This document shows, piece by piece, positions 1-64,000 of a DNA stretch of 64,000 nt. Under the pieces are notes generated by a model that was not told where the DNA came from, searched no databases, and was given only the letters and a program-made list of their open reading frames with translations. Numbering within the stretch: the stretch's first letter is position 1; every line of letters starts with the position of its first letter. The translations under genes and the position numbers were made by a program. This DNA is from Streptomyces nigrescens (lineage in GTDB: Bacteria; Actinomycetota; Actinomycetes; Streptomycetales; Streptomycetaceae), in contig AP026073.1 of NCBI GenBank assembly GCA_024349765.1, positions 4,526,001 to 4,590,000 of the forward strand. Reading direction: 5' to 3'.

Positions 1-533
1 ATTACACCAACCCGTACTTCGCCCAGCAGTACCGGGGCTCCTACCACGCGGGGATGATCCACGGCGCCTACCACTTCGCCCTGCCCGATCACTCCAGCGG
101 CGCCACCCAGGCGCGCTACTTCGCCCACCACGGCGGCGACTGGTCCCGGGACGGCAGGACACTGCCCGGCGCGCTCGACATGGAGTACAACCCCTACGGC
201 GCGACCTGCTACGGCAAGAGCGCCAGGGCAATGGTCAGCTGGATCCACGACTTCGCGCGCACCTACCGGGAGGAGACGGGGCGCGACGCGGTCATCTACA
301 CCTCCACGAACTGGTGGAAGCGGTGCACCGGCAATTCAGGGAAGTTCGGCCGGACCAATCCGCTGTGGATCCCGCGCTACGGCTCCTCCGTCGGCGCGCT
401 GCCGGGCGGCTGGCGGTACCACAGCATCTGGCAGCACACCTCCTCCGGACACCCGGTCGGTGACCGCAACCGCTTCAACGGCCCCTTCAGCCGGCTGAAG
501 GTCCTCGCGTACGGCGAGGACGACGACGACTGA
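1..533 (+). CDS. GH25 lysozyme (muramidase), 5' end outside window
   Basis: This is the C-terminal part of a glycoside hydrolase family 25 (Chalaropsis-type) lysozyme, which cuts the beta-1,4 bond between MurNAc and GlcNAc in peptidoglycan. The frame is open from base 3, so the start codon and any signal peptide lie upstream. Family hallmarks seen are GAYHFA, the catalytic DxE in LDMEYN (about bases 175-186), the VIYTST strand followed by a Trp pair, and the late LWIPRYG and IWQHTS blocks. The protein ends in an acidic run of five Asp/Glu-rich residues just before the stop. It is followed by a strong hairpin terminator, so it ends a transcription unit. In Streptomyces such enzymes are usually exported and act in wall turnover or on other bacteria; export here cannot be checked because the N-terminus is missing. 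Confidence 0.9.
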   Translation, partial: YTNPYFAQQYRGSYHAGMIHGAYHFALPDHSSGATQARYFAHHGGDWSRDGRTLPGALDMEYNPYGATCYGKSARAMVSWIHDFARTYREETGRDAVIYTSTNWWKRCTGNSGKFGRTNPLWIPRYGSSVGALPGGWRYHSIWQHTSSGHPVGDRNRFNGPFSRLKVLAYGEDDDD

Positions 534-561
534 CCCTCCCCCACGCACCGCTGAAGCTTCC

Positions 562-604
562 GGCCGGTCCCCGGCGCCCCGTGATCGGGCGCCGGGGACC
601 GGCC
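562..604 (+). terminator. Rho-independent-type hairpin after the lysozyme gene
   Basis: An 18-bp perfect inverted repeat (562-579 with 587-604) encloses a 7-nt loop. It lies 29 bases after the lysozyme stop. There is no clear U-tract, as is usual in Streptomyces. Confidence 0.8.
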
Positions 605-781
605 GCTCGTCGTCCGGCGCCGCACCGGCGCACCGGCTCACCGGAGCCCGCGCAGCACACCGCATCGACAACTCGATTCGAACAACGGGCAATTCCCGCG
701 GCGCTACAACCTTCGTGTGCCGCTCCGGGTCCAACACTGCGAAATGACCACGCGACGCACCCACTCGACGGGGGTAATCCC

Positions 782-1237
782 ATGAAGCGTTCACGTGCCA
801 TCGCAGGATCTGCCGTACTCGCCGTGGCCGGACTCGCCACGATGGCCACGGCGACCACCGCAACCGCCGCACCGACCGCCACCGCCGCGTACAACGGGGC
901 CTGTGGCAGCGGCTACCGTGTGGTGAATTCCGTACCGGTCACCGGAAAGGGGACCGTGTACCTGACGTACAGCGCGAAGACCGGAAAGAACTGTGTCGTG
1001 ACCGTGCGGAACAGCCCCGGAAAGCCGGTGTACGTCTACACGTATCTCACGGCCACCGACGGCAGTTCCGACTGGGTTTACGACAGCGGGCAATACACCA
1101 CCTACGCCGGTCCGGTGTATCTCCCGGCGAAGGGCCGGTGCGTGGACTGGGGCGGCGCGATCGAAACGGTGAGCGTCAGCGTTTCGGGCTCCAACTGCGG
1201 CCGGATGGCGCCCGGCGTGGTCACCCACCGCCGCTGA
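782..1237 (+). CDS. SapA-like secreted spore-associated protein
   Basis: A 151-residue exported protein. The N-terminus has basic residues (MKRSR), then an Ala-rich hydrophobic core and an AxA cleavage region near residue 32. The mature part shows the pattern of the Streptomyces spore-associated protein A family: CGSGY...VVNS near the start, YLTYSAKTGKNCVVTVRN, then YTTYAGPVY and CVDWGG. Cysteines in these blocks probably pair. SapA was found on spores of S. coelicolor; its biochemical role is not established, so the function here is inferred only as a surface or spore-coat component. The start at 782 is preceded by a GGGGG-type ribosome site, and the signal peptide begins exactly there. An upstream in-frame extension to 581 is unlikely because it has no signal-like features. 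A hairpin shared with the converging neighbour follows. Confidence 0.8.
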   Translation: MKRSRAIAGSAVLAVAGLATMATATTATAAPTATAAYNGACGSGYRVVNSVPVTGKGTVYLTYSAKTGKNCVVTVRNSPGKPVYVYTYLTATDGSSDWVYDSGQYTTYAGPVYLPAKGRCVDWGGAIETVSVSVSGSNCGRMAPGVVTHRR

Positions 1238-1250
1238 CCGCGCGGCGGCC

Positions 1251-1288
1251 GACGGCGGTCCCCGGCAGCCCATCCGGGGACCGCCGTC
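1251..1288. terminator. Bidirectional terminator between converging genes
   Basis: A 15-bp perfect stem (1251-1265 with 1274-1288) with an 8-nt loop sits between the SapA-like gene and the converging oxidoreductase. It overlaps the last bases of the latter's stop codon. Confidence 0.75.
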
Positions 1289-2726
1289 AGTGCACGCCCA
1301 GCGCCCGCAGCGCCGAACGCGCCGCGTTGTGGCCGCACATCCCGTGGGCGCCGGCGCCCGGCGGGGTCGACGCCGAGCAGAGGTACACCCCCGGCACCCC
1401 GGTCGCGTACGGGTCGAGGGCGATCCGCGGCCGCATCGTCAGGGTCAGCGGGGTGTTGGCGCCGCCGATGATGTCGCCGCCCACGAAGTTGGCGTTGCCG
1501 CGCTCCAGCTCGGCGGTCGAGGTGGCGGTGAGTCCGACGATCCGCTCGCGGGTGCCGGGGGCGAACCGCTCGAACTGCGCCAGCATCGCGGCGGTGGCGT
1601 CCCCGTTGTAGCCGTGCGGCACATGGGCGTACGCGGAGACCGGGTGGACGTCGCCGGCGGAGCGGCCGGGGTCGGCGAGGTACTGCTGGGAGACCAGGAG
1701 GAACGGGCGCTCGGGCATCCGGCCGCGGTGGATCTGCCGCTCGGCGTCCGCGATCTGCGCGAAGCTGCCGCCGAGGTGGACGGTGCCGGCCCGCCGGCAG
1801 GCGTCGGCGCGCCAGGGCACCCCGCCCTCGACCGCCAGGTCGAGCTTGAAGGCGGCGGGGCCGTGCCGGTAGCGGGTGTAGGCGCGGCGTACCCGGGGCG
1901 GCAGCCGGTCGCCGATCACGGCGGCCGCGGCGGCCGGTGCCAGGTCGAGCAACACCGTTGCGGCGGGCGGCAGTTGACGCAGGGAGCGGATCGTCACGCC
2001 GGTCTCGATCCGGCCGCCGGCGGCGGTGAGGAGTCCGGCCAGCGCGCGGGCGATGGCCGCGGAGCCGCCCTTCGCGACCGGCCAGCCGAACCGGTGGCCG
2101 GCCGCGATGATCATGAGTCCGACGGATGCGGCGGCGGGCCCGTTCAGCGGCCCGAAGAGGTGCGCCGCCACCCCGCCGTAGAGGCCACGGGCCTCCTCCG
2201 TGCGGAAGCGGCCGGCGAGCGCGGTGGCGGGCTGTAGGGCGCGCAGCCCGAAGCGGGCGAGCCGGACCGGATGCCGGGGCACCCGCAGGAGGGGCTTCAT
2301 GACGGCGTCGGTGAGCACCTCGGCGTCGGCGGCCGGCGACCCGAGCCGCCGCCACGCCGGACCGTCGGCGCCGAGCCCGTCCGCCGTCCGTGCCAGGGAC
2401 CGGTACAGCGCCCCCGCGCCACCGGAGTCGACCGGATGGGCGAGGTCGATCTCCGGCCAGCACCACTCCAGCCCGTGTGCCGCGACGTCCAGCGTGCGCA
2501 GATACGGCGAGCCGGCGCCCATCACATGCGTCGAGGAGCAGTGGTCGAACAGCAGGCCGGGGGCGAACAGCTCACCGCTGCGGACGCCGCCGCCGATCTC
2601 GTCCGCCGCCTCGAAGACCGTCACCTTCAGTCCGGCCTGTGCCAGCGTCACCGCCGCGGCCAGCCCGTTCGGTCCGGCGCCCACCACGACCGCCGCGTCT
2701 CGTTCCCGTCCCGCCCGTTTCGTCAT
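1287..2726 (-). CDS. FAD-dependent oxidoreductase, phytoene desaturase/amine oxidase type
   Basis: A 479-residue flavoprotein of the phytoene dehydrogenase (CrtI/NAD(P)-binding Rossmann) superfamily. The N-terminal dinucleotide fold is clear: VVVGAGPNGLAAAVTLAQAG, then an acidic strand end VFEAADEIGGG at residues ~25-42. The C-terminus carries the family motif GVYLCSASTPPGAGAHGMCG, which contributes to FAD binding. The substrate cannot be told; no carotenoid biosynthesis genes are nearby, and many Streptomyces have orphan members annotated only as NAD(P)/FAD-dependent oxidoreductases. I start at the ATG at 2726 because the glycine-rich loop follows within ~13 residues; a longer in-frame form to 2924 is proline/arginine-rich and overlaps the next gene. 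The gene upstream is the SDR/DUF2867 protein on the same strand, 73 bp away, so the two may be co-transcribed. Confidence 0.85.
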   Translation of the reverse strand: MTKRAGRERDAAVVVGAGPNGLAAAVTLAQAGLKVTVFEAADEIGGGVRSGELFAPGLLFDHCSSTHVMGAGSPYLRTLDVAAHGLEWCWPEIDLAHPVDSGGAGALYRSLARTADGLGADGPAWRRLGSPAADAEVLTDAVMKPLLRVPRHPVRLARFGLRALQPATALAGRFRTEEARGLYGGVAAHLFGPLNGPAAASVGLMIIAAGHRFGWPVAKGGSAAIARALAGLLTAAGGRIETGVTIRSLRQLPPAATVLLDLAPAAAAAVIGDRLPPRVRRAYTRYRHGPAAFKLDLAVEGGVPWRADACRRAGTVHLGGSFAQIADAERQIHRGRMPERPFLLVSQQYLADPGRSAGDVHPVSAYAHVPHGYNGDATAAMLAQFERFAPGTRERIVGLTATSTAELERGNANFVGGDIIGGANTPLTLTMRPRIALDPYATGVPGVYLCSASTPPGAGAHGMCGHNAARSALRALGVH

Positions 2727-2799
2727 GCCGCCAGGATGCCAAGCAGGGAGCCGGCGGGGTGCGGGTGGGGTGCGCAACCGACGTGCGGGGGTGCGGAGT

Positions 2800-4335
2800 T
2801 CACGCCGGGCGGGCGGCGGCCGCGGCCTCGGCGGCGGCCGCGGCCTCGGCGGCGGCCGCGATGTTGCGGGCCATGCCGCCGAACACCGCGGCGTGGAAGG
2901 GGGCGACGCACCACCAGTAGGCATGGCCGGTCAGCCCGTGCGGATGGAACAGCGCCCGCTGGGCGTAGCGGGTGCGGCCCTCGGCGTCGCGGGCGACCGT
3001 CATCTCCAGCCAGGCGAGGCCGGGGAGCCGCATCTCGGCGCGCAGTCGCAGCAGCCGCCCGGGCTCGGCCGCCTCGACCCGCCAGAAGTCGAGCGAGTCG
3101 CCGACCCGGAGGCGGCCGGCGTCCCGTCTGCCGCGGCGCAGTCCCACACCGCCGGCGAGCCGGTCCAGCACGCCGCGCACCGCCCAGGCGAGCGGGAAGG
3201 AGTACCAGCCGTTTTCCCCGCCGATGCCCTCCACGACCTGCCAGAGCGTCTCCGGCGGGGCGTTCACGGTGACCTCCCGCCGGTCGGTGTAGAGGCTGCC
3301 GCCGGCCCAGTCGGGGTCGGTGGGCAGCGGGTCGCTGGGCGCGCCCGGTACGGCGGCGCCGGACCAGCGGGTGGTGACCTGGGCGTCCCGCACCCGGCGC
3401 AGCGCCAGGTCCACCGCGTCGTCGAAGGGCAGCGGGTGGCCCGGCGGGTCCGGGTCGGGGATGTAGCGGGCGAGGTCGTGTTCGTGGCAGACGACCTCGT
3501 GGCGCAGCGACTCGGCCAGGGGCCGGGCGATGCCCGGCGGGACGGGGGTGACCAGGCCGATCCAGAGGCTCGACAGGCGGGGGGTGAGGACCGGGACGGG
3601 CAGGATGAGCCGTTCCGGCAGGCCCGCCGCCCGCGCGTAGCGCTGCATCATGTCGCGGTAGGTGAGGATGTCCGGGCCGCCGATGTCGAAGGTCCGGCTG
3701 ACGTCGGCGGGGAGCCGGGCGCAGCCGACGAGGTACCGCAGCACATCGCGGACGGCGATGGGCTGGATGCGGGTGCGTACCCAGCTCGGCGTGATCATGA
3801 CCGGCAGCCGTTCGGTGAGGTAGCGCAGCATCTCGAAGGAGGCGGAACCGGAGCCGATGATGACCGCGGCGCGCAGCACGGCGGTGGGGACACCGGAGGC
3901 CAGCAGGATGTCGGCGACCTCGGACCGGGAGCGCAGGTGGGGTGAGAGGTCCCGTTCGGGGATGCCGCGCGGGGTGAGTCCGCCGAGGTAGACGATGCGG
4001 TGTACACCGGCGGCGCGGGCCTCCTCGGCGAAGATCCGCGCGGCCCGCCGGTCGGTCTCCTCGAACCGCGGGCCGGTGCCGAGGGCGTGCACGAGGTAGT
4101 AGGCGACGTCGACACCGGCCAGCGCGCGGCGCATCGAGCCGGCGTCGGTGACGTCGCCGCGGACGATCTCCGCCTGGCCGGCCCAGGGGTGGTCCCGCAG
4201 CTTCTCGGGGGTCCTGGCCAGCGCCCGGACGGCGTATCCGGCGTCGAGCAGCTCGGGCACCAGGCGGCCGCCGAGGTAGCCGGTGGCGCCGGTGACCAGG
4301 GCGCGCGGTGCTGCGGGGGCGCCGGTGTCGGCCAT
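2800..4335 (-). CDS. SDR-family NAD(P)-binding protein with C-terminal DUF2867 domain
   Basis: A 511-residue protein. The N-terminal ~290 residues form an NAD(P)-binding epimerase-like domain, with TGATGYLGGRLVPELLDAG at residues ~15-33, GDVTD near 61, and the YYLVHALGTG segment. The second half matches DUF2867, including WQVVEGIGGENGWYS and YWWCVAPFHAAVFGGMARN. This two-domain architecture is common in actinobacteria and is annotated as SDR oxidoreductase; its substrate is unknown. The C-terminus ends in a low-complexity tail of Ala-Glu-Ala repeats, encoded by a GGC/GCC-rich tract at about 2810-2865. Its Shine-Dalgarno sequence (AGGAGGT on the minus strand, 4342-4348) lies inside the edge of repeat element A, which fills the whole upstream gap, so any promoter must be in or beyond the element. 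Confidence 0.85.
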   Translation of the reverse strand: MADTGAPAAPRALVTGATGYLGGRLVPELLDAGYAVRALARTPEKLRDHPWAGQAEIVRGDVTDAGSMRRALAGVDVAYYLVHALGTGPRFEETDRRAARIFAEEARAAGVHRIVYLGGLTPRGIPERDLSPHLRSRSEVADILLASGVPTAVLRAAVIIGSGSASFEMLRYLTERLPVMITPSWVRTRIQPIAVRDVLRYLVGCARLPADVSRTFDIGGPDILTYRDMMQRYARAAGLPERLILPVPVLTPRLSSLWIGLVTPVPPGIARPLAESLRHEVVCHEHDLARYIPDPDPPGHPLPFDDAVDLALRRVRDAQVTTRWSGAAVPGAPSDPLPTDPDWAGGSLYTDRREVTVNAPPETLWQVVEGIGGENGWYSFPLAWAVRGVLDRLAGGVGLRRGRRDAGRLRVGDSLDFWRVEAAEPGRLLRLRAEMRLPGLAWLEMTVARDAEGRTRYAQRALFHPHGLTGHAYWWCVAPFHAAVFGGMARNIAAAAEAAAAAEAAAAARPA

Positions 4336-4340
4336 GGATG

Positions 4341-4823
4341 GACCTCCTCACGTACCAGTCTGTCCCGCCGCGGGGCGCTGCGCTTCGCGACGCCTCCCAC
4401 GTACCTGTCCGTCCCGCCTCGGGGCTCGCTCGCCGTTGTGCGCTTTGCGGCGCCCCGCACATACCCGTCTGTGCCGCCGTCGGGCCTGGTCTCCGTGGCG
4501 CCTGCGGCGGGCCGGGTGGTTGTCGGGTGCGGTTCTGGCCCTCCAGACTTCGTCCTCCGGTCCAGCCCCTCCCGTAGGAGGAAAGGGAACGGCCGGTGGG
4601 GGTGCACGGAGTCCTACGCACAGGCAGTGAACGGAACCACGCCCGCAGCCACGAAAACTCCCACCAACGGGAGGGGACAGACCGGAGGACGAAGTCTGCA
4701 GGGCTGTCACCGCACCCGACACACCAACGCCCGCCGCATGGCGGTACCTCCCACGCCCTTCAGGCAGTGGGGGAGCAACGGCGAGCAAGCCCCGCGGCGG
4801 GACGGACAAGTACGTGCGGGGCG
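4341..4823. repeat. Intergenic palindromic repeat element, copy A
   Basis: A ~480-bp non-coding element that fills the gap between the SDR gene and the lacI-type gene. The core is an inverted repeat of 51 bases (4525-4575 with 4667-4717, about 43 of 51 paired) containing the block GGAGGACGAAGTCTG. Outside the core lie tandem units of ~56-60 bp with CACGTACCTGTCCGTCCCGCC-like and GTTGTGCGCTTTGCGGCGCC-like blocks; inverted counterparts appear near 4780-4823. A 91-bp spacer contains CGGTGGGGGTGCACG. Copy B at 20228-20696 has the same order of parts; its right core matches the left core of copy A at 49 of 51 positions. No transposase, start-stop structure or codon bias supports a gene, so predicted reading frames through it are artefacts. 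Confidence 0.85.
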
Positions 4824-4827
4824 ACCC

Positions 4828-5919
4828 TCACTCGCAGGGCCCGGTGCTCTCCCGGGCCTCCAGGTGGGGCAGTTCGCCCTGGACGGTGCGCGGCGGGCCG
4901 CCGTCGAGGACGGTGAGGAGCTCGTGGGCGGCGAGTCGGCCGAAGCCGGGGGTGTCGCGGACCAGCGCGGTCAGGCGGGGGTGGGTGACCCGGCAGAGCG
5001 CGGAGTCGTCCCAGGCCACGATCGACAGCGCGGCGGGGACGGGGATGCCGCGCTCGGCGGCCACCGAGGCGCCGGCCACCGCCATCACGTCGTTGTCGTA
5101 GATGATCGCCGTGGGCGGCCGGGGGTCGTCCAGGATGCGGCGGGTGGCCTCGGCCCCCTCCGCGTCGGAGTAGTCGGTGGTCACCGAGCGGACCTGCCGC
5201 TCGTCGAGGCCGCGGAGCGCCGCCTCGGTGCGCAGCGAGCGGATCCGGCGGGCGGTGTGGGCGAGGCCGGGCAGGCCCGCGACGTGCACGATCCGGCGGT
5301 GGCCGAGGCCGTGGAGGTGGTCCAGGACGCGGGCCATGGCCTTGGCGTCGTCGGCCCAGACGGTGGGGAGCAGCGGTGGCGGCGCGGTGTCCGGCTCCTG
5401 GTCCGACGGTGCGGGGCCGGCCGGGCCGCCGATGGCGACGGCGGGCAGGCCGAGCGCGGCGAGGAGTTCCGGGCGGGGGTCGTCGGTGCGGGGGTCGACG
5501 ACGAGGACGCCGTCCACCCGGCGCTCGGCCCACCAGCGGCGGTAGAGCGCGCACTCGGTGTCGAGGTCCTCGACGACCTGGAAGAGCAGCGCGATCTTCC
5601 GGGCCGCGAGCACTTCCTGTATGCCGGAGACGAGTTGCAGGAAGAAGGATTCGACGCCCAGGGTGCGGGCGGGGCGGGCGAGGACGAGTCCGAGGGCGCC
5701 GGCGCGTTCGCCGGAGAGGGCGCGGGCGGCGGAGTTGGCCTGCCAGCCGAGTTCCTCGGCGACCCGGCGGACCCGGGCGCGGGTGTCGTCGGAGACGCCC
5801 GGCCGGTCGTTGAGCGCGAAGGAGACGGCGCTCTCCGAGACCCCGGCCCGGCGGGCGATGTCCTTGATCGTGGGCCGGCGCGCCGGCCTGTGGCGGGCGG
5901 CCCCACCGGGCGCTGTCAT
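4828..5919 (-). CDS. LacI-family transcriptional regulator of the glycan locus
   Basis: A 363-residue LacI/GalR repressor. The N-terminal helix-turn-helix and hinge read PTIKDIARRAGVSESAVSFA (residues ~16-35), then LNDRPGVSDDTRARV. The rest is the periplasmic-binding-protein-like effector domain, with VDGVLVVDPR, the HRRIVHVAG block and AIIYDNDVMAVAG. The start at 5919 is chosen because the DNA-binding domain follows at the normal distance; upstream codons to 6063 run through the operator region. It is divergent from the binding-protein gene, and two related 16-bp pseudo-palindromes lie in the shared gap. This is the standard layout for a repressor that controls its own gene and a sugar uptake operon and is released by a sugar. 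A mannose-containing glycan fragment is the likely inducer, by inference from the downstream enzymes. Confidence 0.92.
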   Translation of the reverse strand: MTAPGGAARHRPARRPTIKDIARRAGVSESAVSFALNDRPGVSDDTRARVRRVAEELGWQANSAARALSGERAGALGLVLARPARTLGVESFFLQLVSGIQEVLAARKIALLFQVVEDLDTECALYRRWWAERRVDGVLVVDPRTDDPRPELLAALGLPAVAIGGPAGPAPSDQEPDTAPPPLLPTVWADDAKAMARVLDHLHGLGHRRIVHVAGLPGLAHTARRIRSLRTEAALRGLDERQVRSVTTDYSDAEGAEATRRILDDPRPPTAIIYDNDVMAVAGASVAAERGIPVPAALSIVAWDDSALCRVTHPRLTALVRDTPGFGRLAAHELLTVLDGGPPRTVQGELPHLEARESTGPCE

Positions 5920-5946
5920 GGGCGGGCTCTCCTCGCGCTGAACCGC

Positions 5947-5962
5947 ATTAGTGCGCCTCAGT
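5947..5962. promoter_or_regulatory. Probable LacI-type operator, regulator side
   Basis: ATTAGTGCGCCTCAGT; its complement, ACTGAGGCGCACTAAT, agrees with the better operator at 6052-6067 at 12 of 16 positions, including the central GCGC. It lies 28 bp upstream of the regulator's start codon, consistent with autoregulation. Confidence 0.6.
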
Positions 5963-6042
5963 CTGATCAGGGCAGGGCGGTGTGTCAAACGTGTGCCAAT
6001 CCCCTCGCCGCGCCTCGCGAAGTCCCGTCCGCAGCACGGGTA

Positions 6043-6072
6043 TTGACACTCACTAAAGCGCATTAGTAGCGT
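6043..6072 (+). promoter_or_regulatory. Promoter of the glycan transport operon with overlapping LacI-type operator
   Basis: TTGACA (6043-6048) and TAGCGT (6067-6072) are 18 bp apart, matching a principal-sigma promoter. Between them lies ACTAAAGCGCATTAGT (6052-6067), palindromic at 14 of 16 positions with central GCGC, as expected for a LacI-family site. A repressor bound here would block RNA polymerase directly. The leader to the binding-protein start would be about 115 nt. Confidence 0.75.
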
Positions 6073-6192
6073 CTGCCGCGTCGTCGCCCGAGGTCCTGCG
6101 GAATACCCGCCGAAACGGCCTGGAACTCTCTCTCCCGGGGCCGGTGCGCGGCATTTTCCTGCGGTCTGGTCCGAGCAGAGGAGCCGCCAGCC

Positions 6193-7488
6193 ATGCGCAG
6201 AGTTACCGTTCCCCGCCGAGCCGGTGCCGCGGCCGTCGTCCTGGCCCTCTCGGCGCTCACCCTGACCGCGTGCGGATCCGGCGGCGGAGCCGGGGGCAGC
6301 GCCTCGGGGAAGGTCGAGGGCCAGGTCACCTTCCAGACCTGGAACCTCAAGGCGAATTTCAAGGATTACTTCGAGGGGCTCATCAAGGACTTCGAGCGGA
6401 AGTACCCGGACGCCCGGGTGAAGTGGATCGACCAGCCGGCCGAGGGATATCCGGAGAAACTCAGCGCGGACGCGGCCGGCGGCACCCTGCCGGACGTGGT
6501 GAACGTATCACCGGATCTCGCCTATCCGCTGGCGAAGGCCGGGCTCGCGCTCGACCTGGAAAAGGCAGCCGGGAAATACCGCGGAGAATATCTCGACGGG
6601 GCCTGGAAGAGCCATGAGATGCCGGGCCTGCCGGGTGTCTACGCCTTCCCCTGGTATCTGAACACCGGCCCGATGTTCTACAACAAGGAGCTCTTCAGGA
6701 AGGCCGGACTGGATCCGGACGCACCGCCGACCACCTATGACCAGCTCTTCACGGACGCGGTGGCGATGGCGAGGAAGAGCGGCCGGAGGATAGCGATGCT
6801 CGCCAGTACGCCGTCGATCGAGGACTTCGGCCGGTACGGCGTACGGCTGATGAACACCCGCGGCACCGAGTTCACCTTCAACGAGCCCAAGGGCGTCGAA
6901 CTGCTCGGCCACTACCGGGAGTTGTACGCGGCCGGGGCGCTGGACTCCCAGGCGCTGACCGCACAGGCCGAATCGGCGGGGCGGAAGTTCGAGCAGCAGT
7001 CCGTCGCCATGAACCCGGGCAGCGCGCTCGATCTGCAGAACTTCAAGAAGGACGCGCCGAGTCTCTACCGGCACATCGGTATCACCGACGCGGCCAACAA
7101 CACCGGTAAGGCCAATATGTACGTGCAGGGCCTGATGGTGAACGCGCAGAGCAAGGTGAAGCCGGCGGCGGTGGCCTTCGCGCACTTCGTCACCGACAAG
7201 AAGAACCAGATGGCGTTCGCCAAGGAGGTCACGATCTTCCCGAGCACCAAGGGCTCGCTGGACGATCCGTACTTCACCAAGGAGGACGGCACCGATGCGA
7301 CGCGGGTGCGGGTGGCCTCGGCCAAGTCGCTCACGACCGCGGTGAATTACACCCCGGTGCTGCTGAGTGACCAGATGAAGACCGTGCTGCGCAATGCGGT
7401 CGCCCGGGCCGTGCAGGGAAAGCAGTCGCCCAAGGCGGCGCTGGACGGTGCGGCCGCGGAGTGCAATCGCCTGCTGAAGACCGGCTGA
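6193..7488 (+). CDS. ABC transporter sugar-binding lipoprotein
   Basis: A 431-residue extracellular solute-binding protein (SBP family 1, MalE/UgpB type). The signal peptide is basic then hydrophobic and ends in the lipobox LTAC, with lipidated Cys27, followed by a Gly/Ser linker. The mature start VTFQTWNL and later segments PGVYAFPWYLNTGPMFYNK and FRKAGLDPDAPPTTYDQL are typical. It should capture an oligosaccharide and hand it to the two permeases downstream. The gene starts after GAGGAG 10 bp upstream. It is the first gene of a six-gene run that includes three glycosidases for N-glycans, so the ligand is most likely the high-mannose glycan released by the GH85 enzyme; this is inference from context. 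No ATPase gene lies in the operon, which fits the shared MsiK ATPase of Streptomyces. Confidence 0.9.
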   Translation: MRRVTVPRRAGAAAVVLALSALTLTACGSGGGAGGSASGKVEGQVTFQTWNLKANFKDYFEGLIKDFERKYPDARVKWIDQPAEGYPEKLSADAAGGTLPDVVNVSPDLAYPLAKAGLALDLEKAAGKYRGEYLDGAWKSHEMPGLPGVYAFPWYLNTGPMFYNKELFRKAGLDPDAPPTTYDQLFTDAVAMARKSGRRIAMLASTPSIEDFGRYGVRLMNTRGTEFTFNEPKGVELLGHYRELYAAGALDSQALTAQAESAGRKFEQQSVAMNPGSALDLQNFKKDAPSLYRHIGITDAANNTGKANMYVQGLMVNAQSKVKPAAVAFAHFVTDKKNQMAFAKEVTIFPSTKGSLDDPYFTKEDGTDATRVRVASAKSLTTAVNYTPVLLSDQMKTVLRNAVARAVQGKQSPKAALDGAAAECNRLLKTG

Positions 7489-7501
7489 GCCCGAGGCCGC
7501 C

Positions 7502-8371
7502 GTGACAAGGCATCATCCCGCGAGTCCCTGGCTGTTCCTCGCCCCCGGACTGCTGATCGTCCTCGCCTTCGGCCTGTATCCGTTCCTCAGCACGGTGACG
7601 CATTCCTTCACCGACGCCCGCACGCTCACCGAGGGGCAGTTCGTCGGGGCCGCGAATTACCGCGAGCTGATCCACGACGCGATGTTCTGGACCGGGCTGC
7701 GCAACAGCGTGCTCTACGTCCTCGGGGTCGTCCCGCTGCTGGTGGTCCTGCCGCTGCTGCTGGCGCTGCTGGTGCAGCGGCAGATTCCCGGGATCGCCTT
7801 CTTCCGGGCGGCGTTCTACACCCCGGTGGTCGCCTCCGTCGTGGTGGTCTCGCTGATCTGGGTGTGGCTGCTGGACGACCGAGGGCTGATCAACGCGCTG
7901 CTGGAGGGGCTGGGCTTCGGGACGGCCGGCTTCCTCAGCGACCCTTGGCTGCTGCTGCTCAGCGCCATGGCGGTCACCGTCTGGAAGGGCCTCGGCTACT
8001 ACATGATCATTTATCTGGCGGCGCTGGCCAACGTCCCCGGGGAACTGCACGAGGCCTGCGCGGTCGACGGGGCCGGCGCGGTGCGCCGCTTCCTGACCGT
8101 GACGGTGCCCGCGCTGCGGTCCACGATGGTGCTGGTGGCCGCGCTCTCGTCGGTCAGCGCGTTCAAGGTGTTCTCCGAGGTCTATCTGATGGCCGGCCCG
8201 ACCGGCGGGCCCGGCGGCGAGGACACCACGCTGGTGATGCTCGTGCAGCAGGCCGGCACCGGCCTGTCCGGCCGGGTCGGCTATGCCTCGGCACTGTCCG
8301 TGGTGGTCTTCGTGATCACCCTGGGGCTGATGCTGCTGGTGCTGCGCGCGAACCGCAGGGAGGAGGCATGA
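7502..8371 (+). CDS. ABC sugar transporter permease (MalF/UgpA type)
   Basis: A 289-residue integral membrane protein with six predicted helices, beginning with SPWLFLAPGLLIVLAFGLYP and ending in a hydrophobic helix before a short basic tail. The conserved cytoplasmic loop that docks with the ATPase is seen as ELHEACAVDGAGAVRRFLTV, an EAA-type motif. It starts with GTG at 7502, 13 bp after the binding-protein stop, and its stop overlaps the next permease start (ATGA), so translation is coupled. It forms half of the membrane channel with the next gene product. Confidence 0.92.
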   Translation: MTRHHPASPWLFLAPGLLIVLAFGLYPFLSTVTHSFTDARTLTEGQFVGAANYRELIHDAMFWTGLRNSVLYVLGVVPLLVVLPLLLALLVQRQIPGIAFFRAAFYTPVVASVVVVSLIWVWLLDDRGLINALLEGLGFGTAGFLSDPWLLLLSAMAVTVWKGLGYYMIIYLAALANVPGELHEACAVDGAGAVRRFLTVTVPALRSTMVLVAALSSVSAFKVFSEVYLMAGPTGGPGGEDTTLVMLVQQAGTGLSGRVGYASALSVVVFVITLGLMLLVLRANRREEA

Positions 8372-9231
8372 GCGCGCCCGCGCCGCGGTACGCGCGCGCC
8401 GGGCGGCGGCTGCCGCGGTGGCGGCTGGCGCTGCGTTACGCGCTGCTGCTCGCCGTACTGGCGCTGATGGTCGGGCCGTTCCTCTGGCAGCTGTCCACCT
8501 CCCTCAAGGGCCCCGGCGAGGACATCTACCGCTATCCGCCGAGCCTGGTCCCGCACCGGCTGACGCTGGCGAACTACGCGGACGTCGCCCGGATCATCCC
8601 GGTCTGGGACTTCGCCCTGAACTCCCTCAAGGTCGCCACCGCCAATGTGCTCACCAACTGCGCGGGCGCGGCGCTCGCCGGCTATGCGCTCGCCCGGCTG
8701 CGGTTCCGGGGCCGCCGGGCCGCGCTGGTGGTCTTCCTCATGGCGATGCTGGTCCCGGTCGAGAGCATCATGATCGCCCAGTTCGTGACGATGCGGGCGC
8801 TGCAGCTCAACAACACCCTGCTCGGGGTGGTGCTGCCCGGCTGCATCGGGGCGATGAACGTGCTGCTGATGCGCAATGCCTTCGCGGCGCTGCCGTACGA
8901 GGTCGAGGAGGCGGCGTTCGTCGACGGCGCCAACGCCTGGCAGCGGTTCGTGCGGATCGCGCTGCCGTCGGTGAGGGGCACCCTCGCGGTGGTGGCGATC
9001 TTCGCCTTCATGGGGGCCTGGGACGACTTCCTGTGGCCGCTGATCGTGCTGAGCGACCAGTCGAAGTTCACCCTGACGATCGGGCTGAACTTCCTGCACG
9101 GCACGTTCGCCGACAACCAGCGGCTGGTGGCGGCCGGCACCATCATCGCGGTCCTGCCGCTGATCGTGCTCTTCGCCTGTCTCCAGCGCTCCTTCTTCCG
9201 CGGCGTCGGCGAGGGCGCCGTCAAGGGCTGA
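8368..9231 (+). CDS. ABC sugar transporter permease (MalG/UgpE type)
   Basis: A 287-residue permease, the second half of the channel. After a basic N-terminus the first helix is LLLAVLALMVGPFLWQLST; the periplasmic segment and the remaining five helices follow. The EAA loop reads EEAAFVDGANAWQRFVRIAL near residues 180-200. The start ATG overlaps the TGA of the preceding permease by 4 bases and has AGGAGG just upstream. As in other Streptomyces sugar importers, no ATPase follows. Confidence 0.92.
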   Translation: MSAPAPRYARAGRRLPRWRLALRYALLLAVLALMVGPFLWQLSTSLKGPGEDIYRYPPSLVPHRLTLANYADVARIIPVWDFALNSLKVATANVLTNCAGAALAGYALARLRFRGRRAALVVFLMAMLVPVESIMIAQFVTMRALQLNNTLLGVVLPGCIGAMNVLLMRNAFAALPYEVEEAAFVDGANAWQRFVRIALPSVRGTLAVVAIFAFMGAWDDFLWPLIVLSDQSKFTLTIGLNFLHGTFADNQRLVAAGTIIAVLPLIVLFACLQRSFFRGVGEGAVKG

Positions 9232-9279
9232 ACCCGCCGGCCGAGCCGTATCCCCGCCGCCTTCGACCCCAGGAGTCCC

Positions 9280-10587
9280 ATGCGATTCGGCGTCAACTAC
9301 ACGCCCACCCAGGGCTGGTTCCACCACTGGCTGGACTTCGACCTCGACGCGGTACGCGCGGACCTCGACTCCGTCGCCGCGCTGGGCCTGGACCACATCC
9401 GGGTCTTCCCGCTCTGGCCGCTGTTCCAGCCGAACCGGGCGCTGATCCGGCCGCGCGCCGTGGAGCAGCTGGTGCAGCTCGCGGACGCGGCGGCCGAGCG
9501 CGGGCTCGACATCGCCGTCGACGGGCTGCAGGGGCATCTGTCGAGCTTCGACTTCCTGCCCGCCTGGACGCGGACCTGGCACCGCCGCAACCTCTTCACC
9601 GACCCGGAGGTGCTGGCGGGCCAGGAGGAGTACCTGCGCACGCTGGCGGCCGCGCTCGCGGACCGCCCGGCCTTCCTCGGGATGACGCTCGGCAACGAGA
9701 TCAACCAGTTCTCCGACGGCCCGCATCCGGACCCGGACCACATCACCGGCGCGGAGGCCACGGCCTGGCTGGAGCGGATGCTGGCGGCCTGCGAGCGCGG
9801 CGCGCCGGGCCGGATGCATCTGCACGCCGCGTACGACGCCGCCTGGTACCGCGACGGCCATCCGTTCACCCCGGCGCAGGCGGCCCGGCTGGGTGCCGTG
9901 ACGGCCGTGCACTCCTGGGTGTTCAACGGCACCGCCCAGCGCCACGGGCCGGCGGGCACCGCCACCGAGCAGCACGCCGCCTATCTCGTCGAGCTGTCCA
10001 AGGCGTGGGCGACGGACCCGCACCGGCCGGTGTGGCTCCAGGAGGTCGGTGCGCCCGCGCCGCACATCCCCGCGGAGCGGGCGGCGCACTTCACCGGGGC
10101 GACCGTCGCGGCCGTCCTGGACTGCCCGGACCTGTGGGGCGTCACGTGGTGGTGTTCGCACGACGTGTCCCGGTCGCTCGCGGACTTCCCGGAGCTGGAG
10201 TACGGGCTCGGGCTGCTCCGCACCGACCGCACGGTCAAGCCGGCCGGGCGGGCGCTGGCGGCGCTGGCCGCCGAGTGGCGCGGTCGGGAGCACCGGCCGC
10301 CGGTGCGGAACTGCGCGCTGGTCGTGGACGTGGGCGGGGCCGGCGCCGCGCCGCACCGGTCGGTGTGCGCACCCGGCGGGCCGGTCTTCGAGGCCTGGGC
10401 CGAGCTGGCCACCCAGGGCGCCCGGCCGACGCTCGTACTGGCCGAACTCGCCGGGAACCGGGACCATTTGGCGTCCCGTGGCATCACCGAGGTCGTTTCA
10501 CCCGACGAGGTGCGTGCGTCCGGCGGCTCCGCCCGCGCCGCGCGTCGCCGGCCGCCGTCCGTTCCCCACCGGAGGAGCACCTCATGA
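9280..10587 (+). CDS. GH5 (subfamily 18-like) beta-mannosidase for Man-beta-1,4-GlcNAc
   Basis: A 435-residue glycoside hydrolase of clan A, family 5. It starts MRFGVNYTPTQGWFHHWLDF with no signal peptide, so it should be cytosolic. The acid/base is Glu140 in GMTLGNEINQF and the nucleophile Glu255 in WLQEVGAP; HSWVF and VTWWCSHD are further active-site blocks. The overall pattern resembles the GH5_18 beta-mannosidases of bifidobacterial N-glycan loci, which split the Man-beta-1,4-GlcNAc left after alpha-mannose removal. That is a good fit here because a GH85 endoglycosidase (leaving one GlcNAc on the glycan) and a GH38 alpha-mannosidase follow. Subfamily assignment is from memory of sequence features, not from a search. 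The last ~75 residues are poorly conserved and Arg-rich. The stop overlaps the next start (ATGA). Confidence 0.8.
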   Translation: MRFGVNYTPTQGWFHHWLDFDLDAVRADLDSVAALGLDHIRVFPLWPLFQPNRALIRPRAVEQLVQLADAAAERGLDIAVDGLQGHLSSFDFLPAWTRTWHRRNLFTDPEVLAGQEEYLRTLAAALADRPAFLGMTLGNEINQFSDGPHPDPDHITGAEATAWLERMLAACERGAPGRMHLHAAYDAAWYRDGHPFTPAQAARLGAVTAVHSWVFNGTAQRHGPAGTATEQHAAYLVELSKAWATDPHRPVWLQEVGAPAPHIPAERAAHFTGATVAAVLDCPDLWGVTWWCSHDVSRSLADFPELEYGLGLLRTDRTVKPAGRALAALAAEWRGREHRPPVRNCALVVDVGGAGAAPHRSVCAPGGPVFEAWAELATQGARPTLVLAELAGNRDHLASRGITEVVSPDEVRASGGSARAARRRPPSVPHRRSTS

Positions 10588-12668
10588 CGCACCGCCCGCT
10601 GCCCGTCCCCCGCCGTCGTGTGCTGCTGGCCGGGGCGGGCGCCGCGGTCGCCCTGTTCGGCCCGCCCTTCGCGAGCGGTGCGGGGGCGGCCGGCCGCCCC
10701 CGCGCGGCGGACCCGCTCCAGCCGTACGCGTCGTACTGGTTCCCCGACTCGTTGCCGGAGGGCACGCCGGACGACGGTGTGGTGTGGCGCAGCCTCGCGG
10801 CGTGGACGCCCGGGTCCGACCGGGACCTGCCGTTCAACACGGCGACGGTGCCGCTCGCCGAGCGGTTCACGCCGGTGCCGGCGAACACCTCGGCCCGCGC
10901 CGGGCAGGCCCGGATCAGCGCCCTGGCGGCCTTCGACCACACCGCGGGCAATCCCTCGCAGGGCTCGGCGACCGCGGACCACTACGCGCCGACGCACTGG
11001 GCGTACCTCGACGAGCTGGTCTTCTGGGGCGGCTCGTCCGGCGAGGGCCTGATCCTCGCGCCGAACGCCCCGGTGGTGGACGCCGCGCACCGCAACGGCG
11101 TGCCCGTCCTGGGCACCGTCTTCCTGCCGCCGGCCGCCTACGGCGGGCAGCTGCGCTGGACCCGTGACCTGGTGCGGAAGGACGCCGCGGGGCGCTTCCC
11201 GCTCGCCGCGAAGCTGGCTCGGGTGGCCGCGGCGTACGGCTTCGACGGCTGGTTCGTCAACGCGGAGACCGGTGGCGGGGACGCCGCGCTCGCCGACGAC
11301 ATGCGAGGTTTCCTGCGGGCGCTGCGCACCGCGGGCGCCCGGCACGGACTGCGCATCACGTGGTACGACGCGATGAACCGGACCGGGCAGGTCGGCTGGC
11401 AGGGTGCGCTGAACGACCTCAACCGGACGTTCTTCCAGGACACCGCCGGGCCGGTCGCCGACTCGCTGTTCGTCGACTTCCGCTGGACCGCCCGGTCGCT
11501 CGTGGACTCGGGCCGTCTCGCCGGTCAACTGAGCCGCAGCCGCTACGAGTTGTGGGCCGGGGTCGACGTCGAGTCGGCCGGCTGGGACACCCGCACGGAC
11601 TGGGACGCGATCGTCCCGGCCGGGCGCGACCACGTCGTCTCGTACGGCTTCTACCGTCCGGAGTGGACGCTGACGCATCTGCCCGAGGGGCGTACGCCCG
11701 GTGACTTCCATGCCGCGGACGACCGGTTCTGGTCGGGCGAGGGACTGGATCCGACCGTGCCGGGCGGTGCGGGGGACGGCTGGCGGGCGCCGGCCGCGGT
11801 GGTCGCGGACCGGTCGGTGCTGACCGCGCTGCCGTTCGCCACCACCTTCAACACCGGGCACGGGCTGCGCTGGTACGACGGCGGGCGCGCGGTCTCGGAC
11901 GCGCCCTGGAACCACCTCGGGTTGCAGGACGTGCTGCCGCCGCGGCGCTGGGCGGTACGCACCGCGGGCGCCCGCCCGGAGGTCTCGCTGGACTTCGCCG
12001 CCGCCTGGCGCGGCGGCAGCAGTCTGCTGGTGCGCGGTGCGCTCGACGCCCCGGCGACGCTGGAGCTGTTCCCGGCGCGGCTGCCGGCCGGTGCGGAGAC
12101 GGTGCTCGGCCTCACCCATCGCCTCGATCCGTCGTCAGGGCCGGTGACCGTCGAGGTGGCGGTGGCCCTGCGGGACGCGCCGGCGCCGGGCGAACCCGCT
12201 CCGTACGCCTTCCTGCCGGCCGGCACGCTGGAGCCGGGCGGCGGCTGGCGCACCGACACCGTGCGGCTCGGCCCGCTGGTTCCGGGCACGGTCCGTGCGC
12301 TGGGGGTGCGGCTGACCGGCCGCGGCGGCGGTGCGGTGGCCTGGCGGCTGGGGGCGCTGACGATCCGCGACCGCGCCGGGTCGCCGGCCGCGCCCGCCGG
12401 GCTGCGGGTCACCGACCGCGCCACCACGGACGGCGCGCTCGCCCTGCGGCTGCGCTGGGAGCGGGCCGCCGGCCCGGTGCGCCACTACGAGCTGTACCGC
12501 CAACTTCCGGACGGCGCCCGGCGGTTCCTCGGCGGTACGTGCGGTACGGCGTACTACGTCCGCGGGCTGGAGCGGGCCGCGGGCGAGGCGGCCGCCCGGC
12601 TGGAGGTGCGCGCGGTGCACGAACTGTTCACGGTCTCGGCGCCGGCCCGCACCGACGTCCCCTGGTGA
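10584..12668 (+). CDS. Secreted GH85 endo-beta-N-acetylglucosaminidase
   Basis: A 694-residue enzyme that should cut between the two GlcNAc residues of the N-glycan core, freeing the glycan from protein. The N-terminus PRRRVLLAGAGAAVALFG is a twin-arginine-like signal with an AxA-type region near residue 35. The GH85 barrel begins PYASYWFPDSLPEG; the catalytic Asn226 and Glu228 sit in GFDGWFVNAETGG, and the WYDAM strand follows at ~275. The second half (after ~420) holds beta-sandwich, carbohydrate-binding-like modules ending in a fibronectin-III-like segment (LRWERAAGPVRHYELYRQL). It overlaps the GH5 gene by 4 bases, so both are made together although one product is exported and the other is not. 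This is the only exported hydrolase of the operon and therefore probably the first step. Confidence 0.9.
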   Translation: MTHRPLPVPRRRVLLAGAGAAVALFGPPFASGAGAAGRPRAADPLQPYASYWFPDSLPEGTPDDGVVWRSLAAWTPGSDRDLPFNTATVPLAERFTPVPANTSARAGQARISALAAFDHTAGNPSQGSATADHYAPTHWAYLDELVFWGGSSGEGLILAPNAPVVDAAHRNGVPVLGTVFLPPAAYGGQLRWTRDLVRKDAAGRFPLAAKLARVAAAYGFDGWFVNAETGGGDAALADDMRGFLRALRTAGARHGLRITWYDAMNRTGQVGWQGALNDLNRTFFQDTAGPVADSLFVDFRWTARSLVDSGRLAGQLSRSRYELWAGVDVESAGWDTRTDWDAIVPAGRDHVVSYGFYRPEWTLTHLPEGRTPGDFHAADDRFWSGEGLDPTVPGGAGDGWRAPAAVVADRSVLTALPFATTFNTGHGLRWYDGGRAVSDAPWNHLGLQDVLPPRRWAVRTAGARPEVSLDFAAAWRGGSSLLVRGALDAPATLELFPARLPAGAETVLGLTHRLDPSSGPVTVEVAVALRDAPAPGEPAPYAFLPAGTLEPGGGWRTDTVRLGPLVPGTVRALGVRLTGRGGGAVAWRLGALTIRDRAGSPAAPAGLRVTDRATTDGALALRLRWERAAGPVRHYELYRQLPDGARRFLGGTCGTAYYVRGLERAAGEAAARLEVRAVHELFTVSAPARTDVPW

Positions 12669-12728
12669 CCGCCCGCCCTTCCGCCTCTCCTTCTCGCCTC
12701 TCCTTCTCGACGCTACGGAGCCCCTCCC

Positions 12729-15700
12729 ATGCATGACGATCGCGTACTGGTCGAAGCCCGGCTCAAGCGGGTCCTGGACGAGCGCATCCGGCCGGCGCTC
12801 TATCCGGAGTCGGTCCCCTTGGAGGTCGCGGCCTGGGTCGCGCCCGGTGAGCCGGTGGGCGTGGCGGAGGGGCTGGCCGCCGAGCACACCCCGGTGGCGG
12901 TGGGGGACGCCTGGGGCGCGCCGTGGGGCACGACCTGGTTCCGGGTCCGCGGGCAGGTGCCGGAACGGTGGGCCGGGCGGACCGTGGAGGCGGTGCTGGA
13001 CCTGGGCTTCGACGAGCGGATGCCGGGGTTCCAGTGCGAGGCGCTGGTCTACCGGCCCGACGGCAGCCCGGTCAAGGCGCTCAACCCGCGCAACCAGTGG
13101 GTGCGGGTGGGGGCGCCGGTGCGCGGCGGGGAGCGCGTCGAATGGCATCTGGAGGCCGCGTCCAACCCGGTGATCCTGGACGTGCACCCGTTCCTGCCCA
13201 CCCGGTTGGGCGACCGGGATACCGCGGGCAGTGCGCCGCGGTACCGGCTGGCGCGGATGGATCTGGCGGTGTTCGACACCGAGGTGTGGGAGCTCGTCCA
13301 GGACCTGGAGGTGCTGGACGAGCTGATGGCGGAGCTCCCGGTGGACGGTCCGCGGCGCTGGGAGGTGCTGCGGGCGGTCGGCCGGGCGCTGGACGCGGTG
13401 GACCTGCAGCGCGTCAACGCGACGGCCGGGGCGGCCCGTTCGGAGCTGCGGGAGGTGCTGGCGGCACCCGCGGGGGCCTCGGCGCACCGGATCAGCGCGG
13501 TGGGGCACGCCCACATCGACTCGGCGTGGCTGTGGCCGCTGCGCGAGACGGTCCGGAAGGTGGCGCGGACCACGTCGAACATGACGGCGCTGCTGGAGGA
13601 CGAGCCGGAGTTCGTCTACGCCATGTCGCAGGCGCAGCAGTACGCGTGGATCAAGGAGCACCGGCCGGAGGTCTACGCCCGGGTCAAGAACGCGGTCGCG
13701 GAGGGCCGGTTCGTCCCGGCGGGCGGGATGTGGGTCGAGTCGGACACCAACATGCCGGGGTCGGAGGCGATGGCCCGGCAGTTCGTACACGGCAAGCGGT
13801 TCTTCCTGGAGGAGTTCGGGGTCGAGAACGAGGAGGCGTGGCTGCCGGACACCTTCGGGTTCGCCGCGGGGCTGCCGCAGATCATCCGGGCGGCGGGCGC
13901 GAAATGGCTGCTCACCCAGAAGATCTCCTGGAGCCAGGTGAACTCCTTCCCGCACCACACCTTCCGCTGGGAGGGCATCGACGGCACCCGGATCTTCACC
14001 CACTTCCCGCCGGTGGACACCTACAACTGTCAGCTTTCGGGCGGTGAACTCGCCCATGCGGCACGGAACTTCAAGGACAAGGGGGTGGCCCGGCACTCGC
14101 TGGCGCCGACCGGCTGGGGCGACGGGGGCGGCGGCACCACCCGCGAGATGGTCGCCAGGGCCCGGCGGCTGCGCGATCTGGACGGGTCGCCGACGGTGGT
14201 GTGGGAGAAGCCCGCGGACTTCTTCGCGCGGGCGGAGGCGGAGTATCCGCAGGCGCCGGTGTGGGTGGGCGAGCTGTATCTGGAGCTGCACCGCGGGACC
14301 CTGACCAGCCAGGCGAAGACCAAGCGCGGCAACCGGCGCAGCGAGCAGCTGCTGCGGGAGGCGGAGCTCTGGTCGGCGACCGCCGCCGTGACCCGCGGAC
14401 ACCCGTATCCGTACGAGGAGTTGGACCGCCTCTGGAAGACGGTGCTGCTCCACCAGTTCCACGACATCCTGCCCGGTTCGTCGATCGCCTGGGTGCACCG
14501 GGAGGCGGCGGCGACGTACGCGGCGGTCGCCACCGAGCTGGAGGGGCTGATCGCGGGGGCGCTGGCGGCACTGGCCGGCGACGGGGACACCGCGTTGGTG
14601 GTGAACTCCGCGCCGCACGCCCGGAGCGGGGTGGCGGCCGGTGCGCTGGCGCCGCCGTCGGCCGAGGGCCCACAGGTGTCCGTCACGCCCCGCGACGACG
14701 GTGGTTTCACGCTCACCAACGGTCTGCTGCGGATCGGGATCGACGGCCGCGGGCTGGTGGTCTCCGCGTACGACCTGGCGGCCGGCCGCGAGACGGTGGC
14801 TCCCGGGGCGGCGGCGAACCTGCTGCAGGTCCACCCGGACTTCCCGAACATGTGGGACGCCTGGGACGTGGACGCGTTCTACCGCAATGTGGTCACCGAT
14901 CTGACGGACGCGGACGAGGTGGTCCTCGGTGCGGCGGGCCCGGACGCCGCGACGGTACGGGTGTCCCGTACGTTCGGGGACTCGCGGGTGGAGCAGTCGC
15001 TGACGCTGGCGCGCGGGCAGCGGCGGCTGGACGTCGACACCGAGGTCGACTGGCACGAGACGGAGAAGTTCCTCAAGGCCGCGTTCCCGCTGGACGTGCA
15101 CGCGGAGCGGTACGCCGCGGAGACCCAGTTCGGGCATCTGTACCGGCCCACGCACACCAACACCAGCTGGGAGGCGGCCAAGTTCGAGGCGTGTGCGCAC
15201 CGGTTCGTGCACGTCGAGGAGCCGGGCTGGGGCGTCGCGCTGGTCAATGACGCGGTCTACGGCCATGACGTGACCCGTACCGTCCGGGACGACGGCGACC
15301 GCGGCACCACCACGACCGTGCGGCTGTCGCTGCTGCGCGCCCCGCGCTTCCCGGACCCGGAGACCGACCAGGGCCGACACCGTTTCCGCTACGCGCTGGT
15401 GCCCGGCGCCGGGATCGCCGACGCGGTGCGCGAGGGCCACCGGATCAATCTGCCGGAACGCCGGATCACCGGTGCGGGTGCGGTGCCGCCGCTGGTCGCG
15501 GTCGACAACGACGCGACGGTGGTGACCGCGGTGAAGCTCGCCGACGACGGGAGCGGCGAGGTGGTCGTCCGCCTCCACGAGGCCCACGGCGGGCGCGCCG
15601 CCACGGTGCTCACCACCGGGTTCGAGCTGGCCGGCGCGGTCGCCACCGATCTGCTGGAACGTCCGTGGGAGGACGGTCCGGCGCTCGACCGGCGGGGGAA

Positions 15701-15773
15701 CTCCGTGCGGATGCGGCTGCGCCCGTTCCAGATCGTGACGCTGCGACTGCGCCGGGCGGGCGGCGGCCGGTAG
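12729..15773 (+). CDS. GH38 alpha-mannosidase
   Basis: A 1014-residue family 38 alpha-mannosidase. It has the N-terminal beta domain seen in the class with yeast Ams1 and bacterial enzymes, then the catalytic domain with AVGHAHIDSAWLWPLRET (zinc ligands His260 and Asp264 by position), MWVESDTNMPGSEA, and the nucleophile Asp374 in AWLPDTFGF. HQFHDILPGSSI at ~578 is another metal-site block. No signal peptide is present, so it acts in the cytosol on imported oligosaccharide, removing alpha-linked mannoses one by one. It ends the operon, 60 bp after the GH85 gene. Only one alpha-mannosidase is encoded here, so either it is broad or helper enzymes lie elsewhere. Confidence 0.92.
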   Translation: MHDDRVLVEARLKRVLDERIRPALYPESVPLEVAAWVAPGEPVGVAEGLAAEHTPVAVGDAWGAPWGTTWFRVRGQVPERWAGRTVEAVLDLGFDERMPGFQCEALVYRPDGSPVKALNPRNQWVRVGAPVRGGERVEWHLEAASNPVILDVHPFLPTRLGDRDTAGSAPRYRLARMDLAVFDTEVWELVQDLEVLDELMAELPVDGPRRWEVLRAVGRALDAVDLQRVNATAGAARSELREVLAAPAGASAHRISAVGHAHIDSAWLWPLRETVRKVARTTSNMTALLEDEPEFVYAMSQAQQYAWIKEHRPEVYARVKNAVAEGRFVPAGGMWVESDTNMPGSEAMARQFVHGKRFFLEEFGVENEEAWLPDTFGFAAGLPQIIRAAGAKWLLTQKISWSQVNSFPHHTFRWEGIDGTRIFTHFPPVDTYNCQLSGGELAHAARNFKDKGVARHSLAPTGWGDGGGGTTREMVARARRLRDLDGSPTVVWEKPADFFARAEAEYPQAPVWVGELYLELHRGTLTSQAKTKRGNRRSEQLLREAELWSATAAVTRGHPYPYEELDRLWKTVLLHQFHDILPGSSIAWVHREAAATYAAVATELEGLIAGALAALAGDGDTALVVNSAPHARSGVAAGALAPPSAEGPQVSVTPRDDGGFTLTNGLLRIGIDGRGLVVSAYDLAAGRETVAPGAAANLLQVHPDFPNMWDAWDVDAFYRNVVTDLTDADEVVLGAAGPDAATVRVSRTFGDSRVEQSLTLARGQRRLDVDTEVDWHETEKFLKAAFPLDVHAERYAAETQFGHLYRPTHTNTSWEAAKFEACAHRFVHVEEPGWGVALVNDAVYGHDVTRTVRDDGDRGTTTTVRLSLLRAPRFPDPETDQGRHRFRYALVPGAGIADAVREGHRINLPERRITGAGAVPPLVAVDNDATVVTAVKLADDGSGEVVVRLHEAHGGRAATVLTTGFELAGAVATDLLERPWEDGPALDRRGNSVRMRLRPFQIVTLRLRRAGGGR

Positions 15774-15797
15774 CCGGTCGTCGCGGCGGGGAACGGA

Positions 15798-16070
15798 TCA
15801 GGGCGTGTCTCCGCGATCAGGCCGCAGCAGGGAGCGGGCTCGGCCGGCCCGGGCCCCGCGTCCGGGGTTGCGGCCGTGGTCCGCCGCCGGTGCGTGCGCG
15901 GCGCCGCGCCCCGGGTCCCGGCCGGGGTCCAGGTCCAGCATGTCCATCAGCAACGACAGGTCCGCCGCGTCCCGCGCCCGGCCGGCCAGCGCCTTGCGGG
16001 CGAGCCGGCGTTCCTCGTCACCCGGTGCGGCGCGGGCGGGATCCTCGGCACTGCGGTGTTCTTCGCTCAC
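15798..16070 (-). CDS. Small conserved protein of unknown function
   Basis: A 90-residue protein beginning with GTG at 16070 (first residues VSEEHRSAEDPARAAP). The central helix is charged and leucine-rich: ARKALAGRARDAADLSLLMD, then MLDLDPGRDPG. The tail is Gly/Pro/Arg-rich. I do not recognise a named domain, but a helix of this kind (RKALxGxAxDAADLxxLLxMLDL) recurs in small Streptomyces proteins. It converges with the mannosidase gene (24 bp between stops) and is divergent from the esterase gene. The longer form starting at 16355 would run back through the esterase promoter region and is not favoured. Confidence 0.55.
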   Translation of the reverse strand: MSEEHRSAEDPARAAPGDEERRLARKALAGRARDAADLSLLMDMLDLDPGRDPGRGAAHAPAADHGRNPGRGARAGRARSLLRPDRGDTP

Positions 16071-16253
16071 CGCTGCATTCTCGGCCGGACCGCGGTGCCG
16101 TGCCCGTCGAGCGCTCCCGGGGCGCCTGCTGCGGAACCGGCCGGGGCGCGTGGGGCCGTTCGGGTGAACGGGGTCGCGCCGGAGCCCCGCGCCGCATCGT
16201 CCGGCCGCCCCGGCGGCGAGGGAACCCACACCACCCCTTTTCCCTCTATATGA

Positions 16254-16273
16254 GCACGTGCAAGGGCACGTGC
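16254..16273. promoter_or_regulatory. Paired GCACGTGC palindromes upstream of the esterase gene
   Basis: Two copies of the 8-bp palindrome GCACGTGC start at 16254 and 16266, 12 bp apart, and sit 28 bp before the TTG start. The AT-rich TCCCTCTATATGA just before them may hold a -10 element. This could be an operator; no regulator is identified. Confidence 0.4.
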
Positions 16274-16300
16274 CGTTGATCCACCGCCCCGGAGTCCCCG

Positions 16301-17326
16301 TTGAAACACCCCTACGCCGTCGCGCTCGCGGCCGCCCTCGTCGCTTCCTGCGCACTGCTCACCGGCTGCTCGGAGACCGGGCAGCCGGTCGACTTCAACG
16401 CCGGCGGCAAACCCGACGGGGCCGCGCCCGTCAAGCCCGTGGACGCGGACACCCGTATGCCGACGGGCCCGAAGAGCGACTTCCGGGTCACCCGGACGCT
16501 GGACGACGGCACGCACATCGCCCGGACCACGCTGAAGGGCCGCAAGTCCGGGGTCACCGGCAGCGTCTGGGTCTGGGCGCCGAAGGAGTACCAGGACCCG
16601 AAGTACGCCAAGAGCGGATTCCCGGTGCTGATCGCCCTGCCGGGCGGTCTGGGCAGCCCGCAGGACGCCGACGGGGTCACCAATTACTGGGTCGGCGGCG
16701 ACATCAAGCTCCAGGAGAACCTCACCCGGTGGACCGCGGAGGGCAAGAGCCTGCCGTTCATCGTGGTGATGCCGATGCTCAACCCGGACACCCGGTACCA
16801 CGACGCCAGCGACATACCCGGCCAGCAGAAGATGGGCACCTGGCTGACGGAGGACGTGGTGGACCTGGCGAAGGCCAACTTCCGTACCTACCGGTCCCGC
16901 GACGGCTGGGCGTTCATGGGCTCGTCCTCGGGCGGCTTCGCCGGGCTGAAGTCCGTGCTGAAGCACCCGGACAAGTTCAAGGCGGCGATCGCCAGCGGGC
17001 CGGACATCGTGCCGGACTCCCCGCTGTGGGCCGGGCACCAGGCGGAGAAGGACGCCAACAACCCGGAAAAGCTCGCCCGGCGGCTGCTCCAGAAGGGCGG
17101 CCCGGACGTCTACCTCGCCTTCCAGGCGGGCACCCGGGAGTCCCCAGCCGTCACCCGGTCCATCGAGAAGTTCCGCAACGCCTACGGCAAGGGGCCGATC
17201 CACACCTCGCTGCAGCTCATACCCGGTGGGCGGCACAACGCCTGGGACTACCAGAAGGGCATGGACGACGGTTCCCTGAAGTTCATCAGCGACCACCTGA
17301 AGGCCCCGGTGCCGAGCCGTTCCTGA
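16301..17326 (+). CDS. Secreted esterase lipoprotein (alpha/beta hydrolase, esterase D type)
   Basis: A 341-residue lipoprotein. The signal peptide ends in the lipobox LTGC (Cys23). The rest is an alpha/beta-hydrolase of the putative esterase (PF00756-like) kind: SVWVWAPKEY, then FPVLIALPGGLG, FIVVMPML, the nucleophile elbow FMGSSSGGFAG with Ser209, and a late GGRHNAWDY that carries the catalytic His. Related proteins include mycolyltransferase-like and enterobactin-esterase-like enzymes; the substrate is unknown. It starts with TTG at 16301 after GGAG; this start puts the basic residue and hydrophobic core in the right place. It stands alone, with the small antitoxin-like gene 78 bp downstream. 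Confidence 0.85.
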   Translation: MKHPYAVALAAALVASCALLTGCSETGQPVDFNAGGKPDGAAPVKPVDADTRMPTGPKSDFRVTRTLDDGTHIARTTLKGRKSGVTGSVWVWAPKEYQDPKYAKSGFPVLIALPGGLGSPQDADGVTNYWVGGDIKLQENLTRWTAEGKSLPFIVVMPMLNPDTRYHDASDIPGQQKMGTWLTEDVVDLAKANFRTYRSRDGWAFMGSSSGGFAGLKSVLKHPDKFKAAIASGPDIVPDSPLWAGHQAEKDANNPEKLARRLLQKGGPDVYLAFQAGTRESPAVTRSIEKFRNAYGKGPIHTSLQLIPGGRHNAWDYQKGMDDGSLKFISDHLKAPVPSRS

Positions 17327-17404
17327 CGCCGGGCGCGCGGATGCAGATCACCTGAGTGGGGGTGATGCTGGAGTGGCGGGGGGCCGTCCCGAGGAGGTCA
17401 CACC

Positions 17405-17593
17405 ATGTCCGTGATGGACAAGCTCAAGCAGATGCTGAAGGGTCACGAGGAACAGACCGGCAAGGGCGTGGACAAGGCCGGCGACTTCGTCGACGAGAAG
17501 ACCCAGGGCAAGCACTCCGGGCAGGTCGACACGGCACAGGACAAGCTGCGGGACCAGCTCGGCCGCGATCAGAACCAGCCGCCGCAGAGCTGA
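17405..17593 (+). CDS. Small MT0933-type antitoxin-like protein, no toxin adjacent
   Basis: A 62-residue, very hydrophilic protein: MSVMDKLKQMLKGHEEQTGK, then GVDKAGDFVDEKTQGKH and a DTAQDKLRDQLG helix. This is the pattern of the actinobacterial antitoxin family typified by MT0933/Rv0909, also related to stress proteins of the CsbD kind. A strong AGGAGG site lies 7 bp before the ATG. In mycobacteria the partner is a small SRPBCC-type toxin; here the neighbours are an esterase and an acetyltransferase, so it is an orphan. Many Streptomyces carry such lone copies, so a stress or structural role is as likely as an antitoxin role. Confidence 0.75.
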   Translation: MSVMDKLKQMLKGHEEQTGKGVDKAGDFVDEKTQGKHSGQVDTAQDKLRDQLGRDQNQPPQS

Positions 17594-17612
17594 CCGAACG
17601 GGTTTTCCCAAG

Positions 17613-17629
17613 GGCGGTGCCGGACCGCC
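17613..17629 (+). terminator. Short hairpin after the antitoxin-like gene
   Basis: GGCGGT (17613-17618) pairs with ACCGCC (17624-17629) around a 5-nt loop, 20 bp after the stop. It is short and could be incidental. Confidence 0.4.
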
Positions 17630-17651
17630 GCCCCGCCCGTACGCTGTGCGG

Positions 17652-18230
17652 ATGATCTCCGCGTCGTCCGCCCAGCTGACCCCTGACGTCCTGATGCGCC
17701 CCGTCACGGCGGAGGACGCCGCCGGCCTCGCCCGGTCCTACCGGCGCAGCCGGGACCATCTCCGCCGCTGGGAGCCGGACCGGGACGACGCGTTCTTCAC
17801 CACCGACGGCCAGGCGGCCCGGCTGCACGCCCTGCTCGCGGAGCGAAGCGCCGGGCAGGCCATGCCGTGGGTGCTGGAGCGGCGGCCGGACGACGGTGCC
17901 GGGGAGCCCGAGGTCGTCGGTGCGATCACGCTGACCGGGATCGTGCTGGGCCCGTTCCGCAATGCCCACCTGGGCTACTGGATCGACGCGGGCCAGCTGC
18001 GCCGCGGCCTGGCCTCGGCCGCGGTGACCGCGGTCTGCGCCGCGGCCGATGCCGAGCTGGGCCTGCACCGCGTCCAGGCGGGCACCCTCGTCGACAACCT
18101 CGCGTCCCAGCGCACGCTGCTGAAGTGCGGTTTCACCGCGTTCGGCACGGCCGAGAACTATCTGCACATCAACGGCGCCTGGCGCGACCACCGGCTGTTC
18201 CAGAAGATCCTCAACGACCGCCGCCCGTAA
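17652..18230 (+). CDS. GNAT-family N-acetyltransferase (RimJ-like)
   Basis: A 192-residue acetyltransferase of the RimJ/RimL kind. The GNAT fold is seen as MRPVTAEDAAGLARSYRRSR at the start, then NAHLGYWIDAGQLRRGLASA, which forms the acetyl-CoA-binding turn, and LHRVQAGTLVDNLASQRTL with CGFTAFGTAENYL near the end. It should transfer acetyl from acetyl-CoA to an N-terminal or small-molecule amine; the target is unknown. I choose the ATG at 17652; a GTG lies 6 bases earlier. TACGCT at 17640-17645 looks like a -10 element only ~7 bp before the ATG, so the mRNA may be leaderless. Confidence 0.85.
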   Translation: MISASSAQLTPDVLMRPVTAEDAAGLARSYRRSRDHLRRWEPDRDDAFFTTDGQAARLHALLAERSAGQAMPWVLERRPDDGAGEPEVVGAITLTGIVLGPFRNAHLGYWIDAGQLRRGLASAAVTAVCAAADAELGLHRVQAGTLVDNLASQRTLLKCGFTAFGTAENYLHINGAWRDHRLFQKILNDRRP

Positions 18231-18267
18231 GGCCGCGGGCGCGTGCGGACCGCGTCCGGACGCGGAG

Positions 18268-18299
18268 GGGCGCCCGCCCCCGGTCGGGAACGGGCGCCC
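18268..18299. terminator. Terminator between acetyltransferase and cold-shock genes
   Basis: A 9-bp stem (GGGCGCCCG 18268-18276, CGGGCGCCC 18291-18299) with a 14-nt loop lies between two converging genes and can serve both. Confidence 0.7.
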
Positions 18300-18320
18300 T
18301 CGCCGCGTGGTGCGGACGGG

Positions 18321-18524
18321 TCAGGCCAGCCGGATCTTCTCCGCCTGCGGGCCCTTGTGGCCCTGGGTGACCTCGAACGTCACCTTCTGGCCCTCCTGGA
18401 GCTCGCGGTAGCCGGTGGCGTCGATGTTGGAGTAGTGCGCGAAGACGTCGGCGCCGCCGCCGTCCTGGGCGATGAAGCCGAAGCCTTTCTCCGAGTTGAA
18501 CCACTTCACGGTGCCGGAAGCCAT
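18321..18524 (-). CDS. Cold-shock domain protein (CspA family)
   Basis: A 67-residue cold-shock protein. The RNP1 and RNP2 RNA-binding motifs are intact: [20 protein letters not shown] and DVFAHYSNI. The family binds single-stranded RNA and DNA and unwinds mRNA structure. The length is standard. The start is preceded by a GGAG-type site (AAGGAGACAG on the minus strand). The region upstream to the DD-carboxypeptidase stop is ~315 bp and may hold a long 5' leader, as in other csp genes. Streptomyces have several paralogues, so no specific name is given. Confidence 0.95.
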
Positions 18525-18839
18525 ATCTGTCTCCTTCGTTCAAGGGGCTCGGATCGGGTTCCGCGACTGCGGCACCCGGAGGTGATCGCCTTGGGTCCGG
18601 AGACGCACCGCACACGCACACGCACAGCAAGAACGCCCGTGAATGCGACACGGGCGCCCGGTACTTCGGAACCACGACAGCTGTTCAGGACGCTACACCG
18701 AGCAACGCCCGGCGGGCGGCAGGTCCGTGACGGACGCGTCGCCCTTCACCGGGCCAGGGCCATCCGATGTCCTCCGTATACCTGACCTATCGGATGTGTG
18801 TGCGGGACCGGCGGGTGGGTCCGGTTGCCTGACCACCCA
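18525..18839. other. Intergenic region upstream of the cold-shock gene
   Basis: No gene was found. The region contains a CACACGCACACGCACA dinucleotide-like run near 18608-18627 and probably the promoter and leader of the cold-shock gene; I could not place a convincing promoter. Confidence 0.5.
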
Positions 18840-20171
18840 TCAGGACCTCTCCTCGTCCGCGGTCCTCTCCGGGCCCGCCGCCGGGCCCGCCTCCGGGTCC
18901 TTCCCTGCCGCGCCTGCCGCCGTTTCCGCGACCGTGCACGGCTTGCGGCGGCGCCACCAGAGCCCGGTGCCGAGGCCGGCGGCCGCGATCATCCCGACGG
19001 CCGCGGCCGACGACAGCAGCCACCGCCGGCGCCCCGCGCCGTCGCCGTCCGCCGGGGCGCCGGCCTCGTGCAGGGAGTGCAGCGTTGACGGGCGGTGGGC
19101 GACCTGCCCGGCCCCGGCGTCCCGCCAGCCCGGGGCGACGCGCGGCAGCATGGCCACCGCGGCGGCCCGGGGCGCCACCTCGAACCCCCAGTCCAGCAGG
19201 GCCCGGGTCTCCTCGTAGACCGCGTTCGGGGCACCGGACTGCGGGTTCATCGCGGTGACCAGCAGCGTCCGGCCGTCCCGCCGGGCGGCCGCGACCAGGG
19301 TGTTGCCGGCGTGCGTGGTGTAGCCGTTCTTCACCCCGATCAGTCCCTCGTACGGCCGCACGCCGTGCGAGCCGACCAGCAGCCGGTTGGTGTTCTGGAT
19401 GCCGAACGAGTCCGGGCCGCCGCCCTGCGGGAGCTGGGCCCGTTTCGTCGCGGCGAACTCCGCGAAGTCGGGGTTGGTCAGCCCGGCCTGCCCGAAGAGC
19501 GCCAGATCGTAGGCGGAGGAGACCTGCCCCGGAGTGTCGAAGCCGTCCGCGGACTCCACCCGGGTGTCCCGGGCGCCGAGGCGGCGCGCGGTCTCCTGCA
19601 TGTCGTCGATGGTCTTGTTCCAGCCACCGTTCATGGCGGCCAGGGTGTGCACCGCGTCGCTGCCGGAGCTGAGGAAGACGCCGTGCCACAGGTCGGCGAC
19701 GTGGTACGGCACCTCCTCCCTGAGCCCGGCCATCGAACTGCCCGCCTCGATGCCGGCCAGGTCCTCCATGGAGACGGTGTGCACCGTCCCCTGGGAGAAC
19801 TTCGGCAGCACGGTCAGCGCGAAGAGCGTCTTGAGCGTACTGGCGGGTGGCAGCGGCCGGTGGACGTCCTTCGCGGCCAGCACCTTGCCGCTCCCCAGGT
19901 CCGTCACCATCCACGACAGCGCGGTGACCTTCGGCGGCTCCGGTACGTCCTCCCGGGCCACGAACTGCACCCCGCGCCGGTCCAGCCGGTTCCCGGCGTC
20001 GGCCGCGGGGCGGGCCCCGGCCCGCAGGTCGTCGATGCCGTACGGGCCATCGGCCCGTACGGTCCGGCACACGTCACCGGCGCGTGCCGGACCTGGCACG
20101 GCCAGCAGCCCGGCGGCACAAACGGCCACGACGGTCACGGCTCTGACGGGGGCCCATCTCGCGCTCGACAT
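18840..20171 (-). CDS. D-alanyl-D-alanine carboxypeptidase (PBP5/DacA type) with altered SxN motif
   Basis: A 443-residue serine peptidase S11 family protein that should trim the terminal D-Ala from peptidoglycan stem peptides. It has a signal peptide (core VTVVAVCAAGLLAV, AxA near residue 31), the active-site SxxK as PASTLKTLF (Ser111, Lys114), and the KTG-equivalent IGVKNGYTTHAGN (Lys281). The SxN motif reads LSSGSDAVH, with Ser171 where Asn is expected. A C-terminal membrane helix (LLSSAAAVGMIAAAGLGTGL, ~392-411) followed by arginines anchors it outside the membrane. Start at ATG 20171; a GTG nine bases upstream is possible. The upstream gap is filled by repeat element B. Confidence 0.9.
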   Translation of the reverse strand: MSSARWAPVRAVTVVAVCAAGLLAVPGPARAGDVCRTVRADGPYGIDDLRAGARPAADAGNRLDRRGVQFVAREDVPEPPKVTALSWMVTDLGSGKVLAAKDVHRPLPPASTLKTLFALTVLPKFSQGTVHTVSMEDLAGIEAGSSMAGLREEVPYHVADLWHGVFLSSGSDAVHTLAAMNGGWNKTIDDMQETARRLGARDTRVESADGFDTPGQVSSAYDLALFGQAGLTNPDFAEFAATKRAQLPQGGGPDSFGIQNTNRLLVGSHGVRPYEGLIGVKNGYTTHAGNTLVAAARRDGRTLLVTAMNPQSGAPNAVYEETRALLDWGFEVAPRAAAVAMLPRVAPGWRDAGAGQVAHRPSTLHSLHEAGAPADGDGAGRRRWLLSSAAAVGMIAAAGLGTGLWWRRRKPCTVAETAAGAAGKDPEAGPAAGPERTADEERS

Positions 20172-20227
20172 GAGGCCCACGCTAGGAACGCGGTGGGCGG
20201 GGCGCCGGTTGGCTTACGCCATCCGGT

Positions 20228-20696
20228 GACCTCCCACGTACTTGGCTGTCCCGCCGCGGGTCGTCTCGCCGTTGCGCGCTTTGCGGCGCCTCCCACGTAG
20301 CCGTCTGTCCCGCCGCGGGTGTTGTTCGCCGTTGCGCCTGCGGCGGGCCAGGTGGTTGTCGGGTGCGGTGACGGGCCTCCGGGGCCGGTTGTGTGGACTG
20401 CTGACGCTTTACGTCCACACAACCGGCCCCTCCGGCCCGTCCCCTCCCGTGAGAGGGAAAGTGAAGGACGGTGGGGGTGCACGTAATGCCCACATGCGCG
20501 CAGGCAACAGACCAGGCCCGCCCCCAACCAGCTCAGCAACTCCCACTCACGGGAGGGGCTGGACCGGAGGACGAAGTCTGGAGGGCCGGCACCGCACCCG
20601 ACAAACAACGCCCGCCGCCAGGCGCAACGGCGAGACGACCCGCGGCGGGACGGCCGGGTACGTGCGGGGCGCCGCAAAGCGCAGCGGAACGCCCCG
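20228..20696. repeat. Intergenic palindromic repeat element, copy B
   Basis: The second copy of the element seen at 4341-4823. Two tandem units form the left arm (CCTCCCACGTA at 20230 and 20289, each followed by CTGTCCCGCCGCGGG). The right core at 20549-20599 matches the copy A core at 49 of 51 positions. The spacer again has CGGTGGGGGTGCACG (20469-20483). It differs from copy A in the left core, which is replaced by a different, near-perfect hairpin (20381-20430). The right end runs directly into the last codons of the decayed methyltransferase gene, whose stop codon is missing. Confidence 0.85.
20381..20430. other. 18-bp perfect hairpin inside repeat element B
   Basis: Bases 20381-20398 pair perfectly with 20413-20430 around a 14-nt loop. 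Seven further pairs (ACGGGCC at 20371-20377, GGCCCGT at 20434-20440) flank it beyond a 3-nt mismatch. It could act as a terminator or be a foldback part of the element. Confidence 0.7.
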
Positions 20697-21088
20697 TGGT
20701 TTGTCCCACACCAGCGAATAGCGCCACAGCAGATGACGTCGGTAGCGGCTGCCCGGCAAGCAGGCGCGGGCGGCGCGGCGGACCTCGCCCCAGGTCATGG
20801 CGGTGTCCAGGATCGGCATGCCGGGCGGTCCGGACTTGCCGCCGTGCCGGCGGGCCTGGACGTAGGCGGCGGGGAGGCCGGCGCCGCTGACGAGCCAGTC
20901 CCAGGGCGTTCCGTTGGCCGCCAGCCCGACGACCACGAGACGGCCGCCGGGCGCGAGCAGACCGGCCAGCCGACGTCCAGCGCCCGTGCGCAGCCGTCCG
21001 GCACCGCGTCCAGGACCAGCCGGTGGTAGTGCACGTTGTGGTTCCAGTACGGATCCGGCGGCGCCGCCGGTGCGTCGGTGAACGGCAT
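20697..21088 (-). pseudogene. Decayed SAM-dependent methyltransferase with internal deletion
   Basis: The N-terminal part reads from ATG 21088: an intact start with PYWNHNVHYHRLVLDAVPDG and then CARALDVG, the beginning of SAM motif I. Near 20971 the coding continuity breaks: the next sequence, in another frame, is LAGLLAPGGRLVVVGLAANG, which belongs well after motif I in class I methyltransferases. About 90-100 residues, including the rest of motif I and motifs II-III, are missing. The C-terminal part then runs to RRHLLWRYSLVWDKP, the usual end of this family, where it meets repeat element B without a stop codon. It is very unlikely to make a working enzyme. Confidence 0.8.
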
Positions 21089-21226
21089 CGGGTCACCCTA
21101 ACGAGCCCGGCCGGTGCCGCGTGGTCCCATCGGGTGAATCCCTGCGTGCGGCGCAACCGGGCGGGCCCTCCGCGGCTTCCGAAGAGTTGACAGAGTGTTC
21201 CGTTCCCGCGAGCCGTGGAGGTCCCG

Positions 21227-21631
21227 ATGCCACTCGACCACCCCACTCCCCCGCCGTACGGCGCGGCACCGGACTACACGCTCGCCCCGCCGCGCGCCGA
21301 GGACCGTCTGGACACCCTCGCGCTGCCGCTCGATCCGCTGCTGCCGCCGCCCCGCCCGGAGGACCGGGTGCCGGGTGGGCCCTGGCGGGCCGACGAGCGG
21401 CCGCTGCCGCCGCCGCGTCCCGAGGAGCGGCTGCAGGGCCCGGTGGCACTGCCCGATCGCCGGCGGCCGGACCTCCAGGCCGCGCTGACCGCGGCCGGCA
21501 TCGCGCCGGAGGCCAGGGACGCGGTCGCGGTCGCGAACATCGCGGGTCTGGGCGACGCCACCGTCCGGGCCGTCATCGGCTGGATCGAGGCGGCCGGCCG
21601 GGCGTCCTGGGCCCGGCCGCACGCGGTGTGA
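21227..21631 (+). CDS. Small proline-rich protein with repeated PPRxE(D/E)R motif, unknown function
   Basis: A 134-residue protein starting at ATG 21227, 5 bp after a strong GGAGG. The N-terminal half is Pro/Arg-rich with three degenerate repeats: APPRAEDRLD, PPPRPEDRVPGG and PPPRPEERLQG. The C-terminal ~50 residues look folded and helical (LQAALTAAGIAPEARDAVAV, then a GLGDATVRAVIGWIEAAG helix). I do not recognise the family. It is convergent with murJ (15 bp between stops) and divergent from the methyltransferase remnant. Codon use is normal for the organism, which supports a real gene. Confidence 0.6.
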   Translation: MPLDHPTPPPYGAAPDYTLAPPRAEDRLDTLALPLDPLLPPPRPEDRVPGGPWRADERPLPPPRPEERLQGPVALPDRRRPDLQAALTAAGIAPEARDAVAVANIAGLGDATVRAVIGWIEAAGRASWARPHAV

Positions 21632-21646
21632 GCGACCGGCTCCGGC

Positions 21647-23338
21647 TCACCGCAGGCCGGGCAGGGTGCGCAGTTCGGTGACCTTGAGGAGCCGGGCGAG
21701 CCCCAGGAAGAGCAGGGCCATGGTGAGGCCGCCGGCGGCCAGCGCCAGGACGGGGGACCAGAAGGCCGGCACGGCGACCCCGGAGCACGCCCGGGCCACG
21801 AGCCAGGCCACCGCGCCGGCCACGGCGGCAGCGCCGGTCAGCTTGCCGTAGGTCCGGCACAGCCGGCGTCCGTCGAGGCGGCCGGAGAGGCGCCGGCGCA
21901 GCAGCAGCGCGGTGAGCAGCAGCCCGGCCCCGTACGCGACGGTGTAGGCGGCGGCCATGCCGGTGACCGCCCAGCGGGCCGGCAGCAGCAGGTGGCAGGC
22001 GGTGGCCAGGGCGATGTTGAGGGCGGCGATGCCGGCGCCCGTCCAGAACGGCGTACGGGTGTCCTCGAAGGCGTAGAAGCCGCGCAGCAGCAGGTACTGG
22101 GCGGAGAACGGGATCAGGCCGAGGCCGAACGCCTGCAGCATGTGGCCGATCGGCGCGGCCGAGGCGGCGTTCACCGAGCCGTGCGCGAACAGCAGTTGGG
22201 CGGTCTGCGGGCCGAGCGCGACGAAGAAGAAGGCGGCCGGGACGATGAGCACGCCGCTGACGCGCAGGGCCCGGGAGAGGTCGCTGCGCAGGTCGTCCAG
22301 GCGGTGCTCGGCGACCGCCCGGCTCATCCGGGGCAGCAGGGCCGTCACCAGCGAGACGGTCACGATCGACTGCGGCAGCGTCCAGATGCCCTGGGCGTAG
22401 TTGTAGGCGGTGTATCCGACACCCGCGGTGGGGAGTTGCCGGTCGGCGGCGCCGGCGTAGTGCGTGACGACGGTCATCGCGGCCAGGTTGGCGAGCACGA
22501 AGAGGAGTGTCCAGCGGGCCGCCGAGATGCTCTTGCCGAGGCCGCTGCCCCGCCAGTCGAAGCGCGGCCGGAAGCGGAAGCCGGCCGCGCGCACGAACGG
22601 GACCAGGGCCAGGGCCTGCAGGGCGATGCCGCCGGTGGTGGCGAGGCCGAGCAGATCGATCTGGCCGGGGGTGATGTCCTCGATCCGGTCGGGACCGGCC
22701 AGCAGCCCGAGGTAGAGGCCGAACATCGCGATCAGCACGACGTTGTTGAGGACCGGCGTCCACATCATCGCGCCGAACCTGCTGCGGGCGTTGAGGACCT
22801 GGCCGAGGATGAAGAAGAGCCCGTAGAAGAAGATCTGCGGCAGCAGGAAGCGGGCGAAGACGACGGTGAGTGCGAAGGCGGCGTGGGTCCGGGGCGTGTC
22901 GGGCGTGTAGAGCGCGACGATCTGCGGGGCGGCCCACACCGAGAGCAGGGTGCCCACCGTGAGCACGCTCAGGACGAGGGTGACCAGCCGCTGTTCGTGG
23001 GCCCGGCCGCCGTCCGGGTGCTCGGCCCGGGCCCGGACCAGCTGCGGTACGAGCACGGAGTTGAGCGCGCCGCCGATCAGCAGGGTGTAGAGGCTCATCG
23101 GGACGACGTTGGCGGTGTTGTAGGTGGTGGCGAGCAGTCCGGTGCCGAGCGCGGCCGCCTGGAGCACGTTCCGGAACAGCCCGGTGGCGCGGGACGCCAC
23201 GGTCCCCACCGCCATCAGGAGCGAGGAGCGGACCAGCCCGCCGCCGGCCTCCTTCTCCCCCGCGGCCGGGTCGCCGGCGGGTATCTCCCGGCCGGGCACC
23301 CGCAGTTGCATGGTGTCGTCCGATGTTCCCTCGATCAT
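21647..23338 (-). CDS. murJ: MurJ/MviN-family lipid II flippase
   Basis: A 563-residue polytopic membrane protein of the MOP/MviN family, with about 14 helices after a ~30-residue hydrophilic N-terminus. The first helices contain SSLLMAVGTVASRATGLFRN, and later SLYTLLIGGALNSVLVPQLV, both typical. MurJ moves lipid-linked peptidoglycan precursors across the membrane. Streptomyces carry several MviN paralogues, and this one is next to LigD-polymerase rather than in the usual chromosomal setting near trxB, so it may be an accessory copy. It lies 9 bp downstream of the LigD-type gene on the same strand, so the two are probably co-transcribed. Confidence 0.85.
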   Translation of the reverse strand: MIEGTSDDTMQLRVPGREIPAGDPAAGEKEAGGGLVRSSLLMAVGTVASRATGLFRNVLQAAALGTGLLATTYNTANVVPMSLYTLLIGGALNSVLVPQLVRARAEHPDGGRAHEQRLVTLVLSVLTVGTLLSVWAAPQIVALYTPDTPRTHAAFALTVVFARFLLPQIFFYGLFFILGQVLNARSRFGAMMWTPVLNNVVLIAMFGLYLGLLAGPDRIEDITPGQIDLLGLATTGGIALQALALVPFVRAAGFRFRPRFDWRGSGLGKSISAARWTLLFVLANLAAMTVVTHYAGAADRQLPTAGVGYTAYNYAQGIWTLPQSIVTVSLVTALLPRMSRAVAEHRLDDLRSDLSRALRVSGVLIVPAAFFFVALGPQTAQLLFAHGSVNAASAAPIGHMLQAFGLGLIPFSAQYLLLRGFYAFEDTRTPFWTGAGIAALNIALATACHLLLPARWAVTGMAAAYTVAYGAGLLLTALLLRRRLSGRLDGRRLCRTYGKLTGAAAVAGAVAWLVARACSGVAVPAFWSPVLALAAGGLTMALLFLGLARLLKVTELRTLPGLR

Positions 23339-23347
23339 GGGGACAAT

Positions 23348-24241
23348 CTATGCCGCTCCCGGCAGCGGGCGGGCGCGCGCGGGGTCCAGGAGCGGGGCGA
23401 GCAGATCGCCGTGGGCGGCGTAGCGGGGGGCGATGTCGCTGAAGAGGAAGGTGAGTTGCTCCGGTTCGGTGCAGTCGGCCACCTCGTCCCAGGTGACGGG
23501 GGTGGAGACGGTGGGGGTGGCGCGGGCGCGCAGCGTGTAGGCGACGGCGGTGGTCTTGGCGGCGGAGTTCTGCGAGAAGTCGATGAAGACCTTGCCGGGG
23601 CGGAGCGACTTGGTCATCTTGTGGACGACGAGGTCGGGCAGGGCCCGGGCGGCCTCGACGGCGAGGTGCCGGGCGTAGGCGGTGACCCGTTCGGACGGGG
23701 CCGGCTCGATGGGCACGATGAGGTGCAGCCCCTTGGAGCCGCTGGTCTTGGCGTGCACGTCCAGGCCGTCGGCGGTCAGCCGGGCGTGCAGCCACCGGGC
23801 CGCCAGGCAGCACTCCACGATGGTGGCGGGCTCCCCGGGGTCCAGGTCGAACACCAGCCGGTCGGCGATGCCGGGCGCCCGGCAGGTCCACTGCGGGGTG
23901 TGCAGTTCGACGACCAGGTTCGCGGCCCAGACCAGCGCGGCGAGGCCGTCGATCACGACCTGCCGGGTGGGCCCGGACGTCGAATGGGGGACCTCGCAGG
24001 TCTTCACCCAGGAGGGCGTGCCGGGCGGCACGTTCTTGGTGAAGAAGCGCTGGCCGTCGGGCCCGTCGGGATAGCGCAGGAAGGACAGCGGCCGGTCCGT
24101 CAGGTGCGCGAGCAGCGCGTCCGCGGTGGTGGTGCAGTAGTGGAGCACCTCACCCTTGGTGGTGCCGGTCTGCGGATAGAGGACCTTGTCCAGGTTGGTC
24201 AGCGAGAGGCGCCGCCCCTCCACCATGGTGATCGGCGACAT
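23348..24241 (-). CDS. LigD-type primase-polymerase domain protein (NHEJ)
   Basis: A 297-residue stand-alone version of the LigD polymerase domain (archaeo-eukaryotic primase fold). Key parts are LSLTNLDKVLYP at the start, RFFTKNVPPGTPSWV, the metal-binding VFDLDPGEP (Asp132, Asp134), and TSGSKGLHLIVP. It adds nucleotides or ribonucleotides to broken ends in bacterial non-homologous end joining. No ligase or nuclease domain is attached; those must be encoded elsewhere. It is head-to-head with ku, only 30 bp apart, so both can be driven from a shared region. Start at ATG 24241; an in-frame ATG 18 bases earlier would shorten the gap to 12 bp. Confidence 0.92.
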   Translation of the reverse strand: MSPITMVEGRRLSLTNLDKVLYPQTGTTKGEVLHYCTTTADALLAHLTDRPLSFLRYPDGPDGQRFFTKNVPPGTPSWVKTCEVPHSTSGPTRQVVIDGLAALVWAANLVVELHTPQWTCRAPGIADRLVFDLDPGEPATIVECCLAARWLHARLTADGLDVHAKTSGSKGLHLIVPIEPAPSERVTAYARHLAVEAARALPDLVVHKMTKSLRPGKVFIDFSQNSAAKTTAVAYTLRARATPTVSTPVTWDEVADCTEPEQLTFLFSDIAPRYAAHGDLLAPLLDPARARPLPGAA

Positions 24242-24271
24242 ACGATGAGAATCCCACACAAGGGATGAAAT

Positions 24272-25405
24272 ATGCGTTCTATCTGGAATGGGTCAATTTC
24301 CTTCGGACTGGTCACCATCCCCGTGAAGACGTACAGCGCCACGGACCGGACCTCGTCCGTCTCTTTCGTCCGCATTCACGAAAAGGACGGCGCGCAGATC
24401 CAGTACCGCAAGATCTGCGAGCTCGATGGCGAGGAAGTCCCCAACGAAGAGGTGGGCAAGGGCTACCAGCCGCCGGGCGACGACGTCATCGTGCCGATCA
24501 GCGACGACGAACTGTCGCGACTGCCGATGCCGACGTCCAAGACGCTGACCATCCTGTCCTTCGTCGACCCCGGCGAGATCGACCCGCTCCAGTTGGACAA
24601 GGCCTACTACCTCGGCCCCAACGGGGCGGCCGCCACCAAGCCGTACGCCCTGCTGCGGGAGGCGCTGGAGCACCACCGGAAGGTCGCGATCGGCAAGGTG
24701 GCGATGCGCGGCCGGGAGTCGCTGGCGATGCTGCGGGCGTACGAGGGGGCGATCGTGATGCACGCGCTGCTGTGGCCCGACCAGATCCGGCCAGCCGCCG
24801 GCGTGGCTCCCGAGGCCGTGCAGATCCGCGAGAACGAGCTGTCGCTGGCCGAGACGCTGATGGACTCGCTGGGCGAGCTGGACCCGGCCGAACTCCACGA
24901 CGAGTACCGGGAGGCCGTGGAGGAGCTGGTCGCCGCCAAGCTGGAGGGCGAGGAACCGGTCGCCCCCGCCGCCCCGGGCCCGTCCGCCCGGGTCATCGAT
25001 CTGACCGCGGCACTGGAGAAGAGCGTGCGAGCGGCACGGGAAGGGCGGACGGAGGCCGCGGAGGGCGAGGCGGAGCCGGCGTCCGTGACACCGATACGGG
25101 GGCGGAAGACGGCGGGCGAGGCCGCGGCCAAGAAGGCACCGGCGAAGCAGGCCGCCGCCAAGAAGTCCGCGGCGGCGAAGTCCACGGCAGCGAAGTCCGC
25201 CCCGGAGAAGAGCACGGCGAAGACCGCAGCGAAGAGCGCGGCGAAGAAAAGCACGGCGTCGAAGACCGCGGCGGCGAAAAGCGCGACGGCGAAGAGTGCG
25301 GCAACGAAGAGCACGGCGGGCAAAAGCGCGGCCAAGAAGAGTTCCGCACAAAAAGGCGCACAGAAAGGCGCCGCCAAAAGGGGCGCGGCCAAGAAGTCCG
25401 GCTAG
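24272..25405 (+). CDS. ku: Ku DNA end-binding protein with Lys/Ala-rich tail
   Basis: A 377-residue bacterial Ku homologue. The beta-barrel core begins MRSIWNGSISFGLVTIPVKT and includes ICELDGEEVPNEEVGKGY, FVDPGEIDPLQLDKAYYLGP and MRGRESLAMLRAYEG. Residues after ~285 form a low-complexity tail of Lys, Ala, Ser and Thr (about 90 residues), like the histone-H1-like tails of some actinobacterial Ku proteins that add non-specific DNA binding. It binds broken ends as a homodimer and recruits LigD-type enzymes. It is divergently paired with the LigD-polymerase gene. Confidence 0.95.
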   Translation: MRSIWNGSISFGLVTIPVKTYSATDRTSSVSFVRIHEKDGAQIQYRKICELDGEEVPNEEVGKGYQPPGDDVIVPISDDELSRLPMPTSKTLTILSFVDPGEIDPLQLDKAYYLGPNGAAATKPYALLREALEHHRKVAIGKVAMRGRESLAMLRAYEGAIVMHALLWPDQIRPAAGVAPEAVQIRENELSLAETLMDSLGELDPAELHDEYREAVEELVAAKLEGEEPVAPAAPGPSARVIDLTAALEKSVRAAREGRTEAAEGEAEPASVTPIRGRKTAGEAAAKKAPAKQAAAKKSAAAKSTAAKSAPEKSTAKTAAKSAAKKSTASKTAAAKSATAKSAATKSTAGKSAAKKSSAQKGAQKGAAKRGAAKKSG

Positions 25406-25471
25406 GCCCTTTCCCCGGGGCAAGCACCGGCCATGCGCTTCCTGCTCACCCGCCCGTTCTAGAGTTTCGGT

Positions 25472-25855
25472 ATGGCTTCAGACGAGGGGACCACCCGTAT
25501 CGACAGCTGGATCTGGTCCGTACGGCTCACCAAGACCCGTTCGCTGGCCGCGGCGGCCTGCCGGGCGGGGCACGTACGGGTCAACGGCGAGCGGGTGAAG
25601 CCGGCGCACGCCGTGCGCAGCGGTGACGAGGTGCGGCTGCGGCACGCCGGCCGGGAGCGGATCGTGGTGGTCTCGCGGCTGGTGCGCAAGCGGGTGGGCG
25701 CGGCCGTCGCCGCGGAGTGCTTCGTCGACAACAGCCCGCCGCCCCCGCCCCGCGAGGAGGTCCCGCTGATGGGCATCCGGGACCGCGGCACCGGGCGCCC
25801 CACCAAGCGGGACCGCCGGGAGATCGACCAGCTGCGGGGCCGCGGCATCGACTGA
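25472..25855 (+). CDS. S4-domain RNA-binding protein (HslR/Hsp15 type)
   Basis: A 127-residue protein with an S4 RNA-binding domain: RIDSWIWSVRLTKTRSLAAA, then AGHVRVNGERVKPAHAVRSG. It resembles heat-shock protein Hsp15, which binds stalled 50S subunits carrying nascent chains. The C-terminal part has a Pro run followed by a basic helix (PTKRDRREIDQLRGRG), as usual in actinobacteria. TAGAGT at 25459-25464 resembles a -10 box only 7 bp before the ATG, so the transcript may be leaderless. Confidence 0.85.
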   Translation: MASDEGTTRIDSWIWSVRLTKTRSLAAAACRAGHVRVNGERVKPAHAVRSGDEVRLRHAGRERIVVVSRLVRKRVGAAVAAECFVDNSPPPPPREEVPLMGIRDRGTGRPTKRDRREIDQLRGRGID

Positions 25856-25869
25856 CCCCGCGGGGCTCC

Positions 25870-26310
25870 TCAGGCGTCCGGGAGCGCGTCGAGGTAGACC
25901 CAGGCGCCGTCCTCGCGGACGAAGCGGCTGTGCTCGTACTGGCTGTCGGCATGGCCGTGCAGGGTGTAGTGCGCGCGGAATTCCACCGTGCCCTCGGTGT
26001 GGAAGGCGCTGCCGCCGGTGGTACCGAGGATTTCCAGCCGGGTCCAGCGCTGCGCCGGTTCGAGGTCGAGGGCGGCCGGCCGGGTGGACGGGTGCCAGGT
26101 GCGCAGGAGGTAGCCGGTGTCACCGACGGCGAAGGCGCTGTAGCGCGAGCGCATCAGCCGTTCCGCGGTCGGGGCGGCGGCACTGCCCTGGTGGAAGGGC
26201 GCACAGCAGTCGCCGTAGGTGGCGTCGCGGCCGCAGGGGCAGGGCGCGGCGGGGGTCACGGCGGCGGGGCGGCGCGGCGGGCCGGCCGGCTTCTTCTTGG
26301 ACTTCGGCAC
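25870..26310 (-). CDS. YchJ-family (UPF0225) protein with Cys cluster
   Basis: A 146-residue protein with a SEC-C-like metal-binding start, CPCGRDATYGDCCAPFHQG, followed by an NTF2-like fold: AERLMRSRYSAFAVGDTGYL, RTWHPSTRP and a late QYEHSRFVREDGAWVYLD. The family function is unknown. I use the GTG at 26310 (VPKSKKKPAG) because the longer in-frame form to 26394 adds a Pro/Arg-rich stretch. It converges with the S4 gene, 14 bp between stops. Confidence 0.85.
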   Translation of the reverse strand: MPKSKKKPAGPPRRPAAVTPAAPCPCGRDATYGDCCAPFHQGSAAAPTAERLMRSRYSAFAVGDTGYLLRTWHPSTRPAALDLEPAQRWTRLEILGTTGGSAFHTEGTVEFRAHYTLHGHADSQYEHSRFVREDGAWVYLDALPDA

Positions 26311-26539
26311 CCGACGATTGTGCCGGGTCGGCAGGGGTGCTGGGCGACCCGCCTGAGGTGCGCGGGGGCCCGGCCGGACGGCGGTGACGGACACGCCGGG
26401 GCGACACGCCCTGAAGCTGCGCCCATATAGGGAATTTCAACGACAAATCACCCGTTTGCGGCTTCTTGTGGCTTGATACGACCTGTGAGGCTGGAAGAAC
26501 TCAAGGTGACCGTCCCCACCACCCAGGAGAGAACACCCC

Positions 26540-26734
26540 ATGATTCTGTCCATTTCCGGCGTCGTCCTGCTCGGTGTCATCGTCTTCCTGTTCTTCCGCA
26601 AAGACGGCCTCAAGTTGTCCCACGCGTTGATCTCCGCGCTCTTCGGGTTCTATCTCGCGAGCTCCGCCATCGCGCCGAGCATCAAGGCCGGCGGGGCGAG
26701 CCTGGCGAGCCTCCTCGGAGGGATCAAGCTTTAG
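26540..26734 (+). CDS. Small membrane protein upstream of the FtsK-like gene
   Basis: A 64-residue protein with two hydrophobic segments: MILSISGVVLLGVIVFLFFR and a second around HALISALFGFYLASSAIA, ending in Gly/Ala/Ser-rich GGASLASLLGG. An AGGAGAG site precedes the start. Similar small proteins occur next to FtsK/TraB-like genes in Streptomyces chromosomes and integrated elements, but no function is known to me. It is probably co-transcribed with the next gene. Confidence 0.7.
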   Translation: MILSISGVVLLGVIVFLFFRKDGLKLSHALISALFGFYLASSAIAPSIKAGGASLASLLGGIKL

Positions 26735-26880
26735 GCGGCCTCCTCCGAGGGCCGCTCCCCCGTGGGCTCCCTCCCGATCAGCGGCCGGGGTGCGGGCCGG
26801 GGCGACCGCCACGCGCCGCCCGCCCCGGCCCGCCGCCCGACCGAGCTCCCCCGACCACCGCACGAGCACCTGGAGACGAT

Positions 26881-28554
26881 GTGGCCCGGCGTCCTCTGCC
26901 CCGCATCCTGACCGACCGCGTACCGCTCGCCCGTGTGGCGCAGAGCGTGTCGCTCCTGCGCGGGCGCGATGTCGCGCGCAGCGCCGCGGACGGCGCCTCG
27001 GACGTGTTCCACCCGCTGATCACGATCGGCCGGGGGCTGCGCCGGCTGGCGGTGGCCGGCCGGGGACGATGGGCCGAGACGCCCAAGGAGCAGCGCGGAC
27101 CGGCGCTGTTCTTCATCGGCGCGTGCGTGCTGATCGTGGCGCTGGTCCCGTACGGGCCGCTGCTGGCACTGATCGCGACGATGATCGCGGGCGCCTGGGC
27201 GGGACGGGAACGCGTCACGGTGGAGACCGGCCCCAGCGAGGCGGAGACCGAGCGGCTGCGGGCGCTGTACGAGGCACTGGTGCCGTATCTGGCCGTCGAG
27301 GGCGACCCGAGTCCGCTGTACGCGCCCGGCGGCGACTGGACGGGGGCGTTCCCCGAGTACGCCTTCGACGACGATGGGCGGCTGGCGCGGCTCCGGCTGA
27401 AGTACCCGCCGTACTTCACCGACGGTGAGGACCAGTCCCGGGTCCGCATCGAGCAGGTGCTGTACGCCAAGGCCGGCCGCGGCCGGGAGTACCACTTCGC
27501 CTGGGACGAGCTGGCCAACCAGCTGACCGTGACCGCGCTGTCCGCGCTGCCGGCCGACATCGCCGCGCAGCGCTTCGTCACCTCGCCGGGCGAGACGGTG
27601 CTCGGGTTCACCGACGCCGACGCCGTGCGGCGGACACTGCCGGTCGACGGCGACGAGGGGACCCGCGACGCGCCCCCGGTGGTGTGGCGCACCGGCCAGC
27701 GCTCCACGGAGCCGCATCTGCTGGCCATGGGGCCGCCCGGCGCCGGCGTGACGACGCTGCTGCGCTCGATCGCGCTGCAGGCGCTGCAGCACGGCGAGTT
27801 GCTGGTCGTCGACGGCGGCGGCGCCGGCGATTTCGGGTGCCTGGCCGGCCGCCGGGGCGTGCTGGGCGTGGAGAGCGGACTGGCCGGGGCGCTGGCGGCG
27901 CTGGAGTGGGCCGCGCAGGAGACCGAGCGGCGGCTGGTCACCGCGAACCGCGCGCGGCAGGCCGGCCGGCCCGTACCGGAGGACGTCCGGCGGCCGCTGT
28001 GGATCCTGGTGGACCGGCCGTCGGCGCTGACCCACCTCGCGTCCACGGAAGGGCGGGACGATCCCCAGCGGTGGCTGCAGGTGCCGCTGCGGCACGGCCG
28101 GGCGGCCCAGGTGACGGTGGTCGTGGCGGAGCAGTTCGAGAACGCCGAGCTGCTCGGCGAGGCCGTGCGGGCGCACACCAAGGCGCGGGTGGTGCTCGGG
28201 TCCGCCACGGCGGAGGAGGTGCGGGCGGTGCTCGGGGCGCCGCCGCACACCACACCGACGGCGAGCGTGCCGCCGGGGCGCGGCTACGTACGGCTGGGGA
28301 CCGGCGAGGTGCTGCGTCTGCAGGTGCCCGCCACCCCCGACCCGCTCGACGAGGCGACCGGCGAGGCACAGCGACAGGCCGTACTGGCCCTGTTGCCGGA
28401 GCGGGCCGTTCCGGCCGGCGAGGAGACGCCGGGGGACGTGTCGGAGGCCGCCGCCGAGCCGGTGGGGCCGGCGCCCCGGGTGTCGATCGTCAAGGGCGGC
28501 GAGTCCCGTACGGCCCGGGGCGGTTCGGTGGAGGCGCTCCGCGCGGAGGGCTGA
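26881..28554 (+). CDS. Membrane-anchored FtsK/SpoIIIE-like P-loop protein lacking the Walker A lysine
   Basis: A 557-residue protein. After a ~70-residue basic N-terminus come two membrane helices (residues ~74-107, LFFIGACVLIVALV and LLALIATMIAGAW). A middle soluble region follows, then an ATPase-like domain: Walker A LLAMGPPGAGVTTLLRSIAL, Walker B-like LWILVDRPSALTH, and a C-terminal VTVVVAEQFEN strand. The P-loop has Val290 (GTG, 27748-27750) in place of the usual Lys, and the acidic residue after Asp378 is Arg. The layout matches actinobacterial FtsK/SpoIIIE-domain and plasmid-transfer TraB-like proteins, but DNA pumping may be lost. Start at GTG 26881, 6 bp after GGAG. Confidence 0.75.
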   Translation: MARRPLPRILTDRVPLARVAQSVSLLRGRDVARSAADGASDVFHPLITIGRGLRRLAVAGRGRWAETPKEQRGPALFFIGACVLIVALVPYGPLLALIATMIAGAWAGRERVTVETGPSEAETERLRALYEALVPYLAVEGDPSPLYAPGGDWTGAFPEYAFDDDGRLARLRLKYPPYFTDGEDQSRVRIEQVLYAKAGRGREYHFAWDELANQLTVTALSALPADIAAQRFVTSPGETVLGFTDADAVRRTLPVDGDEGTRDAPPVVWRTGQRSTEPHLLAMGPPGAGVTTLLRSIALQALQHGELLVVDGGGAGDFGCLAGRRGVLGVESGLAGALAALEWAAQETERRLVTANRARQAGRPVPEDVRRPLWILVDRPSALTHLASTEGRDDPQRWLQVPLRHGRAAQVTVVVAEQFENAELLGEAVRAHTKARVVLGSATAEEVRAVLGAPPHTTPTASVPPGRGYVRLGTGEVLRLQVPATPDPLDEATGEAQRQAVLALLPERAVPAGEETPGDVSEAAAEPVGPAPRVSIVKGGESRTARGGSVEALRAEG

Positions 28555-28585
28555 GCGCCTGCCGCGACCAGCGGTTGACGATCCG

Positions 28586-30091
28586 TCAGGCGACGAACGA
28601 GTGCCGTGGTTCGGTGTCCACCGGCGCGCCCGTGGCGACCAGTCGCGCGGCGCCGGCCAGCCGGACCGCGGCCTCGTCGGCGACCGCCCCGCTGACCGTG
28701 AACGGCAGCCGCACGAAGCCCTCGAAGGCACCGTCCACACCGAACCGCGGGCCGGAGGGCACCCGTACGCCCAGCCGCTCCCCCGCCTCGGCGATCCGCG
28801 AGCCGGACAGACCGCCGGTGCGCACCCAGAGCGTGAGGCCGCCGTGCGGCACGCTGAACTCCCAGTCCGGGAGGTGGCGGCGGAGCGCGGCGACGATGGC
28901 GTCGCGGTTCTCGCGGGCCTGGTCGCGCCGGATGCCGACGGCCTGCTCCCAGCCGTCGCCCGTCAGCAGCGAGGCGATGGCGAGCTGTTCGAGGACCGGT
29001 GAACCGAGGTCGGAGTAGGCGCGGGCGGCGACCAGGCTGCGGATGATGTCGGGTGCGGCGCGCACCCAGCCGATCCGCATCCCGGCCCAGAACGCCTTGC
29101 TCGCCGATCCGACGGTGATCACCGCGCTGCCGGCCGGGTCGAACGAGCAGACCTGCGGGGGGACTTCGGTGTCCGCATCGAGCCGGAGCTCGGTCATGGT
29201 CTCGTCGACGACGAGCAGGGTGCCGGCGGAGCGTGCGGCGTCGACGAGGCGGCGGCGCTGGTCCTCGGTGGCGAGGGTGCCGGTGGGGTTGTGGTAGTCG
29301 GCGACGACGTACGCCATGCGCGGCGCGGCATCGCGCATCACCTGGCGCCAGACCGGGATGTCCCAGCCGGCCAGCCGCTCCCCGAGGGCGACCGGGACCA
29401 GCCGGGCGCCGGCGTCCCGCATCAGCTGGAGGATGTTGGCGTAGGAGGGCGAGTCGACGGCCACCCGCTCGCCGGGGCTCGTACAGAGCCGGCAGATGGC
29501 GGCGACCGCGCCCATCGCGCCCGTGGTCACCATGATCTGTTCGGGCATGGTGGGGATGCCGCGGGCGGTGTAGCGGTCGGCCAGGGCCTGGCGCAGGACG
29601 GGCAGGCCGGCCGGGTAGTCGCCGTGGGTGTGGGCGTAGAGCGGGAGGTCGGTCATCGCGGCCTGGACGGCGCGGGTGAGCCAGGGCTCGGGGGCCGGGA
29701 GGGCGGCGCAGCCGAGGTCGATCATGGAGCCGGCGGCCTCGGGGGGCAGTGGCTCCAGGCCGCGGGTGGGCAGCGGATTGCCGGCGGGGACGGCGGTCCA
29801 GCTGCCGGAGCCGCGCCGGGACTCCAGGAACCCCTCGGCGCGCAGCGCTTCGTAGGCGGCGGCGACGGTGGTGCGGCTGACGCCGAAGGCGGCGGCCAGT
29901 TCGCGTTCGGCGGGGAGCCGGGCGGCGACCGGTATCCGGCCTTCGAGCACGAGGAGGCGGATGCCGTCGGCGAGGCCGCGGTAGGCGGGCAACCGGCGTC
30001 CGCCGCCCGCCAGTTGGACCTCGCGGGAGTCCTGCGACCGGAGCAGCCGGGCGAGTTGGGGCGCGCCGACGGCTGAAGTCCACTGGGCCAT
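28586..30091 (-). CDS. MocR-type regulator (GntR HTH plus aminotransferase-like domain)
   Basis: A 501-residue MocR/PdxR-class regulator. The N-terminal GntR winged helix reads ARLPAERELAAAFGVSRTTV, then AAAYEALRAEGFLESRRGSG. The C-terminal fold-type-I aminotransferase domain has VVADYHNPTG, VVDETMTELRLD and the PLP-binding SASKAFWAGMRIGWVR. Such proteins bind pyridoxal phosphate and control vitamin B6 or amine-related genes, often the divergent neighbour. The neighbour here is a YczE-type membrane protein, the same pairing as ycxD-yczE in Bacillus. Start at ATG 30091; an in-frame start 24 bases upstream is possible. Confidence 0.88.
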   Translation of the reverse strand: MAQWTSAVGAPQLARLLRSQDSREVQLAGGGRRLPAYRGLADGIRLLVLEGRIPVAARLPAERELAAAFGVSRTTVAAAYEALRAEGFLESRRGSGSWTAVPAGNPLPTRGLEPLPPEAAGSMIDLGCAALPAPEPWLTRAVQAAMTDLPLYAHTHGDYPAGLPVLRQALADRYTARGIPTMPEQIMVTTGAMGAVAAICRLCTSPGERVAVDSPSYANILQLMRDAGARLVPVALGERLAGWDIPVWRQVMRDAAPRMAYVVADYHNPTGTLATEDQRRRLVDAARSAGTLLVVDETMTELRLDADTEVPPQVCSFDPAGSAVITVGSASKAFWAGMRIGWVRAAPDIIRSLVAARAYSDLGSPVLEQLAIASLLTGDGWEQAVGIRRDQARENRDAIVAALRRHLPDWEFSVPHGGLTLWVRTGGLSGSRIAEAGERLGVRVPSGPRFGVDGAFEGFVRLPFTVSGAVADEAAVRLAGAARLVATGAPVDTEPRHSFVA

Positions 30092-30192
30092 GAAGATCAG
30101 TCCACCTTCCCGCAATTGGCTCTACTTCGCGAGCCCGGACATGCCACATGGTGTCATGCCTCGGTCCAATCCTGCCATGAGGGGGAATTTTC

Positions 30193-30879
30193 GTGTCCAT
30201 GACGAGTACATCCGGCCCGCCGCGCGGAGTGCTGGCACGCCGGCTGGTCCAGCTCTACACGGGGCTGGTGCTGTACGGCGTGAGCATGGGGCTGATGCTC
30301 CGCGCCGGTCTGGGACTGGAGCCCTGGAGCGTACTGAACCAGGGCATATCCCGGCATACGGGGCTGTCGATCGGCACCGTCACCGTCGCCTCCGGCGCGC
30401 TGATCCTGCTGCTGTGGATCCCGCTGCGCCAGCGCCCCGGCCTGGGCACGGTGTCGAACGTGGTGATCCTCGGGGTCGTGATGGACCTGACCCTCACCTG
30501 GGTCCCGGAACTGTCCTCCCTCGGCGTCCGCATCCCGCTGCTCGCCTTCGCCGTCGTCCTCAACGGCGCGGCGACCGGCCTCTACCTCTCCGCCCGCTTC
30601 GGCCCCGGCCCGCGCGACGGTCTGATGACCGGGCTGCACCTGCGGACGGGCCGCCCGGTGCGGCTGGTGCGGACCTGCATCGAGGTGACGGTGCTGGCGG
30701 CCGGCTTCCTGCTCGGCGGCTCGATCGGCGTCGGCACGGTGGTCTACGCCCTGGCCATCGGCCCGCTGGCGCAGTTCTTCCTGCGCCGCTTCGCGATCGC
30801 CGGCCTGCCCCCGGCGCCGTCCCGGGTGGTGGCCCGCGCCACCGGGACGTCACCTTCGCGCGCGATACTGCGGGAGTGA
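30193..30879 (+). CDS. YczE-like membrane protein, divergent from the MocR regulator
   Basis: A 228-residue membrane protein with five predicted helices. It begins after a short polar start with LVQLYTGLVLYGVSMGLMLR and the block AGLGLEPWSVLNQGIS, and contains ARFGPGPRDGLMTGL, which is typical of the YitT/YczE group. Its transport substrate is unknown. A GAGGGGG site precedes the GTG at 30193; an ATG two codons later is an alternative. The 101-bp gap to the MocR gene contains CAATTGG and CCAAT half-sites that could be regulator sites. The stop overlaps the GTG of the GDPD gene. Confidence 0.8.
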   Translation: MSMTSTSGPPRGVLARRLVQLYTGLVLYGVSMGLMLRAGLGLEPWSVLNQGISRHTGLSIGTVTVASGALILLLWIPLRQRPGLGTVSNVVILGVVMDLTLTWVPELSSLGVRIPLLAFAVVLNGAATGLYLSARFGPGPRDGLMTGLHLRTGRPVRLVRTCIEVTVLAAGFLLGGSIGVGTVVYALAIGPLAQFFLRRFAIAGLPPAPSRVVARATGTSPSRAILRE

Positions 30880-31676
30880 CCCCCGCGATACGCCTCCGCC
30901 ACGCCTACCTGGACCACCCCGCACCGCTCCCCTTCGCCCACCGGGGCGGGGCCGCGGACGGCCTGGAGAACACCGCCGCCGCCTTCCGGCGCGCGGTCGG
31001 CCTCGGCTACCGCTATCTGGAGACCGATGTGCACACCACGTCGGACGGCAAGCTGGTGGCCTTCCACGACCCGACCCTGGACCGGGTCACCGACAGCCGC
31101 GGCGCCATCGCGGAGCTCCCCTGGCGGGCCGTGCGCCGGGCCCGGGTCGGCGGCCGCGAGCCGCTCCCGCTCTTCGAGGAACTGCTGGAGGAGTTCCCCG
31201 AGGCGCGCTGGAACGTCGACCTCAAGGCGGAGTCCGCGCTGGAGCCGCTGCTGGACCTGCTGCGCCGTACGCACGCCTGGGACCGGGTGTGCGTGGGCTC
31301 GTTCTCGGAAGCCCGGGTGGCCCGGGCGCAGTGGCTGGCCGGCGGCCGGATGGCCAGCTCGCTCGGCACCCGCGGCGTGGCCGGCCTGCGGATGCGCTCG
31401 TACGGGCGCGGGGCGCTGCCGCTGGACCGGCTGCTGGGCGCGGCGGTGCGGCGCAGCGCGGTCTGCGTCCAGGTCCCCGAGCGGCACACCGGCATCCCGG
31501 TCGTCGACGCGCTCTTCCTGCGCGCCGCGCACGCCCTGGGCATGCAGGTCCACGTCTGGACGGTCAACGACGCGGATCGCATGAAGGCCCTGCTCGACCT
31601 GGGCGTGGATGGCATCATGACCGACCAGATAGAGACGCTGCGGACGGTGCTGACCGAGCGGGGGAGCTGGGTCTGA
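30876..31676 (+). CDS. Glycerophosphodiester phosphodiesterase (GDPD)
   Basis: A 266-residue GDPD-family enzyme that splits glycerophosphodiesters to glycerol 3-phosphate and alcohol. The catalytic pattern is intact: FAHRGGAADGLENTAAAF (active His), YLETDVHTTSDG (metal-binding Glu and Asp), then FHDPTLDRVTD with the second His. The late MQVHVWTVND and GVDGIMTDQ are also standard. No signal peptide is present. It starts with GTG at 30876, overlapping the stop of the YczE-like gene, so the two are translationally coupled. Confidence 0.92.
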   Translation: MTPAIRLRHAYLDHPAPLPFAHRGGAADGLENTAAAFRRAVGLGYRYLETDVHTTSDGKLVAFHDPTLDRVTDSRGAIAELPWRAVRRARVGGREPLPLFEELLEEFPEARWNVDLKAESALEPLLDLLRRTHAWDRVCVGSFSEARVARAQWLAGGRMASSLGTRGVAGLRMRSYGRGALPLDRLLGAAVRRSAVCVQVPERHTGIPVVDALFLRAAHALGMQVHVWTVNDADRMKALLDLGVDGIMTDQIETLRTVLTERGSWV

Positions 31677-31725
31677 CGCCCCCGGACCGTCCGCGGCGAA
31701 CGGGGTCGGGACGACGGGGGTGGGC

Positions 31726-33117
31726 GTGCAGAGCACAGAGGCCGTGGCGGGGGCCGTCGACGAGACGGCCGCCCGCCGCCGCGAGCAACGCGGCTGGTAC
31801 TGGTACGACTGGGCGAACAGCGTCTACTCGACGAGCGTGCTCACGGTCTTCCTGGGCCCGTACCTGACCTCGGTGGCCAAGGCCGCGGCCGACCCGCACG
31901 GCTTCGTGCACCCGCTGGGCATCCCGGTGCGCGCCGGCTCCTTCTACGCGTACACGGTGTCGGTGTCGCTCCTGCTGTCCGTAGTGGTCATGCCGCTGGC
32001 CGGGGCGCTGGCCGACCGGACCGGCCGCAAGAAGCCGCTGCTGGGCGCCTGCGCGTACACCGGCGCCGCGGCGACGACCGGGATGTTCTTCCTGGGCGGT
32101 GACCGCTATCTGCTGGGCGGGGCGCTGCTGGTCGTCGCGAACGTCGGCTTCGTGGTGTCGTCGATGCTGTACAACTCCTTCCTGCCGCAGATCGCGACGC
32201 CCGACGAACGGGACGCGGTGTCCTCGCGGGGCTGGGCGTTCGGCTACGCCTCCGGGGCACTGGTGCTCGTCGCCGACCTCGTTCTCTACGGGGCGCACGA
32301 CTCCTTCGGCGTCTCCGAGGGCACCGCGGTGCGCATCTGCCTGGCGTCGGCCGGGCTGTGGTGGGGCGCGTTCTCGCTGATCCCGCTGCGGCGACTGCGC
32401 GACCGGCGGGCGGCGGCCCCCGACTCCGGCTCCGGCACCGGGCCCGGCCGCGCGGAGACGGGCGGCGGCCCGCTCGGGCAGGGCTGGCGCCAGCTGCGGG
32501 AAACGCTGCGCGACATGCGCCGCCACCCGCTCACGCTGTCGTTCCTGCTGGCCTATCTCGTCTACAACGACGGCGTGCAGACGGTGATCACCCAGGCGTC
32601 GGTCTACGGCTCCGAGGAGCTCGGGCTGGACCAGACGACACTGATCATGGCGGTCCTCCTGGTGCAGGTGCTGGCCGCGGCGGGCGCCCTGCTGATGGGC
32701 CGGCTGGCCAGGCGTCACGGCGCCCGGCGGACGATCCTGGCCTCGCTGGCGGCCTGGACGCTGACGGTCACGGCCGGCTGCTTCCTGCCCGCGCGGGCGC
32801 CGGTGTGGTTCTTCGCGCTGGCCGCCGGCATCGGGCTGGTCCTGGGCGGCAGCCAGGCGCTGTCCCGGTCGCTGTTCTCGCATCTGGTCCCGCGCGGCAA
32901 GGAGGCGGAGTACTTTTCCGCGTACGAGATGAGTGACCGCGGGGTGAGCTGGCTGGGGCCGCTGGTGTTCGGGGTGGCCTACCAGCTGTCGGGCAGCTAC
33001 CGGGCCGCGATCGTGTCCCTGGCGGCCTTCTTCGTGATCGGGTTCGTCCTGCTGGCGAGGGTGCCGGTGGGACGGGCGATCGCGGCGGCCGGGAACCCGG
33101 TACCTGACCGGATTTAG
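31726..33117 (+). CDS. MFS transporter of the UMF1/Atg22-like family
   Basis: A ~463-residue transporter with 12 predicted helices. The N-terminal WYWYDWANSVYSTSVLTVFL is the hallmark of the Atg22-like (vacuole effluxer) family, as is LVVANVGFVVSSMLYNSFLP. GKEAEYFSAYEMSDRGVSWL near the end is also typical. Yeast Atg22 exports amino acids from the vacuole; bacterial substrates are not known. The likely start is GTG 31726; another in-frame GTG is at 31720. It lies 49 bp after the GDPD gene and probably ends that operon. Confidence 0.85.
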   Translation: MQSTEAVAGAVDETAARRREQRGWYWYDWANSVYSTSVLTVFLGPYLTSVAKAAADPHGFVHPLGIPVRAGSFYAYTVSVSLLLSVVVMPLAGALADRTGRKKPLLGACAYTGAAATTGMFFLGGDRYLLGGALLVVANVGFVVSSMLYNSFLPQIATPDERDAVSSRGWAFGYASGALVLVADLVLYGAHDSFGVSEGTAVRICLASAGLWWGAFSLIPLRRLRDRRAAAPDSGSGTGPGRAETGGGPLGQGWRQLRETLRDMRRHPLTLSFLLAYLVYNDGVQTVITQASVYGSEELGLDQTTLIMAVLLVQVLAAAGALLMGRLARRHGARRTILASLAAWTLTVTAGCFLPARAPVWFFALAAGIGLVLGGSQALSRSLFSHLVPRGKEAEYFSAYEMSDRGVSWLGPLVFGVAYQLSGSYRAAIVSLAAFFVIGFVLLARVPVGRAIAAAGNPVPDRI

Positions 33118-33288
33118 CCCCGGGGCGCGCGGGCCGGTAGTATACGCCTTTGGCTCACCAGGCGGACCGTTACTGCGCGCTCAAGCATGGAAGGCGCTGG
33201 GTGACATCTGCTGCCAGATGTGACAAACCGGGCGCCGGTGGGTACAACAAGGGGCGGCACGACGGGCGACGCACATGTCCCGATTACG

Positions 33289-33314
33289 GGAATCTTCACC
33301 GCCGACCGGACGTT
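33289..33314 (+). promoter_or_regulatory. SigR-type promoter of rbpA
   Basis: GGAAT (33289-33293, in context GGGAAT) and GTT (33312-33314) are separated by exactly 18 bp, the consensus for the disulfide-stress sigma factor SigR. It lies 62 bp before the rbpA start; rbpA is a known SigR target in S. coelicolor. Confidence 0.8.
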
Positions 33315-33375
33315 GACCGGATGACGACGACAGCGACACCTGTCCTGTGGGCGACAAGCCCGGGAGGCACGATTC

Positions 33376-33753
33376 ATGAGTGAGCGAGCTCTCCGCGGCA
33401 CGCGCCTCGTGGTGACCAGCTACGAGACCGACCGCGGCATCGACCTGGCCCCGCGCCAGGCGGTGGAGTACGCATGCCAGAACGGACATCGATTCGAGAT
33501 GCCGTTCTCGGTCGAGGCCGAGATTCCGCCGGAGTGGGAGTGCAAGGTGTGCGGTGCGCCCTCGCTCCTGGTGGATGGCGACGGCCCTGAGGAGAAGAAG
33601 GGTAAGCCCGCGCGTACGCACTGGGACATGCTCATGGAGCGGCGCACCCGCGAGGAGTTGGAGGAGGTGCTGGCCGAACGGCTGGCGGTCCTTCGCTCCG
33701 GCACCATGAACATCGCCGTGCATCCGCGCGACAGCAACCGCAAGTCCGCCTGA
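33376..33753 (+). CDS. rbpA: RNA polymerase-binding protein RbpA
   Basis: A 125-residue RbpA. The start SERALRGTRLVVTSYETDRG, the zinc-type cluster (Cys34, His38, Cys56, Cys59 in ACQNGH and CKVCG) and the sigma-interacting C-terminal region RTHWDMLMERRTREELEEVL are all present. RbpA binds the principal sigma factors of actinobacteria and stabilises the open promoter complex. A SigR promoter lies upstream, so levels should rise in thiol stress. A very strong terminator follows and separates it from the converging fxsA gene. The neighbourhood (rbpA, fxsA, ppm, lnt) is conserved in Streptomyces. Confidence 0.97.
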   Translation: MSERALRGTRLVVTSYETDRGIDLAPRQAVEYACQNGHRFEMPFSVEAEIPPEWECKVCGAPSLLVDGDGPEEKKGKPARTHWDMLMERRTREELEEVLAERLAVLRSGTMNIAVHPRDSNRKSA

Positions 33754-33784
33754 CGGCACGACCTGCGGCGCAACACCAGCGCGT

Positions 33785-33826
33785 AAGGGCCGGGGCCACT
33801 GCACCTGTGCAGTGGCCCCGGCCCTT
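33785..33826. terminator. Very strong bidirectional terminator between rbpA and fxsA
   Basis: A 20-bp perfect stem (33785-33804 with 33807-33826) has only a 2-nt loop as drawn. AA on the left and TT on the right flank the GC-rich stem, so it can stop transcription from both sides. Confidence 0.9.
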
Positions 33827-33877
33827 GCCGTGTCCGGCGTGCGGCTGCCGCGTGTCCGGCGTGCGCCGCTCGGCCCC

Positions 33878-34462
33878 TCAGCCGGTCAGCGGCGGGTCCT
33901 GGCGGCGCGGGGGCGACGGCTCGTCGTCGCGGATCACCTCGCCCTGGACGACCTTGCCGTCCGGGCGGTGCATCCGGGCCTGCTGGAAGGCGTCGCCGAA
34001 CGACCCCGGAGCGTAGGCGACCGGCCGGTTCAGCAGCTTCTCGGCCCGCCGCCGGATCAGCCGTCCGGTCGGCGGGAAGAGGCAGAGCAGCCCGAGGACG
34101 TCGGAGACCAGCCCGGGAATCATCAGCAGCAGACCGCCGGCCATCGGCAGCGTATTGCCGCCTCCCTGGCGGTCGTTGCCCGGCGACGGCGGCGGCGCGG
34201 CGGCCGGATCGGTGCCCGACCGGAGGCCCTCGGTGAGGTTCTGCCAGGCGCGTCGGCCGGCCCGCTTGATCACGTACCCGCCGGCGATCACCCCGGCGAC
34301 CAGCAGCAGGAAGACGGTCAGGCCGTTGGTGGCCCCGGCGACCAGGGTCAGCAGCCAGATCTCCAGCACCATCCAGGCGGCGATGCCCAAGGGGGCGAAC
34401 CTGCGGGCGCGCGAGCGCTGGGGCGGGCGGGGATTGGGCGGGGGCATGGCTCCGAACGTCAT
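33878..34462 (-). CDS. fxsA: FxsA-family membrane protein
   Basis: A 194-residue FxsA protein. The first helices read WMVLEIWLLTLVAG and TVFLLLVAGVIAGGYVIKR, and the third MAGGLLLMIPGLVSDVLGLL with the conserved CLFPPTGRLIRRR. The C-terminal tail is hydrophilic and unconserved. In E. coli FxsA loss or excess alters exclusion of phage T7 by F plasmid; the basic role is unknown. It lies 80 bp downstream of ppm on the same strand and may be part of the lnt-ppm unit. Confidence 0.9.
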   Translation of the reverse strand: MTFGAMPPPNPRPPQRSRARRFAPLGIAAWMVLEIWLLTLVAGATNGLTVFLLLVAGVIAGGYVIKRAGRRAWQNLTEGLRSGTDPAAAPPPSPGNDRQGGGNTLPMAGGLLLMIPGLVSDVLGLLCLFPPTGRLIRRRAEKLLNRPVAYAPGSFGDAFQQARMHRPDGKVVQGEVIRDDEPSPPRRQDPPLTG

Positions 34463-34542
34463 GCCTCAAGTGTGCCTGGCGCGCCCCGCCGGACCGCCCG
34501 TGGATGACGGGAACGGATCACGTACGGGCCGCGGGCACGGGG

Positions 34543-35298
34543 TCAGCGGCCGCGGAGCTTGTCCAGCCGGGAGCCGACGCCCCAGGCCGTCACCCGCCAC
34601 AGCGCCTCGACGACGATGTCCCGGCTCATCTTGCTGTCGCCGTGCTCCCGTTCGACGAAGGTGATCGGCACCTCGACGACGTGGTAGCCGGCCTGCACCG
34701 CGCGCCGGGCGAGGTCGACCTGGAAGCAGTAGCCCTGGGAGGCCACCTCGTCGAGCCCGAGCCCCTGGAGGGTCTCCGCGCGGAAGGCGCGGTAGCCGCC
34801 GGTGATGTCGCGCAGCGGCAGGTCCAGCGCCAGCCGGGAGTACGTGCTGCCGCCGCGGGAGATGAACTGGCGGTACTTGGGCCAGTTGACGGTCCGGCCG
34901 CCGGGCACCCAGCGGGAGCCGAGGACCAGATCGGCGCCCTTGAGGGCGGTCAGCAGCCGGGGCAGTTCCTCGGGCTGGTGCGAGCCGTCGGCGTCCATCT
35001 CGACGAGCACGCCGTAGCCCTTGTCGATGCCCCACCGGAAGCCGGCCAGATAGGCGGCGCCGAGGCCTTCCTTGCCCTTGCGGTGCAGGACGTGCACCTG
35101 CTCGTCCTCGGCGGCCAGTTCGTCGGCCAGCTTGCCGGTCCCGTCCGGGCTGTTGTCGTCCGCGACGAGGACGTGCGCCTCGGGGACGGCGGCCCGCACC
35201 CGCGAGACGACCGGCTTGATGTTCTCCGCCTCGTTGTACGTCGGGATGATCACCAAGGTGGTGCCGAGCGGACCGTACCGCCGCTGACCGTCTGTCAC
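34543..35298 (-). CDS. ppm: Polyprenol monophosphomannose synthase
   Basis: A 251-residue family 2 glycosyltransferase that moves mannose from GDP-mannose to polyprenyl phosphate. It has TTLVIIPTYNEAENI, VLVADDNSPDGTG (nucleotide binding, ~45-55), VLVEMDADGSHQPEELP with the DAD metal site, then VLGSRWVPGG and PITFVEREHGDSKMS. It has no membrane helices, unlike eukaryotic forms with an anchor. Start is GTG 35298, which overlaps the stop of lnt by four bases (GTGA), so the pair is coupled. In mycobacteria Lnt and Ppm are fused or interact, and lipid-linked mannose serves protein O-mannosylation in Streptomyces. Confidence 0.95.
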   Translation of the reverse strand: MTDGQRRYGPLGTTLVIIPTYNEAENIKPVVSRVRAAVPEAHVLVADDNSPDGTGKLADELAAEDEQVHVLHRKGKEGLGAAYLAGFRWGIDKGYGVLVEMDADGSHQPEELPRLLTALKGADLVLGSRWVPGGRTVNWPKYRQFISRGGSTYSRLALDLPLRDITGGYRAFRAETLQGLGLDEVASQGYCFQVDLARRAVQAGYHVVEVPITFVEREHGDSKMSRDIVVEALWRVTAWGVGSRLDKLRGR

Positions 35299-36974
35299 TG
35301 CTGCCCCTTCTCGTCCTTCGTACGCCCGCGCCGGCCGCCGATCACCGCGGCGGCACAGGACAGAAGGCCCACGATAGCGAGCGCCCATTCAGGTGCGGCG
35401 CCGACGCGGTCGGCGAGCGTCGTTTCGTTCCGCAGAGGTATGCGGGCGGAGACCACGCCCTGGGTGAATTCCGGAATCCGATGGGTGACCGTGCCGTCCG
35501 GAGCGACCACCGCGCTGATGCCGCTGGTGGCCGCGGTGACCACCGCGCGGCCGTGCTCGACGGCGCGCAGCTTGGACATCGCCAGCTGCTGCTCGGGCTG
35601 GCCGGTGCGCCCGTAGGTGGCGTTGTTGGTCTGGATGACCAGGGCCCGGGCGCCGGCGCCGACGGTGTCGTGCACGATCTCGTCGTAGGCGACCTCGAAG
35701 CAGATGACGTCGCCGAGCTTGGCGGGGCCGACCTGCAGCAGACCGGTGTGGTCACCGGGGTAGAAGTCGCGGGGCACCCGCTGGAAGCGCGTGATGATCT
35801 TGCTGAGCTGCTCCCGGAACGGCACGTACTCGCCGAACGGCACCGGGTGCTGCTTGGTGTACGAGGCGCCCGGCCCCTTCTTCGGGTCCCAGACGATGCC
35901 CTCGTTGAAGACGTAGCCCTTCTTGGAGGGATGGTCCACGAGGGCGCCGACGAGCACCGGCACCCCGATCGCCTTGACCGCCTCGTCGATCCGGTCGTAC
36001 GCCTGCGGGTACTGGAACGGGTCGAGGTCGGAGGAGTTCTCCGGCCAGATGACCAGGTCCGGCTTCTTGGCGCGGCCGGCCTTGATGTCGGCGGCGAGCT
36101 TCTCGGTGGCCGTGGCGTGGTTGTCGAGGATCTTCATGGGGCGGCCCAGGAAGTCCATCCCGGCCTGCTGGACGTTGCCCTGGACCACGGCGATGTCGAC
36201 GGTGTCGTCGGCCTTGGTGGGGACCGGTACCAGCACCCCGGCCGCGGTGACCGCGGCGGCCAGCCCGAACGCCTCCAGCGCCGGCACCGCCCGGCGCACC
36301 GAGCCGTTGCCGCGCAGGCCCCACAGGACGGCGGCGCAGGCGGCCAGCAGCGTGCCGGCCAGCGCGACCGCGAAGGTCACCAGCGGGGCGCCGCCGAGCG
36401 CGGCGAGCGGGGTGAACGGCGAGCCGGTGTTCGCGAAGGCCAGCCGCCCCCAGGGGAAGCCGCCGAACGGCAGCCGGTCGCGGGCCCATTCCTCGGCGAC
36501 CCACAGACAGGCACCCCACAGTGGCCAGGCCGGCAGCCGGGAGGTGAGCGCGAGCCCGGCGCCGAGCAGCGCCACGAAGAGCGCCTCGGCGATCGAGAGG
36601 CCGACCACCGCGTCCCAGCCGACGACGTGCAGCCACTTGAGCAGGATCAGGAAGAACGGCAGGCCGAAGGCGAGGCCGGTCCAGGCGCCCTGCCGGGCGG
36701 TCCGGCCGCGGGTCAGCAGGGCCAGCGCGGCCACCGCCAGCGGCGACAGCGGCCACAGGTCGTACGGCGGGAAGGCCAGGCCCAGTGCGACGCCGGAGAC
36801 CACCGCGAGGCCGGTGCGCAGCGCCTCCCGGCGCACCAGGGAGAGCAGGCGGCGGGCCCGTCCCGGGCGGACGGAGGCGGCCGGGGCATCGGTCGCGACG
36901 GGCGGCGCCGCGCCGTCGGGCGAGGGGCCGCGCACGGCTTCTTGGGTGGTGTCGGAACCCGACGGCACGGTCAC
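35295..36974 (-). CDS. lnt: Apolipoprotein N-acyltransferase
   Basis: A 559-residue Lnt. After a ~40-residue hydrophilic start, several membrane helices (ALRTGLAVVSGVALGLAFPP and on) precede the nitrilase-like domain. The catalytic triad is in place: Glu312 in VIWPENSSD, Lys374 in YTKQHPVPFGEYVP and Cys425 in GDVICFEVAYDE. A last helix (EWALAIVGLLSCAAAVIGG) precedes the basic C-terminus. It adds the third acyl chain to mature lipoproteins. The start at GTG 36974 is preceded by GGAAGG. It shares a 4-base overlap with ppm. A leader of several hundred bases lies upstream. Confidence 0.95.
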   Translation of the reverse strand: MTVPSGSDTTQEAVRGPSPDGAAPPVATDAPAASVRPGRARRLLSLVRREALRTGLAVVSGVALGLAFPPYDLWPLSPLAVAALALLTRGRTARQGAWTGLAFGLPFFLILLKWLHVVGWDAVVGLSIAEALFVALLGAGLALTSRLPAWPLWGACLWVAEEWARDRLPFGGFPWGRLAFANTGSPFTPLAALGGAPLVTFAVALAGTLLAACAAVLWGLRGNGSVRRAVPALEAFGLAAAVTAAGVLVPVPTKADDTVDIAVVQGNVQQAGMDFLGRPMKILDNHATATEKLAADIKAGRAKKPDLVIWPENSSDLDPFQYPQAYDRIDEAVKAIGVPVLVGALVDHPSKKGYVFNEGIVWDPKKGPGASYTKQHPVPFGEYVPFREQLSKIITRFQRVPRDFYPGDHTGLLQVGPAKLGDVICFEVAYDEIVHDTVGAGARALVIQTNNATYGRTGQPEQQLAMSKLRAVEHGRAVVTAATSGISAVVAPDGTVTHRIPEFTQGVVSARIPLRNETTLADRVGAAPEWALAIVGLLSCAAAVIGGRRGRTKDEKGQQ

Positions 36975-37479
36975 GGGCCTTCCTGCAGCAGGTCATGCGT
37001 ATGTGAGCTGACCGTACATCGGATGACCGGAATCGTGGGTGCGGGGTGCGCAGAAGGTGAAGAACGCGGGAGACGGGTGCGGATAGGGGCCCGGGCGCCC
37101 TTCGGGCCGACCTGGGACCCGCTGGCTGCGGGTCGACCGAGAGCCGTTGTCTACTGAGCGTCCGGGCCCCACCCGGGTCGCACCTGCCGACCAGCCGAAA
37201 CCCTCCGTCGCCCCGTACCGCTGGTGCTGGACCTGGCTCCCAGTGGCGGTGTGCCGCGGCGCACCGCCCCATGGCCCAGCTGCGTTCGACGACTGCGCGG
37301 AGGTCTCCCGGTCGGACGTCCTGTGGTGGACTCGGCCGAACCTACCGGCCGCCGACCGGCTGCTGTCAACAGGTGCTCCGCCTGCGTCGTTTTCGCGTCG
37401 TCCCAGGTCAGCAACGAGCGGCCCCTGGTGGGGCGAGTAGCGGCAAGCGCGGGCCGCGAAGGGACCTGCCCGCCCGATG
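36975..37479 (-). other. 505-bp gap between lnt and the amidohydrolase: promoter and long leader
   Basis: I find no protein gene or known RNA family here. A minus-strand promoter-like pair (37339-37369) would give lnt a ~360-nt leader. Within it, close to lnt, there is an 8-codon reading frame (37019 to 36993, MYGQLTYA) without a clear ribosome site. Confidence 0.5.
37339..37369 (-). promoter_or_regulatory. Possible lnt-ppm promoter
   Basis: On the minus strand TTGACA (37369-37364) is followed after 19 bp by TAGGTT (37344-37339). The spacing is slightly long but both boxes are good. Confidence 0.45.
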
Positions 37480-39120
37480 TCACTCGTTCGGCGGCCCGAA
37501 GACCGTGCGGCCGCCGACGACCGTGCGCAGGCACACCGGGAGGTCCCGGCCCGGCGTGAGATCGGGCAGGCCGGGGGTGCCCGAGCGGGGGTCGGTGGAC
37601 CAGCGCTCCACCCGCTCGTCGGGCGCCTGGACGACCAGGTCGCCGGTGCGCCAGACCGCGTAGTCGGCGGGCGCGCCGGGCACCAGGACGCCCGCGTCGT
37701 CCCGGCCGACGGCCCGCCAGCCGCCCCGGGTGTGGGCGGTGAAGGCGGCGCGGGCGGAGATGCCGTGGGCGGGGGTGCGGTGGAAGACCGCGGCGCGCAC
37801 GGTGCCCCAGGGGTCGAGCGCGGTGACCGGGCTGTCGGAGCCCAGGGCGAGCGGCACACCGGCCTTGAGCAGCGCGGCGTACGGGTTGAGGGTGGCGGCC
37901 CGCTCGGCGCCGAGGCGGGCGGCGTACATGCCGTCGGGGCCGCCCCAGGCCGCGTCGAAGGCGGGCTGGACGGAGGCGGTGAGGGCCAGTTCGGCGAAGC
38001 CGGCGAGGGTGGCCCCGGTGAGCATCTCGGCGTGTTCGACGCGGTGCCGGGCGGCCCGGATCCGGTCCGTTCCCACCCGCTCGGCTGCGGCCCGTACGCC
38101 GTCGACGACGCTGGTCAGGGCGGCGTCGCCGATGGCGTGGAAGCCGGCCTGCAGTCCGGCCTCGGTGCAGGCGGCGACGTGGGCGGCGACCGCGTCGGCG
38201 TCGAGCTGCGCGGTGCCGGTGTGGTCGGCGTCCGCGTACGGGGCGTGCAGATGGGCGGTGTGCGAGCCCAGCGAGCCGTCGGCGAACAGATCGCCCGCGG
38301 CGCCGATCGCACCGAGCTCACGGATCCGTTCGGCGTCCTTTGCGGATGCGACCAGCTCGGCCCAGTAACCGACGACGCGGGGGCCGGTCCCCTGCCGGGC
38401 GAGGGCGAGCAGTGCGGTGAAGTCGTCCTCGCCGGAGATCTGCGGGCCGGCGCATTCGTGGATGCTGCCGATGCCGAGGGCGGCGGCCCGGGCCAGTGTG
38501 GCGGCCTGCGCCTCGGCGCGCTGGGCGGGGGTGACGGTGGCGAACGCGGCGCGGCGGACCGCGTGGTGGGCGTCGCCGGTCAGCGGGGCGTCGGCGCGGA
38601 ACCCCACGCGGTCGCGGATGCCGGGGACCAGGTCCAGCAGGGCGGTGGTGACGACCGCGGAGTGCACGTCGACCCGGGTGAGGTAGAGCGGCCGGCCGCC
38701 GGTGGCGGCGTCCAGTTCGGCGCGGGACGGCGGGCGGCCCTCGGGCCAGGCGCTGGCGTCCCAGCCGTGCCCGAGCAGGATCCGGTCGGCGGGGCGGGCG
38801 TCGGCGTAGGCACGGACCCGGGCCAGCGCGTCGGACAGCGAGGTGACGCCGAGCAGGTCGAGGCCGGTGAGGGCGAGCCCGGTGGCCGTGGTGTGCACAT
38901 GTGCGTCCGTGAACGCCGGGGCGACCAGCGCCCCGTCCAGCCGGACGACCTCGTCGACGCCGTCGGCGAACGAGTCCGCCGCACCCTCCTCGCCGACCCA
39001 GGCGATGCGGTCACCCTCCACGACCATGGCGGTGGCGAAGGGGTCGGCGGGACTGTGCACCTCACCGCCGCGCAGCAGAACGGTGCGGGGAGAAGCCGGA
39101 TCGGGGATGTGCTCGCTCAT
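37480..39120 (-). CDS. Amidohydrolase family protein (YtcJ/amidohydrolase_3 type)
   Basis: A 546-residue metal-dependent hydrolase. The beta-sandwich start contains VLLRGGEVHSPADPF; the barrel carries APAFTDAHVHTT (His74, His76), GFHAIGDAAL, RVEHAEMLT, and a late LALGSDSPVT with the metal-binding Asp. This is the amidohydrolase_3 pattern of YtcJ-like enzymes, which act on N-acyl or carbamoyl-like bonds; the real substrate is unknown. It ends 505 bp before lnt and has the Lrp-type regulator gene upstream on the same strand, 67 bp away, so the two may form a unit. Confidence 0.88.
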   Translation of the reverse strand: MSEHIPDPASPRTVLLRGGEVHSPADPFATAMVVEGDRIAWVGEEGAADSFADGVDEVVRLDGALVAPAFTDAHVHTTATGLALTGLDLLGVTSLSDALARVRAYADARPADRILLGHGWDASAWPEGRPPSRAELDAATGGRPLYLTRVDVHSAVVTTALLDLVPGIRDRVGFRADAPLTGDAHHAVRRAAFATVTPAQRAEAQAATLARAAALGIGSIHECAGPQISGEDDFTALLALARQGTGPRVVGYWAELVASAKDAERIRELGAIGAAGDLFADGSLGSHTAHLHAPYADADHTGTAQLDADAVAAHVAACTEAGLQAGFHAIGDAALTSVVDGVRAAAERVGTDRIRAARHRVEHAEMLTGATLAGFAELALTASVQPAFDAAWGGPDGMYAARLGAERAATLNPYAALLKAGVPLALGSDSPVTALDPWGTVRAAVFHRTPAHGISARAAFTAHTRGGWRAVGRDDAGVLVPGAPADYAVWRTGDLVVQAPDERVERWSTDPRSGTPGLPDLTPGRDLPVCLRTVVGGRTVFGPPNE

Positions 39121-39187
39121 ACCGGACAGTCTGGCCCCTGCGTGGGCACGCTCCGCACGCAGGGGGTGCCCCAGGGTGTGCTTCCGG

Positions 39188-39628
39188 TCAGATGCGCGGC
39201 GGGCGGGACTCGTACGGGGTGGACAGCACGACGGTGGTGCGGGTCGAGACCCCGGCGAGGCTGCGGATGCGGGTGAGCAGGTGCTCCAGTTCGAGCGGGG
39301 TGGCGACCCGGACCTTGAGGATGTAGTTCTCGTCGCCGGCGACGCTGTGGCAGGCCTCCAGCTCCGGGACCTCGGCGAGCCGGTCGGCGATGTCGTCGGG
39401 GGCGCTGGGATCGAAGGGTTTGACCGAGATGAAGGCGGTGAGCGGCAGGCCCACGGCTTCCGGGTCCACGATGGCGGCGTAGCCGCGGATCACACCGCGC
39501 TGCTCCAGGCGGCGCACCCGCTGGTGCACCGCCGAGGTGGACAGGCCGGTGGCCTTGCCCAGGTCGGTGTAGCTCATCCGCCCGTCCTTGACGAGCAGAT
39601 CCACGATTTGTCGGTCCAACTCCTCCAC
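39188..39628 (-). CDS. Lrp/AsnC-family transcriptional regulator
   Basis: A 146-residue feast/famine regulator. The N-terminal helix-turn-helix is LDRQIVDLLVKDGRMSYTDL and GKATGLSTSAVHQRVRRLEQ; the C-terminal RAM (ligand-binding ferredoxin-like) domain includes AFISVKPFDPS and the CHSVAGDENYILKVRV strand. These proteins respond to amino acids and act as dimers or octamers. The target may be the adjacent amidohydrolase or its own gene. The gene has the standard length. Confidence 0.92.
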   Translation of the reverse strand: MEELDRQIVDLLVKDGRMSYTDLGKATGLSTSAVHQRVRRLEQRGVIRGYAAIVDPEAVGLPLTAFISVKPFDPSAPDDIADRLAEVPELEACHSVAGDENYILKVRVATPLELEHLLTRIRSLAGVSTRTTVVLSTPYESRPPRI

Positions 39629-39845
39629 CCGTTCAACCTACTGTGCGCGGGCGCGTATGCGCATCGCGCGCCGGATCGTGGACACCTCCGCGCCCTCTCG
39701 TGTGACCAATGCCACATGGGTGAACCCGTGTCCGCGGGGCAGCCGCGATTATGCGCGCGGCATGAAGGGAATTGCTGGTGGTGGCCAGGACCGCCCGTCA
39801 AGGAAGTCAGCGGTCCCCGCGGCCCACCCGAGGGGGATGGACATC

Positions 39846-40253
39846 ATGCGACGCCTTCAGCAGGACTCCGCCGCCGCGAACATCGGCGCCCAGGAGGGCG
39901 ACAGTTCCGGCGACGACGACGCGTACGACGCCTTCGACACCTTCGAGATCTACCGGGTGACCTGCCCCGACTGCCTGCAGCCGATCGCGCTGCTGGCGGA
40001 CGAGGACACCCTTCCCGAGCACGCGCTGTGCCCGACTCCGTGGAACCCGTTCGGACTGACGGTGTGCCAGGGTTCCGGCCGTCCGGTGGCCGAGGCCCCG
40101 GAGACCGAGGACGCGCTGGACGCCCAGGAGCAGGACGCGGCCGTGCTGCTGACCCTGCCGGAGGGCCTGGACTGGCGCCGCCAGCCGTTCTCGCACATCG
40201 GCGGGCCCGGCACCCGTCCGCTGCGGGTGCCGCGGATGCGCCGCAGCGCCTGA
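39846..40253 (+). CDS. Small Cys-rich (zinc-ribbon-like) protein, unknown function
   Basis: A 135-residue protein, acidic at the N-terminus (DSSGDDDAYDAFDTFE), then a CxxC...C...C arrangement: Cys40 and Cys43 (YRVTCPDCLQPIALL), Cys62 and Cys74. That spacing suggests a zinc ribbon. The C-terminal part ends in a basic RVPRMRRSA. I start at ATG 39846 because an AGGGGG site lies 9 bp upstream; the ATG at 39837 would be too close to it. I recall no named family. It is divergent from the Lrp gene. Confidence 0.7.
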   Translation: MRRLQQDSAAANIGAQEGDSSGDDDAYDAFDTFEIYRVTCPDCLQPIALLADEDTLPEHALCPTPWNPFGLTVCQGSGRPVAEAPETEDALDAQEQDAAVLLTLPEGLDWRRQPFSHIGGPGTRPLRVPRMRRSA

Positions 40254-40261
40254 CCTCCCGC

Positions 40262-40306
40262 CCGCGGCCGTCCGGCGGCCGCGGCGGTCCTCGTACGCGT
40301 ACGAGG
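40262..40306. terminator. Double hairpin between converging genes
   Basis: Two hairpins in series: CCGCGGCCG/CGGCCGCGG (40262-40284), then the perfect palindrome CCTCGTACGCGTACGAGG (40289-40306). Both lie between converging stops at 40253 and 40330. Confidence 0.75.
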
Positions 40307-40329
40307 GCCCAGGGCCCGGCCTCAGCGGC

Positions 40330-41460
40330 TCACCAGTACCGGCCCTCGATCATCGCCTCCAGACTGGCCCGGTGAAGGATCAGCGCATCGGCGTCCTCCG
40401 GTACCGGCACCTCCCCGAAGTGCACCTGTCGGTAGGCCACTCTCAGCATCACGACGGCGTGCCGCAGCGCCGCGTAGAGGGTGTGGAACTCCATGTCGCG
40501 CGGGGTGTGCCCGGTGAGCCGGGCGTAGCGGCTCTCGACGGCGTCCCGGCGCAGCAAGCCGGGCAGTCCCCGCTGGCCGCTGCCCTCCGTGAGGTCCTGG
40601 AAGAAGCGGTGGAGGTAGATCATCCAGCCCAGGTCCAGTTCCCGGGGCCCGAGCGCGGCCATTTCCCAGTCGAGTACGGCGGCGGGTTCGAACCCGTCGT
40701 AGACGATGTTGCCGATCCGGGCGTCGCCCCAGGTCAGGACGGTCTCGCCGGGGTCGGCGGGCCAGTGGTCGGTGAGCCAGGCGAAGCCGCGCTCGATCAG
40801 CGGCGAGCGGGGCTTTCCCGCGACGACCCAGGCGTAGTAGGCGCGTTGGGCCGCGACGTGCCGCCGCAGGGTGCTCCCGGTTCCGGCGGCGGCCAGGAAG
40901 TCGGCCTCGGCGAGCGGGACTTGGTCGTGGAGCCGGGCGAGCACCCCGACGCTGGCGGCCTCCAGCCGGTCGCGTTCGGCGTCGGTGGCTCCGGAGAGCC
41001 AATTCCCCTCGTACGTATAGGGCATGACGTCCGGCGGCACCCGGCCGTCGGCCCGGGCCATGACGAAGAACGGGGCGCCGAGGTACGCCGGGTCCTCCTC
41101 CAGCCAGAGCGTGCGGGGCACCGGGAGGTCGGTGTGCGCGGCGACCAGCCGCATGGTGCGGTACTGGCGGGGCATGTCGTAGCGCGGGAAGACGGTGTAC
41201 GCGGCCGGGTCGGCGGCCAGCCGCAGCGCGCAGGAGAGGGGGGTCCCTCCCGGTTCGAGCGCCGTCGAGAGCTTGGGGGACGGGGCCCCGGGGTGCTCGA
41301 TGTCGAAGAGCAGCGTCTCGCTGGACATGCCGTTGGAGCCGGGGACGGTGGTGTGGGTGGCGCGGGCGCCGGGGAGTCGGGTACCGAGCCAGGCGGTGAG
41401 CCGGGAGGTGAGCTCGCCGGGGTCGCGGGTGGTGGTGCGGGGCCGGGGCGCGGTGCTCAT
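40330..41460 (-). CDS. APH-like phosphotransferase family protein
   Basis: A 376-residue protein of the aminoglycoside phosphotransferase/choline kinase fold, related to ACAD10-type kinases. The catalytic loop reads VLTWGDARIGNIVYDG, with Trp where His is usual before GD, followed by the DFG-equivalent AVLDWEMAALG. The rest of the fold (RHVAAQRAYYAWV, LGWMIYLHRFF) is also family-like. ACAD10 kinases work on 4-hydroxy acyl substrates; the substrate here is unknown, but an acyl-CoA dehydrogenase is encoded 1.3 kb away on the same strand. It overlaps the upstream gene by four bases (ATGA), so these two are coupled. Confidence 0.8.
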   Translation of the reverse strand: MSTAPRPRTTTRDPGELTSRLTAWLGTRLPGARATHTTVPGSNGMSSETLLFDIEHPGAPSPKLSTALEPGGTPLSCALRLAADPAAYTVFPRYDMPRQYRTMRLVAAHTDLPVPRTLWLEEDPAYLGAPFFVMARADGRVPPDVMPYTYEGNWLSGATDAERDRLEAASVGVLARLHDQVPLAEADFLAAAGTGSTLRRHVAAQRAYYAWVVAGKPRSPLIERGFAWLTDHWPADPGETVLTWGDARIGNIVYDGFEPAAVLDWEMAALGPRELDLGWMIYLHRFFQDLTEGSGQRGLPGLLRRDAVESRYARLTGHTPRDMEFHTLYAALRHAVVMLRVAYRQVHFGEVPVPEDADALILHRASLEAMIEGRYW

Positions 41461-42599
41461 CGGTCCGCCTCCGGGGCCACCGCCGCGTAGCCGGTGAAAC
41501 CGCTGGGGTCGTGGCGCCCGAAGCTGCCGTGCTCGAAGATCCCGTAGCCGGTGCGGCCGTCGAGGGTGAAGCGGGCGGCGTGGTCGGTGACGCCGTAGGC
41601 GGCATGGGGGTGTGCCGCCGGGTCCTTGAGGTCGTAGCTGCGCCGGTCGGTCCAGCCGCGGCCGCGCCAGGTGCCGTGCTGCCAGTCACCGTCGGGGTCG
41701 GCGGGGGGATAGCCGGCGCCGACGGCCAGGGGCGAGGAGGTGAGGATCTCGGCGGTGAGGTCCAGGGGTTCGCGGGCCGGGCCGGTGAGGTGCACGACCG
41801 CGCGCTCGGGGTGCCGGATGCCGGGCCGGTAGGTGATGTCCGTGTGGGGCCAGCCGAGTTGGGCGTCGGGGCGGTCCGGGCGGACCAGCCGCGCCTCGTT
41901 CAGGGTGCGGTACCCGTCGGCGTCCTCCTGGACGATGACCATGACGAACCGGTCGTCGAAGCGGACCGGGCACCAGATCCAGTGGAAGCCCTCGGGCCGC
42001 AGCTCCTCCCCGGCCCGGCCGGGGTCCTCGCCGGGGATCGGCCGCACACCCCAGCTGCGGTCGCGGGTCCCGGTCCACTCCCCCGCCGTGACGGCGATCT
42101 CCTCCCCCGCGACGCGGATGCGGCCGGTGCAGGTGCCCGCCTGGACGAACCGGCGGGCCTGGAGCGTCAGCCGGTCGCCGCGGTACTGGGTGTGGTGCGG
42201 TTCCCAGGTCGCCGGGAAGGCCGCGGTCCAGGTCAGGTCGTACGCCAGGCCGTCCGGATCGCCGGGGTCCGCGGCGCAGGTCAGCCGCAGCCGGGCGAGC
42301 GGCTCCTCGACAATGATCGTGAGCGGGCCGACGGTGAGCGCCATCCGGTCGTCGGTGAGCGCGTCGGAGGCCCGTACGGCGTGCAGCCGGTCGCCGAGGC
42401 GGAGGGTGGCGTAGGCGTCGATCACGCCGGTGTTGGGGTAGACGCCGAGGCCGGCGATCAGCAGGGCCCGGCCCGAGTGGTCCAGGACGTGGAAGATGCA
42501 CCGGTCGTAGGCGTTGCGGTCGCCGGTGGCGACGTGCCGCAGGGACAGCGGAACCTGGTGGATCGGGTATTCGTCGAGCGCGATGGGACGGTCGGACAC
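41457..42599 (-). CDS. Conserved protein coupled to the APH-like kinase, unknown function
   Basis: A 380-residue protein, soluble and beta-rich, starting with GTG at 42599 after a clear AGGAGG. Segments include EYPIHQVPLSLRHVATGDRN, RDRSWGVRPIPGEDPG, WIWCPVRFDDRFVMVIVQED and YGIFEHGSFGRHDPSGF. Tyr/Trp-rich beta strands of this kind occur in actinobacterial proteins encoded beside APH-like kinases and acyl-CoA enzymes, and I believe they belong to a DUF7064/7065-like family, without certainty. The four-base overlap with the kinase gene suggests a joint role, perhaps in breakdown of a lipid or steroid-like compound. Confidence 0.65.
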   Translation of the reverse strand: MSDRPIALDEYPIHQVPLSLRHVATGDRNAYDRCIFHVLDHSGRALLIAGLGVYPNTGVIDAYATLRLGDRLHAVRASDALTDDRMALTVGPLTIIVEEPLARLRLTCAADPGDPDGLAYDLTWTAAFPATWEPHHTQYRGDRLTLQARRFVQAGTCTGRIRVAGEEIAVTAGEWTGTRDRSWGVRPIPGEDPGRAGEELRPEGFHWIWCPVRFDDRFVMVIVQEDADGYRTLNEARLVRPDRPDAQLGWPHTDITYRPGIRHPERAVVHLTGPAREPLDLTAEILTSSPLAVGAGYPPADPDGDWQHGTWRGRGWTDRRSYDLKDPAAHPHAAYGVTDHAARFTLDGRTGYGIFEHGSFGRHDPSGFTGYAAVAPEADR

Positions 42600-42762
42600 T
42601 TCTCCTCCTGGGCGCTCGGGCAGGCCGGGCACCGCCCGGACTCGCGGGCCGCGGCGGGGAGTTGACGGTACGTCAGCTCGGCGCGGACGGCCAGACCCCG
42701 GTCGGGGTGAGGGGTGTCGACAGCGGCGGGCGGGCCGGGTACGCCGGCCCGCCCGGTGGGGA

Positions 42763-43935
42763 TCAGCGGCCTTCCGGGCCCGCGAGGTGGCGGGCGATGA
42801 CCATCCGCTGGATCTGGTTGGTGCCCTCGACGATCTGGAGGACCTTGGCCTCGCGCATGTAGCGCTCGACCGGGAAGTCGAGGGTGTAGCCGTAGCCGCC
42901 GAGGAGCTGGACGGCGTCGGTGGTGACCCGCATCGCGGTGTCGGTGCAGAAGAGCTTGGCCATCGCCGCCTCCTTGGAGAACGGCAGACCGGCGTCGCGC
43001 AGCCGGGCGGCGGTGAGGTAGAGCGCCCGGCCGGCCTCGATCTGGGTGGCCATGTCGGCCAGCATGAAGCGCAGGCCCTGGAAGTCCACCAGGGGGCGGC
43101 CGAACTGCCGGCGCTCGGCGGTGTACGACAGCGCCTCGTCCAGCGCCGCCTGTGCGAGGCCGACGGCGCAGGCGGCGATGCCCAGGCGGCCGGAGTCCAG
43201 GGCGGACAGCGCGATGGCGAAGCCCTGGCCCTCGTCGCCGATGCGGCGGGCGTCGGGGACGCGGACGCCGTCGAAGTGCAGCTGGGCGGTCGGGGAACCC
43301 TTCATGCCCATCTTGCGCTCGGGGGCGGCGGCGCTCAGGCCGTCGGCGTCGCCGGGGACGAGGAAGGCGGTGATGCCGTGGGCGCCGCTGCCGCCGGTAC
43401 GGGCCAGGACGGTGTAGAAGTCGGCCACGCCGCCGTGGGTGGTCCAGGCCTTGGTGCCGCTCAGGGTCCAAGTGTCGCCCTCGCGCTCGGCGCGGGTGGT
43501 CAGCGAGGCGGCGTCGGAGCCGGAGGACGGCTCGGAGAGGCAGTAGGCGCCCAGCAGGCCGCCGCCGAGCATGGCGGGGAGGTGTTCGGCGCGCTGCTCC
43601 TTCGTGCCGTAGCCGGCGAGGGCGTGGCAGGCGAGGGTGTGCACGCTGACGCCGAGGCCGACGGTGAGGCGGGCGGCCGCGAGCTCCTCGACGACCTGGA
43701 GGTAGACCTCGTAGGGCTGGCCGCCCCCGCCGAATTCCTCGTCGTAGGGCAGTGAGAGCAGTCCGGATTCCGACAGCAGCCGGAAGGTCTCGCGGGGGAA
43801 GCGGCCGGCGTCCTCCTCCTCGGCGGCGGTCGGCCTGATCTCGCGCTCGGCGAGCTCTCGCACGAGCGTCATCAGGTCGCGGGCTTCCTCCGTGGGCAGC
43901 CTGCGGTCCACCGGCCGGGGGCCGTACTCGGTCAT
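42763..43935 (-). CDS. Acyl-CoA dehydrogenase
   Basis: A 390-residue FAD-dependent acyl-CoA dehydrogenase of the standard length. It shows GAYCLSEPSSGSDAASL and KAWTTHGGVADFYTVLAR for FAD and substrate binding, then RRQFGRPLVDFQGLRFMLAD, QLLGGYGYTLDFPVERYMRE, and the catalytic base Glu370 in VLQIVEGTNQIQR. It catalyses alpha,beta-oxidation of acyl-CoA esters. The sequence is most like short/branched-chain enzymes, but chain-length preference cannot be read. It lies upstream of the kinase operon on the same strand, with a 163-bp gap that may hold a promoter for that operon. Confidence 0.93.
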   Translation of the reverse strand: MTEYGPRPVDRRLPTEEARDLMTLVRELAEREIRPTAAEEEDAGRFPRETFRLLSESGLLSLPYDEEFGGGGQPYEVYLQVVEELAAARLTVGLGVSVHTLACHALAGYGTKEQRAEHLPAMLGGGLLGAYCLSEPSSGSDAASLTTRAEREGDTWTLSGTKAWTTHGGVADFYTVLARTGGSGAHGITAFLVPGDADGLSAAAPERKMGMKGSPTAQLHFDGVRVPDARRIGDEGQGFAIALSALDSGRLGIAACAVGLAQAALDEALSYTAERRQFGRPLVDFQGLRFMLADMATQIEAGRALYLTAARLRDAGLPFSKEAAMAKLFCTDTAMRVTTDAVQLLGGYGYTLDFPVERYMREAKVLQIVEGTNQIQRMVIARHLAGPEGR

Positions 43936-44176
43936 GGCGGCGCTCTCCTCCCTGTCGGGCGCTGCGGCGACACGCGCGCGGGGTGGGCGGCGGCGCCGTT
44001 TCCGTGGTGCCAGGCCGATGATCGCTTTCCGGGTCTCGGAAGGCGATGACCTGCGGCTGTGGCGCTAGGAGTATGCCCGATCGGCGGCCCCGCGTCACGG
44101 GTTGATCAACAGCGGGTACGGGTTCCGGCCCGCTACCCGGAAGGCACGCGGTGCCGCTACCGCCCCTCGGTGAAAT
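43936..44176. other. Divergent intergenic region, acyl-CoA dehydrogenase/chitinase
   Basis: No gene is seen. The left part should hold the promoter of the acyl-CoA dehydrogenase gene; the right part leads into the chitinase promoter (44177-44217). Confidence 0.5.
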
Positions 44177-44217
44177 TGGTCCGAACCATTGACGCACTGG
44201 TCTAGTCCTTCTACCTT
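44177..44217 (+). promoter_or_regulatory. Chitinase promoter with paired TGGTC direct repeats (DasR-type dre)
   Basis: TTGACG (44189-44194) and TACCTT (44212-44217) are 17 bp apart. Two 12-mers, TGGTCCGAACCA (44177-44188) and TGGTCTAGTCCT (44198-44209), flank the -35 box; their starts are 21 bp apart, two helical turns. Such repeats are known from Streptomyces chitinase promoters, and ACTGGTCTAGTCC (44196-44208) is close to the DasR consensus ACTGGTCTAGACC. Confidence 0.8.
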
Positions 44218-44299
44218 CTCCTCAACGTTCAACGCGTTCATGCCAATTCGGAACGCAGGTCATCAAGGCTTCCCCCTCGCCCCCCTCCGAGGAGACGAC

Positions 44300-45574
<1,275 letters not shown>

Positions 45575-45592
45575 CCGTCGGGACAAGGAACG

Positions 45593-45628
45593 CGGACGGG
45601 CGGGAGGTGGCGGCCTCCCGCCCGTCCG
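45593..45628. terminator. Terminator between chitinase and TetR genes
   Basis: A 15-bp perfect stem (45593-45607 with 45614-45628) with a 6-nt loop lies between converging stop codons. Confidence 0.85.
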
Positions 45629-45647
45629 GCATGCCGCCCCGCCGGCC

Positions 45648-46304
45648 TCAGGCGGGCGGCCGCGGCGGGGCCGGGCAGGCCGGTTCGAACTCCTCGATCA
45701 GCCGGAGGGTGTCGCCCAGCCCGCGCACCAGCAGCGCCACCACCGTCTCGCGGGGCAGCTCCTGTTCCCCGATCCAGTCCAGGGTGACGCCCTCGACGCT
45801 GGAGAGCCAGCCGGTCAGCGCGGTGCGGGCGAGCGGCGGGATGTCGGTACGGCCCCAGGCGCCGAGCGCGATGGTGCCGAGCAACCGGGCACGCACCGTG
45901 TCGCGGATCGCCATGACCTCCGCGTCGAAGCCGACCCCGCCGGTGACGATGGTGCGGTAGGCGGCCTGGTGGTGCTGGGCGTAGCGCAGATAGCCGTCGA
46001 CGGTGCGCTGGACGCGTTCGACCGGCGGCAGGTCATGGGTGGCGCCGGCCCGCTCGACGAGCTCGGCCACCGCGTCCTCGATGATCGCGAGGTAATAGCC
46101 GCGCTTGTTCGTGAAGTAGTAGTAGATCAGGCCCTTGGCGACGCCGGCCTGGCGGGCGATGTCGTCCATCGACAGCGCGTCGTAGGAGGTGTCGGCGAAC
46201 AACTTCCGTCCGGTGGCTATCAGTTCGGCGCGGCGCGCCTGGGAGCGCACGGTGCCGCGAGCGGCCGGGGAGCCGCTCGCACCGCGCTGTTGACTCTTAT
46301 TCAA
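45648..46304 (-). CDS. TetR-family transcriptional regulator
   Basis: A 218-residue TetR repressor. The helix-turn-helix is typical: ADTSYDALSMDDIARQAGVA, then KGLIYYYFTNKRGYYLAI. The ligand domain is alpha-helical with ARTALTGWLSSVEGVTLDWI. It is divergent from the DUF6230/DUF6114 pair across a 133-bp gap, so it probably controls those genes and itself; lipid-type ligands are common for this subgroup. No operator could be fixed by eye. Confidence 0.9.
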   Translation of the reverse strand: MNKSQQRGASGSPAARGTVRSQARRAELIATGRKLFADTSYDALSMDDIARQAGVAKGLIYYYFTNKRGYYLAIIEDAVAELVERAGATHDLPPVERVQRTVDGYLRYAQHHQAAYRTIVTGGVGFDAEVMAIRDTVRARLLGTIALGAWGRTDIPPLARTALTGWLSSVEGVTLDWIGEQELPRETVVALLVRGLGDTLRLIEEFEPACPAPPRPPA

Positions 46305-46437
46305 AATCCGCCCTAGTCTCCAACTGCCAAGCGTTTCAGGCAGTATGACAGAGCGTCACCACCTGCGGCGGCCGTACTCCGCAGGGCTCCACCGGCACTT
46401 CCCTCGCGCATTCGACCGCTGCCCCGGGGAGGACGCA

Positions 46438-47052
46438 GTGAGCTCAACGACGAACATCTCGCCCGAGGGGCGAACCTCATGGAAGAAGACCGCCGTGGTG
46501 GCGCTGCCCGCGGTGTTCGCCGTGGGCGCGTTGGCGACGGTGATGGCGCAGGGCGCGCTGGCCGCCTCCTTCGCCGTCTCCGGCACCCACTTCCAGGTCT
46601 CGTCGGGCCGGCTGACCAGCAGCGGCCTGGCCTCGTACGTCCACACCGACCGGGACACCGACGGCCGGGGACACCCGGTGGCGCTGCTGGGCATCGGCAA
46701 GGCATCGCTCGCCGACATCTGCCAGTCGGCGCAGGTGCGGACGCCGGTGGGCACGGTCGTCTTCAGGCTGACCGCGGGCGGTCCGGCCGGTCCGGTCAGC
46801 GCCGACAGCCTGGTCATCGACGGTGCGGACCTGGTCGGCGACGCCCGGTTCGGCACCGCCCAGATCGGCCGGGACGCCTCCTCGCTGGACGCCGTACCGG
46901 GGGTGCACGGCCCGAAGGGCGCGTTCGGGCTCCAGGCCGGTGACATCGAGGTCGCCGGCGTCCGGTCCCACGCCTGGTCGGCCACCGGCGGGAACTTCCG
47001 CCTCAAGGGGCTGCGGGTGAGCGTGAGCCTGGACGGCCGGAAGTGTTTCTGA
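46438..47052 (+). CDS. DUF6230-family exported/membrane protein
   Basis: A 204-residue protein starting with GTG 46438 after GGGGAGGA. An N-terminal hydrophobic segment (KTAVVALPAVFAVGALATVM) acts as a signal anchor, followed by a beta-rich outer domain with SFAVSGTHFQVSSGRLTSSG and GTAQIGRDASSLDAV. These match the Streptomyces DUF6230 family, which occurs next to DUF6114 proteins and a TetR regulator. The pair's function is unknown; a cell-surface or lipid-related role is inference. Its last bases overlap the next gene's start. Confidence 0.8.
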   Translation: MSSTTNISPEGRTSWKKTAVVALPAVFAVGALATVMAQGALAASFAVSGTHFQVSSGRLTSSGLASYVHTDRDTDGRGHPVALLGIGKASLADICQSAQVRTPVGTVVFRLTAGGPAGPVSADSLVIDGADLVGDARFGTAQIGRDASSLDAVPGVHGPKGAFGLQAGDIEVAGVRSHAWSATGGNFRLKGLRVSVSLDGRKCF

Positions 47053-48014
47053 GCGCACCGCGCGCCCGGTGCGGGACCTGGCTGGAACGGCAGCTGCCCT
47101 GGCCGGACCGGCGGGCCCGGCTGCGCCGCTGGCGCCGGACCCGCCCGTTCTGGGCCGGGCTGCTGCTCCTGCTCGGCGGCGCGGAGCTGCTGCTGGTCCC
47201 GCTGTCGCCACTGGGTGTCCTGGTGAGCCTGGGCCTCGGCGGGCTGGCGGCGCTGGGCATCGGGCTGGCGCTGATGGTGGCGGGCCTGTTCCTGTGGTGC
47301 GCCCCCGCCGCGCACCACTACGTCAGCATCAACGCCCTGATCCTCTCCGTCCTCTCCTTCGCCGCGACCAACCTCGGCGGCTTCCTGGTGGGCATGGGCC
47401 TGGGGATCGCCGGCGGCGCCATGGGCTTCGGCTGGACCCCGGCCCGGCCGGAGGGCGCCGGCGGCGCCGAGGGCGGCGCCCGGGCACGGGACGCCGGCCG
47501 TACGGTCACCAAGGTGCTCGCCGTGGGTCTGCCGGCCGCGCTGCTCGCCGCGGTCGGCGGCCCGGCTCCGCAGGCCCGTGCGGCCGGCGGGATCCCCGCG
47601 CCGCCGCGCCCGCCGACCGTGACCACCACGATGTTCGCGCCGCAGGGCTTCACCCTGGCCGGGGTGGCGGAGGTGCCGACCGCCGACGGCCGGGTCACGG
47701 CGATGGTGCTGCGGATGAAGGCGGCGTCCCTGACCGACTACCGCCTGATCACCCGCGACCGCACCGGCCCCCAACTCGCCCTGAACGCGGACACGTTGAG
47801 CCTCAAGGGCGAGGTGACCCTCTATCTCACCAGGTTCAGCGGCTGCCTGGAGGGCGTGCTCTGCCTGACCTTCACCCCCGACACCCTCCCGGTCCCGCCG
47901 GTCGTGCCGCCGTTCGTCTACATGACGGACGTGGACGCCGAACAGGCCCTGGTCACCTCGGACCTGATCACGGCGGACGGCCTGCGGCTGCGGGCGGGAT
48001 CCCGGCACGCCTGA
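47043..48014 (+). CDS. DUF6114-family membrane protein
   Basis: A 323-residue protein starting with GTG 47043, ten bases inside the previous gene. The N-terminal part has three to four membrane helices (WAGLLLLLGGAELLLVPL, LAALGIGLALMVAGLFLWC, and LILSVLSFAATNLGGFLVG) and is followed after ~150 residues by another hydrophobic segment and a soluble beta-rich domain (TTTMFAPQGFTLAGVAEVP), similar in style to DUF6230. The first part matches DUF6114. The C-terminal extension makes it longer than a plain DUF6114 protein, suggesting a fusion of membrane and outer modules. Confidence 0.8.
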   Translation: MFLSAPRARCGTWLERQLPWPDRRARLRRWRRTRPFWAGLLLLLGGAELLLVPLSPLGVLVSLGLGGLAALGIGLALMVAGLFLWCAPAAHHYVSINALILSVLSFAATNLGGFLVGMGLGIAGGAMGFGWTPARPEGAGGAEGGARARDAGRTVTKVLAVGLPAALLAAVGGPAPQARAAGGIPAPPRPPTVTTTMFAPQGFTLAGVAEVPTADGRVTAMVLRMKAASLTDYRLITRDRTGPQLALNADTLSLKGEVTLYLTRFSGCLEGVLCLTFTPDTLPVPPVVPPFVYMTDVDAEQALVTSDLITADGLRLRAGSRHA

Positions 48015-48103
48015 GCGACGGCGGACAGGCGGGGTTTACGGTTCCGTTCCGGCCGAGCACCATCGGCACGTACGGTGCAGGAGCCGCTGCGGAGAGGTGA
48101 CAC

Positions 48104-49417
48104 GTGGTCAACCCCTGGCTGGCGATGGAGGCCGGCGCCGATCCGGTGGAACGCACCCGCACGGTGCGCCGGGCCCATGCCGCGTTCCTGGCCGACGGAA
48201 CCGTCGCCCCGCCGGTCCGCCGGGTCGTCGCCGAGTCCTGGCGCCGGTCCGCACACGCGCGGGCCGCGTGGGACGGCGCCGCGCCGATCGAGCTGGACGA
48301 CGCGGCGCTCCGGGCCCACCGCGAGAGCCATCCACTGGCCCGCGCGATGCCCGTCTTCCGGGACCTGCTGGGCAGCTTCGCGCAGGACGGGGCGCATCTG
48401 CTGGCCGTCTGCGACCAGCAGGGGCGGCTGCTGTGGGTGGAGGGGCACCGCGGGGTGCGGCGCAGCGCCGAGCGGATGAACTTCGTGGTCGGCGCGCGCT
48501 GGGACGAGCCGCACGCCGGCACCAACGCCCCCGGCACCGCGCTCGCCGCCGACCACGCCGTGCAGATCTTCGCCGCCGAGCACTACAACCGGCAGGTGCA
48601 GCGCTGGACCTGTGCCGCCGCGCCGCTGCACGATCCGCGGACCGGGCGGCTGCTGGGCGCGGTGGACATCACCGGCGGCGACCATCTGGCGAGCCCGCAC
48701 AGCCTGGCCCTGGTGCAGGCCACCGCCCGGGCCGCGGAGGCCCATCTCGCGGCCGGGGCGCCGGAACCGGGCGCGTGCCTGTCCGTACTCGGCCGGGACG
48801 AGGCGCTGCTGGTCGTCGACGGCCGGCGGCTGCGGCTCGGACGCCGGCACAGCGAGATCGTGCTGCTGCTGGCCCGCCATCCCGCGGGCCTGACGGGTGA
48901 TCAGCTCGCGGTGCAGCTGTACGGCGAGCGCGAGGTGCGCCCGGTGACGCTGCGCGCCGAGCTGTCCCGGCTGCGGCAACTCGTCGGAGGGCTGCTGCAC
49001 TCGCGTCCGTACCGCCTGAGCCGGCCGGTGGAGACCGATCTCGGCACGGTCGAGGAACGGCTGGCGGCCGGCGATCCGTGGTCCGCGCTGGACGGTTACG
49101 GCGGCCCGCCGCTGCCGTCGTCGGAGGCGCCCGGCGTGCGGCGACTGCGGGACGCAGCTGCGGACCGGCTGCGCGCCGCACTGCTCGCCGGGCGCGATCC
49201 GGGGCTGCTGGGCGCGTGGTCCCGTACGCCGTGGGGCGAGGACGACCTGGAGGTCTGGGAGGCCCTGGTGGACGCGCTGCCGGAGCGGTCACCGGCCCGC
49301 GGCGCCCCGCGCGCCACCGCGGACCGGCTGCGCGCCGCGTACGGCCTGACCGGCGGCGCGGCACCCGCCCCGGCCGCCGCGCGGGTCGCAACGTTCCGGC
49401 AACCTCCGCGGCCCTAG
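48104..49417 (+). CDS. GAF-domain transcriptional regulator with winged-helix C-terminus
   Basis: A 437-residue regulator. The N-terminal ~215 residues resemble the sensory half of AcoR-type activators: PPVRRVVAESWRRSAHARAA, HLLAVCDQQGRLLWVEGHRG (GAF) and DEPHAGTNAPGTALAADHAV, with LLGAVDITGG closing the domain. There is no AAA+ sigma-54 part. The DNA-binding half is GRRLRLGRRHSEIVLLLARH, then LRAELSRLRQLVG, which looks like an OmpR/SARP-type winged helix. This architecture is usual for Streptomyces genes next to acetaldehyde dehydrogenase, as here (69 bp downstream). It probably activates that gene in response to an alcohol or aldehyde. Confidence 0.85.
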   Translation: MVNPWLAMEAGADPVERTRTVRRAHAAFLADGTVAPPVRRVVAESWRRSAHARAAWDGAAPIELDDAALRAHRESHPLARAMPVFRDLLGSFAQDGAHLLAVCDQQGRLLWVEGHRGVRRSAERMNFVVGARWDEPHAGTNAPGTALAADHAVQIFAAEHYNRQVQRWTCAAAPLHDPRTGRLLGAVDITGGDHLASPHSLALVQATARAAEAHLAAGAPEPGACLSVLGRDEALLVVDGRRLRLGRRHSEIVLLLARHPAGLTGDQLAVQLYGEREVRPVTLRAELSRLRQLVGGLLHSRPYRLSRPVETDLGTVEERLAAGDPWSALDGYGGPPLPSSEAPGVRRLRDAAADRLRAALLAGRDPGLLGAWSRTPWGEDDLEVWEALVDALPERSPARGAPRATADRLRAAYGLTGGAAPAPAAARVATFRQPPRP

Positions 49418-49485
49418 GGTGCGCCCATCGCCCGCCGCACGGGAGCGGCGGGCAACAGCGCCGAGAGTGATGGGGAGGCCGCCTC

Positions 49486-51009
49486 ATGGCCCGTTACGCC
49501 AGCCCGGGTTCCGCCGATGCCGTGATGAGCTATCTGCCGCGTTACGACCACTGGATCGGCGGCGAGTTCGTGGCGCCCGCATCGGGCCGGTACTTCGAGA
49601 ATCCGACGCCGGTCAACGGAGCGCCGTTCACGGAAATCGCCCGCGGCACCGCCGAGGACGTCGAGCGGGCACTGGACGCCGCGCACGCGGCCGCGCCCGG
49701 CTGGGCCCGTACCGCGGCCGCCGAACGCGCCGCCGTCCTCCTCCGGATCGCCGACCGGATGGAGGCGAACCTCGAAGCCCTCGCGGTCGCCGAGAGCTGG
49801 GAGAACGGCAAGCCGGTACGCGAGTCCCTGGCGGCCGACATCCCCCTCGCGGTCGACCACTTCCGCTACTTCGCGGGGGCGCTCCGGGCCCAGGAGGGCT
49901 CGCTGTCGGAGATCGACGAGGACACCGTCGCCTACCACTTCCACGAGCCGCTCGGCGTGGTCGCCCAGATCATCCCGTGGAACTTCCCGATCCTGATGGC
50001 CGCCTGGAAGCTCGCCCCGGCGCTGGCGGCCGGCAACGCGGTCGTCCTGAAACCGGCCGAACAGACCCCCGCCTCCCTGCACTTCTGGATGAGCCTGGTC
50101 GCGGACCTGCTGCCGCCCGGCGTGGTCAACATCGTCAACGGCTTCGGCGTCGAGGCCGGCAAGCCGCTGGCGTCCAGCCCCCGGGTCGCCAAGATCGCCT
50201 TCACCGGTGAGACCACGACCGGCCGGCTGATCATGCAGTACGCCTCCGAGAACCTGCGCCCGGTGACGCTCGAACTGGGCGGCAAGAGCCCCAACCTCTT
50301 CTTCGACGACGTCTCCGCCGCCGACGACGACTTCCTCGACAAGGCGCTGGAGGGCTTCACCATGTTCGCCCTCAACCAGGGCGAGGTGTGCACCTGCCCG
50401 TCCCGCGCCCTGATCCAGCGCGGCCACTACGACGACTTCCTGGCGGCCGGCGTGGCCCGTACGGAGAAGATCGTCCAGGGCCACCCGCTGGACACCGACA
50501 CCATGATCGGCGCCCAGGCGTCCAACGACCAGCTCGAAAAGATCCTCTCCTACCTGGACATCGGTCAGAAGGAGGGCGCCCGCATCCTGACCGGTGGCAC
50601 CCGCGCCGAACTCGGCGGCGAACTGGAGGGCGGCTACTACGTCCGCCCCACCGTCTTCGAGGGCAACAACGACATGCGGGTCTTCCAGGAGGAGATCTTC
50701 GGCCCGGTGGTCGCGGTGGCCCCCTTCGCCGACTTCGACGACGCCATCGGCATCGCCAACGACACCCTCTACGGCCTCGGCGCCGGCGTCTGGACCCGCG
50801 ACGGCTCCACCGCCTACCGCGCCGGCCGCGCCATCCAGGCCGGCCGCGTCTGGACCAACTGCTACCACGCCTACCCGGCCCACGCCGCCTTCGGTGGCTA
50901 CAAACAGTCCGGCATCGGCCGCGAAACCCACAAGATGATGCTGGACCACTACCAGCAGACGAAGAACTTGCTGGTGTCGTACTCGCCGAAGAAGCTGGGG
51001 TTCTTCTAA
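49486..51009 (+). CDS. Aldehyde dehydrogenase (acetaldehyde dehydrogenase ExaC/AcoD type)
   Basis: A 507-residue NAD-dependent aldehyde dehydrogenase. It has the Rossmann [20 protein letters not shown], the general base Glu263 in [11 protein letters not shown] and the nucleophile Cys302 in [15 protein letters not shown], with VCTCPSR typical of the ExaC/AcoD acetaldehyde group. [20 protein letters not shown] and [20 protein letters not shown] complete the family. It oxidises acetaldehyde or related short aldehydes to acids. The GAF regulator gene precedes it in the same direction, and a terminator follows. Confidence 0.93.
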
Positions 51010-51021
51010 ACGCATGACGAC

Positions 51022-51057
51022 GGGCGCCTGGCGTGGGCTTTCGCCCGTCAGGCGCCC
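51022..51057 (+). terminator. Terminator after the aldehyde dehydrogenase gene
   Basis: GGGCGCCTG (51022-51030) pairs with CAGGCGCCC (51049-51057); inner bases extend the stem. It begins 12 bp after the stop codon. Confidence 0.75.
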
Positions 51058-51219
51058 CTCGCCCGGCCCCTTCGGAGCCGGGCCCGGTCTACGGCGTAAC
51101 CCCGGTTTCTCCCGCCGCCCTACCGCTCCTGACACTCAAGAACGACCGGCGTAACGGCCCACGGCGCCGGCGCAAGGAGTCGCATCAGACGACGAGCCGG
51201 GCAGTACGCCGGTCATGCG

Positions 51220-51423
51220 TCACGCCGATCGACCGTTCGCCGCCTGACGGTCCACGTTCGCCGACTTCGCGGCGCCGGCAGCAAGATACGGCATGCACAC
51301 TCCAGCTTTTGCTTCCTGACGCCTGCCGTCATCTCCCGATGAGGCGACCGCTACAGCAGACAGGGCACTGGCGACCACCACGGTCGCGGCTGTGACACCG
51401 AGAGCCCATGCGGTACGGGACAC
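51220..51423 (-). CDS. Possible small secreted peptide downstream of the AfsR-type regulator
   Basis: A 67-residue reading frame starting with GTG 51423 after GAAGGG. The first 30 residues form a convincing signal peptide: MSRTAW, then a hydrophobic LGVTAATVVVASALSAVAVA, with Ala-rich cleavage region. The remaining ~38 residues are polar with one Cys (EAKAGVCMPYLAAGAAK). I recognise no family. It lies 275 bp downstream of the large BTAD regulator on the same strand, reminiscent in layout only of afsR-afsS. Base composition here is lower in GC than most of the window, which weakens codon-based evidence, so it is a candidate rather than a firm gene. Confidence 0.4.
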   Translation of the reverse strand: MSRTAWALGVTAATVVVASALSAVAVASSGDDGRRQEAKAGVCMPYLAAGAAKSANVDRQAANGRSA

Positions 51424-51698
51424 GTGCTTTCCCTTCTTTTCCCGAAACAGCAGGGCAGCACCAACTGCCTACGGAATCGACTTTCGACGCCGATTCCCTG
51501 CCTCCGGGAGGGACTATTACTCATGCCGGCGATCAACGCAAATCGCTTGACGGCAACGCGGACGCGGCAACTGGAGCCCCCAAAGAGCATGCACAACGCA
51601 GCAATTGGCATATGCTTTTGGCAAATGCGGAGTGCGAAACCCGCCAATGCATCCCGTTCGGCCTGAGATGGCAATTTGCATTGAGGCGGATAAGGGAC

Positions 51699-54600
51699 TT
51701 ATTGATCCTTTTGGGCGCCTTGGCCACCGGGCCCCGGACCTGCATCCGTGGGCAGTCCCCTCATCTGCCGAAGGCGTACCAGCGCCCGGCGCGTACGGGA
51801 CTCTTCCGCACGTGCCCCGATGCGCCGACTGATGCCGAGGCTGGCCTCTAGATGCACCGCTGCCTGCTGAAACCGTCCGGTGTCCTGTTCAGCGCAGCCC
51901 AGGTCATGGAGGACCACGGCCTCCTCGCCGGCGGCTTGGATGCGCCGTACGGACGAGAGCGCAGCGACATGATGGGGCAGTGCCTCCTCGCTGCGGCCGA
52001 TCGCCCGGAGGGCTCTGCCCATACCGTTGCGCGCGATAACCTCTCCCCGGACGTCCGCAATGCTGCGCAGCGCCGGCAAAGCCTTCTCATACAGCAGGAG
52101 CGCTTCCTCAGCCTTCCCGGAGGCGGTGAGTACGCTGGCTAAATTCATTTCGAGAGTCGCATGGTCGCCCCTGCTCCCGATGCGCTTCGAAATCTCCATG
52201 GCTTCGCGATAAGCCTGCTCAGCCTCAACCAGGTTCCCCCTCTTCTGCTGGAGCTCTGCCACATTGTTCAGCGTCCGATACCGGCCCACTTGATCGCCGA
52301 CACGTGAAAAGCCGGAGAGCGCCCGCAGAAAGCATTCCAGCGAGTCGTCGTTCTGATCCAGATGGAGATACGTGATGCCGAGGAGGTTGTAACTTCGCGC
52401 AACCTGCAGAGCATCCCCGGTACGCAATCTGAGGCTCAGGGAGTGTTTCTGCAGTTCCAGAGCCGTCGCATACCGGCCGGTGTGCCACAGCGGGATCGTC
52501 AGCTGGTGTATGGACTCGCTCTCCAACTCCGAGTCCGCCAACGTACGCGCTATCCGCAAGGCCTCACTCGCCGTTGTACGGGCCTCTTCATAGTGACCGC
52601 CATGGGCACACACCGTACTGAGATCGAGAAGAGCGCGCGCCCGCGCGGAGTCGTCGCCCACGGTCTGCCAGTGTGTGACGGCACTGCGCAGCAGGGGCCC
52701 GCCCGTTGCGAGGTATCCCTCCACGTCAAGGAAGCCGGCGAGCACGTGGACCATCAGGGCCAGGGACCCGACCGAGGCGCGAGCTCGGGTGTACTCCAGG
52801 GCGGCCAGCAGGTTCCCGCCTTCGGTGACGAACCACTGGTGGGCCTCGTCGGAATCCCTGAGTACCGGGAGGCCTCGGACATCGTGATCAGCCACCCCGG
52901 TGTCCGCCAGGTTCAGCGCCAGGCGCGAACGGAACGGGTAGGCCAGGCGGTCGGCCTTGTCCGCCACGCGGAGGTAGTGCACCACCAATCGCCGGAGTGC
53001 GTGCCGCGCTTCGGAGGCCGAGTCGCTGCCGATGTCGTTCGGCAGTCCCTCGTCGGCCAGCGTGCGGGCGAATTCCCGAAGGAGGTCATGCATGCGGAAG
53101 CGATGCGGGGACGGCTCGATGACGAGGTGGCGGGCGTTGAGCTCCTCCAGCGTACGTTCGGCCACTTCCACGGAGACGCCGGCCAGCGCCGCTGCGGCCG
53201 GTGGCCCGAACTCGGTCCCGAAGTGCCATCCGACACGGCGGAACACCAGTCTTTGCAGCGGTGCCAGGGCTCGGTACGACAGCGCGAAGATGTGCATCAG
53301 CCATCGTTCGCCGTCATGGATCTCCGCGAGGTGCCCGCCCCCACTTCCCTTCAGCTGCCTCAGCAGGTCGGCATTGGTCCAGGACGGGCGGGACAGCAGC
53401 CGGCTGGCCACCAGCTCGATGGCCAGCGGTACGTAGCTGCACAGCCGGGCTATCTCGGCGGAGTCGGCACGGCTCGCCAACTGGTGCGGGCCGAGGCGGT
53501 GCTCGAACAGGGCTGTCGCCTCGTCGTGCGGCAAACCCTCCAAGGGCATCGGCCGCACGCCAGGCAAGCCGGTGATCCGTTGACGGCTGGTGACGATGAC
53601 CACCGCAGACGGAGAGGCGGGGAGGAGGGGCTTGATCTGCTCAGCCCCTACCGCATCGTCCAGAATCACCAGCATCCGGCGGTCTTGCGTGGTGGTCCGC
53701 CACAGTGACGCCAGCTCATCGACGTTGTGCGGCAGGTTGTGCGGGGCCGTGGCCAGAAGGCGCAACAAGATGGTGAGCGCCCCGGCCGTGTCCAGCGGTG
53801 CCTGGTCGGAGGCATGCGCGCGGAGATCGACATACAGTCGGCCGTCGGGAAAGCGGTCGCTCAACTGGTGAGCCACATGCACTGCCAGGGAGGTCTTGCC
53901 CATACCACCCATACCGCTGATCGCCTCGACCGTGACGACCGGCCGCGCACAGTCAGCCGCCTCGCAGAGAGCCGCGGTGAGCCGACGGACTTCTTCATGT
54001 CGGCCGACCCACGGGACATCCCTGGGGAGGTTCCCCGTGCCCGACCGACGTGTCCGGGACGGCCGCGACGCCGGTGCCTCTTTCGACAGCAGAGCCCGCG
54101 CCGGGGTCCCTGACAGGATCTCCTGATGGATACGCTGCAGTCGGGGGCTCGCGTCGGTACCCAGTTGGCGGACCATCCGATGCTGTGTGCTCTGCAGCAA
54201 CTGGGCCGCATCCGCGGTGCGTCCGCTGCCGTGCAGCGCGAGTGCCAGTTGCTCGACAAGTGCTTCGTCGCCGGCCCGTTCGCCGGCCAGCCTCAACAGC
54301 CCGGGAACCGCGTCCGCGAAGCGCCCTTCCCCCAGGAGGATCTCTGCCCGTAGCCGGGCGGCCGCCAGGCACTTCTCGCCAACTTCGGTGCGCACTTGCT
54401 CAGCCCAATAGGCGCTGATTCCGGCGAGCGGCTCGCCACGCCAGAGGCTGTCAGCCTGATCCAGCAGGACCACCGCCTCGTCCACACTGCCGCTCTCCCG
54501 CACGGAACTCGCCCGCGCGACCAGGCTGAGGTAGCGCCGCAGGTCCACGCAGTCCGGATCGGCCTCCAGAACATACGCATTGGCGCGACTCGTGATCTCG

Positions 54601-54848
54601 GGTGCATCATCTCCGGCCGGCTGCAACGCCCTGCGGATGCGGGATACATGTGCGTAGAGCGCCTTCTTGGCCTTCGCTGGTGGATTGTCGTCCCATACCC
54701 GTGCGATCAGGGTGTCCACGCTCACAGTGCGGCTGGCATCCCAAGCGAGCGCAGCAAGCGTCAGCCGAGTCTTCGTCGATCCGAGATCATTCCGTTGACC
54801 GGCGGCCCGTACCTCGACCGTGCCGGAAAGTCGAAACTGGCACTCCAC
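51699..54848 (-). CDS. AfsR/SARP-type BTAD-NB-ARC-TPR transcriptional regulator
   Basis: A ~1049-residue STAND-type regulator. Order: OmpR-like winged helix (FRLSGTVEVRAAG, then YAHVSRIRRALQ) at ~1-80; BTAD region ~100-245 (LLDQADSLWRGEPLAGIS); NB-ARC ATPase with P-loop AISGMGGMGKTSLAVHVAHQ at ~309-328, Walker B MLVILDDAVGAEQ and GLP-type ARC motifs; then tetratricopeptide repeats from ~680 to the end (repeated EEALLLYEKALPAL-like helices). This is the AfsR layout: a signal frees the ATPase and the N-terminus binds direct repeats at promoters. I favour GTG 54848 (GGGAGGGG 5 bp upstream) over ATG 54899. It is divergent from another STAND gene. GC content is visibly lower than in neighbours, suggesting acquired DNA. 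Confidence 0.9.
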   Translation of the reverse strand: MECQFRLSGTVEVRAAGQRNDLGSTKTRLTLAALAWDASRTVSVDTLIARVWDDNPPAKAKKALYAHVSRIRRALQPAGDDAPEITSRANAYVLEADPDCVDLRRYLSLVARASSVRESGSVDEAVVLLDQADSLWRGEPLAGISAYWAEQVRTEVGEKCLAAARLRAEILLGEGRFADAVPGLLRLAGERAGDEALVEQLALALHGSGRTADAAQLLQSTQHRMVRQLGTDASPRLQRIHQEILSGTPARALLSKEAPASRPSRTRRSGTGNLPRDVPWVGRHEEVRRLTAALCEAADCARPVVTVEAISGMGGMGKTSLAVHVAHQLSDRFPDGRLYVDLRAHASDQAPLDTAGALTILLRLLATAPHNLPHNVDELASLWRTTTQDRRMLVILDDAVGAEQIKPLLPASPSAVVIVTSRQRITGLPGVRPMPLEGLPHDEATALFEHRLGPHQLASRADSAEIARLCSYVPLAIELVASRLLSRPSWTNADLLRQLKGSGGGHLAEIHDGERWLMHIFALSYRALAPLQRLVFRRVGWHFGTEFGPPAAAALAGVSVEVAERTLEELNARHLVIEPSPHRFRMHDLLREFARTLADEGLPNDIGSDSASEARHALRRLVVHYLRVADKADRLAYPFRSRLALNLADTGVADHDVRGLPVLRDSDEAHQWFVTEGGNLLAALEYTRARASVGSLALMVHVLAGFLDVEGYLATGGPLLRSAVTHWQTVGDDSARARALLDLSTVCAHGGHYEEARTTASEALRIARTLADSELESESIHQLTIPLWHTGRYATALELQKHSLSLRLRTGDALQVARSYNLLGITYLHLDQNDDSLECFLRALSGFSRVGDQVGRYRTLNNVAELQQKRGNLVEAEQAYREAMEISKRIGSRGDHATLEMNLASVLTASGKAEEALLLYEKALPALRSIADVRGEVIARNGMGRALRAIGRSEEALPHHVAALSSVRRIQAAGEEAVVLHDLGCAEQDTGRFQQAAVHLEASLGISRRIGARAEESRTRRALVRLRQMRGLPTDAGPGPGGQGAQKDQ

Positions 54849-55073
54849 CAGCGCCCCTCCCGCCGGCTCGGTCGTCCATTCTCCGAGAATGGCATGCACC
54901 TGGCCAAGATGCCTATATAGACTTCATTGAAGGCTGAATTTGACTTAATAGCGAACGTGTTTGCTCGTAGGGTGCAGATACGAGAGAGGTGCTTTGAGAC
55001 TCTGCGGACACCGACGTACCGTTTGACATATGCCCAAGGCATGCGGTCCAGGTGTGAGGGGGAGGTTGCGGAC

Positions 55074-57512
55074 GTGCCATCTCCGGAATTGGGCGACCCC
55101 GAAGAGCTGTTGTCGGCCATGGTCACTTCCGGCGCTCAAGATTCTTTGGCCTGGAGGGAATTGGCCTCCATTGTGCGCGCCGCCGCCCAGGAGGATCGGA
55201 GCCTTGACCGGGACTGGCTCACGGCCGTGGACGGAACCCCCACCGCGGTGCGTCAACTTGCCGCGACTTTGGATGAGTTGTCCCGGCGTGACACGCAGTT
55301 GAATCGCCGGCTCGGAACATGGCTTCGGCGCCACGCCCCGCCCTCGGGCTCATCCGTGTCGGACAACAGCATCGGCGGAACTGCCCGCATCAATGGTCCA
55401 AGCATCCAGGCGCACGAGGTAAGGGGCGGTATCCACATCCATCAACCCGCTCAGTTCCGGCCTCCGGTTCCGCACCAACTTCCCCCGGTGCGGGCCGAGC
55501 TGGTGGGACGCACCGCCGACCTCGAGGCGCTGGAGCGCCTTCGTTCGGGTCATCACGGACAGGCGCAGCTCCTGGTCGTGAGCGGACTCGCCGGCGTGGG
55601 CAAGACCACCCTCGTCTCCCGGTGGCTCCAGCAGTGCGCGGAGGACTATCCCGACGGCCGGCTCTATGCCGATCTGGGTGGCCACACAGGCGACGTTGGG
55701 CTATCCGTCCAGCCGGCGGAGGCATACCCGGGCGGACACCGGTCCGGGCCCAGTTGGGCCGACCCGTCGGACATTCTGGAAGGCTTCCTCCGGGCGCTCG
55801 GCCTCTCTTCGGTACCTACCGGGACGGCTCAGCGCGTCGCCTTGTGGCGCTCCCTGACATCCGGACTGCGCCTCGCAGTCATGCTGGACGACGCCGCCAC
55901 GGCAGCTCAAGTGCGCCCGTTGCTGCTCGGCGCACCGGGCAGTCTCACCGTGGTGACCAGCCGAAGCAACCTCACCGGCCTGGTGGTCGACGGAGCGGCC
56001 CTCCACCGGTTGGGCGCCCTTACTCCGGATTCGGCCGTGGAACTGTTGTCGGCAGGGGGTGGTGGAACGCGTGTGGCACAAGCCCCGATCGCCGCCCGTG
56101 AAGTGGTCTCCCTGTGCGCGTGTCTGCCGCTGGCCGTCTGCCTGGCCGCTGCCCAGCTGGCGTTCCGTCCCCACTGGTCCATCTCCTCGCTGGCCGACAG
56201 CCTTGCTCAGGGGCACGGACCACTCGACAGCCTCCGCGTCGACGGAGAGGCCGTGGTCCGCACGGCGCTGGACAGCGCCTACCACCTGCTCCCCCGGGAC
56301 GCCGCAGCCCTCTACCGACGACTGGGGCTCCTGCCCGCCGACCGCTACGACCTGCACATTCTCACCGCGATCAGCGGTCTGCGCCCCGACAGGACCGAAA
56401 TGGCACTGAACGCATTGATGGAGGCGAACCTGCTGGAGGAGACCGGACCCGGCAGATACCGCCTGCACAGCCTGGTACGTTCCCACGCCTGCCGCTCCGG
56501 GGAAGCCGAAGAGCCTCCGGCCGAGCGTGCGGACACCCTTCGCCGCTTCACCGACTGGTGCCTACGCACCGCCACCAGTGCGGAGAGCATCCTCACTCCC
56601 AGCCATCGCACGGCCGCCCGTCATTACGCCTGTCCGTCCGTCCGCCCCACCCCGCTCGACGGGCCGGCAGAAGCACTGACATGGTTCGACGAACACCGCA
56701 CCGGTCTCATGGGCGCCGTACGGCACAGTGCTCAAGCCGGGTGGCACACCACATGCTGGCAGTTGGTGGACGCGATGTGGCCGTGGTTCCTCCGGTTACG
56801 GCCCGCCGGCGCTTGGATCGAAGCGCACCGCCTCGCCCTCACCGCCGCACGAAGAGCCGGAGACCGAGCCGGGGAAGGCCGCATGCTGACGTCGGGCGCG
56901 ATCGGTCTCAGGGACGCGGGGCAGTACGGAGAAGCACTGTCGTGGTTCACCGAGGCACTCGAACTTGCCGCGGCGGACAAAGACATGCGGCAGCAAGCCC
57001 AAGCGCTCAACGGGATCGGCCACGTCAAACTCCGGGCCGGCCGGCCCGACGAGGCACAGCAGCACTTCGAGCGCGCCCTCGAACTCCGTGAATCCCTCGG
57101 CTATCGCAGAGGAGCGGCGCTTTCACGGATCCGCCTCGGCGAGACAGCTCTGGCCAACGGCGATCCGGCCCGGGCCGCCGAACATCTCGCCCTGGCTCAC
57201 AGCACCCTCGAGCAGGAAGGCGAACGGTATGAGGCGGCTCGGGCGCTCGCGCTCCTGGGCCACGTACAGACCTGCCACGGATCCGGGGAGGAGGGCGTCC
57301 AGCGGTTGCGTGAAGCACTGCAGATGTTCCGACAGCCGAGCGCTCACTCCCGCCATTGGCAGGGACGCTGCCTGGAATGGCTCGGTCAGTCGGCACAGGG
57401 GCAAGGTGACGTCGTCGAAGCAAGGCAGTGCTACGAGGCGGCCCGCGATCTCTACAAGCTCCTGAGCCCCCCTGACACGCAGCGGCTCGAAGACCGGCTG
57501 CGGCAGCTTTGA
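55074..57512 (+). CDS. NB-ARC/TPR STAND protein
   Basis: An ~812-residue STAND NTPase. The first ~90 residues form a small helical domain, followed by a short Gly/Ile-rich stretch (SIGGTARINGPSIQAHEV, then RGGIHIHQPAQF) common in Streptomyces STAND proteins. The NB-ARC core has LLVVSGLAGVGKTTLVSRWL and Walker B RLAVMLDDAATAAQV, with LPLAVCLAAAQLA in the ARC part. TPR-type repeats follow from ~600 (QYGEALSWFTEALELAAADK and RPDEAQQHFERALELRESLG). There is no DNA-binding domain, so it is probably a sensor or effector switch and not a transcription factor. The start is uncertain: GTG 55074 has GGGGGAGG 8 bp upstream; ATG 55041 and ATG 54927 are alternatives. Confidence 0.85.
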   Translation: MPSPELGDPEELLSAMVTSGAQDSLAWRELASIVRAAAQEDRSLDRDWLTAVDGTPTAVRQLAATLDELSRRDTQLNRRLGTWLRRHAPPSGSSVSDNSIGGTARINGPSIQAHEVRGGIHIHQPAQFRPPVPHQLPPVRAELVGRTADLEALERLRSGHHGQAQLLVVSGLAGVGKTTLVSRWLQQCAEDYPDGRLYADLGGHTGDVGLSVQPAEAYPGGHRSGPSWADPSDILEGFLRALGLSSVPTGTAQRVALWRSLTSGLRLAVMLDDAATAAQVRPLLLGAPGSLTVVTSRSNLTGLVVDGAALHRLGALTPDSAVELLSAGGGGTRVAQAPIAAREVVSLCACLPLAVCLAAAQLAFRPHWSISSLADSLAQGHGPLDSLRVDGEAVVRTALDSAYHLLPRDAAALYRRLGLLPADRYDLHILTAISGLRPDRTEMALNALMEANLLEETGPGRYRLHSLVRSHACRSGEAEEPPAERADTLRRFTDWCLRTATSAESILTPSHRTAARHYACPSVRPTPLDGPAEALTWFDEHRTGLMGAVRHSAQAGWHTTCWQLVDAMWPWFLRLRPAGAWIEAHRLALTAARRAGDRAGEGRMLTSGAIGLRDAGQYGEALSWFTEALELAAADKDMRQQAQALNGIGHVKLRAGRPDEAQQHFERALELRESLGYRRGAALSRIRLGETALANGDPARAAEHLALAHSTLEQEGERYEAARALALLGHVQTCHGSGEEGVQRLREALQMFRQPSAHSRHWQGRCLEWLGQSAQGQGDVVEARQCYEAARDLYKLLSPPDTQRLEDRLRQL

Positions 57513-57525
57513 GCCGCAGCCGGTC
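57492..57525. terminator. Terminator overlapping the STAND gene stop codon
   Basis: A 13-bp perfect stem (57492-57504 with 57513-57525) has an 8-nt loop that contains most of the stop codon region. It can stop transcription from both converging genes. Confidence 0.75.
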
Positions 57526-57539
57526 ATCCGGTCATCCGG

Positions 57540-58178
57540 TCACCGCGGCAGCAGGCCTGTCCGGTACCTCAACCGCACAGGTGCTTGTCGCCTTCCGGCT
57601 ACCCACGAACGGACAACGCGCAATGCTCCCGGAGCACCTCCCATCACCAGCCACGCGTGCAGGATCGACGCGATCACGTACGTCTGAGCCGGGAAGCCGG
57701 ATGGCGGCGATTCCGGGCTCGCCCAGAGCACACCGACCGCACCTCGCACGGCGAGCACACATCCCCTCCCCGCGTGGGGCACGGCCACGATGAGGCAGCC
57801 GAGATGGCCTGCGAGGAGATCAACTGCTCGCCGATGAGCCTGGCCCAGGTCCAGCGGCGTACGGACGACAAGGAGGTCCGCATGCTTGGCCCAGCGGGAC
57901 CGCTCCGGCGCATCCGGGTCCGCCCACAGATGGACATCAAGTGCCTGCCGAACCGGCCGTTGAGGTTTCTCTCCGTCACCGGTGCAGGGCACGACGTCCA
58001 GCTGGGCATCGACCACGCCGTCACCCACCGCCGACCGCCACCTGAGCGAAGCGGCAGGATCGTTGGCGAAGGCGCCCGTAGCCGCGTCGGGCGGACCGCT
58101 GACGGCCAGCCGGACCGCGGACCAGGCCGCTGCCGGCAGCGGTAACGCGCAACACTCCGCCCCTACGCCCGGCGTCAC
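57540..58178 (-). CDS. Unknown protein coupled to the TagB-like transferase
   Basis: A 212-residue protein whose GTG at 58178 overlaps the transferase stop (GTGA), so it is translated with it. No membrane helix or known motif is recognised. Segments include ATGAFANDPAASLRWRSAVG, a basic/hydrophobic middle WAKHADLLVVRTPLDLGQAH, the strand LGCLIVAVPHAGRGCVLAVR and a basic C-terminus (WVAGRRQAPVRLRYRTG). It may form an alpha/beta domain. Its only clue is the tight coupling with the transferase, so both probably act in one process. Confidence 0.65.
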   Translation of the reverse strand: MTPGVGAECCALPLPAAAWSAVRLAVSGPPDAATGAFANDPAASLRWRSAVGDGVVDAQLDVVPCTGDGEKPQRPVRQALDVHLWADPDAPERSRWAKHADLLVVRTPLDLGQAHRRAVDLLAGHLGCLIVAVPHAGRGCVLAVRGAVGVLWASPESPPSGFPAQTYVIASILHAWLVMGGAPGALRVVRSWVAGRRQAPVRLRYRTGLLPR

Positions 58179-59416
58179 CTCGCTTCCCCCAAGCTTGTGT
58201 CCTCCCACTCCTCCAGGCACGGCGGCAGCGGAACCGGCGCCACCTCCGGCGCAATGGCCGGTTCACCCAGCCGCAGCAGCCGGTAGAGGAGCGCACGCAT
58301 CCGGCGGTGGAACTGCCCGGGAGCGGAGGAGAGCAAGGAGGCCACCTGCTCGTACTGTCCCGTCCTGTAGTGCTCGGCGGCGTAGTCCAGTTGCTCCCTC
58401 AAGGGGTACAAGGGGGAGACAACAGGTGCCACGGCTGCCAGGTGGGCCGCGGGTGACTGCACGGAGATTTCCCGTCGCGGTCCCGGTGTGAGGAGCAGGG
58501 GGGCCTCGGTCAGAGTGGCGTATGCCGTCAAGGAACCGTGATCCCCGATGACCCAATCCGCCGCGATGAGCGGTGCCTGCCAGTCCGCTTCCGGTGGAAC
58601 GACTGCGATTCCCCGGCCACGGCATGCCGCCAGCCAACTACGGACCTGCCAACCACCATGGCCGGCCCAGACATTCGGGTGGACCAGCATCGCCACCCGG
58701 TACTCCGAGCTGGGAAGCTCACTCAGCAACTGTGGCAACAGTGCTTCGAGCCGCCCGAAATTCGACGTGGGCCCCCACGTCGAGGTCACGACCACCAGCC
58801 GCTGTCCCTTGGCCATCCCCAGCGCCCGGCGATACTGCTCCCGACGCGGTGTGCTGCCGACGATCCGGTCGTAGCAAGGGTCACCGGCCACATGAGCCAC
58901 GGCGAGAGCCTCGGGGCAGGAGCGCGCGAGCGTCTCCAGGTCGCGCTCGTGTGAGTAGACCACCGCCGCCGGGACGATCCGCCCGTCCCGCATCAGATGC
59001 TGACGGCTCATCATCCCCGGAGGGCGCTCCTCTCCGGGCGCCAAGGGGCCGGGGTTTCGGAGCAGTTTGATGTGCCCCGCGCCATGTGAAAGGCGCACCA
59101 GTGGCGCGCGTACCTCGTGCACACCACGGGAACCCGCGGCCAGCGCCAGGTCGAACTCCGTGCGACGGGCTTGTTCCCACGGCACGGTGCCTATGCCAAG
59201 CCCCCGGAGGTATTGGGATACCCCCTCCCCGAAGGCATGTGGTGCAGCGGTGAAAACCACCTGTACCCGGAGATCCGCCTCCAGCAGGCTGAAGACCTCG
59301 CGAAGCCGCTGTGCGTACGTCACGGTGTGAGCGATGACGAGCACCTGTTTGCAGTCTCGTACGGTCGACCACTGCCCCTGCTGGACCAGCGCCGACTCTG
59401 TGACACTTCCGGACAA
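58175..59416 (-). CDS. TagB/CDP-glycerol glycerophosphotransferase-like transferase, function unknown
   Basis: A ~413-residue protein with a GT-B-like look. The N-terminal half begins CKQVLVIAHTVTYAQRLREV and contains RVQVVFTAAPHAFGEGVSQY and VRLSHGAGHIKLL. The C-terminal half has RLVVVTSTWGPTSNFGR, VAMLVHPNVWAGHGGWQVRS and ADWVIGDHGSLTAYATLTEA, where HGS resembles the donor-site motif of teichoic-acid-type glycerophosphotransferases. Similar proteins of unknown function are widespread in Streptomyces. The start is uncertain: TTG 59416 follows GGGGGAAGAGG; a later GTG right before LVIAHTVT is an alternative. It lies opposite the 155-residue gene and upstream of the 212-residue gene. Confidence 0.75.
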   Translation of the reverse strand: MSGSVTESALVQQGQWSTVRDCKQVLVIAHTVTYAQRLREVFSLLEADLRVQVVFTAAPHAFGEGVSQYLRGLGIGTVPWEQARRTEFDLALAAGSRGVHEVRAPLVRLSHGAGHIKLLRNPGPLAPGEERPPGMMSRQHLMRDGRIVPAAVVYSHERDLETLARSCPEALAVAHVAGDPCYDRIVGSTPRREQYRRALGMAKGQRLVVVTSTWGPTSNFGRLEALLPQLLSELPSSEYRVAMLVHPNVWAGHGGWQVRSWLAACRGRGIAVVPPEADWQAPLIAADWVIGDHGSLTAYATLTEAPLLLTPGPRREISVQSPAAHLAAVAPVVSPLYPLREQLDYAAEHYRTGQYEQVASLLSSAPGQFHRRMRALLYRLLRLGEPAIAPEVAPVPLPPCLEEWEDTSLGEAR

Positions 59417-59731
59417 CCTCTTCCCCCATGATTGTCGGTTGCGAACAGTCCTTGAGGGGGATTCCCCGGGCACACCTCGATTTGCTTGCAGACGCCTTGC
59501 AGAAAGCTTGCTGCCCCGCTCACCACGGGAACGGCCTGGGCGCCAGGGTCCGCTCCGTACAGCTTCGTGCGGACCAGGTTCGCGTTGATCACCACATTCG
59601 TCGCGCCCCTGATCGTCACCGACACGTACTATGCGCCGGCAGGGAACACTTCTGGTTCCGACACACGACTCCTCCCACGTCGTACGGGTCCCGGTCCGAA
59701 AACGCAATCCACCAAGCACGTCAGTCTCCGC
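59417..59731. other. Divergent intergenic region, transferase/155-residue protein
   Basis: No gene was recognised in this 315-bp gap. A TACTAT box (59627-59632) could be a -10 element for the rightward gene, but no good -35 box precedes it. Confidence 0.5.
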
Positions 59732-60199
59732 ATGCCCGGCAGCGGATCATCTGGTATCGAGGAGGTCGCCCCGTTGGCAATTCATGCGAATGATGGCTCC
59801 AGTTCTGCGATTCTGTTCCGCTCTCAGCGCACCTTCACGGTCTGGCGCTACGGGGTCGGACACTCGCAACTGCTCCTTCGGGCCGTGCCGGACAGTGGGA
59901 ACACCCTCTGCCTGGACCTGCTCTTCGAAGGCGTGCGTGCCATGCAACTGGTCACTCATTACAAAACGCTGGAGCTTCACACCGCAAGCGACAGCGAATC
60001 CCAGCAGATGCTGGAGTTCTCCGAACTGTCCCCTCCTTGGCGCGAACGGTATCGCGTGGTTTCCCTGCACTCGAAAAGCGGGTCAGGGCTCGTGCTGTGC
60101 AGTCGGATCAGTGCTCTGCGCGGCGGGGAAGACCCGGTGGGACTGCCGGAAGGACCTGAGGGCCGTGAGGTCGTCTGGAGCATGCGCCTGCAGTCGTGA
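59732..60199 (+). CDS. Small protein of unknown function, divergent from the TagB-like gene
   Basis: A 155-residue protein starting at ATG 59732 (first residues MPGSGSSGIEEVAPLAIHAN). It is probably beta-rich: TFTVWRYGVGHSQLLLRAVP, then TLCLDLLFEGVRAMQLVTHY and RYRVVSLHSKSGSGLVLCSR. The pattern 'xYxVxHxxLLLRS...DLLFxxVxAxxL' recurs in small Streptomyces proteins I cannot name. No signal peptide or helix is visible. The neighbours are the transferase pair and a decayed region, so it may belong to the same accessory island. Confidence 0.6.
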   Translation: MPGSGSSGIEEVAPLAIHANDGSSSAILFRSQRTFTVWRYGVGHSQLLLRAVPDSGNTLCLDLLFEGVRAMQLVTHYKTLELHTASDSESQQMLEFSELSPPWRERYRVVSLHSKSGSGLVLCSRISALRGGEDPVGLPEGPEGREVVWSMRLQS

Positions 60200-60467
60200 G
60201 CGAGTCACCTGCGGTGGGGAATTACTGGAGACCGGATTACCTCAGGTGTGCCGGTGCTTGGTGGTGCCGAACATCTCGTCCGTCGTCCCGGAGGTCACGA
60301 GGTGCTCCCTCGGTGGCGGCAGACACGGCCCGGACCGGCTCGGCGACAGGCGGATGTACATCGTCACGTGGTCGGGGCGGCACCGGCCGCGCCCGCCCGG
60401 GCCGGCTCGTACATCGGGCCGGACAACGACCGGCCGCTCCGCCGCGTCGGGTCCTCGGTCCAGCCGG
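60200..60467. other. Non-coding stretch before the truncated AraC gene
   Basis: No gene is supported in this 268-bp region. Codon-position GC bias is weak in all frames; it may be decayed coding sequence. Confidence 0.4.
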
Positions 60468-60770
60468 TCAGGCGGCTGCCTGTCGGTGGCGGAAGGTGCG
60501 GCGGTAGGCCTGGGGGCTGACGCCGAGGGCGGTGTGGAGGTGTTGGCGCAGGGAGGTGCCGGTGCCGAATCCGGCGCGGTGGGCGACGAGGTCGACGGGC
60601 CAGTCGGTGGTCTCCAGGAAGTGGCGGGCGAGGTCCACGCGTTGCCGGGCGAGCCACTGGCCGGGCGTGCTGCCGGCTTCGTCGCGGAAGCGGCGGCTGA
60701 AGGTGCGCACGCTCATGTTGGCGTGCGCGGCGAGGTCGGCGAGGGTGAGCGGTTCGGCCAGGTGCCGCAC
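60468..60770 (-). pseudogene. Truncated AraC-family regulator (C-terminal HTH only)
   Basis: About 100 residues with the two-helix-turn-helix AraC/XylS domain: LTLADLAAHANMSVRTFSRR, then FRDEAGSTPGQWLARQRVDL, and GFGTGTSLRQHLHTALGVSP, QAYRRTFRHR. Full-length GlxA-type regulators have ~320 residues with an N-terminal DJ-1/PfpI domain, which is absent here. At 60771 the sequence switches to the 3' end of an unrelated gene on the other strand, so the gene was cut by a rearrangement. A GTG at 60770 could still start a short DNA-binding protein, but there is no good ribosome site. Confidence 0.75.
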
Positions 60771-60940
60771 TCAGCGTGGTCGTGCTGACCGGTGTGACGG
60801 CCTGGCGCCGGTGGAACGAGCCCCGCACGGCGGGGAGTTCGCGGCCGCCCGCCCGGCCCGGGGTGGCGAGGGCGTCGCTGATGACGGCAGCGGTGCTGTT
60901 CGTGCCGTGGGCGCTGTGGTGGGGGACGTTGCGCCCGTGA
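60771..60940 (+). pseudogene. 3' fragment of a membrane-protein gene
   Basis: A plus-strand frame opens at the junction with the AraC remnant and reads LSVVVLTGVTAWRRWNEPR, later ASLMTAAVLFVPWALWWGTL, ending in a stop at 60938-60940. Two hydrophobic helices and high-GC third positions suggest a true former coding sequence without its 5' part. A strong hairpin follows. Confidence 0.55.
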
Positions 60941-60945
60941 GGAAC

Positions 60946-60972
60946 ACCGCGGCCCCGGACCGGGGCCGCGGT
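60946..60972. terminator. Hairpin after the membrane-protein fragment
   Basis: A 27-bp palindrome, ACCGCGGCCCC...GGGGCCGCGGT, with five central bases as loop, lies 5 bp after the fragment's stop and 64 bp before the converging DoxX-like gene. Confidence 0.75.
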
Positions 60973-61036
60973 GGCCGACGGCTCCCCCCCGGTGAGCCCT
61001 CCGCGCCCGCACCCGCGCCCGCACCCGTTGGCGGGC

Positions 61037-61393
61037 TCACGCCGCGTGGAGCGCGACCAGCAGGGCGGATGTGCACAGGGCGAGCATGCCGGTGGCATTG
61101 AGGAAGAGGTTGCGCCCGTAATCCTTGGCGCCCAGGTGCAGGGAGATGGCGACAAGGAAGTAGACCACCAGTGCGGCGGTGGTGAGAACGGCCAACGGCA
61201 GGAACCAGATGCCGACGATCAGGCCGGCCGCCGAGGCGGTCTTCACCACGGGCAGCCACCCCCAGTACCGGCGGGGAAAGCCCACGTCGTCCAGGCAGGC
61301 CCGGACGAATCCGACGGGCCCGACACACAGTGCGGCATCGCCGAGCTGGACGGCGGCCAGGCCGGCAAAGAGCCACCACGGATTGATCACCAC
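61037..61393 (-). CDS. DoxX-like small membrane protein
   Basis: A 118-residue protein with four hydrophobic helices: NPWWLFAGLAAVQLGDAALC, then WLPVVKTASAAGLIVGIWFL, LAVLTTAALVVYFLVAISLH and a last NATGMLALCTSALLVALHA. KxxSAAGLIVG is the typical start of the second helix in the DoxX_3 group. The function is unknown; some members are linked to redox or sulfur metabolism. It starts with GTG at 61393 after ACGAGG. It converges with the fragment at 60771-60940. Confidence 0.75.
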   Translation of the reverse strand: MVINPWWLFAGLAAVQLGDAALCVGPVGFVRACLDDVGFPRRYWGWLPVVKTASAAGLIVGIWFLPLAVLTTAALVVYFLVAISLHLGAKDYGRNLFLNATGMLALCTSALLVALHAA

Positions 61394-62004
61394 AGATACC
61401 TCGTCTCGTAGCGCTGGAACGGCTGTCGCACGAGGGACGGACGCGGGCCGGCGATTCGTGACATCGCCACGTCGATGAGGGCGGCGGGCCGGCAGCGCGG
61501 CGGTCGGCCGCCCTGCCGGGGCCGGTCCCACGGGCGTGATGTCGCCCTGTTCACCAACCTGTGCTTCCACGGCCGCTTCTCGTTCGGCGGTGCCACGCCG
61601 GGCTCCGCCGCGCACTGGCCGCGGGCCCACCGCGCGCGGTACGCACTGTCGTTGACCGACTGATCCGTGCGGTACACGGCCCGCAGATCGAGGGTCGTCG
61701 GCGCCTTCCGCAGCAACTGGCCCGCCCTGAGCAGCCGTTCGGCCGCCTCGGCCGCCGCGCGCTCCGCGTCCGCCCTCGCCCTGCCTCGCACCACAGCCCA
61801 CCACCCTCTTGTGGACGCGCTGGAGCACCACCTCATGGGGCATTTAGCGAGAGCCGGCGAAGGCCTTCATTGCGCTTTGCAATGTTTGGCAGCGTCATTA
61901 TCTTTGTGACGCGTGATTATCTTTGCGACCGAACGGTTTCGGACACCCCGCGCCCCACCCCCCCTGAACCCCCACCCGGCGTGGCCGTGGCAGGATTCCC
62001 GATC
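61394..62004. other. 611-bp region with weak coding remnants upstream of the SDR gene
   Basis: No intact gene is seen. On the minus strand, about 61620-61760, one frame reads LLRAGQLLRKAPTTLDLRAV, then YRTDQSVNDSAYRARWARG; this recalls the first ~45 residues of respiratory nitrate reductase NarG, without the following Cys motif. It may be a decayed fragment. The right end (61868-61925) is lower in GC and holds repeats that may regulate the SDR gene. Confidence 0.4.
61868..61925. promoter_or_regulatory. Candidate operator: inverted repeat plus direct repeats upstream of the SDR gene
   Basis: CATTGC (61868-61873) and GCAATG (61879-61884) form an inverted repeat. ATTATCTTTG is then repeated exactly at 61897-61906 and 61916-61925, starts 19 bp apart. 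The region is AT-rich for this genome. Confidence 0.5.
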
Positions 62005-62745
62005 ATGACGCTTGAACCATCGGACCGGCCCGTCGCCCTGGTCACGGGGTCCACCTCGGGCATCGGTGAGGCCGTCGCGCGGAGGCTGGCGGCGGACGGC
62101 ATGCGGGTCGTCGTGCACTCCCGGCGCAGCGCGGAGGCAGGGGAGGCGCTGGCGGCGGAGCTCGGCGGCGCGTACGTACGGGCCGACCTGGCGGTGGAGG
62201 AAGAGGCCCGCGGGCTGGTCGAGGCCGCGCTCGCCCGGTACGGGCGGCTGGATGTGCTGGTGAACAACGCGGGCATCAGCTGGCCGATCCCGCACCACGA
62301 CCTGGCGGCGGCGACCCCGGCGGACTGGCGGCAGTTGCTGGAGGTCAACCTGATCGCGCCCTGGGTGCTGTGCACGGCGGCGCTGCCGGCACTGCGCGCA
62401 TCCCCGGCGGGCGGCAGCATCGTGAACATCACCAGCCACGCCGGGGTCCGCCCCAAGGGCTCCTCGGTGCCGTACGCGGCGAGCAAGGCCGCGCTGAACC
62501 ACGTGACCCGGCTGCTCGCGGCCGCGCTCGCGCCCGACGTACGGGTCAACGCGGTGGCCCCGGGACTGGTCGACACGCCCATGACGAAGGACTGGGCGCA
62601 CGCGCACGAAATCTGGCGGGACCGCGCGCCGATGCGCCGCCCGGCCCAACCCGCCGACGTGGCCGACCTGGTGGCGTCGGTGATCGCCAGTACCTATCTC
62701 ACCGGCGAGGTCATCCTGCTCGACGGCGGGCTGAATCTCACCTGA
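62005..62745 (+). CDS. SDR-family oxidoreductase
   Basis: A 246-residue classical short-chain dehydrogenase/reductase. The NAD(P)-binding loop is VALVTGSTSGIGEAVARRLA, then LDVLVNNAGISWPIP, and the catalytic Ser and Tyr-x-x-x-Lys are in GGSIVNITSHAG and SVPYAASKAALNHVTR. The end VIASTYLTGEVILLDGGLNL is also typical. The Arg after the second strand (VVVHSRRSAE) suggests NADP(H). The substrate is unknown. The start at ATG 62005 places the glycine loop at residue ~14. The likely promoter region carries an inverted and a direct repeat. Confidence 0.92.
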   Translation: MTLEPSDRPVALVTGSTSGIGEAVARRLAADGMRVVVHSRRSAEAGEALAAELGGAYVRADLAVEEEARGLVEAALARYGRLDVLVNNAGISWPIPHHDLAAATPADWRQLLEVNLIAPWVLCTAALPALRASPAGGSIVNITSHAGVRPKGSSVPYAASKAALNHVTRLLAAALAPDVRVNAVAPGLVDTPMTKDWAHAHEIWRDRAPMRRPAQPADVADLVASVIASTYLTGEVILLDGGLNLT

Positions 62746-62812
62746 CGCGCCAGGGCCGTAGCCCCGGGCCGGGCGGGCGGCCGGCGTTCGCGCGCCCGCT
62801 GGAGCGTGCCGC

Positions 62813-64000
62813 TCAGGCCGCCGTGAACCAGGTGCCCAGCGCCTCGTGCAGACCGTCGCCCGTGGTGCCCTGCCAGGCGACGTAGCAGTCGGGCCGGAGC
62901 AGCAGTGCGGTGTCCAGTTCCGGGACGGTCACGGTGTCGACCTGCGACGCCCAGGGGCCCGCGTCGAGGGTGCCCGTGGGGTCCAGGAGGAGCGGCCGGC
63001 CGGTGCGGGTCAGCTCGCGCAGGCCCGGCAGGTCCGGCGCCCACCGGCCGACGAGCGCTCCGGTGGCCGGCCCCATGTCGTAGCTGATGTCCGCGCCCGA
63101 GAGCAGATCCGCGAGGTGCTGCCGCGTCGCCGGCTGGGCGAGCAACTCGCCGAAGAGTTCCCGCAACGCCGTCACCTCGCTGCCCGGCCGGGTCAGCAGC
63201 GACTGGGCCTGGGTGTGCATGGCGACCCGCCGCGCGGCCGGGGACCGCTCCGCCTCGTAGGTGTCCAGCAGCCCCTTCGGCGCGTGGCCACGCACGGCCG
63301 CGGCCAGCTTCCAGCCGAGGTTCACCGCGTCCTGGAGGCCCAGGTTGAGCCCCGGGCCGCCGATCGCCGAGTGCACGTGCGCGGCGTCCCCGAGCAGGAA
63401 TATCCGGCCCGCGCGGTAGCGCGAGGCGATCCGGGTGTTGCCGCCGGACAGCCGCCGCATCGCGTGCGGTCCCGGCCCGTTCGGCGGGTCGAGCGGCACG
63501 TCCGCGCCGAGCACCCGGGAGACACTGGCCCGCAGCGCGTCGAGCGAGGCCTCGCCCTCGGTCGGCTGTCCCCATTCCACCGTGCTGATCAGCGGATCGC
63601 CGCCGGGGAACGGCGCCCAGGCGATCAGGCCGTGGTCGGTCCGCAGGTGCCGGAACGGCGGCACGGTGCCGAAGCCGGGCACGACCAGCCCGCCGTCGGC
63701 ATCGACCCACTCCCGGGGCACGCTGACATGTCCGGTGCGCGACACCGAATCGCCCGCGGTCACGCCGGGGAAGTCGATCCCGGTGAGCTTGCGGACCACG
63801 CTGTGCCCGCCGTCGGCGCCGACCAGGAACGCCGCTTCGACCGGCTCCCGCCCGCGCAGCTCGACCACCACCGACCGCTCGCCCTGCGTCAGGCCGATGA
63901 CCTCGTGGCCGCGGCGGATCTCGACGCCCAGTTCGGCCGCGCGCTCCGCGAGCATCCGCTCGATCCGGCGCTGCGGCACCTGCAACGTGTGGAGCGGGCT
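62813..64000 (-). CDS. FAD-dependent aromatic hydroxylase (rifampicin monooxygenase-like), 5' end outside window
   Basis: The C-terminal ~395 residues of a class A flavin monooxygenase (FAD_binding_3). Present are RIERMLAERAAELGVEIRRG, the DG motif in FLVGADGGHSVVRKLTG, and the second FAD motif IFLLGDAAHVHSAIGGPGLN with LGLQDAVNLGWKLA. The C-terminus has the thioredoxin-like tail (DTALLLRPDCYVAWQG) seen in enzymes such as rifampicin or polyketide hydroxylases. The N-terminal GxGxxG is beyond the window edge. It converges with the SDR gene, 67 bp between stops. A role in detoxifying or tailoring an aromatic compound is likely; the exact substrate cannot be read. Confidence 0.88.
   Translation of the reverse strand, partial: SPLHTLQVPQRRIERMLAERAAELGVEIRRGHEVIGLTQGERSVVVELRGREPVEAAFLVGADGGHSVVRKLTGIDFPGVTAGDSVSRTGHVSVPREWVDADGGLVVPGFGTVPPFRHLRTDHGLIAWAPFPGGDPLISTVEWGQPTEGEASLDALRASVSRVLGADVPLDPPNGPGPHAMRRLSGGNTRIASRYRAGRIFLLGDAAHVHSAIGGPGLNLGLQDAVNLGWKLAAAVRGHAPKGLLDTYEAERSPAARRVAMHTQAQSLLTRPGSEVTALRELFGELLAQPATRQHLADLLSGADISYDMGPATGALVGRWAPDLPGLRELTRTGRPLLLDPTGTLDAGPWASQVDTVTVPELDTALLLRPDCYVAWQGTTGDGLHEALGTWFTAA

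Follow-up and report, generated by a model that had tools for sequence, protein, structure and literature searches.

We found that positions 4828 to 15773 of the window, the whole 64,000-nucleotide stretch of Streptomyces nigrescens DNA analysed here, very probably hold a LacI-repressed N-glycan utilisation operon. Judged from sequence comparisons, its products would release glycans with a GH85 enzyme, import them through an ABC transporter and digest them with a GH38 and then a GH5_18 enzyme.

A seven-gene locus probably serving N-glycan utilisation

The first-pass annotation had described a block of seven genes, and our gene calls and Pfam searches agreed: genes for LacI, a lipoprotein, two permeases, GH5, GH85 and GH38 are present within 4828-15773. 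A predicted exported endoglycosidase, a binding protein, permeases, predicted cytosolic GH38 and GH5_18 enzymes and a regulator are thereby found in one cluster, which argues for an N-glycan utilisation locus. The features are as follows.

4828..5919, minus strand: divergent gene for a LacI-family repressor (Pfam LacI and Peripla_BP_3; gene call; match in 67/80 loci, the best 80 of at least 564)
5938..5951, no strand: operator 2, weaker, CTGAACCGCATTAG (1 mismatch to CTAAACCGCATTAG; 115 bp from the main operator)
6053..6066, no strand: main operator CTAAAGCGCATTAG, an imperfect palindrome (best-conserved 14-mer of the divergent region)
6193..7488, plus strand: solute-binding lipoprotein (Pfam SBP_bac_1; lipobox-like LTAC)
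7502..8371, plus strand: ABC permease 1, UgpA/MalF-like (Pfam BPD_transp_1; NCBIfam matches below cut-offs)
8368..9231, plus strand: ABC permease 2, UgpE/MalG-like (Pfam BPD_transp_1, E=1.5e-18; match in 61/80 loci, the best 80 of at least 564)
9280..10587, plus strand: probable GH5_18 beta-mannosidase, signal peptide not seen (314/411 identity to ScGH5_18, 7lr7; Glu140 and Glu255)
10584..12668, plus strand: probable GH85 endo-beta-N-acetylglucosaminidase with a Tat-like signal (Pfam Glyco_hydro_85, 3.1e-78, and GH85_C; best PDB matches 3fha, 3fhq and 2vtf)
12729..15773, plus strand: probable GH38 alpha-mannosidase related to 7ufr-7ufu and Ams1, signal peptide not seen (Pfam GH38 N, middle and C domains; PDB 7ufs 3.5e-248, Ams1 fusion 7vqo 4.3e-167)

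Overlaps of 4 bases between the two permease genes and between the GH5 and GH85 genes suggest an operon. Within 4300-16400, no sigma-70 consensus promoter was detected, and the single terminator-like site (4658-4673, minus strand) was not above shuffle level. For the LacI gene, the probable start is 5919 (MTAPGG...) and not 6063: an ORF extended that far would have its first codon next to the main operator and would run over most of this site. Elsewhere in the window, positions 50001-60000 have a GC content of 0.66-0.69, below that of most of the window, and there are few gene calls at 51-61 kb.

The three glycoside hydrolases have intact catalytic residues

Alignments to PDB sequences and homologues confirmed the earlier claim that the catalytic residues of GH5, GH85 and GH38 are all intact. 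The GH5 protein matched nothing in Pfam at E<=0.001. Its best PDB sequence match was crystallised ScGH5_18 (7lr7), with 314 of 411 aligned residues identical (76%; E=1.8e-215), and the further matches were, in order, 9y4v, BlGH5_18, BlMan5B and 6gvb. We take Sc to stand for Streptomyces cattleya, and the BlGH5_18 and ScGH5_18 entries presumably come from Higgins et al. 2021. Glu140 and Glu255 were invariant across 8 aligned sequences, and Ala is found in 7lr8 at the position of Glu140. The high identity to ScGH5_18, together with both catalytic Glu residues, points to GH5_18 membership. The first-pass annotation had made its proposal depend on a place for this protein in subfamily 18, which holds by similarity to ScGH5_18.

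The best PDB matches of the GH38 protein were 7ufr-7ufu, followed by Ams1. We take 7ufr-7ufu to be B. longum GH38 and, together with 6moy, to belong to the B. longum high-mannose N-glycan system. Asp374 and a GHAHIDSAW motif are kept, and 7ufu has Ala aligned with Asp374. With N, middle and C domains and the Asp nucleophile, the protein falls into GH38.

The GH85 protein scored 263.8 bits against a Pfam cut-off of 22.2 bits and also matched the GH85_C domain. Its PDB matches were led by 3fha (2.1e-110), with 3fhq and 2vtf reaching 6.1e-110, all three presumably EndoA of Glutamicibacter protophormiae; EndoD (2w91) followed at 3e-73. By hand count, Asn226 and Glu228 correspond to residues 171 and 173 of 3fha; both were invariant in 6 sequences, and this catalytic NxE within a GH85 domain indicates GH85 membership. 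Tyr205, Trp216 and Tyr299 of 3fha are also kept in the hand-counted alignment, which has Arg in place of 3fha Trp244 both here and in four closer Streptomyces homologues. Because of the change of Trp244 to Arg, the specificity of 3fha may not transfer to the enzyme described here. A profile search found GH85 once in the S. nigrescens genome.

The locus might instead serve mainly for another mannose polymer, such as a beta-mannan or a matrix polymer, with the GH5 protein acting as a general beta-mannosidase. A passage of PMC12691653 places GimA and GimB in one clade with BlGH5_18 and BlMan5B and reports their action on the sporangium matrix of Actinoplanes missouriensis. However, the GH5 protein shares 76% identity with ScGH5_18 and lies in an operon with GH85. 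According to a part of PMC10154615, in which EndoA and EndoD are given as the GH85 structures available at the time, the characterised members of this family act on N-glycans and nothing else. We therefore regard such a polymer as a highly improbable main substrate and favour N-glycans.

Localisation signals also differ among the hydrolases. As had been claimed, the GH85 protein alone of the three has an export signal: its N-terminus is hydrophobic after RRR, with a 15-residue Kyte-Doolittle maximum in the first 50 residues of 1.92, versus 1.11 for GH5 and 0.94 for GH38. Among called ORFs of related loci, 15-residue values of at least 1.6 occurred in 39/48 GH85, 0/79 GH5 and 0/61 GH38 proteins. 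The further claim of Tat-type export fared less clearly. RRR and the hydrophobic stretch fit it, but the loose twin-arginine motif is unspecific, being present in 38/48 GH85 proteins yet also in 31/57 binding lipoproteins of the related loci. Since the motif is so common in the lipoproteins, Tat export of GH85 is likely, short of proven.

The locus type is common in Streptomyces

Among 61 genomes (S. nigrescens and 60 relatives), a GH5 match at E<=0.001 was present in 39, of which 34 were strong (E below 1e-130) and 5 weak, and GH85 was present in 19, one match being partial. Stretches of 15-18 kb around GH5 were taken from 20 of the 61; G012, which has a strong GH5 match, had no other locus gene within the 17 kb taken. 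As a separate observation, G036 has, between GH5_18 and GH38 (L036:9888-10229), a match to GH85 residues 587-694 only, which looks like the remnant of a lost GH85 gene; the one GH85-domain match of that genome is elsewhere.

A scan of named genomes gave at least 564 encoding stretches, and the best 80 were analysed, a choice that favours close relatives. By title, these best 80 of at least 564 came from Streptomyces (74), Kitasatospora (3), Actinacidiphila, Wenjunlia and Streptantibioticus; the closest named relative among the matches listed was Streptomyces sp. NRRL S-337 (94% for GH5). In this sample, LacI was matched in 67 loci, the binding protein in 57, the permeases in 60 and 61, GH85 in 47 and GH38 in 62; contig ends cut some of the 80 loci, so that absences are upper limits. 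The full set of seven, in which GH85 separates GH5 from GH38, was found in 24/80 loci, LacI lying ~5 kb off in three of these. Another 21/80 had the transporter, GH5 and GH38 with GH85 absent from the stretch, 11/80 had GH5 and GH85 without transporter or GH38, 10/80 had a divergent GH85 on the opposite strand, upstream, and the remaining 14/80 had other or truncated architectures. The 21 loci without GH85 imply that such loci can do without this enzyme. When 1137 ORFs from the 80 loci were screened with a strict GH18 motif, no GH18 substitute was detected.

Neighbouring genes were also of interest. A ROK kinase adjoined 15/80 and a mannose-6-phosphate isomerase 4/80 of the best 80 of at least 564 loci. 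Two of these kinases and one isomerase were checked against Pfam; in NCBIfam the isomerase cleared the cut-off for manA, and the single kinase scanned cleared none. Such neighbours fit mannose as a product. We conclude that loci with the gene content predicted for N-glycan use are common in Streptomyces.

A conserved operator-like site may link the blocks of a proposed regulon

In the region between LacI and the lipoprotein gene, positions 6052-6067 read ACTAAAGCGCATTAGT, and 5937-5952 form a weaker copy; the window has 2 matches at <=3 mismatches versus 0.06 expected. The operator consensus is CTAAA(G/C)CGCATTAG. LacI-divergent regions could be cut from 66 of the best 80 of at least 564 loci, and 54/66 of these regions contained CTAAAGCGCATTAG with <=1 mismatch, while the best match in 330 base-shuffled copies had at least 3. 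A palindromic site conserved to this extent suggests LacI-type local regulation, and LacI would be the protein that binds these sites. As a control for shared ancestry, other 14-mers of the same window region reached at most 25/66 (median 1), and those around 6171, which are among this maximum, include a likely ribosome-binding stretch. Paired sites (<=2 mismatches) were present in 44/63 regions under 1500 bases, the window counted, with a spacing of 23-24 bp in 30/44 and of 115 bp in the window; 1/315 shuffled regions had even one site. In 8/10 loci with an upstream GH85, CTAGACCGGTTTAG replaces the usual operator.

Across the 61 genomes, CTAAWGCGCWTTAG was present in 17, compared to 1/61 for the reversed control. 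A strong GH5 match accompanies it in 15 of these genomes, and G005 and G027 lack any; the exact site was absent from 19/34 genomes with a strong GH5 match (e.g. G001, G012, G025, G035). Within the S. nigrescens genome, the exact 14-mer CTAAAGCGCATTAG occurs at this locus only. A search at <=1 mismatch to the G/C form yields four sites, two of them outside the locus, versus 1 and 0 for the reversed control; at <=2 mismatches to the G form, there is no excess (4 and 4 versus 4 and 5).

The 11 loci with GH5 and GH85 only offered a further view of the operator, and we searched the genomes of five of them for a separate GH38 gene and operators. GH38 was found elsewhere in the genome in 5/5, and in 4/5 an operator pair (1 mismatch each) lay 3.3-3.5 kb upstream of it; G065 had no operator pair at GH38, and the reversed control gave one match each in 2/5. 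In S. lavendulae (L134), genes for the binding protein and both permeases, 38-55% identical to those of the window, lie between the operator pair and GH38. The operator common to the separated blocks in 4/5 genomes supports a tie of the transporter and GH38 to GH5 and GH85. We lean, with some reserve, towards a dedicated Streptomyces N-glycan regulon with a single LacI clade and paired CTAAA(G/C)CGCATTAG sites as its hallmarks. It would stay intact across split blocks, and its endoglycosidase would be exchangeable (a window-type GH85, a divergent one or none nearby) on a core of import, GH38 and GH5_18 that is fixed.

A few sites lie apart from these genes. Each of the five split genomes has a further 1-mismatch site, which in the three inspected precedes a small secreted-protein-like gene that looks unrelated. 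Of the two additional sites of the S. nigrescens genome, C1:7535312 resembles the site in three split-locus genomes (L132, L133, L138), and C2:997938 (L136) lies between minus-strand genes with no evident glycan link. The operator-like sequences in question are CCAAACCGCATTAG at L132:5612, L133:5681 and L138:5674 and CGAAACCGCATTAG at L135:5313 in the S. nigrescens genome; they lie upstream of the small secreted-protein-like gene (141-252 aa), which adjoins a gene of ~1090-1360 codons with a shared LLVN(A/C)NGTVVNAN near its start. The extra sites of the S. nigrescens genome do not bear on the pathway, and the regulon as proposed allows for other targets.

Transport and functions encoded elsewhere

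The locus had also been called self-contained. The core enzymes and the permeases do lie together, but none of the seven genes encodes an ATPase, a sugar kinase or an isomerase, and two GH92 genes and a second GH38 gene lie elsewhere. Permease 2 (8368-9231) is nearest to UgpE and MalG in NCBIfam, under both cut-offs. The binding protein carries LTAC, which is lipobox-like, and its solved relatives in a PDB sequence search point to no particular ligand. The S. nigrescens genome has three OB_MalK matches, one of which (L043, 400 aa) is a MalK/UgpC-like ATPase that we take to be of the shared MsiK type. The second GH38 gene (L137:4846-7971) encodes a protein 60% identical to the GH38 of the locus, and no operator match was found within 12 kb around it.

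Gene calls for both GH92 genes start with export-signal-like sequences. At L139:409-3725 and 4238-7654, one of the two GH92 genes has divergent lipoprotein and permease genes as neighbours, and the two permeases are ~30% identical to those of the locus. Secreted GH92 enzymes could trim glycans first, as with EndoD of S. pneumoniae, so that the locus would serve mainly for short or trimmed N-glycans (Man3-5GlcNAc, or those released by others) and not for intact high-mannose glycans; EndoD requires prior trimming, according to a section of PMC10154615. However, the GH85 protein is closer to 3fha (2.1e-110) than to EndoD 2w91 (3e-73), and the GH92 genes lie apart from the locus, with no nearby operator at <=2 mismatches to the G form or <=1 to the G/C form. 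Use mainly of trimmed glycans is thus a possibility that we consider rather unlikely.

A proposed pathway

The enzymatic route and the import step that had been proposed, starting from high-mannose glycans as the presumed substrate type, are the likeliest reading of the findings. From the gene content, catalytic residues, localisation signals and conserved operator-like sites and co-occurrence, which are direct observations, we infer the substrate, transport, ATPase partner, inducer and order of steps. GH85, probably exported by Tat, would cut the chitobiose core of N-glycans, whether high-mannose or trimmed, outside the cell, on glycoproteins of fungal, plant or animal origin, so that one GlcNAc stays attached to the protein. 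Man(n)GlcNAc1 would then be taken up through the binding lipoprotein and both permeases, driven by a shared MsiK-like ATPase encoded elsewhere. In the cytosol, the Ams1-like GH38 would take off alpha-mannoses and GH5_18 would split Man-beta-1,4-GlcNAc, with mannose and GlcNAc as end products. An intermediate or product of the pathway would free LacI from the paired CTAAA(G/C)CGCATTAG operators.

Comparison with known systems

This type of locus is already known, and what is added here is the operator CTAAA(G/C)CGCATTAG. In an open library, a search for a LacI regulon of N-glycan use in Streptomyces gave one bifidobacterial review and nothing on such a regulon, a negative that carries little weight for journals behind subscription; a search for an EndoA gene cluster gave no paper. 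The locus opens no new mechanism. It does lend support to the idea that soil streptomycetes commonly possess a pathway described mainly in bacteria of gut and skin, and it offers a concrete candidate regulator and operator with which N-glycan use in soil could be reported, induced or traced.

The B. longum system has several GH38 enzymes, whereas here there is one in the locus and one elsewhere. In both, as far as a passage of PMC10154615 describes B. longum, there would be no processing before release (by GH18/GH85 in B. longum), and the exo-mannosidases are intracellular and act after import. The first-pass annotation had stressed a soil actinomycete as the setting. The locus is indeed in a soil Streptomyces, but the setting is not novel: ScGH5_18 was already in the PDB, and Higgins et al. 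2021 (ACS Chem Biol 16:701), as cited in PMC12258148, PMC9061262 and PMC12691653, present in their title the N-glycan pathway core genes as common to gut and soil actinobacteria. The PDB structures named BlGH5_18 and ScGH5_18 are relatives of the GH5 protein of the window, which is 76% identical to ScGH5_18, and a passage of PMC12691653, citing Higgins et al. 2021 and a second paper, states that BlGH5_18 and BlMan5B act on Man-beta-1,4-GlcNAc.

The locus of Cutibacterium acnes likewise has adjacent GH38 and GH5_18 genes without signal peptides, but it contains GH20 and a GH18, whereas the seven genes of the window include GH85 and no GH20 or GH18 (PMC6160142, in part); the same part counts 51 Streptomyces sequences then in GH5_18. 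The EndoD system of S. pneumoniae, as outlined in sections of PMC5215778 and PMC10154615, also pairs an extracellular GH85 with subsequent import, yet there GH92 trims first, outside the cell. S. pneumoniae also has a GH125 (PMC6160142, in part), in contrast to the S. nigrescens genome, in which a Pfam search gave no GH125 match.
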